This document shows, piece by piece, positions 1 through 50,861 of a stretch of DNA of 50,861 bases (position 1 is its first letter; every line of letters begins with the position of its first letter). A program made the translations under genes and the position numbers. The stretch comes from an uncultured Ruminococcus sp. GTDB lineage: Bacteria; Bacillota; Clostridia; Oscillospirales; Acutalibacteraceae. The stretch is from positions 1 through 50,861 of the forward strand of contig CACXFS010000080.1 in the NCBI GenBank assembly GCA_902766885.1, in the 5' to 3' direction. The notes under the pieces were generated by a model. The model saw only the letters and a list, made by a program, of their open reading frames with translations. It was not told the DNA's origin and did no database searches.

Positions 1-160
1 ACCCTTTTGTCGCTTTGCGACATTTCCCCTAATAGGGGAATTTCCCTGACGTCCCGAAACGTTACCTATATATTAATCTATAATTCGAGCAACCGTTTTA
101 TCCAAACAATCCGACTTTTCCACTCGTTTTGCCTGCGGCGGCTTCGCCGCTAAATTATCG
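1..160. repeat. Intergenic palindromic mosaic, partial at window edge
   Basis: The first ~55 bases nearly match 8571-8627. They contain the small palindromes GTCGC-ttt-GCGAC and CCCCTAATAGGGG, ending in GACGTCCC. Bases ~50-127 are the inverse of the module at 23020-23098 (shared: AACGTTACCTATATAT, GCAACCGTTTT, CCGACTTTTC) and also match 10192-10270. Bases 130-155 (GCGGCGG...CCGCCGC type) match the inverse of 22992-23013. No gene is seen in 1-333. Confidence 0.8.
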
Positions 161-257
161 TTTATATTACTGAATATACATAAATCTCAGCTAAACAAAA
201 TAATTAAAAAAAATATACATTTTGCATAAAATATTTCAGTTTTTATCAGAAATGGTA

Positions 258-284
258 TTGACTTTTCTCGATTTGTATTATAAT
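258..284 (+). promoter_or_regulatory. Probable promoter of the dockerin protein gene
   Basis: TTGACT (258-263) and TATAAT (279-284) are separated by 15 bases, shorter than ideal but with good boxes. Just downstream, a perfect 11-bp inverted repeat TTGTATTGTAA (286-296) / TTACAATACAA (311-321) spans the expected transcription start and runs into the AAGGAG ribosome binding site. It could be an operator or an mRNA hairpin. Confidence 0.6.
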
Positions 285-333
285 ATTGTATTGTAAACTT
301 AATACAACTATTACAATACAAAGGAGAGATAAT

Positions 334-2142
334 ATGAAAAAGATAAAATTTTTATCGGTACTTCTGGCTATGCTGACTGCGTTTTCCTGCATTTCTGCAT
401 TTTCAACTTCAGCCGCTGAAACAAAAACAATTTCTTCGGTTGAGATTACCGAAGTTCCCGACGATATTTTTACCCGAAGTGCCGAGGAATTACTATACGG
501 CCTAAAAATAAAAATCAGCTACTCCGACAACACCTCGGGCACATATGAAATTGCAGAAGACCTTATTCTGTACGGAACTGCGCAGGACGAAAGCACGACA
601 ACGGGCTTGATTCAAGCCGCTGCAATAATTTCCGTAGACGACAGTACGGCTTTGTTTGTCAGCGCCGCCAACTATATCGGAGATTTTATTGAGTTTCAGG
701 CCGCTGCAATGTCCGGCAGTGAAAATTATCAGGAATGTACCGAAAGGGTAAGCTATCCCGAGAATTATGAATGTCCCGAAATTTTCTGCAAGGATTACCT
801 TGTTTACAAAATAAACCCCGACGACACGCTCACGCTTATCAATCACAATGTCATTCCTCTTGATTTAAGCACAGACGAAATTATTCCGCCCGAAATTGTC
901 ATTCCGGAAACGATTCACGGCAAAACCGTAACAGCCGTAGCAGACTATGCACTGCTCGGGTATGAGCACCCGTCGTCTGTAACGATTCCGAGTACAGTTA
1001 CTTCTATCGGCGAATACGCATTTGGCTACTGCATTGACTTCTACAGATGCGGCGACAACCATTTAATTCCCGATAATGTTCTTGACACAAGGCTTTCAAA
1101 AAAGCTTGCGGCGGCTGACGATGACGAAAAATTTATTGTCAGAATCTCACTTTACAGCACAACACCTCGGGTACAGGGCAACAGATTAAGGCTGAAATAC
1201 TTCAAGGACTGCACAGATTACGAATATGATGCTGACGAGGAAGAAGCAACCGCTACCATTACAAAGGCTCAGATTTATTCAATGAAAGACGTTGAGGACA
1301 TATCAATTGAAGTTTTGAACACAAAAACTCCTAATTGCCTTACCGACGAGGTTTATGACTTTTCCGAATATGTAAACGGCGGAAAATTTCCTGCAAGGAT
1401 TGCTATATATGCCGTAAACGAGGACGAAATGACCGAGGCTTGCCAATCATTCAGCAAAAAATATTTTGGTGGCAGAACAAGTTACACAACCGACGGTCTT
1501 ATGTATATGTATATTGACGCAACGCTTGCCGAGCTTGAAAAAGCGTCTGCTGATGAATTGACGGCATATATCGACGTAAACACCCCCGAGGGCATTGAAT
1601 ATGACCTGTTCAAAAAGCTGTACTATGAAAGTGATTCCTATAAAACAGACGTTTTCTTACAGGTAAAGTACTTTGAAGAATCAACGGAAAAGGAATATAA
1701 AACCTTTGCAAGGCGGTATTTCAGCGGTTGTGACTACAAAATTCTAATGTGTGAAAACACAAGAATTATGATTGTCAAAAACGTAACAAAGCGTGATGTT
1801 ATGAACGCAGGAAGCGAAGGCACTTATCAGATTAACACGTTTTCTCCGCCGATTATGAACAACTATCTGAGTCTTGTAATCTACGGCAAAAACGGAAGTG
1901 CGGCTCAGACCTACGCCGAGAACAATTCGATTCAATTTGTCGCAACGGGCAGTGAGTACCAGCTCGGCGACGTAAACCTTGACGGCACTGTGTCTGTAAC
2001 AGACGCAACTGAAATTTTAAAATACAACGTTGAGCTTGTAGCATTTACCGACGAGCAGAAAGAGCTAGCAGACTTTGATAAAAACGGCATTATCAATGTT
2101 GCCGATGTTTCCGAGCTCCAGCGTTCAATTGTTAATTCATAA
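334..2142 (+). CDS. Secreted dockerin type I protein with a BspA-like leucine-rich segment
   Basis: The predicted product has 602 residues. The start at 334 is chosen because AAGGAGAG lies just upstream and a signal peptide follows directly (MKKIKFLSV, hydrophobic core, cleavage near STSAA, ~residue 28). Residues ~195-235 contain a BspA/Treponema-type leucine-rich unit (SVTIPSTVTSIGEYAF). The C-terminal ~58 residues (545-602) form a type I dockerin with two calcium loops, GDVNLDGTVSVTDA and ADFDKNGIINVADV. Dockerins dock enzymes or binding proteins onto cohesin scaffolds (cellulosome or amylosome), so the protein is probably exported and attached to a scaffold. The middle (~240-540) is not recognised, and no glycosidase motif is visible. 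No cohesin gene is in the window. The gene stands alone with its own promoter and a hairpin terminator after it. Dockerin call is high confidence; the role of the rest is unknown. Confidence 0.88.
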   Translation: MKKIKFLSVLLAMLTAFSCISAFSTSAAETKTISSVEITEVPDDIFTRSAEELLYGLKIKISYSDNTSGTYEIAEDLILYGTAQDESTTTGLIQAAAIISVDDSTALFVSAANYIGDFIEFQAAAMSGSENYQECTERVSYPENYECPEIFCKDYLVYKINPDDTLTLINHNVIPLDLSTDEIIPPEIVIPETIHGKTVTAVADYALLGYEHPSSVTIPSTVTSIGEYAFGYCIDFYRCGDNHLIPDNVLDTRLSKKLAAADDDEKFIVRISLYSTTPRVQGNRLRLKYFKDCTDYEYDADEEEATATITKAQIYSMKDVEDISIEVLNTKTPNCLTDEVYDFSEYVNGGKFPARIAIYAVNEDEMTEACQSFSKKYFGGRTSYTTDGLMYMYIDATLAELEKASADELTAYIDVNTPEGIEYDLFKKLYYESDSYKTDVFLQVKYFEESTEKEYKTFARRYFSGCDYKILMCENTRIMIVKNVTKRDVMNAGSEGTYQINTFSPPIMNNYLSLVIYGKNGSAAQTYAENNSIQFVATGSEYQLGDVNLDGTVSVTDATEILKYNVELVAFTDEQKELADFDKNGIINVADVSELQRSIVNS

Positions 2143-2244
2143 GCCGAGTGCCTCGGCATACAAATCGGGAAAACTGTTTGATTTTACAAATTTCGTTTAC
2201 CCTACCGTTTATACGAAGTTTCATTAACACATACATATACAAAG

Positions 2245-2271
2245 CAACCGCACCCGAAATGGGTGCGGTTG
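2245..2271. terminator. Bidirectional terminator hairpin
   Basis: CAACCGCACCC (2245-2255) pairs perfectly with GGGTGCGGTTG (2261-2271) around a 5-base loop. It lies between two convergent genes and is T-rich on both sides, though neither T tract is long. Confidence 0.65.
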
Positions 2272-2292
2272 TTGTTTACCGATATTTATCGA

Positions 2293-5004
2293 TTATTTCT
2301 TACTTTTTGCAGTCACTTTATTTTTGCGCTTTTTGATAATGTATGTATAAGTGCAAAGTCCTGCAAACGTCACTACACAAATCACCGTCACAGTAAAGCC
2401 TTGCCAGAATCCCTTGGGATAATAGTACAGCTTGATTTCGTGACTTCCCTTTGAAAGCGGGAATGCAATAAGCGAGCCGCCGACAGGGGTAATTTCAACC
2501 TCTTTGCCGTCAACTACGGCTGTCCAGCCCTCCTCATATGGAACAGAAGTATAGAACAAGCCGTCCTCGCTTACGTCAATCGTGCCTTCCATTGAACTGC
2601 CTGTAAGGTTGGTTGTGGTCATAACGTCCTTGCTGATTTTCTCGTAACCCTGCTCAAAAACGTCCTGATTGAGAAGGTTTACATAAACCTGAGCCGAGCC
2701 CGACTGTCCCTGCTCAAGCTGAGCATAAACCGAAATCTTGTCACCCTTGTTGAAGTAGCCTATGCAGGCAATATACGGACGTGACATTCCGTAGGTAGAG
2801 CTCTGAGCAGTGTCGTTCTGCATTACCGTAACATTGTCACCGCCCGAGATTTTTGCGTACATACAGTAAATTCCGTCTTCGGGAGCTTCGTAGTTCCACT
2901 TAACGTACGGAGTAATTGTTGCGTCAGTGCAGCTGAACGAATAATTGCCGTAAGAAGATTTTGTTACGGGGAATTTTTCGTAATCGTAATGTCCCTGCGA
3001 AACAACTTCAAGCGGAGTATATACGTTCTCGCTGATTCCCGTTGCACGCTTGAAGAAATCGTTTTGCTGGTCAAACGGATTGAACTGGTCCTCGTTGTCG
3101 TTTTCAACCCAGCCCGAAAGTTCTTCGTTTACCATAAAGCCCATAGGAATATAGTGGTCATTCTTCAGAAGCTTTTCATTGCCTACCGTATAAACCTCGG
3201 ACAAATCGTAGGTATTGCGGTAAATTCCGTCACGCGAAATTATGTATTTTAAATTCATAAACATATTTGTAACGGGCGAGCCCTCGGCATAGGTGTACCT
3301 GTTGCCGCTCTTCCAGCCCATCATACCGAAGTTCTCAAAGAAACGAGTCATATCAACATTAGCCATCGAGTTGAACATTGAAAGTCCGTTGTAGCCGTTG
3401 AGCGAGCCGTCGTTAAGAGTCTGGGTTGAGGTCGTTTCAGCTCGCCACAATTCTGTTGTGTCCTCCTCAAGGCTGTTCATATAGTCAATAACCTGTTCGG
3501 TGGTTTCTCCGCCTCTGGGGTAGTCATATGTACCTGTAACGGTTGTGGTTTTTACGCCGATATACGCCGTTGCACCGCTTTCGCCGATTACGACTACGGC
3601 AAGCACAATCAGAAGCACCTGCTTTGGAACAATTCTTCTTGTGTAAAGGAAGAGCATTGTGCATACCACGAGGGCTACAATTGCCGTTCCGATGATTGTA
3701 TAAGCCTCCTGAGTGCCGATTGCAAACAGGATAACAAGCGTTGAGCCTAAAGCCGCCAGAATAACGTCCCAGCATGAACTGAAATCAATCAGCATAAACG
3801 CCCTGAATGCCATTACAACAAGTACAAAGCTGATAAGGTAGCTGAAACGGTAGGGAATCATATTTGTAAAGTGGAAGCCGTGCCAGATATAGTCAAGCTG
3901 CCTGATGATACAGCTTAAAATCATAAAGAAGATAAGGCACATATCCACAACCTTTTCTTTAAGGCTGATTTTCTTTGAGGTGAGGAAAAGTATGCCGAGC
4001 ACAATTGAGACAGTACCGCAGGCGATGTTCGGCAATGCGTCTGCCTCTTTTGTAGCAGGAGAAATAAACGTGATGAAGTTCGACAGAATTTCCTTAATTG
4101 CAGTCAGTACGCCGAGCAAATCGTTGGTCTTGCCGATATTAATACTGAACGTCGTCGGGAACGAGCTGCCCGAGGCGTTTGTGTTCTGCAGGCCGAAGAA
4201 TGCAGGCAACAGGAAAAATGCCGTAATTCCGATTGCGATAAGCGAGAAAACACCCATTCTCAAAAGCTTTGTAAAGAAAGTCTTTACGTTCTCCCACTTT
4301 ACGATATTGTATGCAATAAACACGAGCAGTACAAAAATGCAGGTGAAAAGTCCTATGTAGTAGTTTGCAAGAAGTGAAAGCGCAAGCGTAACAACATAAA
4401 GGCGGAACTTGTTTTCGGTCAATAGCTTTACCGCACCGAGTACAACAAGCGGAGTTATGCAGACAGTATCAAGCCAGATTGTATTCCAGTAGTAGCCCAT
4501 GAAGAATGCGCAGAACGAGAAACAACATCCGAACAAAACGAGTGAAAAATCGTTTTTCTTGAATACACTGCGAAGGAAAATCGCCATAAACATTCCCGCA
4601 CAGGCTACCTTTATAACAACCGAGAACATAAGAAACTCTCTGAGCCATTCACTCGGAATGAACACAGAAACAAAGTTTAAAGGACTTGCAAGGTAGTATG
4701 ACATCAACGCAAAGTAGTTTACGCCGCCGCCCTGAGTCCACGACCAGAACAGCGATTCACCGTTTTTGAGCTTGTCCTGAAAGTCAACAAGGAACGGAAA
4801 GTACTGATGCCACAAATCCGTTACAAGAATCTGCTGGTCACCGAACGGTGATACCTTCATCAGTGCAAACGCCGTTGTCATCAGCACAAACGGCACCAAA
4901 AATGCAAGTATAATAAAAAGGTTGTTTGAGAAAAAAGCCTTGAACCTGCCCTGCCCATTAAGCGTGGGCGCTTTGGCTCTTTTCACTGCTTGTGTATTTG
5001 GCAT
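2293..5004 (-). CDS. YfhO family multi-pass membrane protein
   Basis: This 903-residue integral membrane protein has many hydrophobic helices between residues ~30 and ~500. A large extracytoplasmic domain (~500-865) follows, then one more helix (~870-890) and a lysine-rich tail. The early motif DLWHQYFPF and the conserved run QGGGVNYFALMSYYLASPLN are typical of YfhO (Pfam family of Firmicutes membrane proteins, GT-C-like fold). In Bacillus and Listeria, YfhO proteins are implicated in adding sugars to teichoic acids, taking sugar from a lipid carrier on the outer face; here that role is by family only. The start at 5004 is preceded by AGGAGG. The gene is monocistronic and converges on the dockerin gene. 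Substrate is unknown. Confidence 0.87.
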   Translation of the reverse strand: MPNTQAVKRAKAPTLNGQGRFKAFFSNNLFIILAFLVPFVLMTTAFALMKVSPFGDQQILVTDLWHQYFPFLVDFQDKLKNGESLFWSWTQGGGVNYFALMSYYLASPLNFVSVFIPSEWLREFLMFSVVIKVACAGMFMAIFLRSVFKKNDFSLVLFGCCFSFCAFFMGYYWNTIWLDTVCITPLVVLGAVKLLTENKFRLYVVTLALSLLANYYIGLFTCIFVLLVFIAYNIVKWENVKTFFTKLLRMGVFSLIAIGITAFFLLPAFFGLQNTNASGSSFPTTFSINIGKTNDLLGVLTAIKEILSNFITFISPATKEADALPNIACGTVSIVLGILFLTSKKISLKEKVVDMCLIFFMILSCIIRQLDYIWHGFHFTNMIPYRFSYLISFVLVVMAFRAFMLIDFSSCWDVILAALGSTLVILFAIGTQEAYTIIGTAIVALVVCTMLFLYTRRIVPKQVLLIVLAVVVIGESGATAYIGVKTTTVTGTYDYPRGGETTEQVIDYMNSLEEDTTELWRAETTSTQTLNDGSLNGYNGLSMFNSMANVDMTRFFENFGMMGWKSGNRYTYAEGSPVTNMFMNLKYIISRDGIYRNTYDLSEVYTVGNEKLLKNDHYIPMGFMVNEELSGWVENDNEDQFNPFDQQNDFFKRATGISENVYTPLEVVSQGHYDYEKFPVTKSSYGNYSFSCTDATITPYVKWNYEAPEDGIYCMYAKISGGDNVTVMQNDTAQSSTYGMSRPYIACIGYFNKGDKISVYAQLEQGQSGSAQVYVNLLNQDVFEQGYEKISKDVMTTTNLTGSSMEGTIDVSEDGLFYTSVPYEEGWTAVVDGKEVEITPVGGSLIAFPLSKGSHEIKLYYYPKGFWQGFTVTVICVVTFAGLCTYTYIIKKRKNKVTAKSKK

Positions 5005-5070
5005 ATTAAAATAAACCTCCTGTTGTATTTAAAGCTATTCGTTTTGTGCAACAAATAAGTTGAGCACATA

Positions 5071-5098
5071 TTTATAATATTGTACCACATCTTTTCAA
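5071..5098 (-). promoter_or_regulatory. Promoter of the YfhO gene
   Basis: On the minus strand, TTGAAA (5098-5093) and TATAAA (5076-5071) are 16 bases apart, about 70 bases upstream of the start codon. Confidence 0.65.
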
Positions 5099-5164
5099 TA
5101 AGGTAAACATAATTTATGTGAAAATTCAGAAATTTATTTACGATTTATTTATATTTAACTTTAA

Positions 5165-5244
5165 TGTAGGGAACGGTCTTGACCGTTCCGATTCCCCCAT
5201 GGGTTAGCTGTAATCCTGCGGAACAGTCAAGACTGTTCCCTACA
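5165..5244. repeat. 80-bp double-hairpin element, copy 1
   Basis: The ends are inverted repeats (TGTAGGGAACGGTCTTGACC... and ...CAAGACTGTTCCCTACA). Each arm is itself a hairpin (GAACGGTC-tt-GACCGTTC and GAACAGTC-aa-GACTGTTC). Near-identical copies lie at 20605-20683 and, in the opposite orientation, at 25226-25304. There is no coding capacity, so it resembles a MITE or REP-type element. Confidence 0.85.
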
Positions 5245-5319
5245 CTGATATTATTACATAATAAATATAGATAAAGTAAAAGGGTATCTTGCGTTAGTGT
5301 CTGAAAAATGTATGTCGCA

Positions 5320-5600
5320 CGAGGTCGAGTGCCTCGACACGCAAATCTCCGAATTTATAATAGTACGTGTTGTTTTGAACAGGTTTAAACGCTGAATTTA
5401 TGTTGATATAACGGTGACGTTTAGGGACGTGTAGGAACCCGTCCCCTACGAAATTAAATACAAACGCTTCCTGTATAGCCGTAGGGGACGGCTTCCCAGA
5501 CGTCCCGTTTCATAAATTGCAAAGCAATTTATGAAATATGGCGAACACAGTTCGCCGCTACAATTATAAAATTTGCGTGTCAAGGCACTCGACCGACTCT
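5320..5600. repeat. Intergenic palindromic mosaic
   Basis: The 5005-5751 gap contains no gene. After the 80-bp element it carries: the GTCGAGTGCCTCGACACGC box (5334-5352); a GGGACGTGTAGG...CGTCCCCTACG module facing a CCGTAGGGGACGG...GACGTCCC module (~5422-5506); a perfect palindrome TTCATAAATTGC-aaa-GCAATTTATGAA; a GGCGAAC-aca-GTTCGCC hairpin ending in CCGCTACA (5562); and an inverse GCGTGTCAAGGCACTCGAC box (5574-5592). The same modules recur in other gaps of the window. Confidence 0.85.
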
Positions 5601-5688
5601 TAACTTCGCTCTCCACTCTTCACACTAATTGTCCTTCTCCCGAGATACCGAGGTATATTTTAAATCCGATTTATATAATTTTATAAAA

Positions 5689-5721
5689 TACCTTGACAGA
5701 TGAGGTACTATGTGTTATTAT
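5689..5721 (+). promoter_or_regulatory. padR operon promoter with overlapping inverted repeat
   Basis: TTGACA (5693-5698), 17 bases, TATTAT (5716-5721): a near-consensus promoter. TACCT (5689-5693) and AGGTA (5703-5707) form an inverted repeat over the -35 box, a position suited to repression. PadR-family regulators commonly autoregulate through such inverted repeats, so this is a candidate PadR operator (inference). Confidence 0.75.
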
Positions 5722-5751
5722 ATATCTACGATAACCGAAAGGGGTGTTCAG

Positions 5752-6084
5752 ATGTCGATTACTGCCGACCTTATACGAGGTCATACCGACACGATTATTC
5801 TGGCAAAGCTGATGGAGCGTGACAGCTACGGATACGAGATAAACAAAGCTGTCTACAATGCGTCAAACCAGCTTTACGAGCTGAAAGAGGCTACGCTCTA
5901 CACTGCGTTCAAGCGGCTTGAGGACGCAGGCTGTATTTCGTCCTATTGGGGCGACCAGAGTACGGGTGCACGGCGTAAATACTACACCATCACCGAGCTT
6001 GGAAAACAAACCTACAAACAAAAAATTGACGAGTGGCTTGAGGCAAAGCGTCTGCTTGACACTCTGCTTCACACGGAGGGATAA
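5752..6084 (+). CDS. PadR family transcriptional regulator
   Basis: The product is a 110-residue winged-helix regulator. The start at 5752 is chosen from GAAAGGGG upstream; the frame is open further up, but that would place the start codon in the -10 box. The sequence follows the PadR pattern: DTIILAKLMERDSYGYEI (helix 1-2), ELKEATLYTAFKRLEDAG (recognition helix and wing), then RRKYYTITELGK and a short C-terminal dimerisation helix. PadR proteins repress efflux, membrane-stress or phenolic-response genes. It is the first gene of a tight operon with a membrane protein, a DUF4097 protein and a flavodoxin. The stop codon is one base from the next start. It probably represses its own operon via the inverted repeat at the promoter. 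The ligand is unknown. Confidence 0.92.
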   Translation: MSITADLIRGHTDTIILAKLMERDSYGYEINKAVYNASNQLYELKEATLYTAFKRLEDAGCISSYWGDQSTGARRKYYTITELGKQTYKQKIDEWLEAKRLLDTLLHTEG

Positions 6085-6085
6085 T

Positions 6086-6967
6086 ATGGAACCGAAATTA
6101 AGAGATTATATTGAAAATCTGTTTGCTACTGCTCCCAACACAAAACAAGCCTACGAGCTTAAAGAGGAAATCATACGCAACACAATTGACCGCTACCACG
6201 ATTTGCTCTCTGAGGGCAAAAGCGAGGGCGAGGCTTATAACCTTGCGATTGCGGGAATTGGCGACATTAACGAGCTTTTGGAGGCTCTCGGCGGAAACCC
6301 GATTGAAGAAAACGCAATGACCGACGAACAGCATGCGGCAATCAGGAGCAGAAACTCAATTTTTACGGGAATTGCCGTTGCGCTTTACATTCTCTGCGTA
6401 ACACCATGTATTCTGCTTGCAGGCACACCGCTTGTTGACATAAGCCCTGTTTTTATGTTCTTTATGATAAGCGTTGCAACGGGACTTCTGATTTACAAAA
6501 ACAAGACAAAGTACATTATGCTTGAGGAAAATGCGGAAAAAGTCAGTAAAATAAGAAGAAATGCGATTCTCAAAGCCGTTGCAATAGGTATGTATATCTC
6601 CTGCACAACGCCTTGCATACTGCTTGCGCAGACTCCGATTGTTGCAATCAGCCCGGTATTTATGTTTCTGATGATTGCAATTGCAACTGTAATTCTCGTA
6701 TTCACAAGGGACAAGAGCGGTTACACAAGAGCTGACGAAACAATGGTTGAAAATTTCAAGGAATTCAACGGACAAAAGCGCAAAACCTCGGCACTCTACA
6801 AGGTGCTTGTGGCTATTTTGTGGGTAACAACATCATTCGTATACATTTATATAACAATTGCAACGGGAGTTGTCACCGCTGCGGTAACGTGGATAATTTT
6901 CCTCGTTGCGGTTGCACTCCAGAATCTTATGAAAGCAATATTTGACTATGCGGAGGCGAGAAAATGA
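6086..6967 (+). CDS. Membrane protein with N-terminal permease-prefix (HAAS-like) domain
   Basis: The product has 293 residues, starting at 6086 behind GGAGGG. Residues 1-~85 form a soluble helical domain (LRDYIENLF, then ELKEEIIRNTIDRYHDLLSEGKSEGEAYNLAIAGIG is split around residues 20-60) typical of the permease-prefix/HAAS segment found beside PadR regulators. About six transmembrane helices follow. The first two pairs are an obvious internal duplication: VTPCILLAGTPLVDISPVFMF versus TTPCILLAQTPIVAISPVFMF, each after an arginine-rich lead (RSRNS / RRNAI). No transport motif or ATPase partner is seen. The PadR, permease-prefix and DUF4097 order is a recurrent Firmicutes cassette probably used to sense or respond to envelope stress; the exact role is unknown. 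Confidence 0.82.
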   Translation: MEPKLRDYIENLFATAPNTKQAYELKEEIIRNTIDRYHDLLSEGKSEGEAYNLAIAGIGDINELLEALGGNPIEENAMTDEQHAAIRSRNSIFTGIAVALYILCVTPCILLAGTPLVDISPVFMFFMISVATGLLIYKNKTKYIMLEENAEKVSKIRRNAILKAVAIGMYISCTTPCILLAQTPIVAISPVFMFLMIAIATVILVFTRDKSGYTRADETMVENFKEFNGQKRKTSALYKVLVAILWVTTSFVYIYITIATGVVTAAVTWIIFLVAVALQNLMKAIFDYAEARK

Positions 6968-7929
6968 GGAAATCAGCAAGAAACAGAATAATAATCTGGT
7001 CAATTGTCAGCGTACTGCTTATCGGCTTGCTGACTGTCGGCATAATCGGGATAAGAAATTACAATGCATTCAATTTCAAACTTTTCAGTTTTTCAAATGA
7101 TGAAATTGATAAAATGTCCACGGGCAATGCAGAATTTGATAAAAATGAGGTAAAATCAATTGATATCAACTGGACAAGCGGAACGGTTGAAATAAAAAAC
7201 GGCAATACCGACAAGGTAGAAATTTCGGAAAATGTGTCATATGACAAGAACAGCGACAACGCAATGCGCTGGAGTCTCGACGACGGAAAGCTCAAAATTT
7301 ACGACAGCAAAAATGCCTTTGGTTTCCATTGGTTTTCGTTTTCAATGTCGCCCAAAAAGCTGACCGTAACTCTGCCCGAAAGCATTTCGCTTGATGAATT
7401 TGACATAAGCTCGGCGAGCGCAGAATTTACTGCCGAGTGCATAAATGCGGATACTCTCGATATAGAAACAGCGTCGGGAACAATCAAAGTAGACAGCTTT
7501 GAGGGAAATAAAGCCGACATAAACACTGCAAGCGGTACGGTTGACTTTACTGCTGTTTCGGCAGAAGATGTTGACGTTGAAACCGTTTCGGGCGAATGTA
7601 CGGTCACAGGCAAAATTGAAAAGCTCAATGTTTCGGGCGTTTCATCTGTACTTAACCTCATCGTCGGCAAAAACAACAGCGAAATCAGCGCAGAAACCGT
7701 AAGCGGAAACGTCAATATAAAAACAAACTGCGACCAAAGCGGATTTACGGCAAACTACAGCAGTGTAAGCGGTGATTTCAGCAGTGACTTTGCAGGCACA
7801 AACAAAAACGGCAAATTTGTTTACGGCAGCGGAAAAGCCGACTACAACATTTCAACCGTCAGCGGAAACATTGATATTCAGCCGCTTGCAGAAGATGAAT
7901 TGACGAAGTGGCTGTATGAACTGTCATAA
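6964..7929 (+). CDS. DUF4097 family beta-strand repeat protein
   Basis: The product has 321 residues. Its start overlaps the previous stop (ATGA), indicating translational coupling. An N-terminal membrane anchor (~residues 9-29) is followed by a right-handed beta-helix-like run of short repeats with recurring SGT / SGN / VSG turns (ETASGTIKVDSF, NTASGTVDF, ETVSGECTV, ETVSGNVNI, STVSGNIDI). This pattern defines DUF4097 (putative adhesin / LiaG-like). The domain is expected outside the membrane. Such proteins occur with PadR, PspC or LiaFSR-like stress systems in Firmicutes. No enzymatic residues are evident. It is the third gene of the padR operon. Confidence 0.88.
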   Translation: MRKSARNRIIIWSIVSVLLIGLLTVGIIGIRNYNAFNFKLFSFSNDEIDKMSTGNAEFDKNEVKSIDINWTSGTVEIKNGNTDKVEISENVSYDKNSDNAMRWSLDDGKLKIYDSKNAFGFHWFSFSMSPKKLTVTLPESISLDEFDISSASAEFTAECINADTLDIETASGTIKVDSFEGNKADINTASGTVDFTAVSAEDVDVETVSGECTVTGKIEKLNVSGVSSVLNLIVGKNNSEISAETVSGNVNIKTNCDQSGFTANYSSVSGDFSSDFAGTNKNGKFVYGSGKADYNISTVSGNIDIQPLAEDELTKWLYELS

Positions 7930-7941
7930 ACGGAGGAAAAA

Positions 7942-8487
7942 ATGAAATCTACAGCAGTGATTTACAAATCAAAATACGGCTCCACTAAAAAATACGCAGA
8001 GTGGATAGGCGGTGAGCTTGAATGTGACGTTCTCGAAAACAGTTCCGTTTCCGCAGATACACTCAAAAAATACGATACGATAATCTACGGCGGAGGACTT
8101 TTTGCAGGCGGAGTAAACGGATTTAATCTGATAACAAAAAATTTTGATGCTGTCAGGGATAAAAACTTAATCCTGTTCACAGTAGGGCTTGCCGACCCGA
8201 ACGATTCGGAAAACACAGAGCATATCAAGGGCGGAATCAAAAAGGCTGTTTCACCTGAACTTTATGAAAAACTGAAGATTTTTCATTTCAGGGGCGGAAT
8301 AGATTATTCTAACCTCGGCATTGTTCACAAGGCTATGATGGCGATGCTTGTAAAGACGATGAAAAGCAAAGATACCTCGGAACTGCGTGACGAGGATAAG
8401 CTGATGCTTGAAACCTACGGTCAGAAAGTTGATTTTACAGACAGAAATTCAATCAAGCCGCTTGTAGAATTCGTCAAATCAATCTGA
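7942..8487 (+). CDS. Flavodoxin-domain protein
   Basis: The 181-residue product starts behind CGGAGG. The N-terminus AVIYKSKYGSTKKYAEWI is the flavodoxin phosphate-binding loop (S/T-x-Y-G-S-T) for FMN. YDTIIYGGGLFAGGVNG is the second flavin-contacting loop and FTVGLADP the third strand region. The length and the FRGGIDY segment resemble Flavodoxin_5 / HemG-like proteins, but without haem genes nearby a protoporphyrinogen oxidase role is not supported. It is the last gene of the padR operon, 12 bases after the DUF4097 stop. It is probably a cytoplasmic electron carrier or quinone/flavin reductase, perhaps for redox stress. No clear terminator follows; the next gap is repeat DNA. Confidence 0.85.
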   Translation: MKSTAVIYKSKYGSTKKYAEWIGGELECDVLENSSVSADTLKKYDTIIYGGGLFAGGVNGFNLITKNFDAVRDKNLILFTVGLADPNDSENTEHIKGGIKKAVSPELYEKLKIFHFRGGIDYSNLGIVHKAMMAMLVKTMKSKDTSELRDEDKLMLETYGQKVDFTDRNSIKPLVEFVKSI

Positions 8488-8514
8488 AACTAAAATGGTA
8501 TCACGACTAATGTT

Positions 8515-8685
8515 TCAGTTACAAACGTTTCCTGTATCGCCGTAGGGGACGGCTTTTCTGCGAAAACGGCAACCCTTTTGTCGCTTTGCGACATTTCCCC
8601 TAATAGGGGAATTTCCTTGACGTCCCGTTTCATAAATTGCAACGCAATTTATGAAATATGGCGAACACAGTTCGCCGCTACAACA
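8515..8685. repeat. Intergenic palindromic mosaic
   Basis: The 8488-8838 gap holds: CCGTAGGGGACGG (8540-8552); a module also seen at the window start (GTCGCTTTGCGAC and CCCCTAATAGGGG, 8580-8607); GACGTCCC; the palindrome TTCATAAATTGC-aac-GCAATTTATGAA; and GGCGAACACAGTTCGCCGCTACA. Compared with 5479-5562, the two outer modules are the same but an extra hairpin block sits between the GTAGGGGACGG and GACGTCCC halves. The rest of the gap is promoter and leader DNA. Confidence 0.85.
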
Positions 8686-8719
8686 ATAAGGAAGCTTAAA
8701 AATTATATTTTACTTAAAC

Positions 8720-8776
8720 TTTACTTTTGCATTTAGTTGTTGTATAATGGAATGTACGAATTTATACATTCCATTA
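8720..8776 (+). promoter_or_regulatory. Promoter with a hairpin overlapping the -10 box
   Basis: TTTACT (8720-8725), 17 bases, TATAAT (8743-8748). A perfect 12-bp inverted repeat, TAATGGAATGTA (8745-8756) / TACATTCCATTA (8765-8776), starts inside the -10 box and is followed by TTTTTG. It is either an operator or a start-proximal terminator-like hairpin; about 60 bases of leader follow before the aminotransferase start. Confidence 0.6.
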
Positions 8777-8838
8777 TTTTTGTATATAAAGTTGTTTGAA
8801 AATACGAAACGTCCTGATAAAACAAAGGAGATTTTTGA

Positions 8839-10044
8839 ATGAGAAAGATTCCTTTTTCACCGCCCGATATTTCGCAGGCGGAAATAGACGAGGTAGTTAA
8901 GGTTGTAAAATCGGGCTGGATTACCACAGGCCCCGAAACAAAACTGTTTGAAAGCAGAATTGCCGACTTCTGTCATGTAAACAGGGCTGTCTGCCTTTCG
9001 TCGCAGACCTCATGTGCCGAGCTTACACTGCGTATTCTCGGAATCGGACCGGGTGACGAGGTTATTCTCCCTGCATATACCTACACTGCAACCGCCTCAA
9101 TCGTCTATCACGTCGGCGCAAAGCCTGTTATGATTGACTGCAAAAGCGGAAGCTTTGAGATGGATTACGACAAGATGGAAGAAGCAATCAACCACAACAC
9201 CAAGGCGATTATTCCCGTTGACCTTGCAGGCGTAATCTGCGACTATGACAGGATTTTTGAGGCTGTCGAGCGAAAAAAGAGCGTTTTCCGTCCCAAAAAC
9301 GAGCTTCAGGAAAAATTCGGCAGAGTTTTCGTTATGGCTGACGGTGCACATGCATTCGGTGCACAGTGGCACGGAAAAATGTGCGGTGAAATTGCCGATT
9401 TTACGAATTTCAGCTTTCACGCCGTTAAGAATATGACAACCGCCGAGGGCGGTGCGGCAGTGCACAGACCGCACGACGGAATTGACGAGGAAGATATGTA
9501 TAAGCAGTATATGCTCCTCTCGCTCCACGGTCAGACAAAGGACGCTTACCAGAAAAACAAGGTAGCGGCATGGGAATATGACGTTGTTGACACGCAGTAT
9601 AAATGTAATATGCCCGACGTGCTGGCGGCTCTCGGTATTGCACAACTTTCGAGATACGACAAAATCCTTGACCGCAGGCACGAGCTTATCAGGCTATACA
9701 ACGAGGAATTCAAGGATTTGCCGATTCAGGTGCTCAACCACTGCGACGAAAATCACCGCAGCAGCGGTCACCTCTACTTTGTCCGCTTTATCGGCAAGGA
9801 CGCAGAGTACAGAAACAAATTTTACAATATGATGGCGGAAAACGGAATTATGTGCAACGTTCACTTCAAGCCGCTGCCTATGCTTTCGGCATACAGCAAG
9901 CGAGGCTTTAAGATTTCCGACTATCCGAACGCCTATAATATGCACAAAAACCAGCTTACACTACCGATGAACACAACGCTGACAGACGACGACGCGTGGT
10001 ACATTATTGAAACCTTCAAGCAGTGCATAAATACACTTAAATAG
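8839..10044 (+). CDS. DegT/DnrJ/EryC1/StrS family PLP-dependent aminotransferase
   Basis: The 401-residue product starts behind AAAGGAG. The family usually transfers an amino group from glutamate or glutamine to a keto-sugar nucleotide, for surface polysaccharides or glycans. Visible features are: N-terminal IPFSPPDISQAEIDEV; the GCxS-like cofactor loop CLSSQTSCAELTLRILGI; Y-T-Y-T-A substrate-gate motif; the PLP-ring aspartate region MADGAHAFGA; and the Schiff-base lysine in FHAVKNMTTAEGG (K197). The C-terminal end (MLSAYSKRGF, LPMNTTLTDDD) is also typical. No sugar epimerase or glycosyltransferase lies next to it, so the substrate cannot be told. It is monocistronic with its own promoter and a strong terminator. 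Confidence 0.93.
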   Translation: MRKIPFSPPDISQAEIDEVVKVVKSGWITTGPETKLFESRIADFCHVNRAVCLSSQTSCAELTLRILGIGPGDEVILPAYTYTATASIVYHVGAKPVMIDCKSGSFEMDYDKMEEAINHNTKAIIPVDLAGVICDYDRIFEAVERKKSVFRPKNELQEKFGRVFVMADGAHAFGAQWHGKMCGEIADFTNFSFHAVKNMTTAEGGAAVHRPHDGIDEEDMYKQYMLLSLHGQTKDAYQKNKVAAWEYDVVDTQYKCNMPDVLAALGIAQLSRYDKILDRRHELIRLYNEEFKDLPIQVLNHCDENHRSSGHLYFVRFIGKDAEYRNKFYNMMAENGIMCNVHFKPLPMLSAYSKRGFKISDYPNAYNMHKNQLTLPMNTTLTDDDAWYIIETFKQCINTLK

Positions 10045-10050
10045 AAATCA

Positions 10051-10080
10051 GCCGTTGGAGCAAAATCCAACGGCTTTTTT
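10051..10080 (+). terminator. Intrinsic terminator of the aminotransferase gene
   Basis: GCCGTTGGA (10051-10059) pairs with TCCAACGGC (10066-10074), loop GCAAAA, followed by six T. Confidence 0.93.
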
Positions 10081-10164
10081 GTTATACATATGCAATTATT
10101 AATAAAATCATTTTCCCTATAGTTGAGCTTTATTTTAAGTCATTAATGGTTGCGATAAACCATA

Positions 10165-10480
10165 ATTTGTCGAGTGCCTCGACACGCAAATCGAGTGGAA
10201 AAATCGGTTATTTAGGTAAAAACGGTTGCCCGAATTATAAATTGAAATATTGGTAACGTTTAGGGACGTCAGGGATGCCGTCCCCTACGGATATAGAGGA
10301 AACGTTTGTATTACAGTCGTAGGGACACGGCGTGCCGGGTCCGTATTGACTATCAAACGTAACCGATTATGATAATTTTATTAACAAACCTTTCCGTAGG
10401 GGACGGGTTCCTACACGTCCCATTCACAAAAATTGCGTTGCAATTTTTGTGTGGACACGGCTCGCCGTGTCCCTACGTCA
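10165..10480. repeat. Intergenic palindromic mosaic
   Basis: The 10081-10555 gap carries no gene. In order: the GTCGAGTGCCTCGACACGC box (10169-10187); the long module CGAGTGGAAAAATCGG...GGTAACGTTTAGGGACGTC (10192-10270), also at 23020 and inverted at the window start; a CGTCCCCTACGG half; GTAGGGACACGGCGTGCC; CCGTAGGGGACGG...ACACGTCCC; the palindrome CACAAAAATTGC (10425-10436) / GCAATTTTTGTG (10440-10451); and GGACACGG-ctc-GCCGTGTCC ending CCCTAC. A weak hairpin TTTAGCT...AGCTAAA (10511-10534) near the birA end has no clear T tract. Confidence 0.85.
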
Positions 10481-10555
10481 ACGTTGCTATAATTCACCGC
10501 TAAATTCTGGTTTAGCTTATTAAAAGAGCTAAATATATAATAAAACTGTCAATTC

Positions 10556-11524
10556 TCAATATATCCCCTGAACGGTCACTTCGCCCGAATTCACAAGGCA
10601 GATTGTGCCGTCGGACATCATCACCTTCAGCTCGCCGTGCTCTGAAACACCCACAGCCATTCCGCTGATTCTGCGTGTTCCCCTCTGAAACGTCACGCTC
10701 CTGCCCACCGTTGCGCACAAGTCGGTATATTCCGCCAGCGCTGACGGAGTAAGCTCGAGGTTGTTTTTGACAAACTCGTTTTCAATGTGACTGAGCACAC
10801 AGGCTAAAAACTCGTTTTTGTCAATGTGCCTGCCCGTTTCAAGCAAGAGCGACGTTGCCTTGAATGCGATTTCCTCTGGAAAAGACGTATGGTCAACGTT
10901 GATTCCGATTCCCGTAATAACGTACTCAACGGCGTCAAATTCTGCACTCATCTCGGTTAAAATTCCGACAAGCTTTTTCTTGCCGACTATGATATCGTTC
11001 GGCCACTTGATAACGCAGTCGAGCTTTGTGTATTCCCTTATTGCCTTGCACACAGCAAGCCCTGCAAGCGGGGTAATTGCCGAAACCTCACTCGGTGCAG
11101 CGTTCGGTCGCAAAAGCACAGAGAATTCAATACCGTCGTCTTTTTTGCTCTGCCACGTTCTGCCGAGCCTGCCCTTGCCCTTTGTCTGCTCTCTTGCAAT
11201 AACGACAGTACCGTTTTCGCACCCGTTGTTGCCGAGCTTTTTAAGGTAATCGTTTGTTGAGTCAACCGAGTCAAGCACAATCAGATTTTTGCCGATAATC
11301 TTGTTGTGCAAATGGCTTTTCAGACTGCTTTCATTAAGATAATTCGGTGAAGAAACAAGGCGGTATCCCCTGTTTGTGACCGACTGAATTTCATAGCCCT
11401 TTTCCTTTAAGGCGTTTATAGATTTCCACACAGCCTGACGGGAAACGCCGAGATTTTCGGAAATCTCCTGTCCCGAGATAAAGTCATCAGCATTAAGCAA
11501 AATATCAAGTATTTTTTTCTGCAT
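10556..11524 (-). CDS. birA: Bifunctional biotin ligase / biotin operon repressor
   Basis: The 322-residue product starts behind AGGTGAT. Residues 1-~60 form a winged helix-turn-helix (SGQEISENLGVSRQAVWKSI) and the rest is the class II biotin-protein ligase domain. Key motifs are KGRLGRTWQSKKDDG (biotinyl-AMP binding, GRGRxGRxW type), KWPNDI (lysine contacting the intermediate) and a C-terminal SH3-like cap (GMAVGVSEHGELKVMM). It activates biotin with ATP and attaches it to carrier lysines of carboxylases/decarboxylases; with the HTH it may also repress biotin genes. No biotin genes or targets are in the window. It is second in a two-gene operon, six bases after the coaX stop, a pairing seen in many Firmicutes. 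Confidence 0.95.
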   Translation of the reverse strand: MQKKILDILLNADDFISGQEISENLGVSRQAVWKSINALKEKGYEIQSVTNRGYRLVSSPNYLNESSLKSHLHNKIIGKNLIVLDSVDSTNDYLKKLGNNGCENGTVVIAREQTKGKGRLGRTWQSKKDDGIEFSVLLRPNAAPSEVSAITPLAGLAVCKAIREYTKLDCVIKWPNDIIVGKKKLVGILTEMSAEFDAVEYVITGIGINVDHTSFPEEIAFKATSLLLETGRHIDKNEFLACVLSHIENEFVKNNLELTPSALAEYTDLCATVGRSVTFQRGTRRISGMAVGVSEHGELKVMMSDGTICLVNSGEVTVQGIY

Positions 11525-11530
11525 AAATTA

Positions 11531-12298
11531 TCACCTGCTGTTCTTCTTATAAATGTAATTAAGACCGTCCAGAATTACATTTTCATCAGCGATAATCCTG
11601 TGGGTGCAGTTTTCAGCCATAAGCTGTGAAAATCCGCCCGTTGCAATAACCTTGCATTTCTTTCCCACCTGCTCGTAAAAGCGGTCAATCATTCCGTCGA
11701 GCATACACGCCGTACCGAACATAATTCCCGAACGCATACAGTCGCTTGTGTTGGTCGAGATTACCTTTTCAGGCGCTTTGAAGTCAATTGACGGGAGCAA
11801 CGCACCCTTGCTTGTGAGTGCGTCAAGCGCAATTCCCACACCCGGAGCAATTGCGCCGCCGAGATAGGTTTTGTTCTGGTCAACATAAACTATTACCGTT
11901 GCAGTTCCCATAAAAATCATAATGAAAGGTCCGCCGTATTTTTCATAAGCGCCGACACAACCTGCAACAATATCTGCTCCGAGCTTTTCGGGATTGTCAA
12001 TCTTAATGTTCAGTCCCGACTTTACTCCCGGACCGACGGCAAGGCTCTTAACACCCGAAACCGTTTCAATCGCATCGGACAGAGGAGAAGTGATTTTCGG
12101 CACAACGGAGCTGATTATTGAGGAATCTATGCTGTCAGCGCTGATTCCGTAAATCTGAAAAAAGGTATAAAGCTCAACGGCAAACTCGTCGCTTGTTTTT
12201 GCGGTATCGGTTGAAACCCTGAGCTTGAATTTAAGCTCGTCACCGTCATAAATTCCGAATTTTATATTAGTGTTTCCCACATCAGCCGTTAATAGCAT
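11531..12298 (-). CDS. coaX: Type III pantothenate kinase-like protein
   Basis: The product has 255 residues. The start is set at 12298 because GGAGGAAATTTT precedes it and the ATP-binding motif DVGNTNIKFG begins at residue 6; a longer frame adds an unlikely N-terminus. CoaX phosphorylates pantothenate in the first step of CoA synthesis, belongs to the ASKHA fold and needs a monovalent cation. Other family motifs are GADIVAG near 107 and GGAIAPGVGIALDAL. Oddity: the usual D-x-G-T-A-T motif, whose aspartate is the catalytic base, reads F-M-G-T-A-T here (F129). The rest of the fold is intact. The protein may therefore be altered or inactive, unless another residue compensates. It is first in the operon with birA. 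Confidence 0.88.
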   Translation of the reverse strand: MLLTADVGNTNIKFGIYDGDELKFKLRVSTDTAKTSDEFAVELYTFFQIYGISADSIDSSIISSVVPKITSPLSDAIETVSGVKSLAVGPGVKSGLNIKIDNPEKLGADIVAGCVGAYEKYGGPFIMIFMGTATVIVYVDQNKTYLGGAIAPGVGIALDALTSKGALLPSIDFKAPEKVISTNTSDCMRSGIMFGTACMLDGMIDRFYEQVGKKCKVIATGGFSQLMAENCTHRIIADENVILDGLNYIYKKNSR

Positions 12299-12368
12299 AA
12301 AATTTCCTCCAAGATAAATAATATAAATCAGAAGCAAAGCAACCGATAACTCGAAACTGTTAAATTAA

Positions 12369-12396
12369 ATTATATCACAAATCTGTCCTGTTTCAA
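12369..12396 (-). promoter_or_regulatory. Promoter of coaX-birA
   Basis: Minus strand TTGAAA (12396-12391), 16 bases, TATAAT (12374-12369), with an extended -10 TGA just upstream. It is divergent from the transketolase promoter; the two share the 237-base gap 12299-12535. Confidence 0.8.
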
Positions 12397-12446
12397 GCGT
12401 GATATTCATTAATTTTGTCTTTATTTCGGGATTTAAGAAAAAATTG

Positions 12447-12474
12447 TTGAAATTTGTTTGAGATTGTGTATAAT
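12447..12474 (+). promoter_or_regulatory. Promoter of the transketolase genes
   Basis: TTGAAA (12447-12452), 16 bases, TATAAT (12469-12474), about 60 bases before the start codon. Confidence 0.75.
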
Positions 12475-12535
12475 TAAATTAGTTGTGTGCTCTGCACACC
12501 GTTTTTACGACATTATTCTGAAAGGAATGTATTTA

Positions 12536-13384
12536 ATGGATAGTTCAGAAATCAAGCAGCTTCAGATTCTTGCCGCAAAGTCAAGAATGGGCGCAATTCT
12601 CGGTACTTACCACGCAAAATCGGGACACCCCGGCGGCTCGCTTTCGGCGGCTGACATCTTCACTTACCTTTATTTCAAGGAAATGAACGTTAAGCCCGAA
12701 CAGCCCGACTGGGAGGACAGAGACCGCTTTGTGCTTTCAAAGGGACATTGCTGCCCCAGCCTTTACGCAACGCTTGCGCTTAAGGGATATTTTGACTGGA
12801 ACGAGCTTACCGTTCTCCGCCACGTAGGCGCAATGCTTCAGGGCCACCCCGATATGAAGGGTACTCCCGGCATTGATATGAGCACAGGCTCGCTCGGTCA
12901 GGGAATTTCTGCGGCTTGCGGTATGGCTCTTGCGGCTAAGCTTGACAACAAGGACTATCGCACATATACAGTTTTGGGCGACGGTGAGGTTGAGGAAGGT
13001 CAGGTATGGGAGGCTGCAATGTTTGCTTCTCACAACAAGCTTGACAACCTCGTTGTTATCGTTGACCAGAACGGCTTACAGATTGACGGAACTGTTGAGG
13101 AGGTTGCAGGAATTGAACCGCTCGACAAGAAGTTTGAGTCATTCGGCTTTGAGGTAATCAAAATCGACGGTCACGACTTTGAGCAGATTGCCTCAGCTCT
13201 TGACAAGGCAAAGACCGTTAAGGGCAAGCCCACTGCAATTCTTGCAAAGACCGTCAAAGGCAAGGGCGTTTCATTTATGGAAAATCAGGTTGGCTGGCAC
13301 GGCACCGCTCCCAACAAGGAACAGTTCGAGCAGGCTACAGCCGAGCTTCAGGCTGAGATTGACAGATTGGAGGGCAATTGCTGA
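12536..13384 (+). CDS. Transketolase, N-terminal (thiamine diphosphate-binding) subunit
   Basis: The product has 282 residues. The start at 12536 follows GAAAGGAATG and removes a 26-residue upstream extension that would begin inside the promoter. Motifs are GHPGGSLSAADI, SKGHCCPSLYATLALKGY, the HPDMKGTPGIDMSTGSLGQG substrate/ThDP loop, and the GDGEVEEGQVWEA...DNLVVIVDQNG ThDP/Mg2+-binding motif (GDG ... N). Transketolase moves two-carbon units between sugar phosphates in the pentose phosphate pathway. The split form (N and C subunits as separate genes) is common in Clostridia and archaea. Its stop codon overlaps the start of the C subunit gene by one base, so the halves should be made in equal amounts. 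Confidence 0.95.
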   Translation: MDSSEIKQLQILAAKSRMGAILGTYHAKSGHPGGSLSAADIFTYLYFKEMNVKPEQPDWEDRDRFVLSKGHCCPSLYATLALKGYFDWNELTVLRHVGAMLQGHPDMKGTPGIDMSTGSLGQGISAACGMALAAKLDNKDYRTYTVLGDGEVEEGQVWEAAMFASHNKLDNLVVIVDQNGLQIDGTVEEVAGIEPLDKKFESFGFEVIKIDGHDFEQIASALDKAKTVKGKPTAILAKTVKGKGVSFMENQVGWHGTAPNKEQFEQATAELQAEIDRLEGNC

Positions 13385-14331
13385 TGGCTGAAACAAAGAA
13401 AATTGCAACAAGAGAAAGCTTTGGTATGGCTCTTTGCGAGCTTGCCAAGACAAATAAGGATATAGTAGTTTTTGACGCAGATCTTGCTGCTGCTACAAAA
13501 ACAGGCATTTTCAAAAAGGAATTTCCCGACAGATTTTTTGACTGCGGTATTGCCGAGGGCAATATGGTAGGCGTTGCGGCAGGTATGGCTGCGGCAGGCA
13601 AAATCCCCGTTGCGGCTTCATTTGCAATGTTCGCAACAGGCAGAGCTTTTGAACAGATCAGAAACTCAGTTGCTTACCCCCACCTCAACGTAAAAATCGC
13701 AGGAAGTCACGCAGGTATTTCAACAGGCGAGGACGGTGCAACTCACCAGTGCCTTGAGGATATCGGCATTATGAGAACAATCCCCGGTATGGTTGTTTTA
13801 AACCCTGCCGACCACTACGAGATGATGGCGGCTACAAAAGCTGCAATTGAGTACAACGGACCTGTTTATATCAGACTCGGCAGACTTGCAATTGACAGTT
13901 TCAACGACCCCGAAACATATAAATTCGAGCTCGGCAAGGGCATCACGCTCCACGAAGGCAACGACGTTGCAGTAATTGCAACGGGACTTGTTGTAAATGA
14001 GGCGTTAAAGGCTGTAAAGGAGCTTGAGGCTGAGGGAATCAACGCCCGCCTTATCAACATTCACACAATCAAGCCGATTGACAGAGAAATCATCATCAAG
14101 GCGGCTAAGGAAACAGGAAGAATCATCACAGTTGAAGAGCACAACGTAATCGGCGGTCTGGGCGACGCAGTTTGTGAAGTTACAAGCGCAGAGTGCCCCG
14201 TAAAGGTTACAAAAATCGGTGTAAACGACAGGTTCGGTTACAGCGGTCCGGCTCTTGAGCTTCTTGATAAATTTGAACTCACACAGCCCCATATCGCAAA
14301 GGCAATCAGAACTGTTGTCAAAGAGGGCTGA
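13384..14331 (+). CDS. Transketolase, C-terminal subunit
   Basis: The product has 315 residues. The ATG at 13384 shares one base with the preceding TGA. It contains the pyrimidine-binding domain (FDADLAAATKTGIF, CGIAEGNMVGVAAGMAAAGK with the glutamate that activates the thiamine ring, SHAGISTGEDGATHQCLEDI) and the C-terminal transketolase domain (GPVYIRLGR, IATGLVVNEAL, EEHNVIGGLGDAV). It completes the enzyme with the N subunit. Length and order match the usual split transketolase. A pyruvate dehydrogenase-type E1 beta or DXS identity is unlikely given the paired N subunit. A terminator follows at once. Confidence 0.95.
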   Translation: MAETKKIATRESFGMALCELAKTNKDIVVFDADLAAATKTGIFKKEFPDRFFDCGIAEGNMVGVAAGMAAAGKIPVAASFAMFATGRAFEQIRNSVAYPHLNVKIAGSHAGISTGEDGATHQCLEDIGIMRTIPGMVVLNPADHYEMMAATKAAIEYNGPVYIRLGRLAIDSFNDPETYKFELGKGITLHEGNDVAVIATGLVVNEALKAVKELEAEGINARLINIHTIKPIDREIIIKAAKETGRIITVEEHNVIGGLGDAVCEVTSAECPVKVTKIGVNDRFGYSGPALELLDKFELTQPHIAKAIRTVVKEG

Positions 14332-14356
14332 GTATAGTTTTATATCAGACAGCATA

Positions 14357-14387
14357 GGGGCTGACTCTTACGAGCCGGCCCCGTTTT
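14357..14387 (+). terminator. Intrinsic terminator of the transketolase genes
   Basis: GGGGCTGACTC (14357-14367) pairs with GAGCCGGCCCC (14372-14382), with one wobble and one mismatch and a 4-base loop; GTTTT follows. Confidence 0.8.
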
Positions 14388-14444
14388 AATTATAAACGTT
14401 ATTTTGGGTTATACTATTTGCAGACAAAATTACGGGGTGTTATT

Positions 14445-15350
14445 ATGTCAGAAATTCTCGACCTCATCATCTGCGGCGGAGGTGCCGCAGGACTTACATC
14501 AGCCGTCTACGCCGCAAGGAGCGGCCTTGACTTCGTGCTGATTGATATTTCCTCGTCAATGGGCAGTCAGATTACACAGACGTCAGACGTTGACAACTAC
14601 ACAGGCTTTGAAAAGGTAAACGGTATGGAGCTTGTAATGAAGTTCTACGAACACGCAAATGCTCTTAACGCTCCGATGATAAATGACGAGGTACAAGAAA
14701 TTTCGAAGGAAAACGGCATTTTCACCGTAAGATGCGCACAGGGCGAATACAAGTCAAGGACTGTAATTTACTGCTCGGGTGCATCTCACAGAGAGCTTGG
14801 CGTTAAGGGCGAAAAAGAGCTTTTAGGTAAAGGAGTAGGCTACTGCGCAGTATGCGATGGCTTTTTCTACCGCAATAAAACCGTTGTCGTTGTCGGCGGA
14901 GGAAACACCGCCGTAACCGACGCACTCTATCTTTCAAAAATCTGCAAAAAGGTAATTTTAGTTCACAGACGTGACAGCCTGCGTGCTGAAAAAATTCTCA
15001 CCGAAAGGCTCGAAAACGCCGAAAATGTTGAAATTATGTTCAACAGCGAGGTTGCGGAAATCCTCGGTGAAAAAAGCGCAGACGGCGTTCTGCTTAAAAG
15101 CGGAGAAAAAATCCACTGCGACGGAGTGTTTATTGCAGTCGGAATTGTTCCGAGGAGCGACACTGTTAAAAATCTTGCAAATCTTGACAATAACGGCTAT
15201 ATCGTTGCCGACGAAAGCGGAAAGACATCACTTGACGGACTTTTTGCGGCAGGCGATGTGCGTACAAAGGAACTAAGGCAGATTATTACAGCCTGTTCCG
15301 ACGGTGCAAACTGCGTTGACAGCGTAAATAAATTTCTGGATAATTTATAA
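14445..15350 (+). CDS. trxB: Thioredoxin-disulfide reductase-like FAD/NAD(P) oxidoreductase
   Basis: The product has 301 residues; the ATG at 14445 is preferred to an upstream TTG. An N-terminal FAD-binding Rossmann motif (ICGGGAAGLTSAVYAARSG) is followed by the redox-active CAVC pair (C134, C137) in GVGYCAVCDGFFYRNK. The NAD(P)-binding motif VVVGGGNTAVTDALYL and the C-terminal FAD contact LDGLFAAGDVRTKELRQI complete it. This order is that of low-molecular-weight thioredoxin reductases, which reduce thioredoxin with NADPH in the cytoplasm. No thioredoxin gene is adjacent; ferredoxin- or flavin-dependent relatives exist in Clostridia, so the electron donor is not certain. A DMT transporter starts one base after its stop. 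Confidence 0.9.
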   Translation: MSEILDLIICGGGAAGLTSAVYAARSGLDFVLIDISSSMGSQITQTSDVDNYTGFEKVNGMELVMKFYEHANALNAPMINDEVQEISKENGIFTVRCAQGEYKSRTVIYCSGASHRELGVKGEKELLGKGVGYCAVCDGFFYRNKTVVVVGGGNTAVTDALYLSKICKKVILVHRRDSLRAEKILTERLENAENVEIMFNSEVAEILGEKSADGVLLKSGEKIHCDGVFIAVGIVPRSDTVKNLANLDNNGYIVADESGKTSLDGLFAAGDVRTKELRQIITACSDGANCVDSVNKFLDNL

Positions 15351-15351
15351 T

Positions 15352-16290
15352 ATGAAAAACAACACGATACTGAAAAATTCTGCGTTTGCCTGCGTTGCGG
15401 CTGTATTCTGCACACTTTTATGGGGAACTGCGTTTCCTTTTATAAAGCTTGGTTATTCAACGTTAAAAATTTCCAACGGCGACCTCGGCACAAAAATCCT
15501 CTTTGCAGGCATACGCTTTCTCCTTGCAGGAATTATGGTTTACATTTTTCTCTGCATTTCACAAAAACGGTTCGCCGTTTTACATAAAAGCGATTTTGCA
15601 AAGGTCTTTGCCCTCGGTTTTACGCAGACATCAATGCAGTATATTTTCACCTACGTCGGCATAGGCTTTACAAGCGGCACGAACACCTCGATTATCACAT
15701 CCTGTGCATCGTTCATTACGGTGCTTTGCGCTCCGATTTTCTTTAAAAGCGACAGGCTGTCAGTACTGAAAATCGTCGGCTGTCTGCTCGGCTTTTCGGG
15801 GGTAATTGCAATCAACGGCTTCGGCGGACTTTCGCTTGACACACTTTTCGGCGATATTCTGATTTTTATGTCCACGCTATGCGCCGCTGGCGGCAACATT
15901 ATTTCAAAAAAGCTTGCAAATGGCAGAAATCCCGTTGAGCTTACTGCGTTTCAGCTAATTTTCGGCGGACTTCTGCTGACGGTAATCGGAGTTATACTGG
16001 GCGGAAAACTTGACTTCGGCAACATTAACGGTATGCTCATTCTGCTGTGGCTGTCGGTTGTGTCGGCGGTTGCCTTCACAATTTGGACGGCACTTCTGAA
16101 ATACCACCCTGCAAGCAAAATTACGATTTTCAATCTGCTTGTTCCGATTTTCGGGACTGTACTGTCGGGGCTTATGCTCGGCGAAAATATATTCAGGCTT
16201 GAAACGCTCATTTCACTTATACTGATTTCACTCGGCATTGCCGCTGTTAATATAAATATGAAAGCGAAAAACAAAAATGGAAAAGCTTAA
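15352..16290 (+). CDS. EamA/DMT family transporter
   Basis: The 312-residue membrane protein has about ten predicted helices in two homologous EamA halves. The first half begins CTLLWGTAFPFIKLGY (the WG-x-x-F motif of drug/metabolite transporters) and the second near GGNIISKKLANGRNP. It probably exports a small metabolite or amino acid; the substrate cannot be read from sequence. The start is one base after the trxB stop with no clear ribosome binding site, suggesting translational coupling. Its end overlaps the next start by 14 bases. Confidence 0.9.
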   Translation: MKNNTILKNSAFACVAAVFCTLLWGTAFPFIKLGYSTLKISNGDLGTKILFAGIRFLLAGIMVYIFLCISQKRFAVLHKSDFAKVFALGFTQTSMQYIFTYVGIGFTSGTNTSIITSCASFITVLCAPIFFKSDRLSVLKIVGCLLGFSGVIAINGFGGLSLDTLFGDILIFMSTLCAAGGNIISKKLANGRNPVELTAFQLIFGGLLLTVIGVILGGKLDFGNINGMLILLWLSVVSAVAFTIWTALLKYHPASKITIFNLLVPIFGTVLSGLMLGENIFRLETLISLILISLGIAAVNINMKAKNKNGKA

Positions 16291-16939
16291 AATTAAAGGC
16301 GTAATCTCCGATATGGACGGCGTAATTCTCGACACAGAAAAGCTTTATGTGCGTTTCTGGTGCGAGGCGGCTAACTTTTACGGACACCCAATGGAAAAGC
16401 GTCACGCCCTCGGGATTCGCTCAATGAACAAAAAGTTTGCGTCCGTTAAACTGAAAGGCTGGTTCGGCGAAGATTTCGACTACGACGCAGTACGCCAAAA
16501 GCGCATTGAGCTTATGGAAAAATACATAGAAGAAAACGGAATTGAATCTAAGTACGGCGCAGAATTTCTGCTGTCGTACCTCAAAGAAAACGGCTGCAAG
16601 GTTGCACTTGCAACCGCAACGGGGTTTGACAGAACGAAAAGCTACCTTAAAAGGCTTGATTTATTTAAGTATTTTGATGAGATTGTCTGCTCGTCAATGG
16701 TGCAAAACGGCAAGCCCGAGCCTGACATTTATCTGCTTGCCGCAGAAAGGCTCGGCTTAAAGCCGCAGGAGTGTATTGCGCTTGAGGACTCGCAGAACGG
16801 AATCAAGTCGGCAAGCTCGGCAGGGTGCAAAACAGTTATGGTGCCCGACCTTGACGGTCCGAGCGATGAAATCAAGCCGCTTTTATACGACGTTGCCGAC
16901 GGACTAAGGGACGTTGTGAGAATAATTCGGAATGCGTAA
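16277..16939 (+). CDS. HAD superfamily phosphatase / beta-phosphoglucomutase-like hydrolase
   Basis: The product has 220 residues, overlapping the transporter gene by 14 bases. It has the HAD motifs in order: I, SDMDGVILDT (D12 nucleophile, D14 acid/base); II, ALATATGFDRTKSYL (T); III, KPEPDIYLLAAERL (K); IV, ALEDSQNGIKSASSAGC (ED). A helical cap sits between motifs I and II (~20-90), as in subfamily IA enzymes such as beta-phosphoglucomutase and phosphoglycolate phosphatase. The substrate is a phosphorylated metabolite, not identifiable here. It is the last gene of the trxB-transporter-HAD operon. Confidence 0.92.
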   Translation: MEKLKIKGVISDMDGVILDTEKLYVRFWCEAANFYGHPMEKRHALGIRSMNKKFASVKLKGWFGEDFDYDAVRQKRIELMEKYIEENGIESKYGAEFLLSYLKENGCKVALATATGFDRTKSYLKRLDLFKYFDEIVCSSMVQNGKPEPDIYLLAAERLGLKPQECIALEDSQNGIKSASSAGCKTVMVPDLDGPSDEIKPLLYDVADGLRDVVRIIRNA

Positions 16940-17130
16940 TTCGGAATTCGGAATTATATTTTTTAAATTAATCAACACTGTCGTAGGGAAACTAACTCCG
17001 TGTCCACACATAAATTGCAAAGCAATTTATGTGAATTGGGACGTCTGGGAAGCCGTCCCCTACGGATATAGAGGAAACGTTTTAATTTAATTTCGTAGGG
17101 GACGGGTTCCTACACGTCCCTAAACGTCAC
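16930..17130. repeat. Intergenic palindromic mosaic
   Basis: The 16940-17248 gap holds an AATTCGGAATGCGTAATTC-type tract (16926-16953), the palindrome CACATAAATTGC (17007-17018) / GCAATTTATGTG (17022-17033), GGGACGTCTGGGAAGCCGTC..CCTACGG (17038-17065), then a facing CGTAGGGGACGG...CACGTCCC module (17095-17120). At 17191 is the GGAGCG-AGCGACCAT box also found near 20764 and at the window end. No gene is seen. Confidence 0.82.
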
Positions 17131-17248
17131 CGATATATCAATATATATCAGGGAAACAAGCCTTTCCTAACAACACATACTAATATAATTTCGGAGCGGA
17201 GCGACCATCAATTCCGCATTAAGCAAAAACATAAGGGAGAGAAGAAAA

Positions 17249-18703
17249 ATGGAACTATTAAATCAGATTGCCGAAAATATCGACGAGTTCCTCTGGGGCG
17301 TGCCGATGATTCTGATTTTGCTCGGAACTCATATTTTTATGACAGTACGGACAAAATTCATTCAGCGCAAAACCTTTAAGGCTATCAGGCTTTCGGTAAC
17401 AAAGGACCCCGACGTTGACGGCGACATCAGCCCGTTTCAGGCGCTTACGACTGCGCTTGCCTCAACAATCGGAACAGGCAACATCATCGGCGTGGGTACT
17501 GCTATCGCCCTCGGCGGTGCAGGTGCTGTGCTGTGGTGCTGGCTTACGGGTGTTTTCGGAATTGCGACAAAGTACGCTGAGTCGCTTATCGCCGTAAAGT
17601 ACCGTGTAAAAACAAAGGACGGCAAAATGCAGGGCGGTGCAATGTACGCAATCGAGCGTGGAATTCACCCGACAATCGGCGGCAAAAAGCGCAGTATGAA
17701 GTGGCTTGCAATCCTCTTTGCAGTCTTTGCGGCTCTGGCTTCGTTCGGTATCGGATGCGGCGTTCAGACAAATGCAATTTCAAGCATTATGGACAGCACG
17801 TTCAACCCCGACGGAAACATTACCGTTAATCTGTTCGGCAATGAAGTTTCAACCGTTTCCCTCATTTCCGGAATTATCGTTGCAATCTGCGTTGCGCTCG
17901 TAATTTTCGGCGGTATCAAGGCAATTTCCAAGGTGTGCGAAAAGCTCGTGCCGTTTATGGCTATTATGTACGTTGTCGGTTGTGTAATTATTCTCATTAT
18001 GAACAGCGACGTTCTGTGGCAGACTGTCTGCACAATCGTAAGCTCTGCCTTCTCACCTGCCGCTGTCGGCGGTGGCCTTGTCGGCTCGGGCGTTATGCTT
18101 GCGGCTCGCTACGGCGTTGCAAGAGGTCTTTTCAGTAACGAATCAGGTATGGGCTCTGCTCCGATTGTAGCCTCTGCCGCTCAGTCGAGAAACCCCGTAA
18201 GGCAGGCTATGATTTCGGCAACGGGCACTTTCTGGGACACAGTTGTTGTGTGCCTTATGACAGGTCTTGTAATCGTTAGCTCCTGCATCAAGAATCCGCA
18301 GATTGACACCGTAAGCGTTGAGGGCGGCAAGCTCACCTCGGCGGCTTTTGCTCAGATTCCCGTTATCGGAACTCCGATCCTCGTTGTGGGAATTGTCCTC
18401 TTTGCGTTTTCAACAATTCTCGGTTGGTCTTACTACGGTGAAAGGTGCATTGAATATCTTTTCGGAAGAAAAGGCGTTCTGCCCTACAAACTGATTTTCG
18501 TTGCAGTTCTGCTTATCACTCCGATAACTGCGCTCGACTTTGTGTGGACAATGTCCGATATTTTCAACGCACTTATGGCTCTGCCGAACATTATTGCGAT
18601 TATTGCTCTCTCCCCCGTTATCGTTAAGGAAACAAACTACTACCTCTACGGCAACCGACTTGATGAATTTGACAAAACACCCATTCCGATTGTAGATAAA
18701 TAA
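17249..18703 (+). CDS. Alanine/glycine:cation symporter (AGCS family)
   Basis: The product is a 484-residue, ~11-helix membrane protein starting behind AAGGGAGAG. Family signatures are clear: WGVPMILILLGTHIFMTVRT, QALTTALASTIGTGNIIGV, the GALFW-type GGAGAVLWCWLTGVFGIATKYAE, and the AGCS signature around GLFSNESGMGSAPIVASAAQ. These carriers bring in alanine or glycine with sodium ions (AlsT/DagA/GlyP type). It is monocistronic. No glycine riboswitch or other leader structure is seen upstream, where the DNA is repeat mosaic. Length is normal. Confidence 0.95.
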   Translation: MELLNQIAENIDEFLWGVPMILILLGTHIFMTVRTKFIQRKTFKAIRLSVTKDPDVDGDISPFQALTTALASTIGTGNIIGVGTAIALGGAGAVLWCWLTGVFGIATKYAESLIAVKYRVKTKDGKMQGGAMYAIERGIHPTIGGKKRSMKWLAILFAVFAALASFGIGCGVQTNAISSIMDSTFNPDGNITVNLFGNEVSTVSLISGIIVAICVALVIFGGIKAISKVCEKLVPFMAIMYVVGCVIILIMNSDVLWQTVCTIVSSAFSPAAVGGGLVGSGVMLAARYGVARGLFSNESGMGSAPIVASAAQSRNPVRQAMISATGTFWDTVVVCLMTGLVIVSSCIKNPQIDTVSVEGGKLTSAAFAQIPVIGTPILVVGIVLFAFSTILGWSYYGERCIEYLFGRKGVLPYKLIFVAVLLITPITALDFVWTMSDIFNALMALPNIIAIIALSPVIVKETNYYLYGNRLDEFDKTPIPIVDK

Positions 18704-18722
18704 AATTTGTTAAGTAATACAT

Positions 18723-18766
18723 AAACCGCCCGAACGGTTTTACGCTGTTCGGGCGGTTTGTATTTT
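18723..18766 (+). terminator. Intrinsic terminator of the symporter gene
   Basis: AAACCGCCCGAAC (18723-18735) pairs perfectly with GTTCGGGCGGTTT (18747-18759), loop of 11, followed by GTATTTTT. Confidence 0.93.
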
Positions 18767-18770
18767 TAGG

Positions 18771-18798
18771 TTGCATTTGCAAAATTTGGTGGTATAAT
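18771..18798 (+). promoter_or_regulatory. Promoter of the Crp/Fnr regulator gene
   Basis: TTGCAT (18771-18776), 16 bases, TATAAT (18793-18798), 59 bases before the start codon. Confidence 0.7.
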
Positions 18799-18857
18799 AG
18801 TTATTATAGTTTACAACAGATATTATGAAATACAAATCAGGAGCGCAGTGATTAATT

Positions 18858-19562
18858 ATGAAAAAATTTATCGAGTACTTTACCGACGAGCATCTTGCGC
18901 TTTTGCGCAGTCAACTGCTTTTTTCGGGACTGAGCGACCACGAAATTTTTATGTTCATTCAGTATTCCCAACCGTTTTATGCAAACATCAAGGACGGCAA
19001 ATCAATTCGGATTGCAGGCGAATACAGTCATATGACGGGAATTGTGATTTCGGGCAGTGCGCACCTTTACACGGTTGACTACGAGGGCAACAAAACCCTG
19101 CTCAAATCAATCGGAAGTGCGGACAGCGGAACGATTTACTCCATGTTCGACTACTACAATTCACTTTTAGAGCTTACTGCAAATGAGGACAGCGAGCTGA
19201 TTCTGATTCCTCCCGAAAAGATTTTTATTGCAGAGGAAAAGCTTGCGATGATTCAGCAGAAAATTGTCGTAAATATGATGGCGTCACAACGACAGGCATT
19301 TCTTGACCTTTCGGAACATATTTCGTGCCTGTCGCAGAGAAGCATTAAAGATAAGATTTTAAAATTTCTGAAAATCAACTGCGAACGTGAACATTCCTAC
19401 AGCTTTACCGTTCCGTTTTCACGTGAGGAGCTTGCAAACTACCTTGCAGTAGACAGAGCTTCACTTTCACGCTCGCTCGGCGAACTGAAAAGCGAGGGCA
19501 TACTCGATTTCAGAAAAAACAGGTTTACAATTTTAAAAACAAATATATTCAAGTATGAATAA
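18858..19562 (+). CDS. Crp/Fnr family transcriptional regulator
   Basis: The product has 234 residues. Residues ~15-125 form a cyclic-nucleotide-binding-like beta barrel (GEYSHMTGIVISGSAHLYTV) and ~145-225 a Crp-type winged helix (SREELANYLAVDRASLSRSLGELKSEGILDF). The barrel lacks the RxSxxE-type cAMP phosphate-binding loop and shows no Fnr-style N-terminal cysteine cluster, so the signal is unclear. It reads as a YeiL-like or arginine-regulator-like Firmicutes member. It is co-transcribed with the patatin-like gene, 12 bases downstream. Confidence 0.92.
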   Translation: MKKFIEYFTDEHLALLRSQLLFSGLSDHEIFMFIQYSQPFYANIKDGKSIRIAGEYSHMTGIVISGSAHLYTVDYEGNKTLLKSIGSADSGTIYSMFDYYNSLLELTANEDSELILIPPEKIFIAEEKLAMIQQKIVVNMMASQRQAFLDLSEHISCLSQRSIKDKILKFLKINCEREHSYSFTVPFSREELANYLAVDRASLSRSLGELKSEGILDFRKNRFTILKTNIFKYE

Positions 19563-19574
19563 AGGCGGCAAATT

Positions 19575-20438
19575 ATGGAGTTTCAAAACAAGAAAACAGC
19601 TTTAATTCTTGAGGGCGGCGCACTGAGGAGCTTTTTTACCTGCGGCGTGCTCGACTATTTTATGGAAAAGGACATTTACTTTCCGTGCGTGTGCGGTGTT
19701 TCGGCAGGCTCGCTGTGTGCAATCAGCTATCTTTCAAGGCAAATCGGACGAACGGCTGAGGTGAATCTGAAATTTGTCAACGACAAGCGCTATATGAGCC
19801 TGCACAGCCTGATTAAGGACAAGATGATTTTTAACTTCGATTTCCTTTTCGGCGAAATCAGCCACGACCTTGTCCCGCTTGACTACGACGCATTTTACAA
19901 CAGCACAGAAGAATTCTATGCCTTTGTCACCGACTGCGAGTCGGGCAGGAGCGTCGCCTGCGAAAAGGGAAAATGCAGTGATATTCTGAAGGCTTGCAGA
20001 GCCTCGAGCAGTATGCCTGTTCTGTCAAAAATCGTTGAGCTTGACGGTCACAAGTGCCTCGACGGCGGAACAGCAAACCCGATTCCGTTTGAATGGGCAA
20101 TTGAAAACGGCTATGAAAAAATCGTGCTTGTACTGACAAGGGACATTGATTACCGCAAAAAACCGCTTTCGGGAATGTTAAAGAGGGTTTATGAGAAAAA
20201 ATATTCGGAATATCCCGAGCTTTTAAAGACAATCTACAACATTCCCGACCACTACAACAGCCTTGCAGAGCAGATTGTAAGGCTTGAAAACGAGGGCAGA
20301 TTATTTGTTATCCGCCCCGATGAGCCTGTCAGGGTAAAGCGAACGGAAAAGGACACAAAAAAGCTTGAGGAGCTTTACGCAGTCGGCAGACGTGTTGCGG
20401 AAAACAGAATTGACGATATGATGGAATATTTATTTTAA
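19575..20438 (+). CDS. Patatin-like phospholipase (RssA/YjjU type)
   Basis: The 287-residue product starts behind AAAGGCGG. Patatin motifs are: oxyanion loop LEGGALRSFFTCGVLDYF; nucleophile elbow GVSAGS (S43, G-x-S-x-G); and the catalytic aspartate in LDGGTANPIPFEWA (D163). These are Ser-Asp dyad lipid acyl hydrolases acting on membrane phospholipids or similar esters. No signal peptide is present, so it is probably cytoplasmic or membrane-peripheral. It follows the Crp/Fnr gene closely and may be controlled by it. Confidence 0.93.
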   Translation: MEFQNKKTALILEGGALRSFFTCGVLDYFMEKDIYFPCVCGVSAGSLCAISYLSRQIGRTAEVNLKFVNDKRYMSLHSLIKDKMIFNFDFLFGEISHDLVPLDYDAFYNSTEEFYAFVTDCESGRSVACEKGKCSDILKACRASSSMPVLSKIVELDGHKCLDGGTANPIPFEWAIENGYEKIVLVLTRDIDYRKKPLSGMLKRVYEKKYSEYPELLKTIYNIPDHYNSLAEQIVRLENEGRLFVIRPDEPVRVKRTEKDTKKLEELYAVGRRVAENRIDDMMEYLF

Positions 20439-20830
20439 TTCGGAATGCGGAGTTCGGAATTGAGGTCGAGTGGATAGATTGGAGTAATTTAAAAGTATAG
20501 TGCCCGTATTAATTTATATGCGGCGTTGCCGGTCGAGTGCCTCGACACGCAAATTTTAAATGTTAACTTTTCTTACAGACTTTATTAGTTACACTACATC
20601 ATAATGTAGGGAACGGTCTTGACCGTTCCAATTACCTATAGGTTAGCTGTAAATTTGCGGAACAGTCAAGACTGTTCCCTACACTTTATTACTAAACATT
20701 GCCGATATATCAAAACTGATTCAACTAACAAGCCTATCCAAACAACACGCATTATTACAAATTCGGAGCGTAGCGACCATTAATTCCGAATTACGCATTC
20801 CGAATTACGAATTAAATTATAGTTTAACTT
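20439..20830. repeat. Intergenic mosaic including 80-bp element copy 2
   Basis: The 20439-20888 gap holds ATTCGGAATGCGGAGTTCGG (20439-20459), the GTCGAGTGCCTCGACACGC box (20533-20551), the second copy of the double-hairpin element (20605-20683, same orientation as 5165-5244), a CGGAGCGTAGCGACCATTA box (20763-20781), and a run of CCGAATTACGCATTCCGAAT tracts (~20786-20815). No gene is seen. Confidence 0.85.
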
Positions 20831-20888
20831 ACTAAAGAGGACAACCTGATAAATTATATCGACTTATATAACGGACCAGAAAGGAATT

Positions 20889-21623
20889 ATGAGGATGGGA
20901 AAAAGAACGCTCAAAAAGGCGTTTAAGGACAGTCTGCCTATACTTGCGGGTTATCTTGCCTTGGGCATAGGCTTTGGAGTGCTGCTCCACAGCAAAGGCT
21001 ACAGCTTTCTCTGGGCTTTGCTTATGAGCTGCACAATCTATGCGGGCGCAGGACAGTATGCCGCAGTTGACTTATTAAGCAGCGGTGCGTCGCTTATCAC
21101 AACTGCCGTAATGACGCTGATTATAAACGCACGTCACTTTTTTTACGGCTTTTCACTGCTCGACAAGTACAAAGGTACGGGCAAAGCAAAGCCCTATATG
21201 ATTTTTGCGCTGACGGACGAAACCTACTCGCTTGTCTGCACAGCAAAAATTCCCGAGGGAATTGACGAGAAGAAGTACTACTTATTTCTTTCGGTACTCG
21301 ACCAGCTTTACTGGATTACGGGCTGCACAATCGGCGCACTGCTCGGCACGTTCATTCCGTTTGACAGCACCGGAATTGACTTTGCTATGACTGCGCTGTT
21401 TGTTGTAATCTTCGTTGAACAATGGCTGAGCACAAAGGAGCATTTGCCTGCAATTTTAGGTGCGGCTACAACACTTGTGTGCCTTTTCGTTTTCGGTGCG
21501 CAGTATTTTATCATTCCGTCAATGGCTTTTATCGCAGTTGAGCTTGTAATTTTCAGAAAAAGATTTGAAAAGAGCCAACCCGACAGCGAAAAAACAGATG
21601 CGGAGGTGAGCGAAAATGGATAA
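20889..21623 (+). CDS. azlC: AzlC family branched-chain amino acid exporter, large subunit
   Basis: The 244-residue membrane protein starts behind GAAAGGAATT. AzlC motifs are visible: FKDSLPILAGYLALGIGFGVLL is split by the first helix (~residues 12-33), CTIYAGAGQYAAVDLL, and LIINARHFFYGFSLLDKY. With AzlD it forms an exporter of branched-chain amino acids or analogues (Bacillus AzlCD, 4-azaleucine resistance). The C-terminal tail is charged and cytoplasmic. It overlaps azlD by 8 bases. Confidence 0.94.
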   Translation: MRMGKRTLKKAFKDSLPILAGYLALGIGFGVLLHSKGYSFLWALLMSCTIYAGAGQYAAVDLLSSGASLITTAVMTLIINARHFFYGFSLLDKYKGTGKAKPYMIFALTDETYSLVCTAKIPEGIDEKKYYLFLSVLDQLYWITGCTIGALLGTFIPFDSTGIDFAMTALFVVIFVEQWLSTKEHLPAILGAATTLVCLFVFGAQYFIIPSMAFIAVELVIFRKRFEKSQPDSEKTDAEVSENG

Positions 21624-21948
21624 CAACACCGTTCACTCTCTTTTAATCGTCGCAGTTATGGCTGTATTTACGGCGTTGACACGCTTTCTGCCGTTTCTTG
21701 CGTTTCCCGAGGGACGTAAACGCCCTAAGGTCATTACATATCTCGGCACTGTACTCCCCTATGCCTTAATCGGTATGCTCGTTATCTACTGCTTTAAAAG
21801 TGTTTCAATTTTCGCCTACCCCTACTGCATACCCGAGCTTTTAGCCGTTGTGCTCGTTGCTTTGCTCCACATCTGGAAACGCAACACTCTTATCAGCGTA
21901 TTCGGCGGAGTGATTTTCTATATGGTGCTCGTTCAGTGCGTTTTTTGA
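21616..21948 (+). CDS. azlD: AzlD family branched-chain amino acid exporter, small subunit
   Basis: The 110-residue protein has about four helices and the AzlD pattern (TALTRFLPFLAFPEGRKRPKV with YLGTVLPYALIGMLVIYCFK). The start lies within the end of azlC, behind GGAGGTGAG, so the two subunits are translationally coupled. It is the partner of the preceding gene. Confidence 0.93.
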   Translation: MDNNTVHSLLIVAVMAVFTALTRFLPFLAFPEGRKRPKVITYLGTVLPYALIGMLVIYCFKSVSIFAYPYCIPELLAVVLVALLHIWKRNTLISVFGGVIFYMVLVQCVF

Positions 21949-22043
21949 TTTATTGGAAACTGCTCCGATGCGATCGGGCAAAAAAGATTTGGTAATATCA
22001 ATCTGTCTGACCGATTTGCGTGTCGAGGCTCTCGACTTTTCTG

Positions 22044-22072
22044 TTGACATACTATTAATAGTATGGTATAAT
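22044..22072 (+). promoter_or_regulatory. mntP promoter with a 16-bp palindrome in the spacer
   Basis: TTGACA (22044-22049), 17 bases, TATAAT (22067-22072): full consensus. The spacer region contains a perfect 16-bp palindrome ATACTATTAATAGTAT (22049-22064), an ideal place for a repressor dimer. Together with the riboswitch this suggests two layers of control. Confidence 0.88.
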
Positions 22073-22077
22073 TTCGG

Positions 22078-22199
22078 AAGATTAAGGGAGTAGTCGGCGC
22101 AATATGCGTGATTAAGCCAACATACTTGGGCGTGCCCATGGTTTAATTTTAAATGACAAGACTTATCTGTTTTAAGGCAACAGGTAGGTCTTTTTTTGT
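22078..22199 (+). promoter_or_regulatory. yybP-ykoY family manganese riboswitch with terminator
   Basis: The leader carries hallmarks of the yybP-ykoY aptamer: AAGGGAGTAG near 22085, then CCAACATACTTGG near 22119 and a CCATGG-type segment near 22136. It ends in a terminator: AAGACTTATCTGTT (22158-22171) pairs with AACAGGTAGGTCTT (22179-22192), then seven T. In this class Mn2+ binding prevents termination and turns on exporters such as MntP; the gene downstream is mntP, which supports the call. Confidence 0.92.
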
Positions 22200-22211
22200 C
22201 CTCTGTTGCTT

Positions 22212-22371
22212 ATACTAAACTCTAAATAAAAAACAAAATATCTTTTTGGCATATTTTCCGCCATACTTCGTGAGCTGTCCTCGAAATGCGTCAGCATTTC
22301 TGTGGAATCTCACTCGTCTGACGAAAAATCTGCTCAAAATTCTTATAAAGTTTTTAATCAGAGTTTAGTAT
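22212..22371. mobile_element. Putative 160-bp MITE-like element with 12-bp terminal inverted repeats
   Basis: ATACTAAACTCT (22212-22223) and AGAGTTTAGTAT (22360-22371) are perfect inverted ends bounding 160 bases with no gene. An internal hairpin GAAATGC-gtca-GCATTTC lies at 22283-22300. It sits between the riboswitch terminator and the mntP ribosome binding site, so the mntP mRNA should include it. No clear target-site duplication beyond TA/TAT-like flanks. Confidence 0.6.
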
Positions 22372-22396
22372 TATTAATGCAATGGAGGAATTTTTT

Positions 22397-22960
22397 ATGG
22401 GAATTATTGAGCTTTTCATTCTTGCGGTCGGACTTTCAATGGACGCCTTTGCCGTTTCAATCTGCAAGGGACTGTCGGTGAGAAGTCTTAAAGCACGTCA
22501 CGGCGTAATCTGCGGACTGTATTTCGGAGGATTTCAGGCAGGTATGCCGCTTATCGGATATTTTCTCGGCAAGCAGTTTGAGTCGCTTATCACAAGCGTT
22601 GACCACTGGATAGCGTTTGTACTGCTCGGACTTATCGGTGCAAATATGATTAAGGAGTCATTCGGCAAGCCCGACGAGCTTAACGATTCGTTTGCTCCGA
22701 AGTCGATGATTCCGCTTGCAGTTGCCACAAGCATTGACGCACTTGCAGTCGGCGTTACGTTTGCCTGTCTTGACGTTGAGATTTTCTCGGCAGTCGGCTT
22801 AATCGGCATTACAACGTTTTTGTTTTCGGCAGTCGGCGTGAAAATCGGCAACGTGTTCGGGGTAAGGTTCAAGTCCAAGGCAGAGCTTATCGGCGGAATC
22901 GTGCTTGTTTTGATGGGAGTTAAGATTCTGCTTGAACATTTAGGTGTGATTAATTTTTAG
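22397..22960 (+). CDS. mntP: Manganese efflux pump MntP
   Basis: The product has 187 residues. The ATG at 22397 is preferred because GGAGGA (22384-22389) is the ribosome binding site; an upstream ATG at 22382 overlaps it. MntP signatures are [19 protein letters not shown] and the internal-repeat counterpart [18 protein letters not shown], each with an aspartate in a membrane helix needed for Mn2+ export. Six helices are predicted. Expression is probably induced by manganese through the riboswitch upstream. Length is as usual for the family. Confidence 0.96.
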
Positions 22961-22990
22961 TAAGGTTATCCCTTTTAGTAATTAAACTAT

Positions 22991-23125
22991 AATTTGCGGC
23001 GAATCCGCCGCAGGCAATTCGAGTAGAAAAGTCGGATATTTAGGTAAAAACGGTTGCCCGAATTATGGGTTGATATATAGGTAACGTTTCGGAACGTCAA
23101 GGATGCCGTCCCCTACGGCTATTAA
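22991..23125. repeat. Intergenic palindromic mosaic
   Basis: GCGGCGAATCCGCCGC (22996-23011) is followed by the long module also found at 10192 and inverted at 50-127, then GGAACGTCAAGGATGCCGTC..CCTACGG (~23091-23118). The remaining part of the 22961-23500 gap up to ~23370 shows no gene; the end is promoter and leader of the next gene. Confidence 0.82.
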
Positions 23126-23373
23126 GGAAATGTTTGCATTTTTGGAATACAGATTGTAATAATTGTCAAATTGCAAAATAGATGACGTAAGGTAGTATCC
23201 TGCGTTAGACATAGAAAAATGTCTGACTCCCGAGATACCGAGCTATAATTCAAAACCGACTATATAACGGCCTAAAATGTAACCATTTTGTTTATTTTTC
23301 TTTCTAAAATCGAACAATCCTTTGACTATTCTGCATTAAATTGCCTCAAAAGCAAAAAAATCCTTGTTTAGGG

Positions 23374-23402
23374 TTGATTTTTTAAAGCAACGGTGTTATA
23401 AT
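23374..23402 (+). promoter_or_regulatory. Promoter of the NlpC/P60 gene
   Basis: TTGATT (23374-23379), 17 bases, TATAAT (23397-23402). The ~95-base leader has a small CCGAGA...TCTCGG hairpin (~23429-23449) and is too short for a c-di-AMP (ydaO) aptamer, which often precedes such genes. Confidence 0.7.
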
Positions 23403-23500
23403 AGTTACAAATTTGTTAATAAATGTTACCGAGATTGTAATTTTCTCGGGGTAAAATGTTACCAAATAGTATTTATTATCAATAACCGGAGGTTTTAAAA

Positions 23501-25075
23501 ATGCAGAGAATTAAAAAACTTACTGCAATTATTCTGAGTATTCTTACGCTTTCAAGCGTATGCGTATTCGGAAGCGCTTTTTCGGCAGGTGCAAGCGGCA
23601 CCGGCGCAGGACTTGCCGAATGGGCACTTAACGCATACTATGAAGGCTGGTCTTATGTTTACGGCGGCTCTACTCCCGGTGCTGTTGACTGTTCGGGTCT
23701 TATCTATTCATACTGCGGCGGCGAGCGCTGCGGCGACCCCCAGCTTAACACGGCAACAGAAAGAGGCTCGGTAAGCAACGGTATTCCCAACGTTCACGGT
23801 CTCGGACTCTGGCGTCCCGGTCACGTCGGCGTTTATGTAGGCGACGGTATGGAGGTTGACGCAAGAGGCGACGCATACGATATGTGCTACGAAAGCGTTT
23901 ACGGTTCATACAGCGGCTGGACATACTGGTTCAAGCTTGCGGCTGTAAGCTACCCCACCAACGGCTGGGAAAAGTTCAACGGCGACTACTACTACTATGA
24001 AAACGGCGAGTACATCACCAATACTTCAAGAACAATCGGCGGTACTACATACTACTTTGACTCAAAGGGACGTTCAAGCAAGACTCCCTCTGATACATCA
24101 AGCAATTCATCAAACAATTCATCAAGCAATTCAAGCTCATCTTCAAATTCATCATCACAGAGCAAACCCACTTCGTGGAGAAACGGCTCAACAGGTGAAG
24201 AAGTAAAGAAGATTCAGAACCGCCTTGCAGAGCTCGGCTACTACACAGGCGCTGTTGACGGAAACTTCGGCGATGCAACAGAAAAGGCTTACAGAGCTTT
24301 TCAGGAGGCAGCAGGACTTACCGTTGACGGTATAGCAGGCTCAGACAGAGAGGTTCTATACTCTGACGACGCACCGTATGCTCCGAAGGTTGAAGAAACA
24401 ACCGCTTCCTCAGAGGAGAAAAACAGCGACGAAAAGAAAGCCGACGAGGAAGAAAAGTCAGCAATTGAGTTCAAGAGCGGCGACGAAAACGACGACGTAA
24501 AGGCAATTCAGGGAAAGCTCGCAGAGCTAAAGTACTTTGACGTTGACCCCACAGGCTTTTACGGAGATTATACTGTTCAGACAGTAATGAATTTCCAGCT
24601 TGCAAACGGACTTGAAGCAACAGGTATTGTTGACGAAGAAACATACAAATTACTTTTCAGCGCTGACGCTGTTGTAAACCCCAACCCCACAGAAAGCACT
24701 GATGAACAGTCGGCAACAACAGCCGTAGAATCAGGCCCCGTTCAGATGCCGCTTACAACAAGCCCCTCTGAACTGATTATTGCAAACGAACAGAATCAGA
24801 GCTACGCAGATACTGCAACCGATGTTGTTAAAAAGACAAACAAGGTTACAAAGAAGGCTCTTTCAAATTCATCATCGGTTATCCCCTCAGCCGCAACGGC
24901 AGAGGTCAAGAGAACGGCAAATATCTGGCTTTGGTTTGTACTTGTAGCCGTTATCCTCGGCGCACTTGCAGCAGTATTTATGCTCCGTGACAGAAAGTCA
25001 AACAGATACGCAAAGTACTGCGCAAAGAAGAAAAAGCACGCAAACTTCAAAGCAGAGGTAAACACTCGCTGGTAA
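23501..25075 (+). CDS. Membrane-anchored NlpC/P60 cell-wall hydrolase with two peptidoglycan-binding domains
   Basis: The 524-residue product starts behind CGGAGG. It has a signal peptide (1-~31). An NlpC/P60 domain (~35-145) follows with catalytic cysteine C64 in GAVDCSGLIYSY and histidine H108 in WRPGHVGVYVG; such enzymes cut D-gamma-glutamyl-diaminopimelate bonds in peptidoglycan stem peptides. A choline-binding-like aromatic repeat (~150-185, FNGDYYYYENGEYI, TTYYFDSKGR) comes next. A Ser/Asn low-complexity linker (~195-220) leads to two PG_binding_1 domains (~225-285, ~325-385). The C-terminal helix (~475-497) and a basic tail suggest membrane anchoring, unusual for an otherwise released hydrolase. 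It is monocistronic with its own promoter and terminator. Probable role: cell separation or wall turnover. Confidence 0.92.
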   Translation: MQRIKKLTAIILSILTLSSVCVFGSAFSAGASGTGAGLAEWALNAYYEGWSYVYGGSTPGAVDCSGLIYSYCGGERCGDPQLNTATERGSVSNGIPNVHGLGLWRPGHVGVYVGDGMEVDARGDAYDMCYESVYGSYSGWTYWFKLAAVSYPTNGWEKFNGDYYYYENGEYITNTSRTIGGTTYYFDSKGRSSKTPSDTSSNSSNNSSSNSSSSSNSSSQSKPTSWRNGSTGEEVKKIQNRLAELGYYTGAVDGNFGDATEKAYRAFQEAAGLTVDGIAGSDREVLYSDDAPYAPKVEETTASSEEKNSDEKKADEEEKSAIEFKSGDENDDVKAIQGKLAELKYFDVDPTGFYGDYTVQTVMNFQLANGLEATGIVDEETYKLLFSADAVVNPNPTESTDEQSATTAVESGPVQMPLTTSPSELIIANEQNQSYADTATDVVKKTNKVTKKALSNSSSVIPSAATAEVKRTANIWLWFVLVAVILGALAAVFMLRDRKSNRYAKYCAKKKKHANFKAEVNTRW

Positions 25076-25076
25076 T

Positions 25077-25097
25077 CGAGTGCCTCGACACGCAAAT
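25077..25097. repeat. GTGCCTCGACACGC box
   Basis: ATCGAGTGCCTCGACACGCA directly after the NlpC/P60 stop codon; the same box lies at ~5334, 10169 and 20533, with degraded or inverted forms at 2145-2160, 5574 and 22018. Confidence 0.75.
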
Positions 25098-25131
25098 TAA
25101 AGCCGAGTAACTTGGCAGGTAAAATGATAAT

Positions 25132-25171
25132 AAAGGTCGGAACATCGCAAATGATGTCCCGACCTTTTATT
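25132..25171 (+). terminator. Intrinsic terminator of the NlpC/P60 gene
   Basis: AAAGGTCGGAACATC (25132-25146) pairs with GATGTCCCGACCTTT (25153-25167) with one mismatch, then TTATTT. The stem is strikingly similar to those at 31555 and 43854. Confidence 0.9.
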
Positions 25172-25225
25172 TCGTAGTGTTTTTTGTTTAAGAAAGCCTG
25201 ATATAACGGTGACGCTTAGTTTTTG

Positions 25226-25400
25226 TGCAGGGAACAGTCTTGACTGTTCCGCAAGAATACAGCTAACTAATGGGTAATCGGAACGGTCAAGACTGTTCCC
25301 TACATTTGAGTTATGTAGCGGCGAACTATGTTCGGCATAATGTATAAATTGTTGAACAATTTATACATAGGGACGTCCGGAAAGCCGTCCCCTACGGAAA
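25226..25400. repeat. 80-bp element copy 3 plus hairpin triplet
   Basis: 25226-25304 is the third, inverted copy of the double-hairpin element. 25315-25397 is the triplet GTAGCGGCGAAC-tat-GTTCGGC, palindrome TGTATAAATTGT (25341-25352) / ACAATTTATACA (25356-25367), and GGGACGTCCGGAAAGCCGTC..CCTACGG. The 25172-25452 gap has no gene. Confidence 0.87.
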
Positions 25401-25452
25401 GGTTTATTTTCCTCTATAACTACGGTTATCCGACTTTAATAACGGTAACGGT

Positions 25453-26730
25453 CTAAAAAATATACCTCACCGTAATGGACGCAACGTTATTTTCAATGTG
25501 TGTGCCTATCCTTCCGTCATTTTTCTCGGTGAGTTTTTTCAGAATATTTATTTTGAGCATACCTTCGTTCTTGCTCTGTGACTCGTCAAAAAATCCATCG
25601 TTTTCGCACGGGAAGCTGATTTTATACAGCATTATACCCTGTTTACAGTCAGCCGAAATTTCAATCAGCTTTTCCCTGTCGGAATTTATATTATGCAAGC
25701 TGACAAGTGCAATATCAATCGTGTTGTTAAGGAGCACGCATATATCAAAATTATCCTCGGGGAGCTTAACAAGGCTTCCCGAAAATTTAATTTTCACGTC
25801 ATCGGCAAGCTGTTTCTGCCTTTCGGTGAGAATAGCGTCTGCGGTGTCGCTGCCCGTATTGTAAAGAATACTGTACGAGCTGATAATTTCTCTGTCGCAT
25901 TTTTTTACAAGCTCTAATGCATCTTCCGCCTTTCCCTGCTCAAGCAAGGGCTTTATCCACATTGACAGGTTATTGTAATCGTGCCTGAACCGCCTGAGCT
26001 GTGCGCCCGACTGCGCAATCGTCTTTCCGTATTCCCGCTGAATATTAAGCTGTTGTTCAAAAACACCGTTTTCGTATCTGTAAAGATTCTTCTTAACCTG
26101 ATTATAAATCAGAACAGGAAACGCAATTGTAAAAATGAGAGAAATAAGCATTGCAAGAAATTTAACTGCAACTGCGTACTTTACATCTGAATCGAGCAGA
26201 GAAACTATGTAGCTGAAGTTTCCCCCGATAATCAGAAAAAGATTGAACAGCAGTACAACAGGCTTTGAAACGTTTTCTATAAAAAACTTCGTCTGTTTTT
26301 CCAGAACGGTACACAAAACCAAAAAAACGATACTCACAATCAGCGAGGTTATCATTCCCGTAAATTCAAAAAAGGTACTTTGAGTAATATTATTTCCGAA
26401 AAGTGAGAAAACCAGAACAAGGTAAAATGCGACAAACATTATTACCGAGCTGAGCGTGATTGCCGTGCCGAATATGTAAAATTTCTTAGGACCTTTGAGC
26501 AGAAACGGTGTGAGCATAAGCCCCCAGAATTCGAGGTTGACGACAATTCCGTACTCTATATCTCCCTCGAGAAACAAAAACGAGGCAACCATCAGAAACA
26601 AAATCGTTACCGAAACGGCAAAATAAAGCTTTGCGCTCCTTAAATCAAAGAGCCTTTTTGTAAAAAGATACACAATGAGTATTCCCACAACATACTCAAC
26701 AACGCTGTCGGTAAACGCAATCCCACTCAT
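25453..26730 (-). CDS. GHKL-domain sensor histidine kinase (AgrC/CitA-like), orphan
   Basis: The 425-residue product starts behind AGAGGGA. Six or seven membrane helices (1-~210) are followed by a coiled region and the H box RRFRHDYNNLSMW (H250), typical of AgrC-type GHKL kinases. The N box LLNNTIDIAL keeps its asparagine. The glycine-rich G2 region reads KNEGMLKINIL instead of the usual GxGL form, so ATP binding may be weak. AgrC-type kinases normally sense peptides and pair with LytTR regulators, but none is adjacent; the neighbouring response regulator is OmpR-type and has its own kinase. Signal unknown. Confidence 0.82.
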   Translation of the reverse strand: MSGIAFTDSVVEYVVGILIVYLFTKRLFDLRSAKLYFAVSVTILFLMVASFLFLEGDIEYGIVVNLEFWGLMLTPFLLKGPKKFYIFGTAITLSSVIMFVAFYLVLVFSLFGNNITQSTFFEFTGMITSLIVSIVFLVLCTVLEKQTKFFIENVSKPVVLLFNLFLIIGGNFSYIVSLLDSDVKYAVAVKFLAMLISLIFTIAFPVLIYNQVKKNLYRYENGVFEQQLNIQREYGKTIAQSGAQLRRFRHDYNNLSMWIKPLLEQGKAEDALELVKKCDREIISSYSILYNTGSDTADAILTERQKQLADDVKIKFSGSLVKLPEDNFDICVLLNNTIDIALVSLHNINSDREKLIEISADCKQGIMLYKISFPCENDGFFDESQSKNEGMLKINILKKLTEKNDGRIGTHIENNVASITVRYIF

Positions 26731-26774
26731 AAAATCCCTCTTTTTAGACCGTTTTATAAAACCGATAAATAAAT

Positions 26775-26872
26775 TCTAACGGGCAGCCACACAGGGCTGC
26801 CCCTACAGATTATTTTATATCATTCATTTAATTTATTCCGTAGGGGCGACCCCGTGTGGTCGCCCGAAACTT
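26775..26872. repeat. GGGCAGCC / GGGCGACC hairpin pair
   Basis: Between two minus-strand genes. GGGCAGCC-acacag-GGCTGCCCC-TAC (26781-26806) faces GTAGGGGCGACC-ccgtgt-GGTCGCCC (26842-26867). The two arms use different but self-complementary stems. A GGGCAGCC copy is at 33962 and a GTAGGGGGACC copy at 37171. Confidence 0.8.
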
Positions 26873-26879
26873 AATTTAA

Positions 26880-28424
26880 TCAGTTTCCCTTGTCCCTCGG
26901 CATTTTCTTGACCGAAACGGCGTCAAGCTCAAACCAGAACGTACTTCCCTTGCCGAGCGTACTGCGCACTCCGTAATGTGCATCGTGTGCGTCAAGAATT
27001 GACTTTACAATCGAAAGTCCGAGTCCCGTTCCGATTACGCCACGCTTGTGCTGTTTGTCAACCTTGTAATATCTTTCCCAGATATACTCCAACTTGTCGG
27101 CAGGAATACCCTCGCCGTGGTCAGTGACTTCAATCTTCACCTTTTTGTCCTTGACGCTTTGCGTAACAATAACCGTCTTGTCATCGCCTGCGTGATTAAT
27201 TGCGTTGTTGACAAGGTTATAAATAACCTGCGAAATTTTCAGCTCATCGGCAAATACCCACACGTTTTCACTGCTCTCAAACGTGATATTATATCCGTCC
27301 TGCTCCTTCAGCTTTGAGTATCTTTCAAAAATATCCTTTACGCTGTCTGTAAGGCAGAAGCGTGTTTTCTCAGGCTGAATTGCACCCGACTGGAGCTTTG
27401 AAAGGTCGAGCAAATCATTTACAAGGCTTGAAAGGCGTGTTGCCTCGTCAATGATAATCTGAATGTTTTCAGGTGTGTTCTCGCCGGGCAGGTCACGCAT
27501 AACTTCGCCGTAGCCCGTAATCATGGTAAGCGGAGTTCTCAAATCGTGCGAAATGTTCGCAATAAGCTCCTGCTGGAGCTTTTCTGTAGCGGCAAGCTCG
27601 GTTTTTGCGTAGTTAAGAGTATCGTTGAGCTCCTCAACCTCAAGATAACCCGTTGCGTCAAACTCAACGTCGTAATTCTTCTTTGCAAGCTCCTTAGCCG
27701 CACTGTTGGTCTTTGAAATCGGACGTGCTATCTTTCTTGTAACATAAATTGAAAGCAGTACAGCCAAAATAATGAACACAACCGACACAATGAACATCTG
27801 TTCCTTGATGATTTCAACCGTGTTGCTAAGCGGAGTAATTGACGAGGTTACAAGCAGGAAGCACTCGCTTGAATCCCTCAGCTCGATTATATCGGCATAC
27901 ACCATATTCTGCACGTCGCTTGAGCCGCTGCTTGAATAGTGAAGTTCAGCTCTGGGCGTATCGGGAGAAGCAAAACTGTTGACAATTCTGTCAAGCTTCT
28001 GCTGCGCAATATTCCTGTCACGCTTGCTTGTCACGCACATATACTGACCGCCGTTTTCGACTGCGCTCTTGTAGTAGGAGTACACGTCGTGGTACTCAAA
28101 ATCAAGTGCAGTTGCAGGGTTGTCGTATTCGCAGTCGTACATCAGCTCAAACAGCGTTGACGACGAATCATACACATAAACCGAAAGCGAATTGTAGCTT
28201 GCAACGTTTTCGATTGTGCCCTGAACGTTCTTATTTTCCTGAATTGATTTTGAAATTATCGAGGCATTTTTTTCAACCTGCGACGACTTTGTCGTTGTGT
28301 AGAACGATTCAAGAAAGAACGTCTGAAACGCCCACAAAACGACCAGAATTATCAAGCCGTAAAGCAAAAAGTAGCACAACAGCTTGAAATTAAGCGGTAT
28401 ATTTTTTCTGCTAATTCGTTTCAA
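26880..28424 (-). CDS. Sensor histidine kinase (HAMP, HisKA, HATPase)
   Basis: The 514-residue product has two membrane helices (~15-37 and ~205-228) flanking an extracytoplasmic sensor domain. A HAMP linker (~230-280, ARPISKTNSAAKELAKKNYD) precedes HisKA with H293 in IANISHDLRTPLTMITGYG. The ATPase domain has N box NLVNNAINHA, G1 DHGEGIPA, F box and G2 GTGLGLSIVKSIL. The start appears to be TTG at 28424, overlapping the response regulator by 14 bases; no ATG lies before the first helix. It phosphorylates the response regulator next door. The ligand is unknown. Confidence 0.93.
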   Translation of the reverse strand: MKRISRKNIPLNFKLLCYFLLYGLIILVVLWAFQTFFLESFYTTTKSSQVEKNASIISKSIQENKNVQGTIENVASYNSLSVYVYDSSSTLFELMYDCEYDNPATALDFEYHDVYSYYKSAVENGGQYMCVTSKRDRNIAQQKLDRIVNSFASPDTPRAELHYSSSGSSDVQNMVYADIIELRDSSECFLLVTSSITPLSNTVEIIKEQMFIVSVVFIILAVLLSIYVTRKIARPISKTNSAAKELAKKNYDVEFDATGYLEVEELNDTLNYAKTELAATEKLQQELIANISHDLRTPLTMITGYGEVMRDLPGENTPENIQIIIDEATRLSSLVNDLLDLSKLQSGAIQPEKTRFCLTDSVKDIFERYSKLKEQDGYNITFESSENVWVFADELKISQVIYNLVNNAINHAGDDKTVIVTQSVKDKKVKIEVTDHGEGIPADKLEYIWERYYKVDKQHKRGVIGTGLGLSIVKSILDAHDAHYGVRSTLGKGSTFWFELDAVSVKKMPRDKGN

Positions 28425-29094
28425 AACGGTAGCCGACTCCTCTCAGGGTTACAATGCATCTGCTGTATTCGCCAAGGCTTTTGCGCAAGAGCTTGATGTG
28501 TGTGTCAAGCGTTCTTTCGTCGCCGAAGAAATCATAGCCCCATACCTCGCTTATAAGCTTTTCACGGGTGAGGGCAAGTCCCTTGTTCTTGACCATATAG
28601 AAGAACAGCTCGTACTCCTTCGGAGTCATCTCAATTCTCTTGCCGTCGATTGTGACGATTCTTGCGGAAAAGTCAACCGACAGTCCCTCGTAGGTAAATA
28701 CGTCCTTTTTAACCTGTTCGCCCTGCTCACCGCCGTTTGAACGCTTGATAACGGCGTTTACACGCATCATAAGCTCCTTTGGAGAAAACGGCTTTACAAC
28801 GTAGTCGTCGCTTCCGAGTTCAAAGCCGTGGATTTTGTCGTATTCCTCTCCCCTTGCGGAAAGCATAATTATCGGAGTTGTGCGGAATTTTCTGATTTCT
28901 CTGCAAGCGGAAAATCCGTCAAGCTCAGGCATCATAACGTCCATTATGATAAGGTCAAATTCCTCTTTGCGGCAGATTTCAATCGCCTGCATACCGTCAA
29001 CGGCTTCCTCAACGGTATATCCCTCAAACTCCGCATATTTGCGGATAATCTGTCTTATTCTGAATTCATCATCAACTACAAGTAACCTGCTCAT
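28411..29094 (-). CDS. OmpR/PhoB-type response regulator
   Basis: The 227-residue product starts behind AAAGGAGAGG. The receiver domain (1-~120) has the acid pocket VVDDE, phospho-acceptor D52 in LIIMDVMMPELDG, and the KPFSPKEL lysine. The C-terminal winged helix (~130-225) shows LTREKLISEVWGYDFFGDER and LRKSLGE...TLRGVGYRFE. It is the first gene of the two-component operon with the kinase downstream. Targets are not evident. Confidence 0.95.
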   Translation of the reverse strand: MSRLLVVDDEFRIRQIIRKYAEFEGYTVEEAVDGMQAIEICRKEEFDLIIMDVMMPELDGFSACREIRKFRTTPIIMLSARGEEYDKIHGFELGSDDYVVKPFSPKELMMRVNAVIKRSNGGEQGEQVKKDVFTYEGLSVDFSARIVTIDGKRIEMTPKEYELFFYMVKNKGLALTREKLISEVWGYDFFGDERTLDTHIKLLRKSLGEYSRCIVTLRGVGYRFETN

Positions 29095-29218
29095 TTTGTC
29101 CTCTCCTTTAGCTTTTATTCTTTATCATTATAAATTTTATCGTGCGAATGTGATAAAAATATGTAATTTTTGAAAAAATTATTAAAACTATATTGATTAT
29201 ACCACAAAAATCTCGATA

Positions 29219-29247
29219 TTGAAATAGCGTTGAAAAAGTTATATAAT
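29219..29247 (+). promoter_or_regulatory. Promoter of the fumarase genes
   Basis: TTGAAA (29219-29224), 17 bases, TATAAT (29242-29247), 48 bases before the start codon. The gap 29095-29295 also holds the divergent response-regulator promoter, probably TATAAT at 29200-29195 on the minus strand. Confidence 0.8.
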
Positions 29248-29295
29248 TATATTGTTAAATTTTAAACAATAAAGCTTGCAGAGAGGAATTGGCAT

Positions 29296-30147
29296 ATGGA
29301 AATAAGACGTATAAAAGCCGACGACGTTACAGCCGCAGTCAAAAAGCTGTTTATGGACTGCAACTACTTTATCGGCAAGGATATTATGAATGCGCTTGAA
29401 AAAGCCTGCGAAAACGAGCAGTCGCCCGTAGGCAAAAGCGTTCTGTCGCAGATTATCGAGAACGACAAAATCGCCGCAAAGGAGGAAATTCCGCTTTGTC
29501 AGGACACGGGAATGTCTGTGCTGTTCGTTGAGTACGGCGACAAGGTTGTGATTGAGGACGGCAACTTTGACGAGGCAGTCAATGAGGGTGTTCGTCAGGC
29601 GTATGAAGAAGGTTGTCTGCGCAAAAGCGTTGTAGCAGACCCTGTTTTTGACAGGGTGAACACTCGTGACAACACGCCTGCTATTATCCACACAAAAATT
29701 GTAAGCGGAAACACAATTAAAATTACCGCAGGCGGAAAAGGCTTTGGCAGTGAAAATATGTCGGCAATCAAAATGCTGACTCCGTCCTACGGCGTTGAGG
29801 GCGTAAAGCAGTTTATCCTCGATACCGTTTTCAAGGCTGGTCCTAACCCCTGCCCCCCGATTGTGGTCGGAGTGGGAATCGGCGGTACGTTTGAGCGTGC
29901 GGCTCAGCTTGCAAAAAAGGCTACCTTCCGCCCTATTGACACCAAAAACGAGGACGAGCGTTACGCCGCACTCGAAGATGAACTTTTAACTGAAATCAAC
30001 AAAATGGGCTTTGGACCGGCAGGCTTGGGCGGTAATACAACCGCAATCGGCGTAAATATTGAAACCTCGCCCACACACATTGCAGGAATGCCCGTTGCGG
30101 TAAACATCTGCTGTCACGCGGCAAGACACGCATGCACAACAATCTGA
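29296..30147 (+). CDS. Fumarate hydratase class I, alpha subunit
   Basis: The 283-residue product starts behind GAGAGGAATT. It is the N-terminal half of the [4Fe-4S] fumarase/tartrate dehydratase family: [16 protein letters not shown] (cluster cysteine), [38 protein letters not shown] (second cysteine) and [10 protein letters not shown] (third). It interconverts fumarate and malate in the cytoplasm together with the beta subunit. Split class I fumarases are usual in anaerobes. A tartrate dehydratase identity (TtdA) cannot be excluded. Confidence 0.93.
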
Positions 30148-30159
30148 CGGAGGGATAAA

Positions 30160-30711
30160 ATGACTAAGAAAATTACACTTCCGATTACGGACGAAGATAT
30201 TAAAAATTTAAAAGCAGGCGACAGCGTTCTGCTTACGGGCACGATTCTCACAGGCAGAGACGCCGCACACAAAAGACTTTTTGAGCTGATTGAACAGGGC
30301 AAGGAGCTGCCGATTGACGTTAAGGGCGAGCTGATTTACTATGTAGGACCTGCACCTGCAAAAGAGGGCTACGCAGTGGGCCCCGCAGGCCCTACCTCAA
30401 GCTACAGAATGGATAAATACGCACCCGCACTGCTCGACCTCGGCTTAAAGGGAATGATAGGCAAGGGCGCAAGGAACAAGGAAGTTATTGACGCAATTGT
30501 AAAGAACAAGTGCGTGTACTTTGCCGCAATAGGCGGAGCGGCGGCGCTTATTGCAAAAAGCATAAAGTCAGAGGAAATTCTCTGCTACGAGGATCTGGGA
30601 ACGGAGGCTGTGCGCAGATACACCGTTGAGGACTTTCCCTGCATCGTTGCAATCGACAGTGAAGGCAACAACGTGTATGAAACAGAGCCATTAAAATATA
30701 GAAGAAGTTAA
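30160..30711 (+). CDS. Fumarate hydratase class I, beta subunit
   Basis: The 183-residue product starts behind CGGAGGG, 12 bases after the alpha subunit. It has the C-terminal Fe-S hydro-lyase domain: LKAGDSVLLTGTILTGRDAAHKR, YYVGPAPAKEGYAVGPAGPT and AIGGAAALIAKSIK. With the alpha subunit it completes the heteromeric fumarase. Length is standard. Confidence 0.94.
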   Translation: MTKKITLPITDEDIKNLKAGDSVLLTGTILTGRDAAHKRLFELIEQGKELPIDVKGELIYYVGPAPAKEGYAVGPAGPTSSYRMDKYAPALLDLGLKGMIGKGARNKEVIDAIVKNKCVYFAAIGGAAALIAKSIKSEEILCYEDLGTEAVRRYTVEDFPCIVAIDSEGNNVYETEPLKYRRS

Positions 30712-30732
30712 TTCGGAACAGAGGAAATTCAG

Positions 30733-31551
30733 ATGCTTGACGATTCTATTTTTCAGCTTTTATTTGACTCATTGCAATTTTTCTTCTGCGAAGTAGTTAC
30801 AAAAAACATAACCGACAAAAGCAAAAGCATTATTTCTCGCCTGTTGTTTCTGTTGCTGTCTTTACTTATAGCGGCTTTATTAATATCAATAGTGATTTTT
30901 GTCATATACTTATTTATTTTTATTGACAATACAGTCAACATTTTTCTTGCTTTGATTATAATTGTGCTGGCTCTTGCACTGTTTTTCGGCGTTATTTTCG
31001 CCATAACCAAAATGTCAGACCGATTAAATTACTTTGATTCCTTCAAGGAAGAAATGGATTTTTCAAAAAATGACAATTATTCAAAGCATATCGTTTATCT
31101 GACTTTAAAGCAAACAGATAAAGACTGTTTTGTTATGTCGTATTTCCATAGTAACGGTGACATATGTCCTGCCGTATATAAAAAGCGGAACGGAAAAATC
31201 GGGCTTATAAATTTTTATGCAGAGAAAACCTGCTATAAAAGCATATACACCGACGAAATTGATTCTGACGAAAGCAAAAATATACGAGTGTGCAGAATAA
31301 GAAACAAAGCTACACAAAATCAGATGATTGTTTTTGCTTCCGAAATCAATGGTTTGGAATTTATTATTAACGGCAATAAAATTCCCGAAACGGACTGTAA
31401 AAACAGGTTTGGTAAATTTAAAATCTACGCACTGCTTGAAAACGCAGATACTGCAAACTGCAACACAGTATCAATTAACGGTATAAATTATCCGTTAATT
31501 GAGAGCGGCTACAGCACATCGTTCATCAGCCGAACAGAAATAATCCAATAA
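30733..31551 (+). CDS. Hypothetical membrane protein
   Basis: A 272-residue product starting behind GAGGAAA, 21 bases after the fumarase beta gene and so perhaps co-transcribed. Two strong membrane helices (~38-60 and ~66-95) follow a short N-terminus. The rest (~100-272) is a soluble, probably cytoplasmic domain with many lysine, asparagine and tyrosine residues and no motif recognised. Its AT-rich codon use (ATA, AAA, TTA) differs from the fumarase genes, which suggests a recent arrival. It is followed by a terminator. Function unknown. Confidence 0.7.
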   Translation: MLDDSIFQLLFDSLQFFFCEVVTKNITDKSKSIISRLLFLLLSLLIAALLISIVIFVIYLFIFIDNTVNIFLALIIIVLALALFFGVIFAITKMSDRLNYFDSFKEEMDFSKNDNYSKHIVYLTLKQTDKDCFVMSYFHSNGDICPAVYKKRNGKIGLINFYAEKTCYKSIYTDEIDSDESKNIRVCRIRNKATQNQMIVFASEINGLEFIINGNKIPETDCKNRFGKFKIYALLENADTANCNTVSINGINYPLIESGYSTSFISRTEIIQ

Positions 31552-31554
31552 ATT

Positions 31555-31593
31555 AAGGTCGGATACCGCAAAGGCAGTATTCCGACCTTTTTT
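31555..31593 (+). terminator. Intrinsic terminator
   Basis: AAGGTCGGA (31555-31563) pairs with TCCGACCTT (31581-31589), extended by TAC/GTA across a one-base bulge, then TTTT. The stem belongs to the same family as 25132 and 43854. Confidence 0.85.
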
Positions 31594-31600
31594 AATGATT

Positions 31601-31683
31601 GTAGCGGCAAACTGTGTTCGCCATATTTCATAAATTGCGTTGCAATTTATGAAACGGGACGTCTGGGAAGCCGTCCCCTACGG
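31601..31683. repeat. Hairpin triplet
   Basis: GTAGCGGCAAACTGTGTTCGCC, then TTCATAAATTGC-gtt-GCAATTTATGAA, then GGGACGTCTGGGAAGCCGTC..CCTACGG. It is the same composite as 5479-5562 in inverse orientation and lies directly after the terminator of the hypothetical gene, between convergent genes. Confidence 0.87.
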
Positions 31684-31709
31684 AAATGTTTCCACTCGAA
31701 TTTACCCAG

Positions 31710-32609
31710 CTAAAACAGCTTGTAAATTTTCAACAGGCGTTTTTCCAAGTCAACAACACCAAGTCCGAGGAAGTTATTTTCCCTGTCCTTTACTCTGAAA
31801 ATATCGCCGTCTTTTACGTCAAGCTTTTTAAGGTACGTTCTGTCAATGTCGAGCGCACCGCCGTTTGAAAAGCGCCTTGACTGAGCGTCAGACACGCTTA
31901 CATATCCAAGACTTTCAAAAAGGCTTTCAACGCTTAAAAGCCTTTCTTCAAGTTTGTTTTTTTCGGCAAGCTTCCTTGCCATGTCAAGCGTTATACAGTC
32001 CGAAATGTCAAATCCGCAGGCTGACGTTCTTCTCAGTCCCGTCATAACTGCACCGACTGCGAGCTTTCTGCCGATATCGTCAATCAGCGTGCGGACGTAC
32101 GTTCCCTTTGAGCAGGCAACCTTTAGCTTTCCGCTCTGCGTTTCTTCGTCAAAGCCGAGCAGTTCAAGGCTGTAGACCGTTACATTTCTGCTCTCACGCT
32201 CAACCTCTACTCCCTGCCTTGCAAGGTCGTAGAGCCTTTGCCCGTTTTTCTGAACAGCCGAGAACATAGGCGGTATCTGGCTGATTTCTCCCGTGAATTC
32301 GGGTAATATATTTAGTATTTCCTCACGCAAAAGTGAGGACTTTTTTTCATTTGTAACCTTGCCCCATATGTCGAGCGTGTCGGTTGTTATGCCGAGCTTA
32401 AAATCCGCAACATAGGTTTTGTCGTGATTTAAAATTAAGTCCTGCGCCTTTGTCGCATTGCCCAAAAGCACAACAAGAACGCCCGTTGCGTTGGGGTCGA
32501 GCGTTCCCGTATGACCGATTTTCTTCTGCCCTGCAAGCCTTCTTATTACCGCAACAACGTCAAAGGAGGTAAACTCCTGCGGTTTGTCAATTAACAATAC
32601 GCCGTTCAT
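31710..32609 (-). CDS. truB: tRNA pseudouridine(55) synthase TruB
   Basis: The 299-residue product makes pseudouridine 55 in the T-loop of tRNAs. It begins MNGVLLIDKPQEFTSFDVV. The catalytic aspartate is D38 in HTGTLDPNATGVL; further family motifs are KTYVADFKLGITTDTLD and CSKGTYVRTLIDDIG. A PUA-like C-terminal domain (~235-299) follows. Its start overlaps the nrnA stop (ATGA). It is the last gene of the nusA-infB operon, in the order common in Firmicutes. Confidence 0.96.
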   Translation of the reverse strand: MNGVLLIDKPQEFTSFDVVAVIRRLAGQKKIGHTGTLDPNATGVLVVLLGNATKAQDLILNHDKTYVADFKLGITTDTLDIWGKVTNEKKSSLLREEILNILPEFTGEISQIPPMFSAVQKNGQRLYDLARQGVEVERESRNVTVYSLELLGFDEETQSGKLKVACSKGTYVRTLIDDIGRKLAVGAVMTGLRRTSACGFDISDCITLDMARKLAEKNKLEERLLSVESLFESLGYVSVSDAQSRRFSNGGALDIDRTYLKKLDVKDGDIFRVKDRENNFLGLGVVDLEKRLLKIYKLF

Positions 32610-33544
32610 AGGAATTTTTCCGCCGCTTTAATAAGCTTGTTACGCACAGTTCTTAGGTCGCCCTCAATCGTACAGCCTGCCGCCGCAGGGTGACCGCCGC
32701 CGCCGAACTGCGAACAGAAGTCGGAAGCGTTGATATTGCCGTTTGTGCGCACCGAAATTTTGAAAAATCCGCCTTCCTTTTCACGCATTGTAATTCCGAT
32801 TAAAACGCCCTCAATCTGGCGTGGAATCGAGGCAAGTCCCTCCATCTCGTCGTCGCCGATATCAAGGCTTTTCATCATCTCAAGCGTTGTATAGATAATA
32901 GCGCATTTGCCGTCGGCGCAGTACTTTATTGTATTGTAAACAGCGTGTTCAAGCTGGATTTTTTCCTTCGACTTGGTTTCGAACATAGCCTTGTTTATGT
33001 AGGCGGTGTCACAGCCAAAATCCATAAGACTTGCCGCAACACGCATAGTTTCCGCCGTAGTGTTTGTGTATCTGAAACAGCCCGTATCGGTGGAAATTCC
33101 CGTATAAAGGCAGTTTGCAATTTCCTTTGTGATTCTCACGTTCATTCTCTGCAAAAGCTTGTAGATGATTTCGCAGTTTGCCGCCGCAAATTTATCGACA
33201 AATTTCGCCTTTGCCGTAAACGTATTCGAGCCGTGGTGGTCAATACACACGTCCACCCTGCCGATGTACTTGCCCATATTCGAGCCAAGAAGGCTGTCGG
33301 CGGCAACGTCTGTGCTGATTATCGTTTCAGCCTCGAAAATCTGCTGTTTTACGCCGTTCAGAAGATAGAGAAACTTTGACGGAACGTTTGTTGTGATTAC
33401 CCTTGCATTCTTGCCGATTTGCTGGAGCGCCATGCAGAGTGCAAAGCCGCTGCCGAGCGTGTCGCCGTCGGGGTATGCGTGGGTAAGAATTTCGTAGTTG
33501 TCGTGAGCCTCAAGAAAACGGGCTATCTCATACAGATTCATCAT
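32606..33544 (-). CDS. nrnA: DHH/DHHA1 phosphoesterase, NrnA type (oligoribonuclease / pAp phosphatase)
   Basis: The product has 312 residues. The ATG at 33544 is chosen because GAGGAAG lies five to six bases upstream; the frame is open further up with a weak TTG. The DHH domain has THAYPDGDTLGSG (metal ligands) and VCIDHHGSN. The DHHA1 domain ends with CSQFGGGGHPAAAGCTI. NrnA degrades short RNA oligonucleotides, finishing mRNA decay, and dephosphorylates 3'-phosphoadenosine 5'-phosphate. The gene overlaps rbfA by 17 bases and truB by 4. Confidence 0.93.
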   Translation of the reverse strand: MMNLYEIARFLEAHDNYEILTHAYPDGDTLGSGFALCMALQQIGKNARVITTNVPSKFLYLLNGVKQQIFEAETIISTDVAADSLLGSNMGKYIGRVDVCIDHHGSNTFTAKAKFVDKFAAANCEIIYKLLQRMNVRITKEIANCLYTGISTDTGCFRYTNTTAETMRVAASLMDFGCDTAYINKAMFETKSKEKIQLEHAVYNTIKYCADGKCAIIYTTLEMMKSLDIGDDEMEGLASIPRQIEGVLIGITMREKEGGFFKISVRTNGNINASDFCSQFGGGGHPAAAGCTIEGDLRTVRNKLIKAAEKFL

Positions 33545-33905
33545 TTTCTTCCTCATCCTGCGCAACATCAAGGTCGTTTAAAATACGGCTGATGTGTGCG
33601 CTGTACTCAATGCTGTCGGTGGCGTTGAAAATCAGCTCAGGCACATGGCGGAGCTTGAGTCTGTGGCCAAGCTCTCTGCGGATAAATCCCGACGCCGATT
33701 TCAGTCCCTTTACCGCTTCTTTCGCTCTGTCGAGCCCCTCGATTGCGCTTATCTGCACCGTGCAGTAGGAGAGGTCGTTTGTAACCTCAACCCTTACAAT
33801 TGACACGAAAGCCTGCGAAACACGAGGGTCCTTAAGCTCACGGAAAATCGCCGTAAGCTCACGCTTAATATCTTCGGTTGTTCTTTCTATTCTGTGACTT
33901 GCCAT
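33528..33905 (-). CDS. rbfA: 30S ribosome-binding factor A
   Basis: The product has 125 residues, starting MASHRIERTTEDIKREL behind AGGTGAT. The KH-like fold motifs VTNDLSYCTVQIS and RELGHRLKLRHVPELIF are typical; the tail is acidic. RbfA helps mature the 16S rRNA 5' end in small-subunit assembly. It follows infB across a repeat-filled gap of 142 bases. Confidence 0.96.
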   Translation of the reverse strand: MASHRIERTTEDIKRELTAIFRELKDPRVSQAFVSIVRVEVTNDLSYCTVQISAIEGLDRAKEAVKGLKSASGFIRRELGHRLKLRHVPELIFNATDSIEYSAHISRILNDLDVAQDEEENDESV

Positions 33906-33956
33906 TTTATCACCTACTAATATTTAATTAGTATATAATGTTGAAAACATTAGTCT

Positions 33957-34047
33957 GTCGGGCAGCCACACAGGGCTGCCCCTACAGTATATTATAATGC
34001 GATTATTAAATTAATTCCGAATTACGCATTCCGAATTCCGAATTGAA
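33957..34047. repeat. Palindromic module inside the infB-rbfA junction
   Basis: GGGCAGCC-acacag-GGCTGCCCC-TAC (33961-33986) is followed by AATTCCGAATTACGCATTCC and further CCGAATT tracts (34013-34047) right up to the infB stop. It lies within a co-directional operon, so it should be transcribed. Confidence 0.8.
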
Positions 34048-36420
34048 TTAATCACGGTATTCTTCTATAGTATAAACCTCGAACATATCGCCCTCTTTGA
34101 GGTCGTTGAACTTTTCAAGTCCGATACCGCACTCGTAGCCCTCGTTAACCTCTTTTACGGCGTCCTTGAATCTCTGGAGCGAGCCGATAGTATCCTCGGC
34201 AATTACAATGCCGTCACGGATAACTCTTACACCGCCTCCACGCTGGATTTTACCGCTCTTGACGTATGAGCCTGCGATTGTGCCGACTGACTTAATCTTG
34301 ATAACGTTGCGGCACTCAGCCATACCGAGTACAACCTCTCTCGTCTTGGGAGCAAGCATACCCTTCATAGCAGTTTCAATCTCGTTGATGCAGTCGTAGA
34401 TAATGCTGTAGAGTCGCATATCAATTCCCGAACGCTCTGCATTTTCTGCGGCTACGGAATCGGGACGAACGTTAAAACCTACGATAATTGCGTTTGACGC
34501 CTCTGCAAGCATTACGTCTGATTCGTTGATTGCGCCTACTGCGCCGTGGATTACGTTTACTCTTACTTCATCGTTCGAGAGCTTTTCAAGTGACTGCTTA
34601 ACAGCCTCAACAGAGCCCTGAACGTCTGCCTTTACGATAATCTGAAGTTCCTTAACTTCACCGAGCTTCATCTGGTCAAAGAGATTGTCAAGAGTAACCT
34701 TGGTCTGCGCATTGAAGATTTCCTCTTTCTTTGCAGCCTTTCTCTGGTCAACAAGAGTTCTTGCAAGGCGTTCGTCACTTACTGCGTCGAAGATATCGCC
34801 GCCAACAGGCACTTCGTCAAGTCCCGTAATCTCAACGGGAACAGACGGACCTGCCTCCTGTACTCTTTCGCCCTTGTCGTTTGTCATAACTCTTACTCTG
34901 CCCACGCAGGTGCCTGCGATGATTGTGTCGCCCTTGTGGAGCGTACCGTTCTGAACAAGCACTGTCGCAACAGGACCTCTGCCCTTGTCAAGACGAGCCT
35001 CAATAACAGTACCCTTTGCGGCTCTGTCGGGGTTAGCCTTGAGCTCCTTCATCTCGGCAACGAGAAGTACCATTTCGAGCAAGTCGTTAAGACCTTCCTT
35101 TGTCTTTGCAGAAACGGGGATACACGGTGTGTCGCCGCCCCATTCTTCGGGAATAAGCTCGTGCTCGGTAAGCTGCTGCTTGACTGCCTCGGGGTTAGCG
35201 CCCGGCTTATCCATCTTGTTGATTGCAACAATTACGGAAACGCCTGCCGCCTTTGCGTGGTGGATAGCCTCAACCGTCTGGGGCATAATTCCGTCGTCAG
35301 CCGCAACAACGAGGATTGCGATATCGGTTACCTGCGCACCTCTTGCTCGCATTGTCGTAAATGCTTCATGTCCGGGTGTGTCGAGGAATGTAATCGGCTT
35401 GCCGTCAATCATAACTCTGTAAGCACCGATGTGCTGTGTGATACCGCCTGCTTCGCCTGCGGTTACGTTTGCGTGACGTATAGCGTCAAGGATTGAAGTT
35501 TTACCGTGGTCAACGTGTCCCATAACTACAACTACGGGAGCTCTGCCAACGAGGTTTGCATCGTCGTCCTCGCTGTCGTCGATAATTCTCTCCTCAATTG
35601 TAACAACAACCTCTTTTTCAACCTTTGCGTGGAATTCCATTGCGATAAGTGAGGCTGTATCAAAGTCGATTGTGTCGGTAGCAGTTACCATTGAGCCCAT
35701 AAGAAACGCCTTCTTAACAACCTCAGCTACAGTAGCCTTTAGTCTTGACGCAAGCTCGGAAACAACGATTTCATCGGGAATCTGAACGGTAATCGGCTTT
35801 TGCTTACGCTCAAGCGCAATACGCTTTAAGCGCTCTGCCTCGGTTTCTCTCTTGCCCTGACGTCTGCCCTTCTGCTTTTGCGAACGGTTAGAGAACTTCT
35901 GCTTTTTAACCGTATTGTCTGTACTTCTCATCTTGGAGCTGTCGCTTGCCATATCGTCATACTTTGAGTTGTAGCGCTCAACGTCTACGTTTGTAGCACG
36001 AGTATCAATAACTCTGCGCTTGCGGGTGGTTGTTTCATCCTCGCTCTTAATCTCGATATCCTTAGAAGCAGTTTCCTTTTTGTCTGTTCCGGGTTTATTA
36101 TCTGCCTTTTCAACCTTTTTATCAGCTTTTGGCTTATTTTTATTTTCGATCTTCTGTTCGGCTTTTTTCTCCTCTTTGGGAGCTTGTGCCTGCTTTTCGG
36201 GTGCTTCTTCGAGCTTTTTGTTGCGTGTTGCAAAGTAAGCGTCAAAATTTTCAACGCTGTTTTCCTTTGTGATAACGTCAAAAATTACGTCAAGCTCGCT
36301 TTCCTCAAGCGAAGTCATAGTCTTTTTTGTAACACCGCAGTGCTTTTCGAGAATCTCGGTAATCTTCTTGTTGGGAACACCCAAATCATTCGCTACGTCC
36401 TTAACCTTATATTTTATCAT
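34048..36420 (-). CDS. infB: Translation initiation factor IF-2
   Basis: The product has 790 residues. The ATG at 36420 is chosen because GGGAGGAG precedes it and [16 protein letters not shown] is the standard IF-2 N-terminal domain start. A Lys/Glu-rich linker (~70-190) precedes the GTPase: G1 [10 protein letters not shown]2 [11 protein letters not shown]3 DTPGHEAF, G4 [10 protein letters not shown]5 SAKTKEG, then domains II, III and IV (C-terminal [16 protein letters not shown]). IF-2 brings fMet-tRNA to the 30S subunit. It overlaps ylxQ by 14 bases. Confidence 0.98.
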
Positions 36421-36745
36421 ATAATTCTCCTCCCTGTTCGTTTTCATTTTCAATAAGCTGTGAAAGCTTTTCGGCAAAGCCCTTATCCTCCACCGAAAGC
36501 ACTCCGCACAGCTTGCCGAGTGCAAAGCTTAATTCATCTTTGCTCCTGTTTATGCAAAATGCCTTGATATTGCCTGAATGTGCCGCTGTGAGCACGGGTT
36601 TAATGCTGTTTTTTGAAAAGTCGTTTGCAAAAATCACGATTTCTGACTTGCCCTTGATAATCGACTCGATAGTCGGGTCGGCACCGATTACGAGCTTTCC
36701 CGCTCGCCTGCAAAGACCGAGAAGTGATAAAAGTCTGTCGTTCAT
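36407..36745 (-). CDS. ylxQ: L7Ae-family K-turn RNA-binding protein YlxQ
   Basis: The 112-residue product starts behind AAGAGGTGG. The N-terminus [20 protein letters not shown] and [12 protein letters not shown] are the L7Ae/L30e signatures; such proteins bind kink-turn RNA. It sits between rnpM and infB, its usual place in Firmicutes. Confidence 0.93.
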
Positions 36746-36757
36746 TTAAGCCACCTC

Positions 36758-37060
36758 TTAATCTTCCGATGCGTTTTCAAGCTCTGCGCTCATCTGCTCG
36801 TAAACGTCCTCGGGAATTTTACAGCTTAACGAGCGTTCAAATCTTCGTGCCTTTCGTGCTTTTTCAAAGCACTCGGTGTTTTTGCAGACATACGCTCCCC
36901 TGCCGGACTTTCTGCCTGTTAAATCGAGCGAAATTTCTCCGCCCGAAATCACATTGCCGTTTTCATCTTTCTTTTCGGGTGCTTTGACAACTCGGATAAG
37001 CTCACGCTTTTCTTTCATCTCACCGCATCCGGTGCATTTTCTTAAAGGAACTTTCTTCAT
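36758..37060 (-). CDS. rnpM: YlxR-family RNase P modulator (RnpM)
   Basis: The product has 100 residues. MKKVPLRKCTGCGEMKEKREL and GRKSGRGAYVCKN are the YlxR/DUF448 motifs, an RNA-binding fold. In Bacillus subtilis the protein binds RNase P RNA and dampens its activity. It lies between nusA and ylxQ as is standard, but a 205-base gap filled by repeat modules separates it from nusA. Confidence 0.94.
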   Translation of the reverse strand: MKKVPLRKCTGCGEMKEKRELIRVVKAPEKKDENGNVISGGEISLDLTGRKSGRGAYVCKNTECFEKARKARRFERSLSCKIPEDVYEQMSAELENASED

Positions 37061-37090
37061 ATTTTACCTCAAAGATACGTTATTATCGGA

Positions 37091-37200
37091 GCACAAATTG
37101 CATTGCAATTTGTGCGCAGGGACGTCTGGGAAGCCGTCCCCTACGGAAATGTTTATCATTACATTTATCGTAGGGGGACCCTGTGTGGTCGCCCGAAACG
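37091..37200. repeat. Palindromic mosaic inside the nusA-rnpM junction
   Basis: Palindrome GCACAAATTGC (37091-37101) / GCAATTTGTGC (37105-37115), then GGGACGTCTGGGAAGCCGTC..CCTACGG (37119-37146), facing GTAGGGGGACCCTGTGTGGTCGCCC (37171-37195). It interrupts an otherwise tightly packed operon. Confidence 0.85.
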
Positions 37201-37265
37201 TTACCGTTATAGCAACATAAAATCATCAAACAAGCTTTTCAAATCAAATAATTCCGAATTATTAT

Positions 37266-38357
37266 TTATTCCTCAGCTGTTTCTGTTTCGTCTTCCTCGT
37301 CCTCACCGTAGAAACCGCTTTCGGGACGAATGTCAATTCTCCAGCCTGTAAGTCTTGCGGCAAGTCTTGCGTTCTGACCCTTGTTGCCGATTGCAAGTGA
37401 AAGCTGACCGTCGGGCACTGTTGCCTTGCAGCTCTTTGTTTCCTCGTCAACAATTTCAACCTTGCAGACGCTTGCGGGTGAAAGAGCTGCGGAAATGTAC
37501 TTTTCAGGCTCGTCACTGTATTCGATAATGTCGATTTTCTCACCGCCGAGTTCCTCGACAATGCTGTTTACTCTCGCACCCTTTGCACCGATGCATGCGC
37601 CTATTGCGTCAACATCGGGATTGTTGCTTGAAACAGCCATCTTTGTACGTGAGCCTGCCTCACGGGAGATAGACTTGATTTCAACAATTCCGTCAAAAAT
37701 TTCGGGAACCTGCTGTTCAAACATACGCTTTACAAAGCCGGGGTGAGTTCTTGAAATTATAGCGTGAGGACCTCTTTCGTTGTCCTTTACGTCTGCAATA
37801 TAAACCTTGATGTGGTCGCCCTCTTTAAGCTCTTCACAGCCAACCTGCTCGCTCTTGGGGAGCATAGCCTCTGCCTTGCCGATTTTGATTGTGGCAATTC
37901 CGCTTTTGGGGTCGATTCTCTCAACCTGAGCGGTAACGATTTCACCGAGCTTGCTCTGGAACTCAATAAGAGTCTGTCCCTTTTCGCCTGCACGGATTCC
38001 CTGACGGATTACATTTCTTGCGGCTGAAACTGCGATTCTGCCGAGCTTTTTGGGGTCAAGCGGAATCTGCGCCTCGTCGCCTATGCTGTAAATCTTTCTC
38101 TTGTTGATTTTCTCGGCGTCCTCTCTTGTAATTTCAAAATCAGGGTCGAGCACCTCATCAACAACGGTTTTTACAAGTTTTACGTCAAATGTGTTCTTTT
38201 CGGGAACAATGTTGAATACTACGTTTTCGTTGCCGCCGTAGTAGTTTTTGCAGGCGATAACGATAGCCTTTTCAATCTGCTGAAGCATATAATCCATAGG
38301 AATATCCTTTTCCTTTTCAAACATTCTCAATGCTTCAAATAATTCCTTGTTAGTCAT
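37266..38357 (-). CDS. nusA: Transcription termination/antitermination factor NusA
   Basis: The product has 363 residues; ATG at 38357 (MTNKELFEALRMFEKEK) is preferred, with AAGGATG upstream, over an ATG four codons earlier. An N-terminal RNA-polymerase-binding domain (~1-130), an S1 domain (~131-200, GEIVTAQVERID) and two KH domains (~210-345; GACIGAKGARVNSIVEELGG, LAIGNKGQNARLAARLTG) are visible. It ends with a short acidic tail and lacks the AR repeats of enterobacteria, as is normal for Firmicutes. It acts in pausing, termination and rRNA antitermination. Confidence 0.97.
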   Translation of the reverse strand: MTNKELFEALRMFEKEKDIPMDYMLQQIEKAIVIACKNYYGGNENVVFNIVPEKNTFDVKLVKTVVDEVLDPDFEITREDAEKINKRKIYSIGDEAQIPLDPKKLGRIAVSAARNVIRQGIRAGEKGQTLIEFQSKLGEIVTAQVERIDPKSGIATIKIGKAEAMLPKSEQVGCEELKEGDHIKVYIADVKDNERGPHAIISRTHPGFVKRMFEQQVPEIFDGIVEIKSISREAGSRTKMAVSSNNPDVDAIGACIGAKGARVNSIVEELGGEKIDIIEYSDEPEKYISAALSPASVCKVEIVDEETKSCKATVPDGQLSLAIGNKGQNARLAARLTGWRIDIRPESGFYGEDEEDETETAEE

Positions 38358-38396
38358 TTTTCCAATCATCCTTTTCTATTTTTTATTATCAACTTA

Positions 38397-38876
38397 TCAG
38401 TCAAAATCATCAAGCTTAATCCACGCAGCGTCCTTTTTGCTGATTGTGACCTCGTTTTCGCCGCTGTGGTCGGAAACAGTAACCATTCCGTCGTCGTAAC
38501 CCTTTAATACGCCGCAGAAGTCCTTGCCTATCCCCTCAATCGGACGGCGCATTCTCACCATAATGTCGGCGCCGATAAACTGCATAAAATGCTCGTCACG
38601 AACAAGCTCACGCTCAACTCCGGGTGAGCAGACCTCAAGGCAGTATGCGTTTTCAATGGGGTCAAGCTCGTCAAGCGGAGTGTTGATTGCACGAGAAACC
38701 TTTTCGCAGTCCGTAATATCAACGCCGCCTTCCTTGTCAATGAAGATTCGCAGATACCAGTCGGCACCCTCTTTTACATAGCGGACGTCCCAGAGAGAAA
38801 GACCGAAACCCTTTACGATAGGCTCGCAAAGCTCCCAGACCTTTGAAACGGTAACTCCGCCCTTGCTTTTAGCCAT
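38397..38876 (-). CDS. rimP: Ribosome maturation factor RimP
   Basis: The 159-residue product starts behind GGGAGGT. It has the RimP patterns LSLWDVRYVKEGADWYLRIF and CLEVCSPGVERELVRDEHF. RimP helps assemble the 30S subunit head. It is the first gene of the rimP-nusA-rnpM-ylxQ-infB-rbfA-nrnA-truB operon. Confidence 0.96.
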   Translation of the reverse strand: MAKSKGGVTVSKVWELCEPIVKGFGLSLWDVRYVKEGADWYLRIFIDKEGGVDITDCEKVSRAINTPLDELDPIENAYCLEVCSPGVERELVRDEHFMQFIGADIMVRMRRPIEGIGKDFCGVLKGYDDGMVTVSDHSGENEVTISKKDAAWIKLDDFD

Positions 38877-38902
38877 ACAATACCTCCCGATTAGTAAAAT
38901 AC

Positions 38903-38931
38903 AAAGGAGCGGGTTTGCTGCCCACTCCTTT
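38903..38931 (-). promoter_or_regulatory. Leader hairpin upstream of rimP (possible attenuator)
   Basis: On the minus strand, AAAGGAGTGGG pairs with CCCGCTCCTTT (one mismatch) around a 7-base loop, followed by GTATTTT. It lies between the promoter and the rimP start, so it would be near the 5' end of the nusA operon mRNA and looks terminator-like. Confidence 0.55.
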
Positions 38932-38954
38932 ACTTTAAGATATTTAACATTATG

Positions 38955-38983
38955 ATTATATCACTGTTTTTCGCAATAATCAA
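38955..38983 (-). promoter_or_regulatory. Promoter of the rimP-nusA-infB operon
   Basis: Minus strand TTGATT (38983-38978), 17 bases, TATAAT (38960-38955) with an extended -10 TGA. Confidence 0.85.
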
Positions 38984-39139
38984 GTGTTTTTTAATTATTT
39001 TTAAAGTTTACAGCTTATAAATCAGTAATTCTAAAAAATTTTTTCACTTTTTTCAAAAAACATTTGAAATTGTCGGATATATGTGGTATGATATCAAAAG
39101 ACGTTGTCTGCCAGTGCAGACGAAAAGAAAAAAGAATAT

Positions 39140-39215
39140 GCTGATATAGCTCAGTAGGCAGAGTGCGTCCTTGGTAAGGACGAGGTCACGGGTTCGAATC
39201 CCGTTATCAGCTCCA
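39140..39215 (+). tRNA. tRNA-Thr (anticodon GGT)
   Basis: A 7-bp acceptor stem (GCTGATA / TATCAGC), D arm with AGCTCAGT-GGCAGAG, anticodon stem CGTCC/GGACG with loop TTGGTAA (GGT), T arm ACGGG-TTCGAAT-CCCGT, discriminator T and an encoded CCA. All stems pair. Confidence 0.98.
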
Positions 39216-39224
39216 CAGAAAATG

Positions 39225-39256
39225 ACCATAGCCGATACGGCTGTGGTTATTTTTGT
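39225..39256 (+). terminator. Terminator of tRNA-Thr
   Basis: ACCATAGCC (39225-39233) pairs with GGCTGTGGT (39239-39247, one G-T wobble), loop GATAC, then TATTTTTG. Confidence 0.9.
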
Positions 39257-39259
39257 ATT

Positions 39260-39279
39260 GGAGCATAACGGGATTCGAA
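39260..39279 (-). repeat. Inverted partial copy of the tRNA-Thr 3' end
   Basis: The complement reads TTCGAATCCCGTTATGCTCC. The tRNA (39193-39214) has TTCGAATCCCGTTATCAGCTCC: 15 identical bases, a 2-base gap, then 5 identical bases. It lies 45 bases past the tRNA, in opposite orientation. It may be a relic of recombination at the tRNA, or part of a large hairpin with the tRNA 3' half. Confidence 0.75.
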
Positions 39280-39290
39280 AGGGTGTTAAG

Positions 39291-39326
39291 AAAACAGTCC
39301 TGTGGACTGTTTTCAGCTTTTTTAGT
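39291..39326 (+). terminator. Terminator-like hairpin
   Basis: AAAACAGTCC (39291-39300) pairs with GGACTGTTTT (39304-39313) around TGT; CAGCTTTTTT follows. With the tRNA terminator upstream, this gap (39216-39546) holds two hairpins, the inverted tRNA fragment and the next promoter, and no gene. Confidence 0.7.
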
Positions 39327-39485
39327 TTTTCTTCATGTTAATTTTTTCATTTAAGGTTTACATAATACTGAAATATGAAAAACAATGTCCGTTTAATGAC
39401 ACATTTGTTATGATATAATCATAGTAAAATATAGTGAAAGGCAATGAAAATACAGGTATTTGTTGTAGAAATTATTCAAAAAATC

Positions 39486-39513
39486 TTGAATTGTGATTAA
39501 AAACTTATATAAT
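39486..39513 (+). promoter_or_regulatory. Promoter of the Z1-peptidase gene
   Basis: TTGAAT (39486-39491), 16 bases, TATAAT (39508-39513), 33 bases before the chosen start. The gene therefore has its own promoter. Confidence 0.75.
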
Positions 39514-39546
39514 GATAATTAGCAAGAATTGATGAGGAGTGAAGCT

Positions 39547-42500
39547 ATGATAACCACAGGAAAATATTACTCGACTCTTACCGGAGACGAAAACGGGAAT
39601 GACAAATACACGGTGGAACTAAAGTCCAGTATAGAAAAAGCAGGTAAGCTTTGTCTTGAAAATATTAACAATAAAACATTTTCCCCGATAATGATGATGG
39701 GAAATATCCAATCGGGTAAGACTAGAGGTTTTATAGGTCTGATGTCTTTGTGCTTTGACAACGGATTTGATGTAACCATCATTCTCACAAAGTGCAGCAC
39801 TGCGCTTGTAAAACAGACGGTTAGCCGTATGATGACGGAATTTGCGGTTTTCAGAACCGGAAATGCGACTGTTGGCGATATTGTAGCACAGGATATTCTT
39901 GACATAGATTTTCGATCCTGTGATACCATGGGACAAAAAGAAGCGGTCATTAAAAAGTTTCTGAAAAACTATAAACGAAAAAAACGAATTATTGTTGTTA
40001 AAAAGCAGGCTGATAATGTTGACAGACTTAACCTGTTTATAGAAGCAATTGTAAAGTATGATTATTATCAAAGATTGTTGATTGTTGACGACGAAGCCGA
40101 TATAACCTCGGTAGGATATGAAAAATCCGGCGTTGAAAACTCTTTGTCACTAAGAAGAATTTCGGGTTCGATTAACACTATGAGAAAATCTTTACACAGT
40201 AATATAGAGCATGTGCTTATGCAGGTTACGGCTACACCTTACGCTCTGTACCTGCAACCGGAGAATTTCTCAAATAATAATATTATGCCAATTAAGCCGT
40301 CAAGAACTGTTGTACTTCCGACAGGCAACGGATATATTGGCGGTGAATATTATTTTATTGATTCTGAAGACGAAGAATCTACAAACTATTGCAAAGCAAA
40401 ATATCTGCCTCATATTGTTCCGCAGGAAGAGATGAGCGTTCTTAACGGCAACAGAAAAAACAGCGGAAAGAATCCGGTTATCACTGACGGCAGAACTGTG
40501 AAAATTGATGAATTCTTAAGCGGAAAAAAGGGCAGGAACTCTTTTGCCTTACCGTCGCTTAGGAACTGGATTTTTGACATTTTGGTCGGCACAGCGATTG
40601 TGCAGCTTACACAAGGCAACGAGGATTTTTATCTATCCGCAGTTCTTCACGCCGCTATAAACAAGCAGCTTCATCACAAACAGAAAGAGTTGATAGAAAG
40701 TTGTTTTGAAGTTCTTGTTTCAACTCTTGAAAAAGATATCAATAATCTAGATTTCAGGGAATTTGTCAAAACATCCTACACCGATATGATAGAATCGGTA
40801 AAGGCTTACGGCACTCTCAGAATACCGACTCTTGATGAGGTCATTAATCGAATTGCTGTTAAGGATGATGACGGGGAACTTGAAGGGCTAATCAACGAGG
40901 TTGACTTTAAAGAAGTAAACAGTGACAACGATATTACTACGTTGCTAAATATTTCTACCGGAGAGTTGAAGCTTGAAAACTCGCTGACAATTTTTGTTGG
41001 CGGACAAGTGCTTGACAGAGGAATTACTATACCGAATATGATAAGCTTCTTTTACGGTCGAGATCCAAAAACCATGCAGCAGGATACTGTTATGCAGCAT
41101 TGCAGGATGTTTGGCTACCGCAATAATTCGCTGTTATCCGTTACTCGCTTATACACTACATACCGCCTTTTCAGTAGCATGAAGGAAATTACAATCCGTG
41201 ATAATCTTTTAAGAGACAGAATGCTGCGTCAGACGAACGGAGAGGTTGTGTATCTTGAGGCAGGAGGAAAAATAAAAGCCTGCTCTCCGCAGAAAATACT
41301 AGCTTCAGAGGTTAATACTATCCTACCGGAAAAGCGTTATCTTCCGGTAGGATTTGATGTTGATAAACAAAACTCTCAAAAAGCGTGGAGCGAAATAGAC
41401 AGAATAATCAGGCAGAATAACGGCTATCTGCCTTCAGAATACTGTTCTTTCTCCGACGGACAAAGTCTTGACGATTTGTATGTTGAGATTTCTTCCGAAG
41501 ATGCGTTTAATATTTTAAAAGCAGCCTATTCTGTAATAATACCAAAAGAAGATGGTAAATGTAATAAGTTCAAGGAAATTGAATCAGTTTTTCTGTTTTC
41601 TTTATCTGAAAGAGAGGGATCCGGAGCTGACGAAATAGCGCTTATAGTCCGGACAGACAGAAAGCTTACCAAAATGAAGAGAAACGGTACTATGTATCAG
41701 GACTCTCCGGATGACGGTAAAAACGAAGGTGCAATCGCTAAAATCCTGCGCTCAAAAATGCCAGTGCTTGTGCTTACGGAACAGACACACCATGAGTGGG
41801 GCAGAAAATTCTGGTGGCCGGTGTATTATACTCCCGACTCAATGAATATTGGCATTTATTCAGAAGCAAGAGTCAGAACTGGAATACTCGAAAATATCAG
41901 CAACGCAAGCATCCTGCCTATGTATATCAGCGAGTATAATGTTATTGATAACATCGGATTAGCTTCTGAAATAACCGAAAAAATGGAAAATGCTGTAGAT
42001 AGGATACTGACTTTCTACGACGACAATTTTAAAGTAAACCGTATTAGTAATACTGTAAACCGCAAGGAATTTAAATGCCCTGTTTATATTGAAAGTTATG
42101 AGAATTTCCCCCAGACTGAAGATTTAGTTCAGTATACTGCCAGGGCTTTACAAAGAATTTCAAACATACTTGGTAAATCGTCAGAGGTGGAAAATATCGT
42201 CAGTCAAATCTCGGATTATTTTGACTCTCTGATTAAAGGCGAAACAAATGATAAAAAAAGAGAATACTTACTCGAGTTAATTGATAGCTTCAACACAACA
42301 AAGGTAAACAAAGAAAGTGTAAAAGGATTAATTAACGAAGCCGAAATGCAGGCTTGCGAATCAAGAGATACATTTGGGCTCTTTACGATTTTCGGTTCTG
42401 GTATCTGCGATATTCATATTAATATCGACGCTATCAGAAAATACTGCAAAGAGAAAGATTATTCCAGTGAATCGATTGAAATATTTATGCAATATGTACT

Positions 42501-42885
42501 ATCTCACGAAATATTCCATTCCATTCACTATGCTGATACAATGACTGAGTCAGGTCGTTGGATTTATACCCGAAAAGACTTTTTTAAACAGCAAGCGGTA
42601 AAAGAAACTCTGGCTGAATACTTTGCTCTATGTTATTCAAAATACGCTATACCTAAAGCAGATGGAGAATTTGACATTGTAGATTGCATCCGTCAAATGA
42701 GAGGAAGAGATACGTTTCCTGATGATGGCGGATATAGCGGAGCTTTGATTATCGAAAAAAGCGATAAGACCACTTTTTACGGAAAAGATAATGATATGTT
42801 TGCTGATGTTTATTCACGTACATTATCGGATATGCCGGACGCATTCTATAAAATAATAAAAGCGGATAACAATACAGGTAAGTAA
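39547..42885 (+). CDS. Z1-family P-loop ATPase fused to a C-terminal HExxH metallopeptidase-like domain
   Basis: The product has 1112 residues. The ATG at 39547 follows GAGGAG (39534-39539). Residues ~45-620 read as a divergent Z1-type ATPase/helicase: Walker A GNIQSGKTRG (52-61), IVDDEADITS (DDEAD at 181-185), QVTATPYALYL (TATP motif), VGGQVLDRGITIP and QHCRMFGYR (motif V/VI equivalents). Z1 proteins occur with restriction and other DNA-targeting systems. A middle part (~620-900) is not recognised. Near the C-terminus, SHEIFHSIHYAD carries HExxH (H987, E988, H991), followed 29-33 residues later by KETLAEYFALCY (E1020/E1024), the pattern of a gluzincin-like zinc peptidase. No signal peptide or membrane helix: cytoplasmic. 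Codon use and base composition look AT-richer than the neighbours. No methylase, nuclease or partner gene is adjacent. Z1 part and HExxH motif are visible; a defence role is inference. Confidence 0.82.
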   Translation: MITTGKYYSTLTGDENGNDKYTVELKSSIEKAGKLCLENINNKTFSPIMMMGNIQSGKTRGFIGLMSLCFDNGFDVTIILTKCSTALVKQTVSRMMTEFAVFRTGNATVGDIVAQDILDIDFRSCDTMGQKEAVIKKFLKNYKRKKRIIVVKKQADNVDRLNLFIEAIVKYDYYQRLLIVDDEADITSVGYEKSGVENSLSLRRISGSINTMRKSLHSNIEHVLMQVTATPYALYLQPENFSNNNIMPIKPSRTVVLPTGNGYIGGEYYFIDSEDEESTNYCKAKYLPHIVPQEEMSVLNGNRKNSGKNPVITDGRTVKIDEFLSGKKGRNSFALPSLRNWIFDILVGTAIVQLTQGNEDFYLSAVLHAAINKQLHHKQKELIESCFEVLVSTLEKDINNLDFREFVKTSYTDMIESVKAYGTLRIPTLDEVINRIAVKDDDGELEGLINEVDFKEVNSDNDITTLLNISTGELKLENSLTIFVGGQVLDRGITIPNMISFFYGRDPKTMQQDTVMQHCRMFGYRNNSLLSVTRLYTTYRLFSSMKEITIRDNLLRDRMLRQTNGEVVYLEAGGKIKACSPQKILASEVNTILPEKRYLPVGFDVDKQNSQKAWSEIDRIIRQNNGYLPSEYCSFSDGQSLDDLYVEISSEDAFNILKAAYSVIIPKEDGKCNKFKEIESVFLFSLSEREGSGADEIALIVRTDRKLTKMKRNGTMYQDSPDDGKNEGAIAKILRSKMPVLVLTEQTHHEWGRKFWWPVYYTPDSMNIGIYSEARVRTGILENISNASILPMYISEYNVIDNIGLASEITEKMENAVDRILTFYDDNFKVNRISNTVNRKEFKCPVYIESYENFPQTEDLVQYTARALQRISNILGKSSEVENIVSQISDYFDSLIKGETNDKKREYLLELIDSFNTTKVNKESVKGLINEAEMQACESRDTFGLFTIFGSGICDIHINIDAIRKYCKEKDYSSESIEIFMQYVLSHEIFHSIHYADTMTESGRWIYTRKDFFKQQAVKETLAEYFALCYSKYAIPKADGEFDIVDCIRQMRGRDTFPDDGGYSGALIIEKSDKTTFYGKDNDMFADVYSRTLSDMPDAFYKIIKADNNTGK

Positions 42886-42992
42886 AGAATGATGTTTGTT
42901 TGATTTCAAGCAAATCAAGGTTACAAAAGCTTGATAATTAGGGATTCCTTAACTTACTTAACACGTCTTAAACATTAGGAAAAAGCTGTTCA

Positions 42993-43021
42993 TTGACACA
43001 CTATTTATAATGTGCTACAGT
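42993..43021 (+). promoter_or_regulatory. Promoter of the TauE/SafE gene
   Basis: TTGACA (42993-42998), 17 bases, TACAGT (43016-43021) with extended -10 TGC. A TATAAT at 43006-43011 exists but has no -35 box at the right spacing. Confidence 0.6.
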
Positions 43022-43045
43022 TTATTTGCATGAATCAAAAAGGGT

Positions 43046-43831
43046 GTGTTTACTATAGAACTTCTTATTAAAATTCTGGTGTGCTTTGTTGCGGGCGCAG
43101 GCGCAGGAATAGGAACGGGATTTGCCGGAATGAGTGCGGCGGCAATCGTCAGCCCCCTGCTTATGACTTTTCTCGGAATTCCTGCCTACACCGCCGTCGG
43201 CGTAGGTCTTGCAAGCGATGTGCTGGCAAGTGCGGTGAGTGCATACACCTACAAAAAGAACAAGAATCTTGACATAAAAAACGGCTTGGTTATGATGGCA
43301 TGTGTGCTTGTGTTTACGCTTGTCGGAAGCTGGGTTTCAAGCCTTTTGCCGAACACGGTTATGGGCAATTTCAGCGTATTTATGACGTTGCTGTTGGGCG
43401 TTAAATTCATAGTAAAGCCTGTTATGACTACCAAAGAAACTATGGAGAGCGTACCGAAGAAAACACGCATAATCAAGTCGGTAATCGGCGGCGTGCTGAT
43501 TGGCTTTATCTGTGGATTTGTCGGTGCAGGCGGCGGAATGATGATGCTTCTGGTACTGACAAGCTTTCTCGGCTACGAGCTTAAAACAGCCGTCGGCACG
43601 AGCGTATTTATTATGACGTTTACGGCGCTTACGGGTGCGGTCAGTCATTTTTCAATCGGGGAAATGCCCGACCTTGCAACGTTGATTCTGTGTATGGTAT
43701 TTACGCTAATCTGGGCGAGAATTGCCGCAGTAATTGCAAACAAGGCTAAACCGAAAACGCTTAACAGAGTTACGGGAATTTTATTGCTGGCAATCAGCGC
43801 AGTAGTACTTGCAGTAAATTATATCTTTTAG
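43046..43831 (+). CDS. TauE/SafE (TSUP) family membrane transporter
   Basis: The 261-residue protein has about eight helices in two repeats. VCFVAGAGAGIGTGFAGM and ICGFVGAGGGMMMLLVLT are the paired TSUP motifs. The family exports or takes up sulfite, sulfoacetate or related organosulfur anions; the substrate is unknown here. No ATG precedes the first helix: the frame opens with GTG at 43046, only two bases after AAAGGG, so the true start may be GTG or a rarer codon a few positions on (ATA at 43055 would be at ideal spacing). Base composition returns to the host pattern. A strong terminator follows. Confidence 0.88.
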   Translation: MFTIELLIKILVCFVAGAGAGIGTGFAGMSAAAIVSPLLMTFLGIPAYTAVGVGLASDVLASAVSAYTYKKNKNLDIKNGLVMMACVLVFTLVGSWVSSLLPNTVMGNFSVFMTLLLGVKFIVKPVMTTKETMESVPKKTRIIKSVIGGVLIGFICGFVGAGGGMMMLLVLTSFLGYELKTAVGTSVFIMTFTALTGAVSHFSIGEMPDLATLILCMVFTLIWARIAAVIANKAKPKTLNRVTGILLLAISAVVLAVNYIF

Positions 43832-43853
43832 AGAAAGATTTGAATGTATTTTT

Positions 43854-43896
43854 AAAGGTTGGGGCATCGTTTTTGACGATGTCCCAACCTTTTTTA
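43854..43896 (+). terminator. Intrinsic terminator of the TSUP gene
   Basis: AAAGGTTGGGGCATCG (43854-43869) pairs with CGATGTCCCAACCTTT (43877-43892) over 16 bp with one wobble; TTTT follows. It is a relative of the stem at 25132. Confidence 0.93.
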
Positions 43897-43903
43897 GTGT
43901 GGA

Positions 43904-43986
43904 GTAGCGGCGAACTGTGTTCGACATAATGTATAAATTGTTTCACAATTTATACATTAGGGACGTGTAGAACCCGTCCCCTACGG
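43904..43986. repeat. Hairpin triplet
   Basis: GTAGCGGCGAAC-tgt-GTTCG, palindrome TGTATAAATTG (43930-43940) / CAATTTATACA (43946-43956), then GGGACGTGTAGAACCCGTC..CCTACGG. It sits between the terminators of two convergent genes. Confidence 0.86.
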
Positions 43987-44051
43987 ATATAGAAAAATCT
44001 ACGACTCACGAGATAACAAACTATAAATCAAAATCTACTTATGTATTGGAT

Positions 44052-44080
44052 AAAAAAAGCGGACGCATTGGAGCGTCCGC
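44052..44080 (-). terminator. Intrinsic terminator of the pilin gene
   Basis: On the minus strand GCGGACGC / GCGTCCGC (44080-44073 with 44066-44059) with a 6-base loop is followed by seven T. Confidence 0.92.
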
Positions 44081-44126
44081 CAAAATTACATATATTTTGC
44101 AAGTAGTTGAAATAATAAATCAAAAA

Positions 44127-45545
44127 TTATTTAGCAGCTTTTTTCTTTCTTACGATAAGGAAGAGAACGCCTGCGCAAGCGATGAGTGCTGCACCGCCGA
44201 TTGTGAACATCATTGTGCCCATTCCACCTGTGTTAGGAGTAAGGAGGGGTGTATCGCCAACTTCTACCTGTGTAATTGTTTCACCATTTGCATTTGTAAC
44301 TGTACCGTTATCGGAAATGTTGACTTTGTATACAGTTGAGTTGATATTGTAGCCTGCGGGAGCTGTTGTCTCCTTGAGGTAATATGTACCTGCCTTGATA
44401 CCTGTGAATGTAGCTATACCCTTATCAACATCTTTTCCGTCTACAACCTCTGTACCACTTGTTACCTTCTCTGAACCGTTTGTTGCAACTGAAGTGCAAG
44501 CGAGATCTGTGTAAAGTGTGAAGCCTGCACCGTTGAGCTTTGTAGCTGTGTTGTTTGCATCAACCTTTACTACTGTGAGGTCAAAAGTAAACACCTTAAC
44601 TTCGTTGCCTTCGATTTTTGAAGTCTGGTTATAGCTGTTTGTGTATGAAAGATCAACCTTGTTGGGGTTGCCTGCACCGCCGATTACTGCGTTTGTGTTT
44701 ACTGTAGCTGTGTAAACAGCCTCAACGCTTACATTGCTGTAGAAATCGTCGTTTGCAAGTACTGTAGGATCAATTGTAAGTGTAAAGCTATTGTCTGTTG
44801 TACCTGTCTTTGCGTAGTAAGTTACTGAGCTTGTAATATCTGTTTTAGTACCGTTAGCTTTTACAAGATTTACAGATGTAAGTGCCTTGTATGTAAGACC
44901 TGCGCTCATTGTATCAACGAACTGATAAGACTTTGCTTTTTCAGTTGTTGAACCTACTACTGAACCTGTGAGTGTAAAGCTTACGTCCTTGCCGATAAAC
45001 TCGGAAATTGAGCTTGCAGTTGCGTTGTTTGTGAACTTCTTTGAAACAGTAGGTGTACCGTCTGTAATTTTTTCAGCAGCATTTACTGTTACTTCATTTA
45101 CCCACTCTGAGCCTGTGTAGTAAGGAAGTGCAAATACGCTGTTTGTTACAGAAGTTACGTTTACTCCCTCGGGAGCGCTCTTAACCTTTAAGTAGTAAAC
45201 ACCGTCAGCAAGGTTAGAAATTGTCTTTGTTAAAGCGTCGCCTGTTGCATAAGTGTAATCTGTGCCGCCTGTGAGTGAAAGTGTGTTACAAGCAGTAAGA
45301 AGAGCTGCACTGTCAACACCCTCGGTAGCCTTTGTTGTAAGGATGCTTTCAAGACCTGTTGTGATGTTTTTGTATTCACCTGTTGTTGTGTCTACATCTG
45401 CAACCTTGTAGAGTGTAAATGTGTAGCCTGTCTTACCGTTGAGGGTAAGTGTGTTTGTTTCTGCTGCGCTTGCTGAGAACGGAATCATAAGAGCGATCAT
45501 CATTACAGCGAGAAGAGCAGCGAAAATTTTCTTTGTTGTTTTCAT
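44127..45545 (-). CDS. Sortase-type major pilin with isopeptide-forming domains
   Basis: The 472-residue product has a signal peptide (1-~27, ending FSASAAE). Several Ig-like pilin domains follow, including a Cna-B/SpaA-like one (~335-430) with lysine in FDLTVVKVDANN and the E-box glutamate in TYYLKETTAPAGYN. The C-terminus is a cell-wall sorting signal: TPNTG (a variant of LPxTG), a hydrophobic helix and RKKKAAK. This is the plan of Gram-positive SpaA/FctA-type backbone pilins, which a sortase polymerises and attaches to the wall. The gene is AGGAG-led, 49 bases downstream of the giant adhesin and probably in one operon with it, with a strong terminator behind. No sortase gene is in the window. 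Confidence 0.92.
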   Translation of the reverse strand: MKTTKKIFAALLAVMMIALMIPFSASAAETNTLTLNGKTGYTFTLYKVADVDTTTGEYKNITTGLESILTTKATEGVDSAALLTACNTLSLTGGTDYTYATGDALTKTISNLADGVYYLKVKSAPEGVNVTSVTNSVFALPYYTGSEWVNEVTVNAAEKITDGTPTVSKKFTNNATASSISEFIGKDVSFTLTGSVVGSTTEKAKSYQFVDTMSAGLTYKALTSVNLVKANGTKTDITSSVTYYAKTGTTDNSFTLTIDPTVLANDDFYSNVSVEAVYTATVNTNAVIGGAGNPNKVDLSYTNSYNQTSKIEGNEVKVFTFDLTVVKVDANNTATKLNGAGFTLYTDLACTSVATNGSEKVTSGTEVVDGKDVDKGIATFTGIKAGTYYLKETTAPAGYNINSTVYKVNISDNGTVTNANGETITQVEVGDTPLLTPNTGGMGTMMFTIGGAALIACAGVLFLIVRKKKAAK

Positions 45546-45594
45546 TTGTCATTCTCCTTTAAAAATATAAATATATGTAATTTAATAAGCTGAA

Positions 45595-48500
45595 TTAGTG
45601 GCGAGCCTTGTATCTTGCTCTGCGTTTTTTGCGCTGATTTCTGTCATAAATCTGATAAGTGACAAATAAAAGCGCACCTGTTGCAATAATTCCCAGACCA
45701 ATCAGGAGATATATCGTCATTCCGTTTCCGCTTGCATTCGGCATCAAAAGTAAGCCGTCAACAACATCGTCAAGGGTGATATCATAATCTCCGTCCTTGG
45801 GAAGCGTAAAGAATTGTTTTACATAAGTGGGGTTGTAGCCGTCAGCGGGTGAATACTCAAACAGACAGTACTTCTGATACGTTGTACTTCCGTTTATGTA
45901 ATTCGAGCCGTTAGTCCAAGTACCGCTGTTTGTGTACTGCTCGTTACCGTTTTCAAAGATTACAAGGTTGCTGAATGTGACGGAACCGTCAGCGTTTGTA
46001 ACGGCTTTGGTGATGTTCTTATCAGCCTGAATAATTGAATTGAGCTGATCGGCGCTGATATCGTTCACGCTGCCCGAAACCTTAATCAAACCAAAGGTTG
46101 TGCCTGCAACCTTTGCACCGTCCTGTGCTTTTTTCGCAACAGTAACCGAACCGTGTGTAGTTTTGTTATTAAGCGTCTGAACATTGGTAACAAACGTATT
46201 ATCATTGAAGAACTGAGCATAACCGCTGTCGGAAGTTACATTTGATAATTCGGAGTTTGCAATCTTATAATACTTAGGCGACTGAACTTCTCCGCTTGAA
46301 TTTACTTCAATTTCAACAAGGATTGTTGAAGCGTCCATTGTGTAATCGTTCTTCTGACTTTCACTTATTGAGGAAGCAAAATTCTCTGTGATTTTAAAGC
46401 GGTAATAACCAGGCTCAACAAAGTTAAGAACAGTAGCGTCGTCAAATGTTACAACGCCGTTTGCAGGAGCTGTTTTAGTCTGACTTCTGCCTGCAGTTGA
46501 GAAGGATTTAAGCTTTTCACCTACATTATCAGGGTCATCATACTGTGTAGTCATTTCTGCAAAGCCTGTGATTGTGTAGGTAAACACGCTTCCGTTGTAA
46601 TTATTGCCGTCAAGCTTTTTGTTCACCGAAACTACAGTATTAACGGGCTTTGTAAAATTCGTAGCCGTAACTGCGTTTTCGGATGCATCATCATTGATTG
46701 TGCCTGTAATGTCATCAATCTTGATAAAGCCTGCCGACGCACTCTCTTTGAGTGTATAGGTTGCACCTACGGGTAGTCCGAGAAGGGTGATTGTCTGGCC
46801 TTTCTTTATGGTGAACTTGCCGTCGGATGAAGCACGGTAAACGGTACTGTCGTCATCTACTGTATATTCTACGGGATAAGCCTTAGGTGAATATACCGAA
46901 CCGTCGCCGTCAAGGTCAAGAAGAAGCTGGAATACAAACTGCTTGTCTGTATTGTATTCCGTACCGTCCTCATTCCTTACGTCCTTTGTGAGTGAAAGCG
47001 AACTTGTCTTGATTGTGTTAGTGTAGTTAAGCTGAAGCTGTGCAAAAGAACTGCTGTCGTTCGGGTCAACAAGATTGAACGCAGAGGTTCTGCTGTTTGC
47101 CTCCGATGTGCTGTGGCTGATTGTTCCGCCGAGCTTGTTATCAACAAGCTCCCATGAAGTATCATAGCTTAACGCCGAGTTATCAATCGACTCGCTGACA
47201 ACCATCTGACTTTCGGTTTTGAATGTATTGTTAAAGTCTGCTGTGTCGCTGTCCTTAAGCTTAAAGCTTGAGTTTTCAAGATAAAGGTCTGAGCCATCGT
47301 TTATTGTATATGCCTTGCCCGATGAATCGCCTGAACCGTTCTTATCTTTGATTGAGTAGGTGTATGTTTCGTTTTCCCTGAGGTCATTTGCAATCTCGGA
47401 AATAACATCACCCGTGTCAAGAGTTTTATTTACCTTGAGGTCGTTGTTTGCAGGAGTCATTGTAAACTCTACGCTGAAGTTAGACTCTGCAAGACCACGC
47501 TCCATATAGAAAACTACCATATGATAGGTTGTGTTCGGGTCAAGCTGAACGCCGTTGTTAAAGGTTTTTGTAACTGCACCGAGATTTGTGTTACCCGATG
47601 CGCTGCCTGTATATGCAGAGCCGTCGCCGTTCCATGCTTTTCCGTAATATCCGCTCAAATCAGCAATATAAGCGAGCTTTCCGCCTGTGTTCATATACTT
47701 TTCAAAATCAACAGCTGTGTTGCTTCCAAGCTGTGACTTTTTGAATTTATAGAAACCGTCGGATGTTGCATACGGTTTTACAAAGTAAGCTCCGTCATTT
47801 AATGTACCTACGCTGGTATCCTGCCAAACGTGCAGGCAGAAATCAGCATAAGAGGAGTCTGTCTTAACCCAGATTTCGTCAGACGGTACTGAAATTTCAG
47901 AAGATGATGATGTTGAATAATCCGCATAAACATCATTTGCAGTAGCCGTCATTGTTTTGAAGTTGATGCTGCCCGTTGCTTCCTTATGGTCGCCGCCGAG
48001 GTCGAGCACGAGGTCAGCGTCTGCGCCTGTGGGGTCTGTGCCGATATATACCCAGAGGTCATCGTCTCCGGAGTAGTCAAACTTTACTGCCTCTCCGCCT
48101 ACAGTTCCGTCAACAGTACCGTTTTCGGGAACACGGAAGTCAATGTCAAGGCGAACGCCGAAACCGAAGTCAAGATTATCGTTGCCGCCTCTTGTGTAGG
48201 TCTTTGAACTTGCAGACGTATATGCAGTGCCGTCGGTTTTCCATACTCCGCCGAAAAGATTTGCAATAGTAAGGTTGCCTGTCTGACCGGTCCAGTTTTC
48301 ACCGCTGTTGGGCTTGAAAATGCATTTTGCGTAGCCATCAACATCAGACTTATTAACAACGAAGTAACTTACGCCGTTTACGGTAGTTTTGTTTGAAAGC
48401 GTAATATGCTTGCTTGCCGATGAACCCTCAAACAAATACATATAGTAGTTGGTTGCATTACTCTGAATGTAGAACTGATCCGATGAAACATTCGGCAAAG

Positions 48501-50349
48501 CGTCAGAGTTTTCTTCAATAGTCTGTGATTTCTGAGCGCTGTTGTTATTGAACGGGAAAATACCGTAGCCGTCTGCACTGTTACCAAAAGCCTTAGCGGC
48601 GTCCATTACGCCGTAGGTGCTGCCCGCACCGTAGTTTACATATTTGGGAGTTGTTCCGTCCCATGTAAAGTAAACGTTATCGGTTGCGTTCTTTGAGTTA
48701 AACGAGTAGGTAGTTACTCCCGATGAATTTGTAGATGATCTGAACGGGAATGAGGATTTGAACACCTTTGCTACTCTGCTGTTGCTGTATTGAGCGGCAG
48801 AGAGCGTATCGGTATCAAAGTACGGCATCTTTACGCCGTTTACAACCTGAATATCACCGTCGCTGTCAAGCTTTGAATATGCAAGTCCCTGTATTGACTG
48901 ATTGTAATTGCTCAATCCGTTTGAGTTGTTGACTGCATATCTGTAATCGCCGTCGTAGTAGCGTGTAAGTCCGCTTACTTCACTGCTGTAGCCGTACTGG
49001 TTGCCCTCCTTATAGAGGTTACCGAAGTACAAAGGATAAGCCCAGCCGGAATTTGCGCTTGCAATTGAGCTTATATATTTATTGAAGTCGGTAAACGGGA
49101 ACCACATTCCGTTTCCGTCGGCATATGAGTTTGTTGCGTTATTAAGATAACCGTATGATCTTTCATTGTCGGAAAGATAATCGTAATATGTAGCCTCAAC
49201 ACCGATTATGTTGGACGACTTGGAAAATCTGTCGGTAACGGTTGCATCATAATTAATTTTGTTGATTTCCGAGAACTTGCCCCATATTTCCGTCGTACTT
49301 GTAATCTTGTATGTTGAAGTGTTGTCCGAATAACCTGTTGAGTCACCGTCGGAAAACGTCTTGTAGGACGTAGGTTCGGACGCACCCGTTGTGGTAGAAG
49401 CCTGCGGGTGGAACTTGAGCAATGCGTCCTTGGGAATTTTGCCCTTGAACACGGTTACTCCGTTGTATGTATCCTTTTCAAGCTTTACAACGGCACGGTA
49501 GGGGTCGTTGTAATCATAGGTTGCGTAAACTGAGCTGAGGCTGTTCCAGTTTTCATTGATTACAAAAACAGTTGCAAAGGTTATGTTCTGATTTGCACTC
49601 TGGTCTGCAAGCGTTGAAAGATACTTACTTTCCTGAAAAGTACCGTTGCTCTGAAGATAAATTTCAACCTCGCTGTTTGATGAAGCTGAAGAAATGTCAA
49701 TTGTTTTTACAAACGGATTTGTCCAGCTGCTTCCATTGTAGTAAGAAACATTGTCGCTGTAGCTCTTTTCAATTGAAAGGTCAGCGGTCTGTTTTGATGT
49801 GTTGCCGTTGTCGCTGAAATTCAGAGTTGAATAGCTGCTGTGGATATCGCAGTAATAATATCCGTTTCCGAGCTCCGTCATCTTCGTTCCCGGCCAGGTT
49901 GTGGAACTGTGCGAAGAATCACCGCCGTAATAGTGAACGTACGGCGTTGAGTAAGTCGTACCGTTGACGGGATTTTTAAGCACAATTCTGCGGTAGCCGC
50001 TTGCTACAGCCTTTGTACCCGAAAGCGAAAACGGTGCAGATGATATTTCAATCTGTGTTGCACCCTCGGGAGCTGTCACCTGAAAAACTCCGTTGCTCTT
50101 GGTAACGTTTTCCTTGGAAGACAGAATAGTTCCGTCTGCTTTTGCAAAGCGGACATTCAGGCTTGTCAGGTTTTTCCATGTGCTGTTCTGCGACAGATTA
50201 ATGTCAAACTTCTGACCGGCTGATGTGGCAGCCGATGCACCGATTGAAAATCCGCTCACCAGACATACGGAAATCATCATTGAAAAAGCGAGCACAAGCG
50301 ACAGGCTCTTTCTGAAAAATCTTCCGGTTTTTCTGATTACGCTATACAC
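45595..50349 (-). CDS. Giant pilus-associated adhesin: starch-binding-like segment, fibro-slime and pilin isopeptide domains
   Basis: The 1584-residue product starts with GTG at 50349, behind AAAGGAAGTGAG. A signal peptide (1-~42, ending GASAATS) is followed at ~135-193 by a segment like starch-binding CBM26 modules (VHYYGG..., TTWPGTKMTELGNGYYY, LNFSDNG). A fibro-slime/PA14-like domain lies at ~730-960 (KFDYSGDDDLWVYIG, then VVFYMERGLAESNFSVEF). FctA/streptococcal-type pilin linkage repeats follow, with GYYRFKITEN and GATYTLKESASAG boxes (~1100-1500). The C-terminus has MPNASGNG (not a regular LPxTG), one membrane helix and a very basic tail. It is probably the tip or ancillary adhesin of the pilus built from the next gene. 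The starch link is inference from sequence pattern; the fibro-slime and pilin parts are more certain. Confidence 0.85.
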   Translation of the reverse strand: MYSVIRKTGRFFRKSLSLVLAFSMMISVCLVSGFSIGASAATSAGQKFDINLSQNSTWKNLTSLNVRFAKADGTILSSKENVTKSNGVFQVTAPEGATQIEISSAPFSLSGTKAVASGYRRIVLKNPVNGTTYSTPYVHYYGGDSSHSSTTWPGTKMTELGNGYYYCDIHSSYSTLNFSDNGNTSKQTADLSIEKSYSDNVSYYNGSSWTNPFVKTIDISSASSNSEVEIYLQSNGTFQESKYLSTLADQSANQNITFATVFVINENWNSLSSVYATYDYNDPYRAVVKLEKDTYNGVTVFKGKIPKDALLKFHPQASTTTGASEPTSYKTFSDGDSTGYSDNTSTYKITSTTEIWGKFSEINKINYDATVTDRFSKSSNIIGVEATYYDYLSDNERSYGYLNNATNSYADGNGMWFPFTDFNKYISSIASANSGWAYPLYFGNLYKEGNQYGYSSEVSGLTRYYDGDYRYAVNNSNGLSNYNQSIQGLAYSKLDSDGDIQVVNGVKMPYFDTDTLSAAQYSNSRVAKVFKSSFPFRSSTNSSGVTTYSFNSKNATDNVYFTWDGTTPKYVNYGAGSTYGVMDAAKAFGNSADGYGIFPFNNNSAQKSQTIEENSDALPNVSSDQFYIQSNATNYYMYLFEGSSASKHITLSNKTTVNGVSYFVVNKSDVDGYAKCIFKPNSGENWTGQTGNLTIANLFGGVWKTDGTAYTSASSKTYTRGGNDNLDFGFGVRLDIDFRVPENGTVDGTVGGEAVKFDYSGDDDLWVYIGTDPTGADADLVLDLGGDHKEATGSINFKTMTATANDVYADYSTSSSSEISVPSDEIWVKTDSSYADFCLHVWQDTSVGTLNDGAYFVKPYATSDGFYKFKKSQLGSNTAVDFEKYMNTGGKLAYIADLSGYYGKAWNGDGSAYTGSASGNTNLGAVTKTFNNGVQLDPNTTYHMVVFYMERGLAESNFSVEFTMTPANNDLKVNKTLDTGDVISEIANDLRENETYTYSIKDKNGSGDSSGKAYTINDGSDLYLENSSFKLKDSDTADFNNTFKTESQMVVSESIDNSALSYDTSWELVDNKLGGTISHSTSEANSRTSAFNLVDPNDSSSFAQLQLNYTNTIKTSSLSLTKDVRNEDGTEYNTDKQFVFQLLLDLDGDGSVYSPKAYPVEYTVDDDSTVYRASSDGKFTIKKGQTITLLGLPVGATYTLKESASAGFIKIDDITGTINDDASENAVTATNFTKPVNTVVSVNKKLDGNNYNGSVFTYTITGFAEMTTQYDDPDNVGEKLKSFSTAGRSQTKTAPANGVVTFDDATVLNFVEPGYYRFKITENFASSISESQKNDYTMDASTILVEIEVNSSGEVQSPKYYKIANSELSNVTSDSGYAQFFNDNTFVTNVQTLNNKTTHGSVTVAKKAQDGAKVAGTTFGLIKVSGSVNDISADQLNSIIQADKNITKAVTNADGSVTFSNLVIFENGNEQYTNSGTWTNGSNYINGSTTYQKYCLFEYSPADGYNPTYVKQFFTLPKDGDYDITLDDVVDGLLLMPNASGNGMTIYLLIGLGIIATGALLFVTYQIYDRNQRKKRRARYKARH

Positions 50350-50861
50350 CTGCTCTCACTTCCTTTCCGTACGCTGCATTCGCTATAAAAATAGCTCTCA
50401 TTTTTGTCTCTCCTTTATAAACTTTATAAATACAAATATAAGGTATAGTTAACAAAACTATTTTATATCATTTTAAAAACCGTCCACAATGGCAAATGCC
50501 AATATTATAAAATCAAATAACAAAATTTATCCAATTTTTAAGAGTAAACATATTATATAATATTTTGTTGTTTTATTAAAGTCGCAATATACACAAATCG
50601 CAGATTATTTTTTGGTGATAATTAACATATTTTTTTGAGCTTTTTTTCGTGGCAAAATTTTATTTTTTTAAGGGACAATTTATTGAAATATTTGATTATT
50701 TGCGACGTTTTAACGTCAATATTGCCTTTATTTCCTGCAAAAACGCAAATTATGCTTTATCATTTTATAATTTATTCGCAAATTGCAATAGCAAGTTGCA
50801 ACAATTCTTAAGTCTGTAGTAGATTGCCGCGAGTTTTCTGAGGGAGGAGCGTAGCGACGAG
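50350..50861. other. AT-rich upstream region of the adhesin gene
   Basis: No gene is seen. The stretch is very AT-rich. On the minus strand a TATAAT at ~50562-50557 has a weak TTTAAT box 17 bases upstream, and a TATAAA near 50470 also has a weak partner, so the start point is unclear. TGGCATTTGCCA (50489-50500) is a small palindrome. The last 15 bases (GGAGCGTAGCGACGAG) match the repeat box at 20764. Confidence 0.45.

Follow-up and report, generated by a model that had tools for sequence, protein, structure and literature searches.

What does a bacterium gain from a protein that carries a Z1-type ATPase and an HExxH motif in one chain of 1112 residues? The question is raised by a single gene in a 50,861-nucleotide stretch of DNA from an uncultured Ruminococcus sp. 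(here called the window). Our results suggest an undescribed one-gene type of defence in which DNA sensing may trigger protein cutting. Literature searches returned no description of a Z1 ATPase-HExxH fusion, in agreement with the initial annotation, which knew of no described system with this layout.

An ATPase module and an extra domain in one chain

The reading frame is uninterrupted from the ATG at 39547 to the stop codon that ends at 42885 (Table 1). The ORF listing begins the same frame at an upstream TTG (39529); the ATG is the likelier start, because the homologues L002, L003 and L004 also begin with MIT. Translation confirmed the length of the protein and every motif position that had been given for it, among them GNIQSGKTRG at residues 52-61 and VGGQVLDRG at 484-492. 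The chain consists of a DEAD-Z1 ATPase (residues 1-766) and an extra domain of about 345 residues (767-1112), and the same fusion is present in four genomes, those of the window, L002, L003 and L004, the last three being 84%, 59% and 59% identical to the window copy over their full length. A fusion artefact or an annotation join is ruled out by the single stop-free frame and the identical layout in these four genomes, whose proteins we refer to as long forms. The other relatives of the ATPase, the short forms, end near residue 775 and are without the HExxH domain. The gene had also been described as solitary with its own promoter; the single-gene layout stands and a promoter is plausible, but the promoter held up less well, as a scan of the region returned 29 promoter-like sites where shuffling predicts 13.3.

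Table 1. Features of the locus, in window coordinates
Feature	Position	Strand	Basis or remark
tRNA-Thr(GGT)	39140..39215	+	ARAGORN; just upstream of the gene, flanks variable site
Possible promoter, TTGAAT-16-TATAAT	39486..39513	+	consensus match 10/12; many chance matches in region
Gene for 1112-residue Z1 ATPase-HExxH protein, stop codon included	39547..42885	+	open frame, Pfam Z1, PADLOC, homologues
DEAD-Z1 ATPase module, residues 1-766	39547..41844	+	Walker A 52-59, DDEAD 181-185, TATP 228-231, GGQVLDRG 485-492, QDTVMQHCRMFGYR 512-525
Linker and mostly helical region, residues 776-930	41872..42336	+	fastest-changing part of protein
HExxH domain, residues 931-1112	42337..42882	+	conserved in homologues; homologous to stand-alone L018
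HEIFH motif, residues 987-991	42505..42519	+	predicted catalytic helix; within predicted helix 974-998
ETLAE, residues 1020-1024	42604..42618	+	E1020 invariant; predicted helix 1012-1034

Judged by sequence comparison, residues 1-766 make up a DEAD-Z1 ATPase that is complete and homologous along its length to the motor of CglI-type restriction systems, and the earlier assignment to the Z1-type ATPases is thus upheld. Pfam Z1 (PF10593) matches residues 338-568 with 85.8 bits (cut-off 25), PADLOC Helicase_II matches the 1112-residue protein with 140 bits (E 1.8e-41), and hhalign (A3 against L032, the Z1 member of a CglI-like plasmid cluster that also has a methylase and a PLD nuclease) gave a probability of 99.9 and an E-value of 5.2e-38 in an alignment spanning residues 23-766. 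The residues of the ATPase motifs are invariant in 11/11 aligned sequences. Walker A, DEAD-box, Z1 domain and homology along the whole motor, the marks of the CglI N-protein type, are all present.

According to the available part of one study, the N-proteins of CglI and NgoAVII are DNA-dependent ATPases required for cleavage by their partner (PMC4267653). The window protein shares with them the whole DEAD-Z1-C architecture, Walker A, the DEAD-box and the QDTVMQHCRMFGYR region, and differs in its extra 345-residue HExxH domain and in standing alone: no methylase or PLD nuclease gene was found among the scanned neighbours, so that the adjoining methylase and R-nuclease genes of a CglI-type restriction system are missing there. 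The window genome (92.6% complete) yielded no cytosine methylase over the cut-off, with one partial match of 20.6 bits, and no HsdS. Since no R-type partner was seen, the protein is without a known DNA-recognition part, which leaves its trigger unexplained. Similarity to the MzaC protein of MZA and Z1-AIPR systems is distant (PADLOC 50 bits, NCBIfam 63.9 bits), and membership in MZA was ruled out by the NCBIfam cut-off of 1500 bits and the lack of a partner gene in the seven scanned neighbours. A third group of SFII helicases, linked to MORC restriction operons, is characterized in the accessible text of Iyer et al. 2008 by the motif DThhQXuRhFG (PMC2292703), which fits DTVMQHCRMFG at residues 513-523; unlike in those operons, the scanned neighbours of the window gene include no MORC/GHKL ATPase or nuclease.

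The HExxH domain

The presence of an HExxH domain fused to the ATPase, a central claim of the initial annotation, proved real, and the proposed check on homologues came out in its favour. HExxH, E1020, E1024, GRW and LSDMP are conserved in 4/4 long forms, window included, while the C-terminal segment of the other long forms is just 36-72% identical to the window copy. A stand-alone relative of the domain with 369 residues (L018) retains HExxH, GRW and E1020. The motif reads HE[IM]FH in the 4/4 long forms and HEFFH in L018; E988 and E1020 are invariant in all five sequences, and E1024 is invariant in the long forms and replaced by R in L018. Identity to L002, L003 and L004 is 42-77% over residues 931-1112 and 28-66% over residues 776-930, a region that is modelled mostly as helices (block pLDDT about 53-93) and is missing from all seven aligned short Z1 relatives. 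When the protein was shuffled 20,000 times, HExxH arose in 0.93% of the shuffles, and HExxH followed farther on by ExxxD/E in 0.33%. Conservation in the four long forms and L018 is stronger evidence for a real motif than these figures, and it rules out a chance HExxH. Comparison with L002 gave dN/dS values of 0.05-0.20 over five segments (about 0.11 for the HExxH segment); by this measure both halves of the protein, HExxH domain included, are under purifying selection.

In the model of the C-terminal domain (pTM 0.83), a pair of strands is followed by two successive helices, the first bearing HEIFH and the second E1020. The metal-site helices of zincins likewise follow a pair of strands. An HExxH kept in homologues and, on the next helix, a glutamate that is also conserved are marks of gluzincin-like zinc metallopeptidases, and both are seen here; alignment and model together make E1020 the likely third metal ligand. 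The structural check that had been proposed for this region thus agreed in the predicted order of strands and helices; Foldseek found no match among solved structures at E <= 0.001. A viral structure library gave nothing at the same threshold, and the two matches from a profile search against solved structures (E 0.28 and 0.58) are not meaningful. Confidence in the full-length model is low (pTM 0.39), and its best fold match, to HsdR of EcoR124I (E 9.3e-3, probability 0.77), was discarded at an rmsd of 23.

No Pfam metallopeptidase family matched the C-terminal parts over its own cut-off. In a scan of those of the window, L003, L004 and L018, Peptidase_M91 (PF14891) matched weakly around the HExxH in the first three, at best with 23.7 bits in L004 (cut-off 25), and did not match L018; the likeness is one of Pfam profile only, and the domain differs here in being fused to an ATPase. 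A SprT-like match appeared in L003 only (E 0.15, 12.3 bits against a cut-off of 25.6). Membership in a named peptidase family is ruled out by these scores.

Distribution and surroundings

The distribution of the gene is patchy and its layout is that of a single gene. Among the sampled sequences the long forms are a single clade (support 100/100), the C-terminal part was found in 2 of 198 relatives, and a Z1 protein of any kind occurs in 6 of 60 members of the genus. At a threshold of E <= 0.01, a search of the class with a C-terminal profile matched 11 of 391 genomes, namely the window genome, G455 (the source of L018) and nine weak matches (E 0.001-0.007); the nine were set aside, and no frame of at least 60 codons at their loci contains HExxH. 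Phylum searches of 398 genomes found no further long form; the genome sets searched are overlapping samples. Three scans of viral contigs likewise held no long form, two being without any relative and one with four short forms. Nothing was found by a motif-pattern scan for further members, or by tblastn of phages and plasmids with the last 220 residues as query.

DNA similarity between the window and L002, its nearest relative, is confined to the gene and stops at its ends. The sister species G030 has the tRNA-Thr, and there 217 bp replace window positions 39318-44051, with no copy of the gene at the site. Upstream, on the opposite strand, lie rimP and nusA; a downstream frame of 261 residues looks by eye like a TauE-like permease. 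The survey of neighbours for defence genes, another of the proposed checks, found them near several short relatives but not among the genes scanned around the window copy and L003: PADLOC reported none among seven of the window neighbours, where the sole weak match was Control_protein (E 0.025), and none among five neighbours of L003, where a sigma factor matches models by virtue of its sigma/HTH part. Of the 8 short forms whose neighbours were scanned, 6 (L005, L006, L013, L031, L035 and L036) have restriction genes or candidate defence genes close by, and the remaining two (L007 and L008) showed none. The surroundings of three long forms differ from each other; L003 has a LysR gene downstream, and a HerA-like gene lies 4 kb from L004. 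The genes around the stand-alone L018 appear ordinary in a listing judged by eye.

Possible functions of the fusion

We consider a single-gene conflict system, probably of defence, in which the Z1 ATPase gates the predicted zinc peptidase, to be the best explanation, with a probability of roughly 45%. It draws on the Z1 match over its cut-off, the CglI-type homology, the conserved HExxH, E1020, GRW and LSDMP, purifying selection, the single clade, the defence genes near short forms, the patchiness, the similarity to L002 that is limited to the gene, and the empty site in the sister species. Against it stand the lack of a defence gene among the scanned window and L003 neighbours (the sigma factor aside), of a metallopeptidase family over its cut-off and of a significant solved fold, the low full-length pTM, the want of a known DNA-recognition part that could account for the trigger, and the seemingly ordinary setting of L018. 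The more specific form, a one-protein immune system whose ATP-driven DNA motor switches the fused putative zinc peptidase and so turns DNA recognition into protein cutting (a "restriction" enzyme with scissors for protein rather than DNA), is possible but doubtful. By analogy with the CglI N-protein, the DEAD-Z1 part would engage, most likely as a dimer, an invader's DNA or a protein-DNA structure that the invader forms; ATP hydrolysis would then move or reshape the protein. The HExxH site could thereby be exposed or positioned, and sequence and predicted helices suggest H987, H991 and E1020 as metal ligands and E988 as the base. We speculate that the peptidase cuts either an essential host protein, as in abortive infection, or one encountered on the DNA.

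The same pairing of a DNA-motor-type ATPase with an HExxH domain would also suit a protease that clears DNA without killing the cell, the Z1 motor travelling along the duplex while the HExxH domain trims bound or stuck proteins, either in crosslink repair like that of SPRTN and Wss1 or by stripping an invader's DNA-bound proteins. Studies of SPRTN and Wss1 reportedly show that DNA-dependent HExxH proteases exist. The likeness lies in the idea, as no sequence relationship emerged beyond the insignificant SprT-like match in L003, and Z1 motors are not known in these proteases; with a distribution unlike that of a housekeeping repair gene, we regard such a role as unlikely. A stress-response regulator, whose ATPase would sense DNA damage or foreign DNA and whose peptidase would cleave a single repressor so that other genes are switched on, has a precedent in IrrE, which is said to cut DdrO and to illustrate that metalloproteases of the HExxH type can serve as switches. 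The gene has no regulator gene paired with it in the window, however, the three long-form surroundings differ (the LysR gene being that of L003), and the end of L002 homology at the gene ends argues against a dedicated local target, which makes this role quite improbable.

The C-terminal domain may also have an activity other than proteolysis. Its nearest solved fold in Foldseek is the metallo-RNase YbeY (7y7o, probability 0.96, TM 0.52 by target; 1oz9 ranks third), as would be expected if it were a metal-dependent hydrolase such as a YbeY-like RNase and the protein a motor-nuclease. The match is not significant, at E 0.3, and YbeY has a motif of three histidines that lacks the glutamate of HExxH, whereas E988 is invariant in 5/5 sequences here. 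The described partners of Z1 proteins do fit a nuclease: in the available part of the CglI study the partner is a PLD nuclease (PMC4267653), and elsewhere PD-(D/E)XK and AIPR proteins are named (PMC9523054). On balance we hold a motor-nuclease to be as improbable as the regulator. If the domain were a zincin that has decayed or serves structure alone, binding a protein or DNA but not cutting it, it would resemble the catalytically inactive caspase and trypsin domains that occupy effector positions in other conflict systems, as reported in the accessible portion of PMC7159879. The residues expected to hold the metal and to act as base are all invariant here while most of the domain drifts, and we judge a loss of activity to be very unlikely.

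If the reading as a conflict system in which the ATPase gates a peptidase is true, a Z1 motor would have been turned to driving a protease inside a single chain, proteolysis would join the outputs of DNA-sensing motors, and the protein would be a compact subject for asking how Z1 domains use ATP. Because a single gene is involved, the wild type and its Walker A and HExxH mutants are directly comparable in a laboratory strain.

Architecture of the Z1-HExxH protein

The initial annotation read a Z1-type ATPase and an HExxH peptidase in one chain, and the translation carries every motif that it listed, each at its assigned residues. The Pfam Z1 model scores 85.8 bits against the window protein (cut-off 25), and the nearest PADLOC models are Helicase_II (140 bits) and then MzaC of the MZA system (50 bits). 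Sequence matching to solved structures returned nothing beyond one insignificant match at E 0.24. We aligned the window protein with ten homologues (L002-L008, L010, L011 and L013, with L009, L012 and L014 omitted for broken frames) and found two classes: four long forms, namely the window protein and those of loci L002, L003 and L004 (84%, 59% and 59% identical to it), and seven short forms ending near its residue 775. Because a profile comparison of this alignment with the Z1 protein of L032, a plasmid cluster in which a cytosine methylase, a PLD nuclease and a Z1 protein are annotated, spans residues 23-766 (probability 99.9, E 5.2e-38), residues 1-766 are, judged by sequence, a complete motor of the type found in the CglI restriction system, and 767-1112 are an addition.

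Invariant in all 11 aligned proteins are G52, Q55-T59, D181-D185 and T228-P231, from Walker A to TATP, and the later motor residues G485-Q487, L489-G492, Q511-H518, R520, F522, G523 and R525. The exact QxDTxxQxxRxFG pattern is not matched in L032 or in five more distant short forms from phage or viral contigs in the tree set. Four short proteins (L013, L033, L035 and L036) have an apparent N-terminal helix-turn-helix extension that the long forms lack; the N-termini of the last three align with the beginning of a type I methylase model, and the L013 extension was judged by eye.

The added domain is absent from all 12 short forms of the tree set; the HEDLH at residue 251 of L035 is unrelated. 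The C-terminal segments of the other long forms are 36-72% identical to the window copy, and all four keep H987, E988, H991, H994, Y995, G1003-W1005, E1020, E1024, DGGYSG (1060-1065) and LSDMP (1093-1097). A class-wide profile search gave one convincing match (E 4.7e-7), a stand-alone protein in L018 that keeps HEFFH, GRW, the E1020 equivalent and LSLRDM, with R at the E1024 position; the HExxH motif is missing from the nine weaker matches. The L018 gene is solitary, among genes that look ordinary. Pfam Peptidase_M91 reached only 7e-5 and 23.7 bits in L004 (cut-off 25), less in L003 and the window protein, and SprT-like gave E 0.15 in L003.

The full-length structural model is poor (mean pLDDT 63.3, pTM 0.39, 11 sequences), and the C-terminal model, built from only four sequences, is better (pLDDT 77.9, pTM 0.83). 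Two strands, an HExxH helix and then a glutamate helix is the order expected for a zincin. Since all Pfam matches of the C-terminal region are below threshold and its model matches no solved structure in Foldseek at E <= 0.001, the most fitting description is a zincin-like HExxH domain from a family without a name.

Features of the window, of comparison loci and of the C-terminal model
Feature	Location	Strand	Remark
tRNA-Thr	39140-39215		precedes the gene
Z1 ATPase-HExxH gene	39547-42885	+	open frame, 1112 residues
Pilin-like protein (SpaA domain, sub-threshold LPXTG-anchor match) and 1584-residue protein (CBM26 starch-binding module, DUF7601)	44127-50349	-	3' of gene and permease
Stand-alone HExxH-GRW protein, 369 residues	L018 1180-2286	-	closest to the fused domain among relatives found; unnamed family
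PDC-M33A/B/C	L005 12306-15791		PADLOC candidate module directly after short-form Z1 gene
Neighbouring strands	residues 944-949, 953-959		predicted
Long helix holding HEIFH	residues 974-998		predicted
Helix holding E1020 and E1024	residues 1012-1034		predicted, after HEIFH helix

Distribution and genomic setting

The four long forms make one clade with support 100/100 in a 17-row tree, consistent with a single fusion event among the sampled sequences; the rooting is unsure, given a long outgroup branch (6.24) and an unusual letter make-up in six rows. The C-terminal segment occurs in two of 198 relatives, G000 and G054, both of one genus, and L002 and G054:C147 are evidently one contig, being equal in length and in match place. 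Six of the 60 genus members encode a Z1 protein of any type, four of them of other kinds (frames of 722-974 codons). DNA similarity between the window and L002 covers 39542-42875, with nothing significant outside, where the L002 flanks are only ~160 and 270 bp.

Beyond the tRNA-Thr, rimP and nusA lie on the strand opposite to the gene; a TauE-like permease, named by eye from its translation, lies downstream. In the sister species G030, whose RimP is 92% identical, 217 bp stand in place of window 39318-44051, the span holding gene and permease. Since the permease itself is found in only 4/60 genus members, it may have moved with the gene or independently of it. Twelve stretches upstream of rimP gave no blastn match inside the gene, some of them being short (L049 0.9 kb, L056 1.2 kb, L055 3.9 kb, L057 5.1 kb). 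The 3' part of the tRNA-Thr, TTCGAATCCCGTTAT (39193-39207), has an exact reverse complement 57 bp on (39265-39279), adjoining a terminator-like hairpin, and G030 has similar copies; these features give the flank the look of a site that varies or is prone to recombination. The pilin-like and CBM26 proteins may act as a pair in surface adhesion or starch binding.

Defence context and proposed role

Restriction or candidate defence genes lie near six of eight scanned short-form loci, which were hand-picked rather than random and do not include L009-L012, L014, L033, L034 or L029 (a repeat of L005). Besides the L005 module, these are a YhcG nuclease (L006), KilA-N (PDC-S22; L013), a cytosine methylase (L031), a type I methylase (L035), and a cytosine methylase, type II endonuclease and Vsr (L036); the single neighbour scanned at each of L007 and L008 is no such gene. 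The adjacency in L005 suggests that Z1 may be part of the PDC-M33 candidate system. Around the long forms, seven scanned neighbours of the window gene gave no defence match with one weak exception, and five in L003 gave in PADLOC only a sigma factor whose sigma/HTH part matches MzaA and mad1. Eight in L004 gave a HerA-like ATPase ~4 kb off and otherwise weak matches; the L002 contig is too short to judge. Downstream of the L004 long form, 14468-23040 (the 1055-aa HerA-like ATPase, an 842-residue protein matching neither Pfam nor PADLOC, and small genes) is possibly an uncharacterised defence cluster, with an LRAT-domain protein in between.

For CglI, Z1 has been proposed to bring about dimerisation of N.CglI, with DEAD making the contact to R (PMC4267653). 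Iyer et al. describe a helicase group bearing DThhQXuRhFG in MORC-linked operons (PMC2292703), and gene-context learning predicted a Z1, PD-(D/E)XK and methylase system (PMC9523054). Among the matches listed from the open-licence PMC literature, none reports a Z1-peptidase fusion or a single-gene Z1 defence, which may nonetheless have been published.

We put the probability at roughly 45% that a DNA state linked to an invader is recognised by the motor half, with DNA dependence extrapolated from CglI, and that ATP cycling in this half gates the peptidase fused to it. The HExxH-domain ligands would hold the metal, and the output would be proteolysis, speculatively of a host or phage protein. 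Of this model we observed the fusion, its conservation, selection and the patchy single-gene pattern. If it serves defence, self/non-self discrimination through HsdS or a cytosine methylase is unlikely, because the window's genome (92.6% complete) has no HsdS and no cytosine methylase above cut-off, only a 20.6-bit partial match.

The same two halves could instead form a DNA-clearing protease, which we regard as unlikely, or a regulatory switch, which seems improbable. Equally improbable is a non-peptidase hydrolase; the best Foldseek match of the C-terminal model, a weak one, is to the metallo-RNase YbeY (probability 0.96, E 0.3). An inactive zincin is more doubtful still.

Between the window gene and L002, dN/dS (NG86) is 0.112 overall, and 0.054 for DEAD, 0.080 for Z1, 0.130 for 601-775, 0.195 for the linker and 0.111 for the HExxH segment; against L003 and L004, dS is saturated save in the L004 HExxH part (dN/dS 0.271, dS 2.1). 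These low values across segments indicate, at the codon level, that function is maintained in both halves and that the linker is the loosest part. The function of the protein is offered as a reasoned guess; the joining of a Z1 ATPase to an HExxH domain is a real and rare architecture, apparently undescribed.
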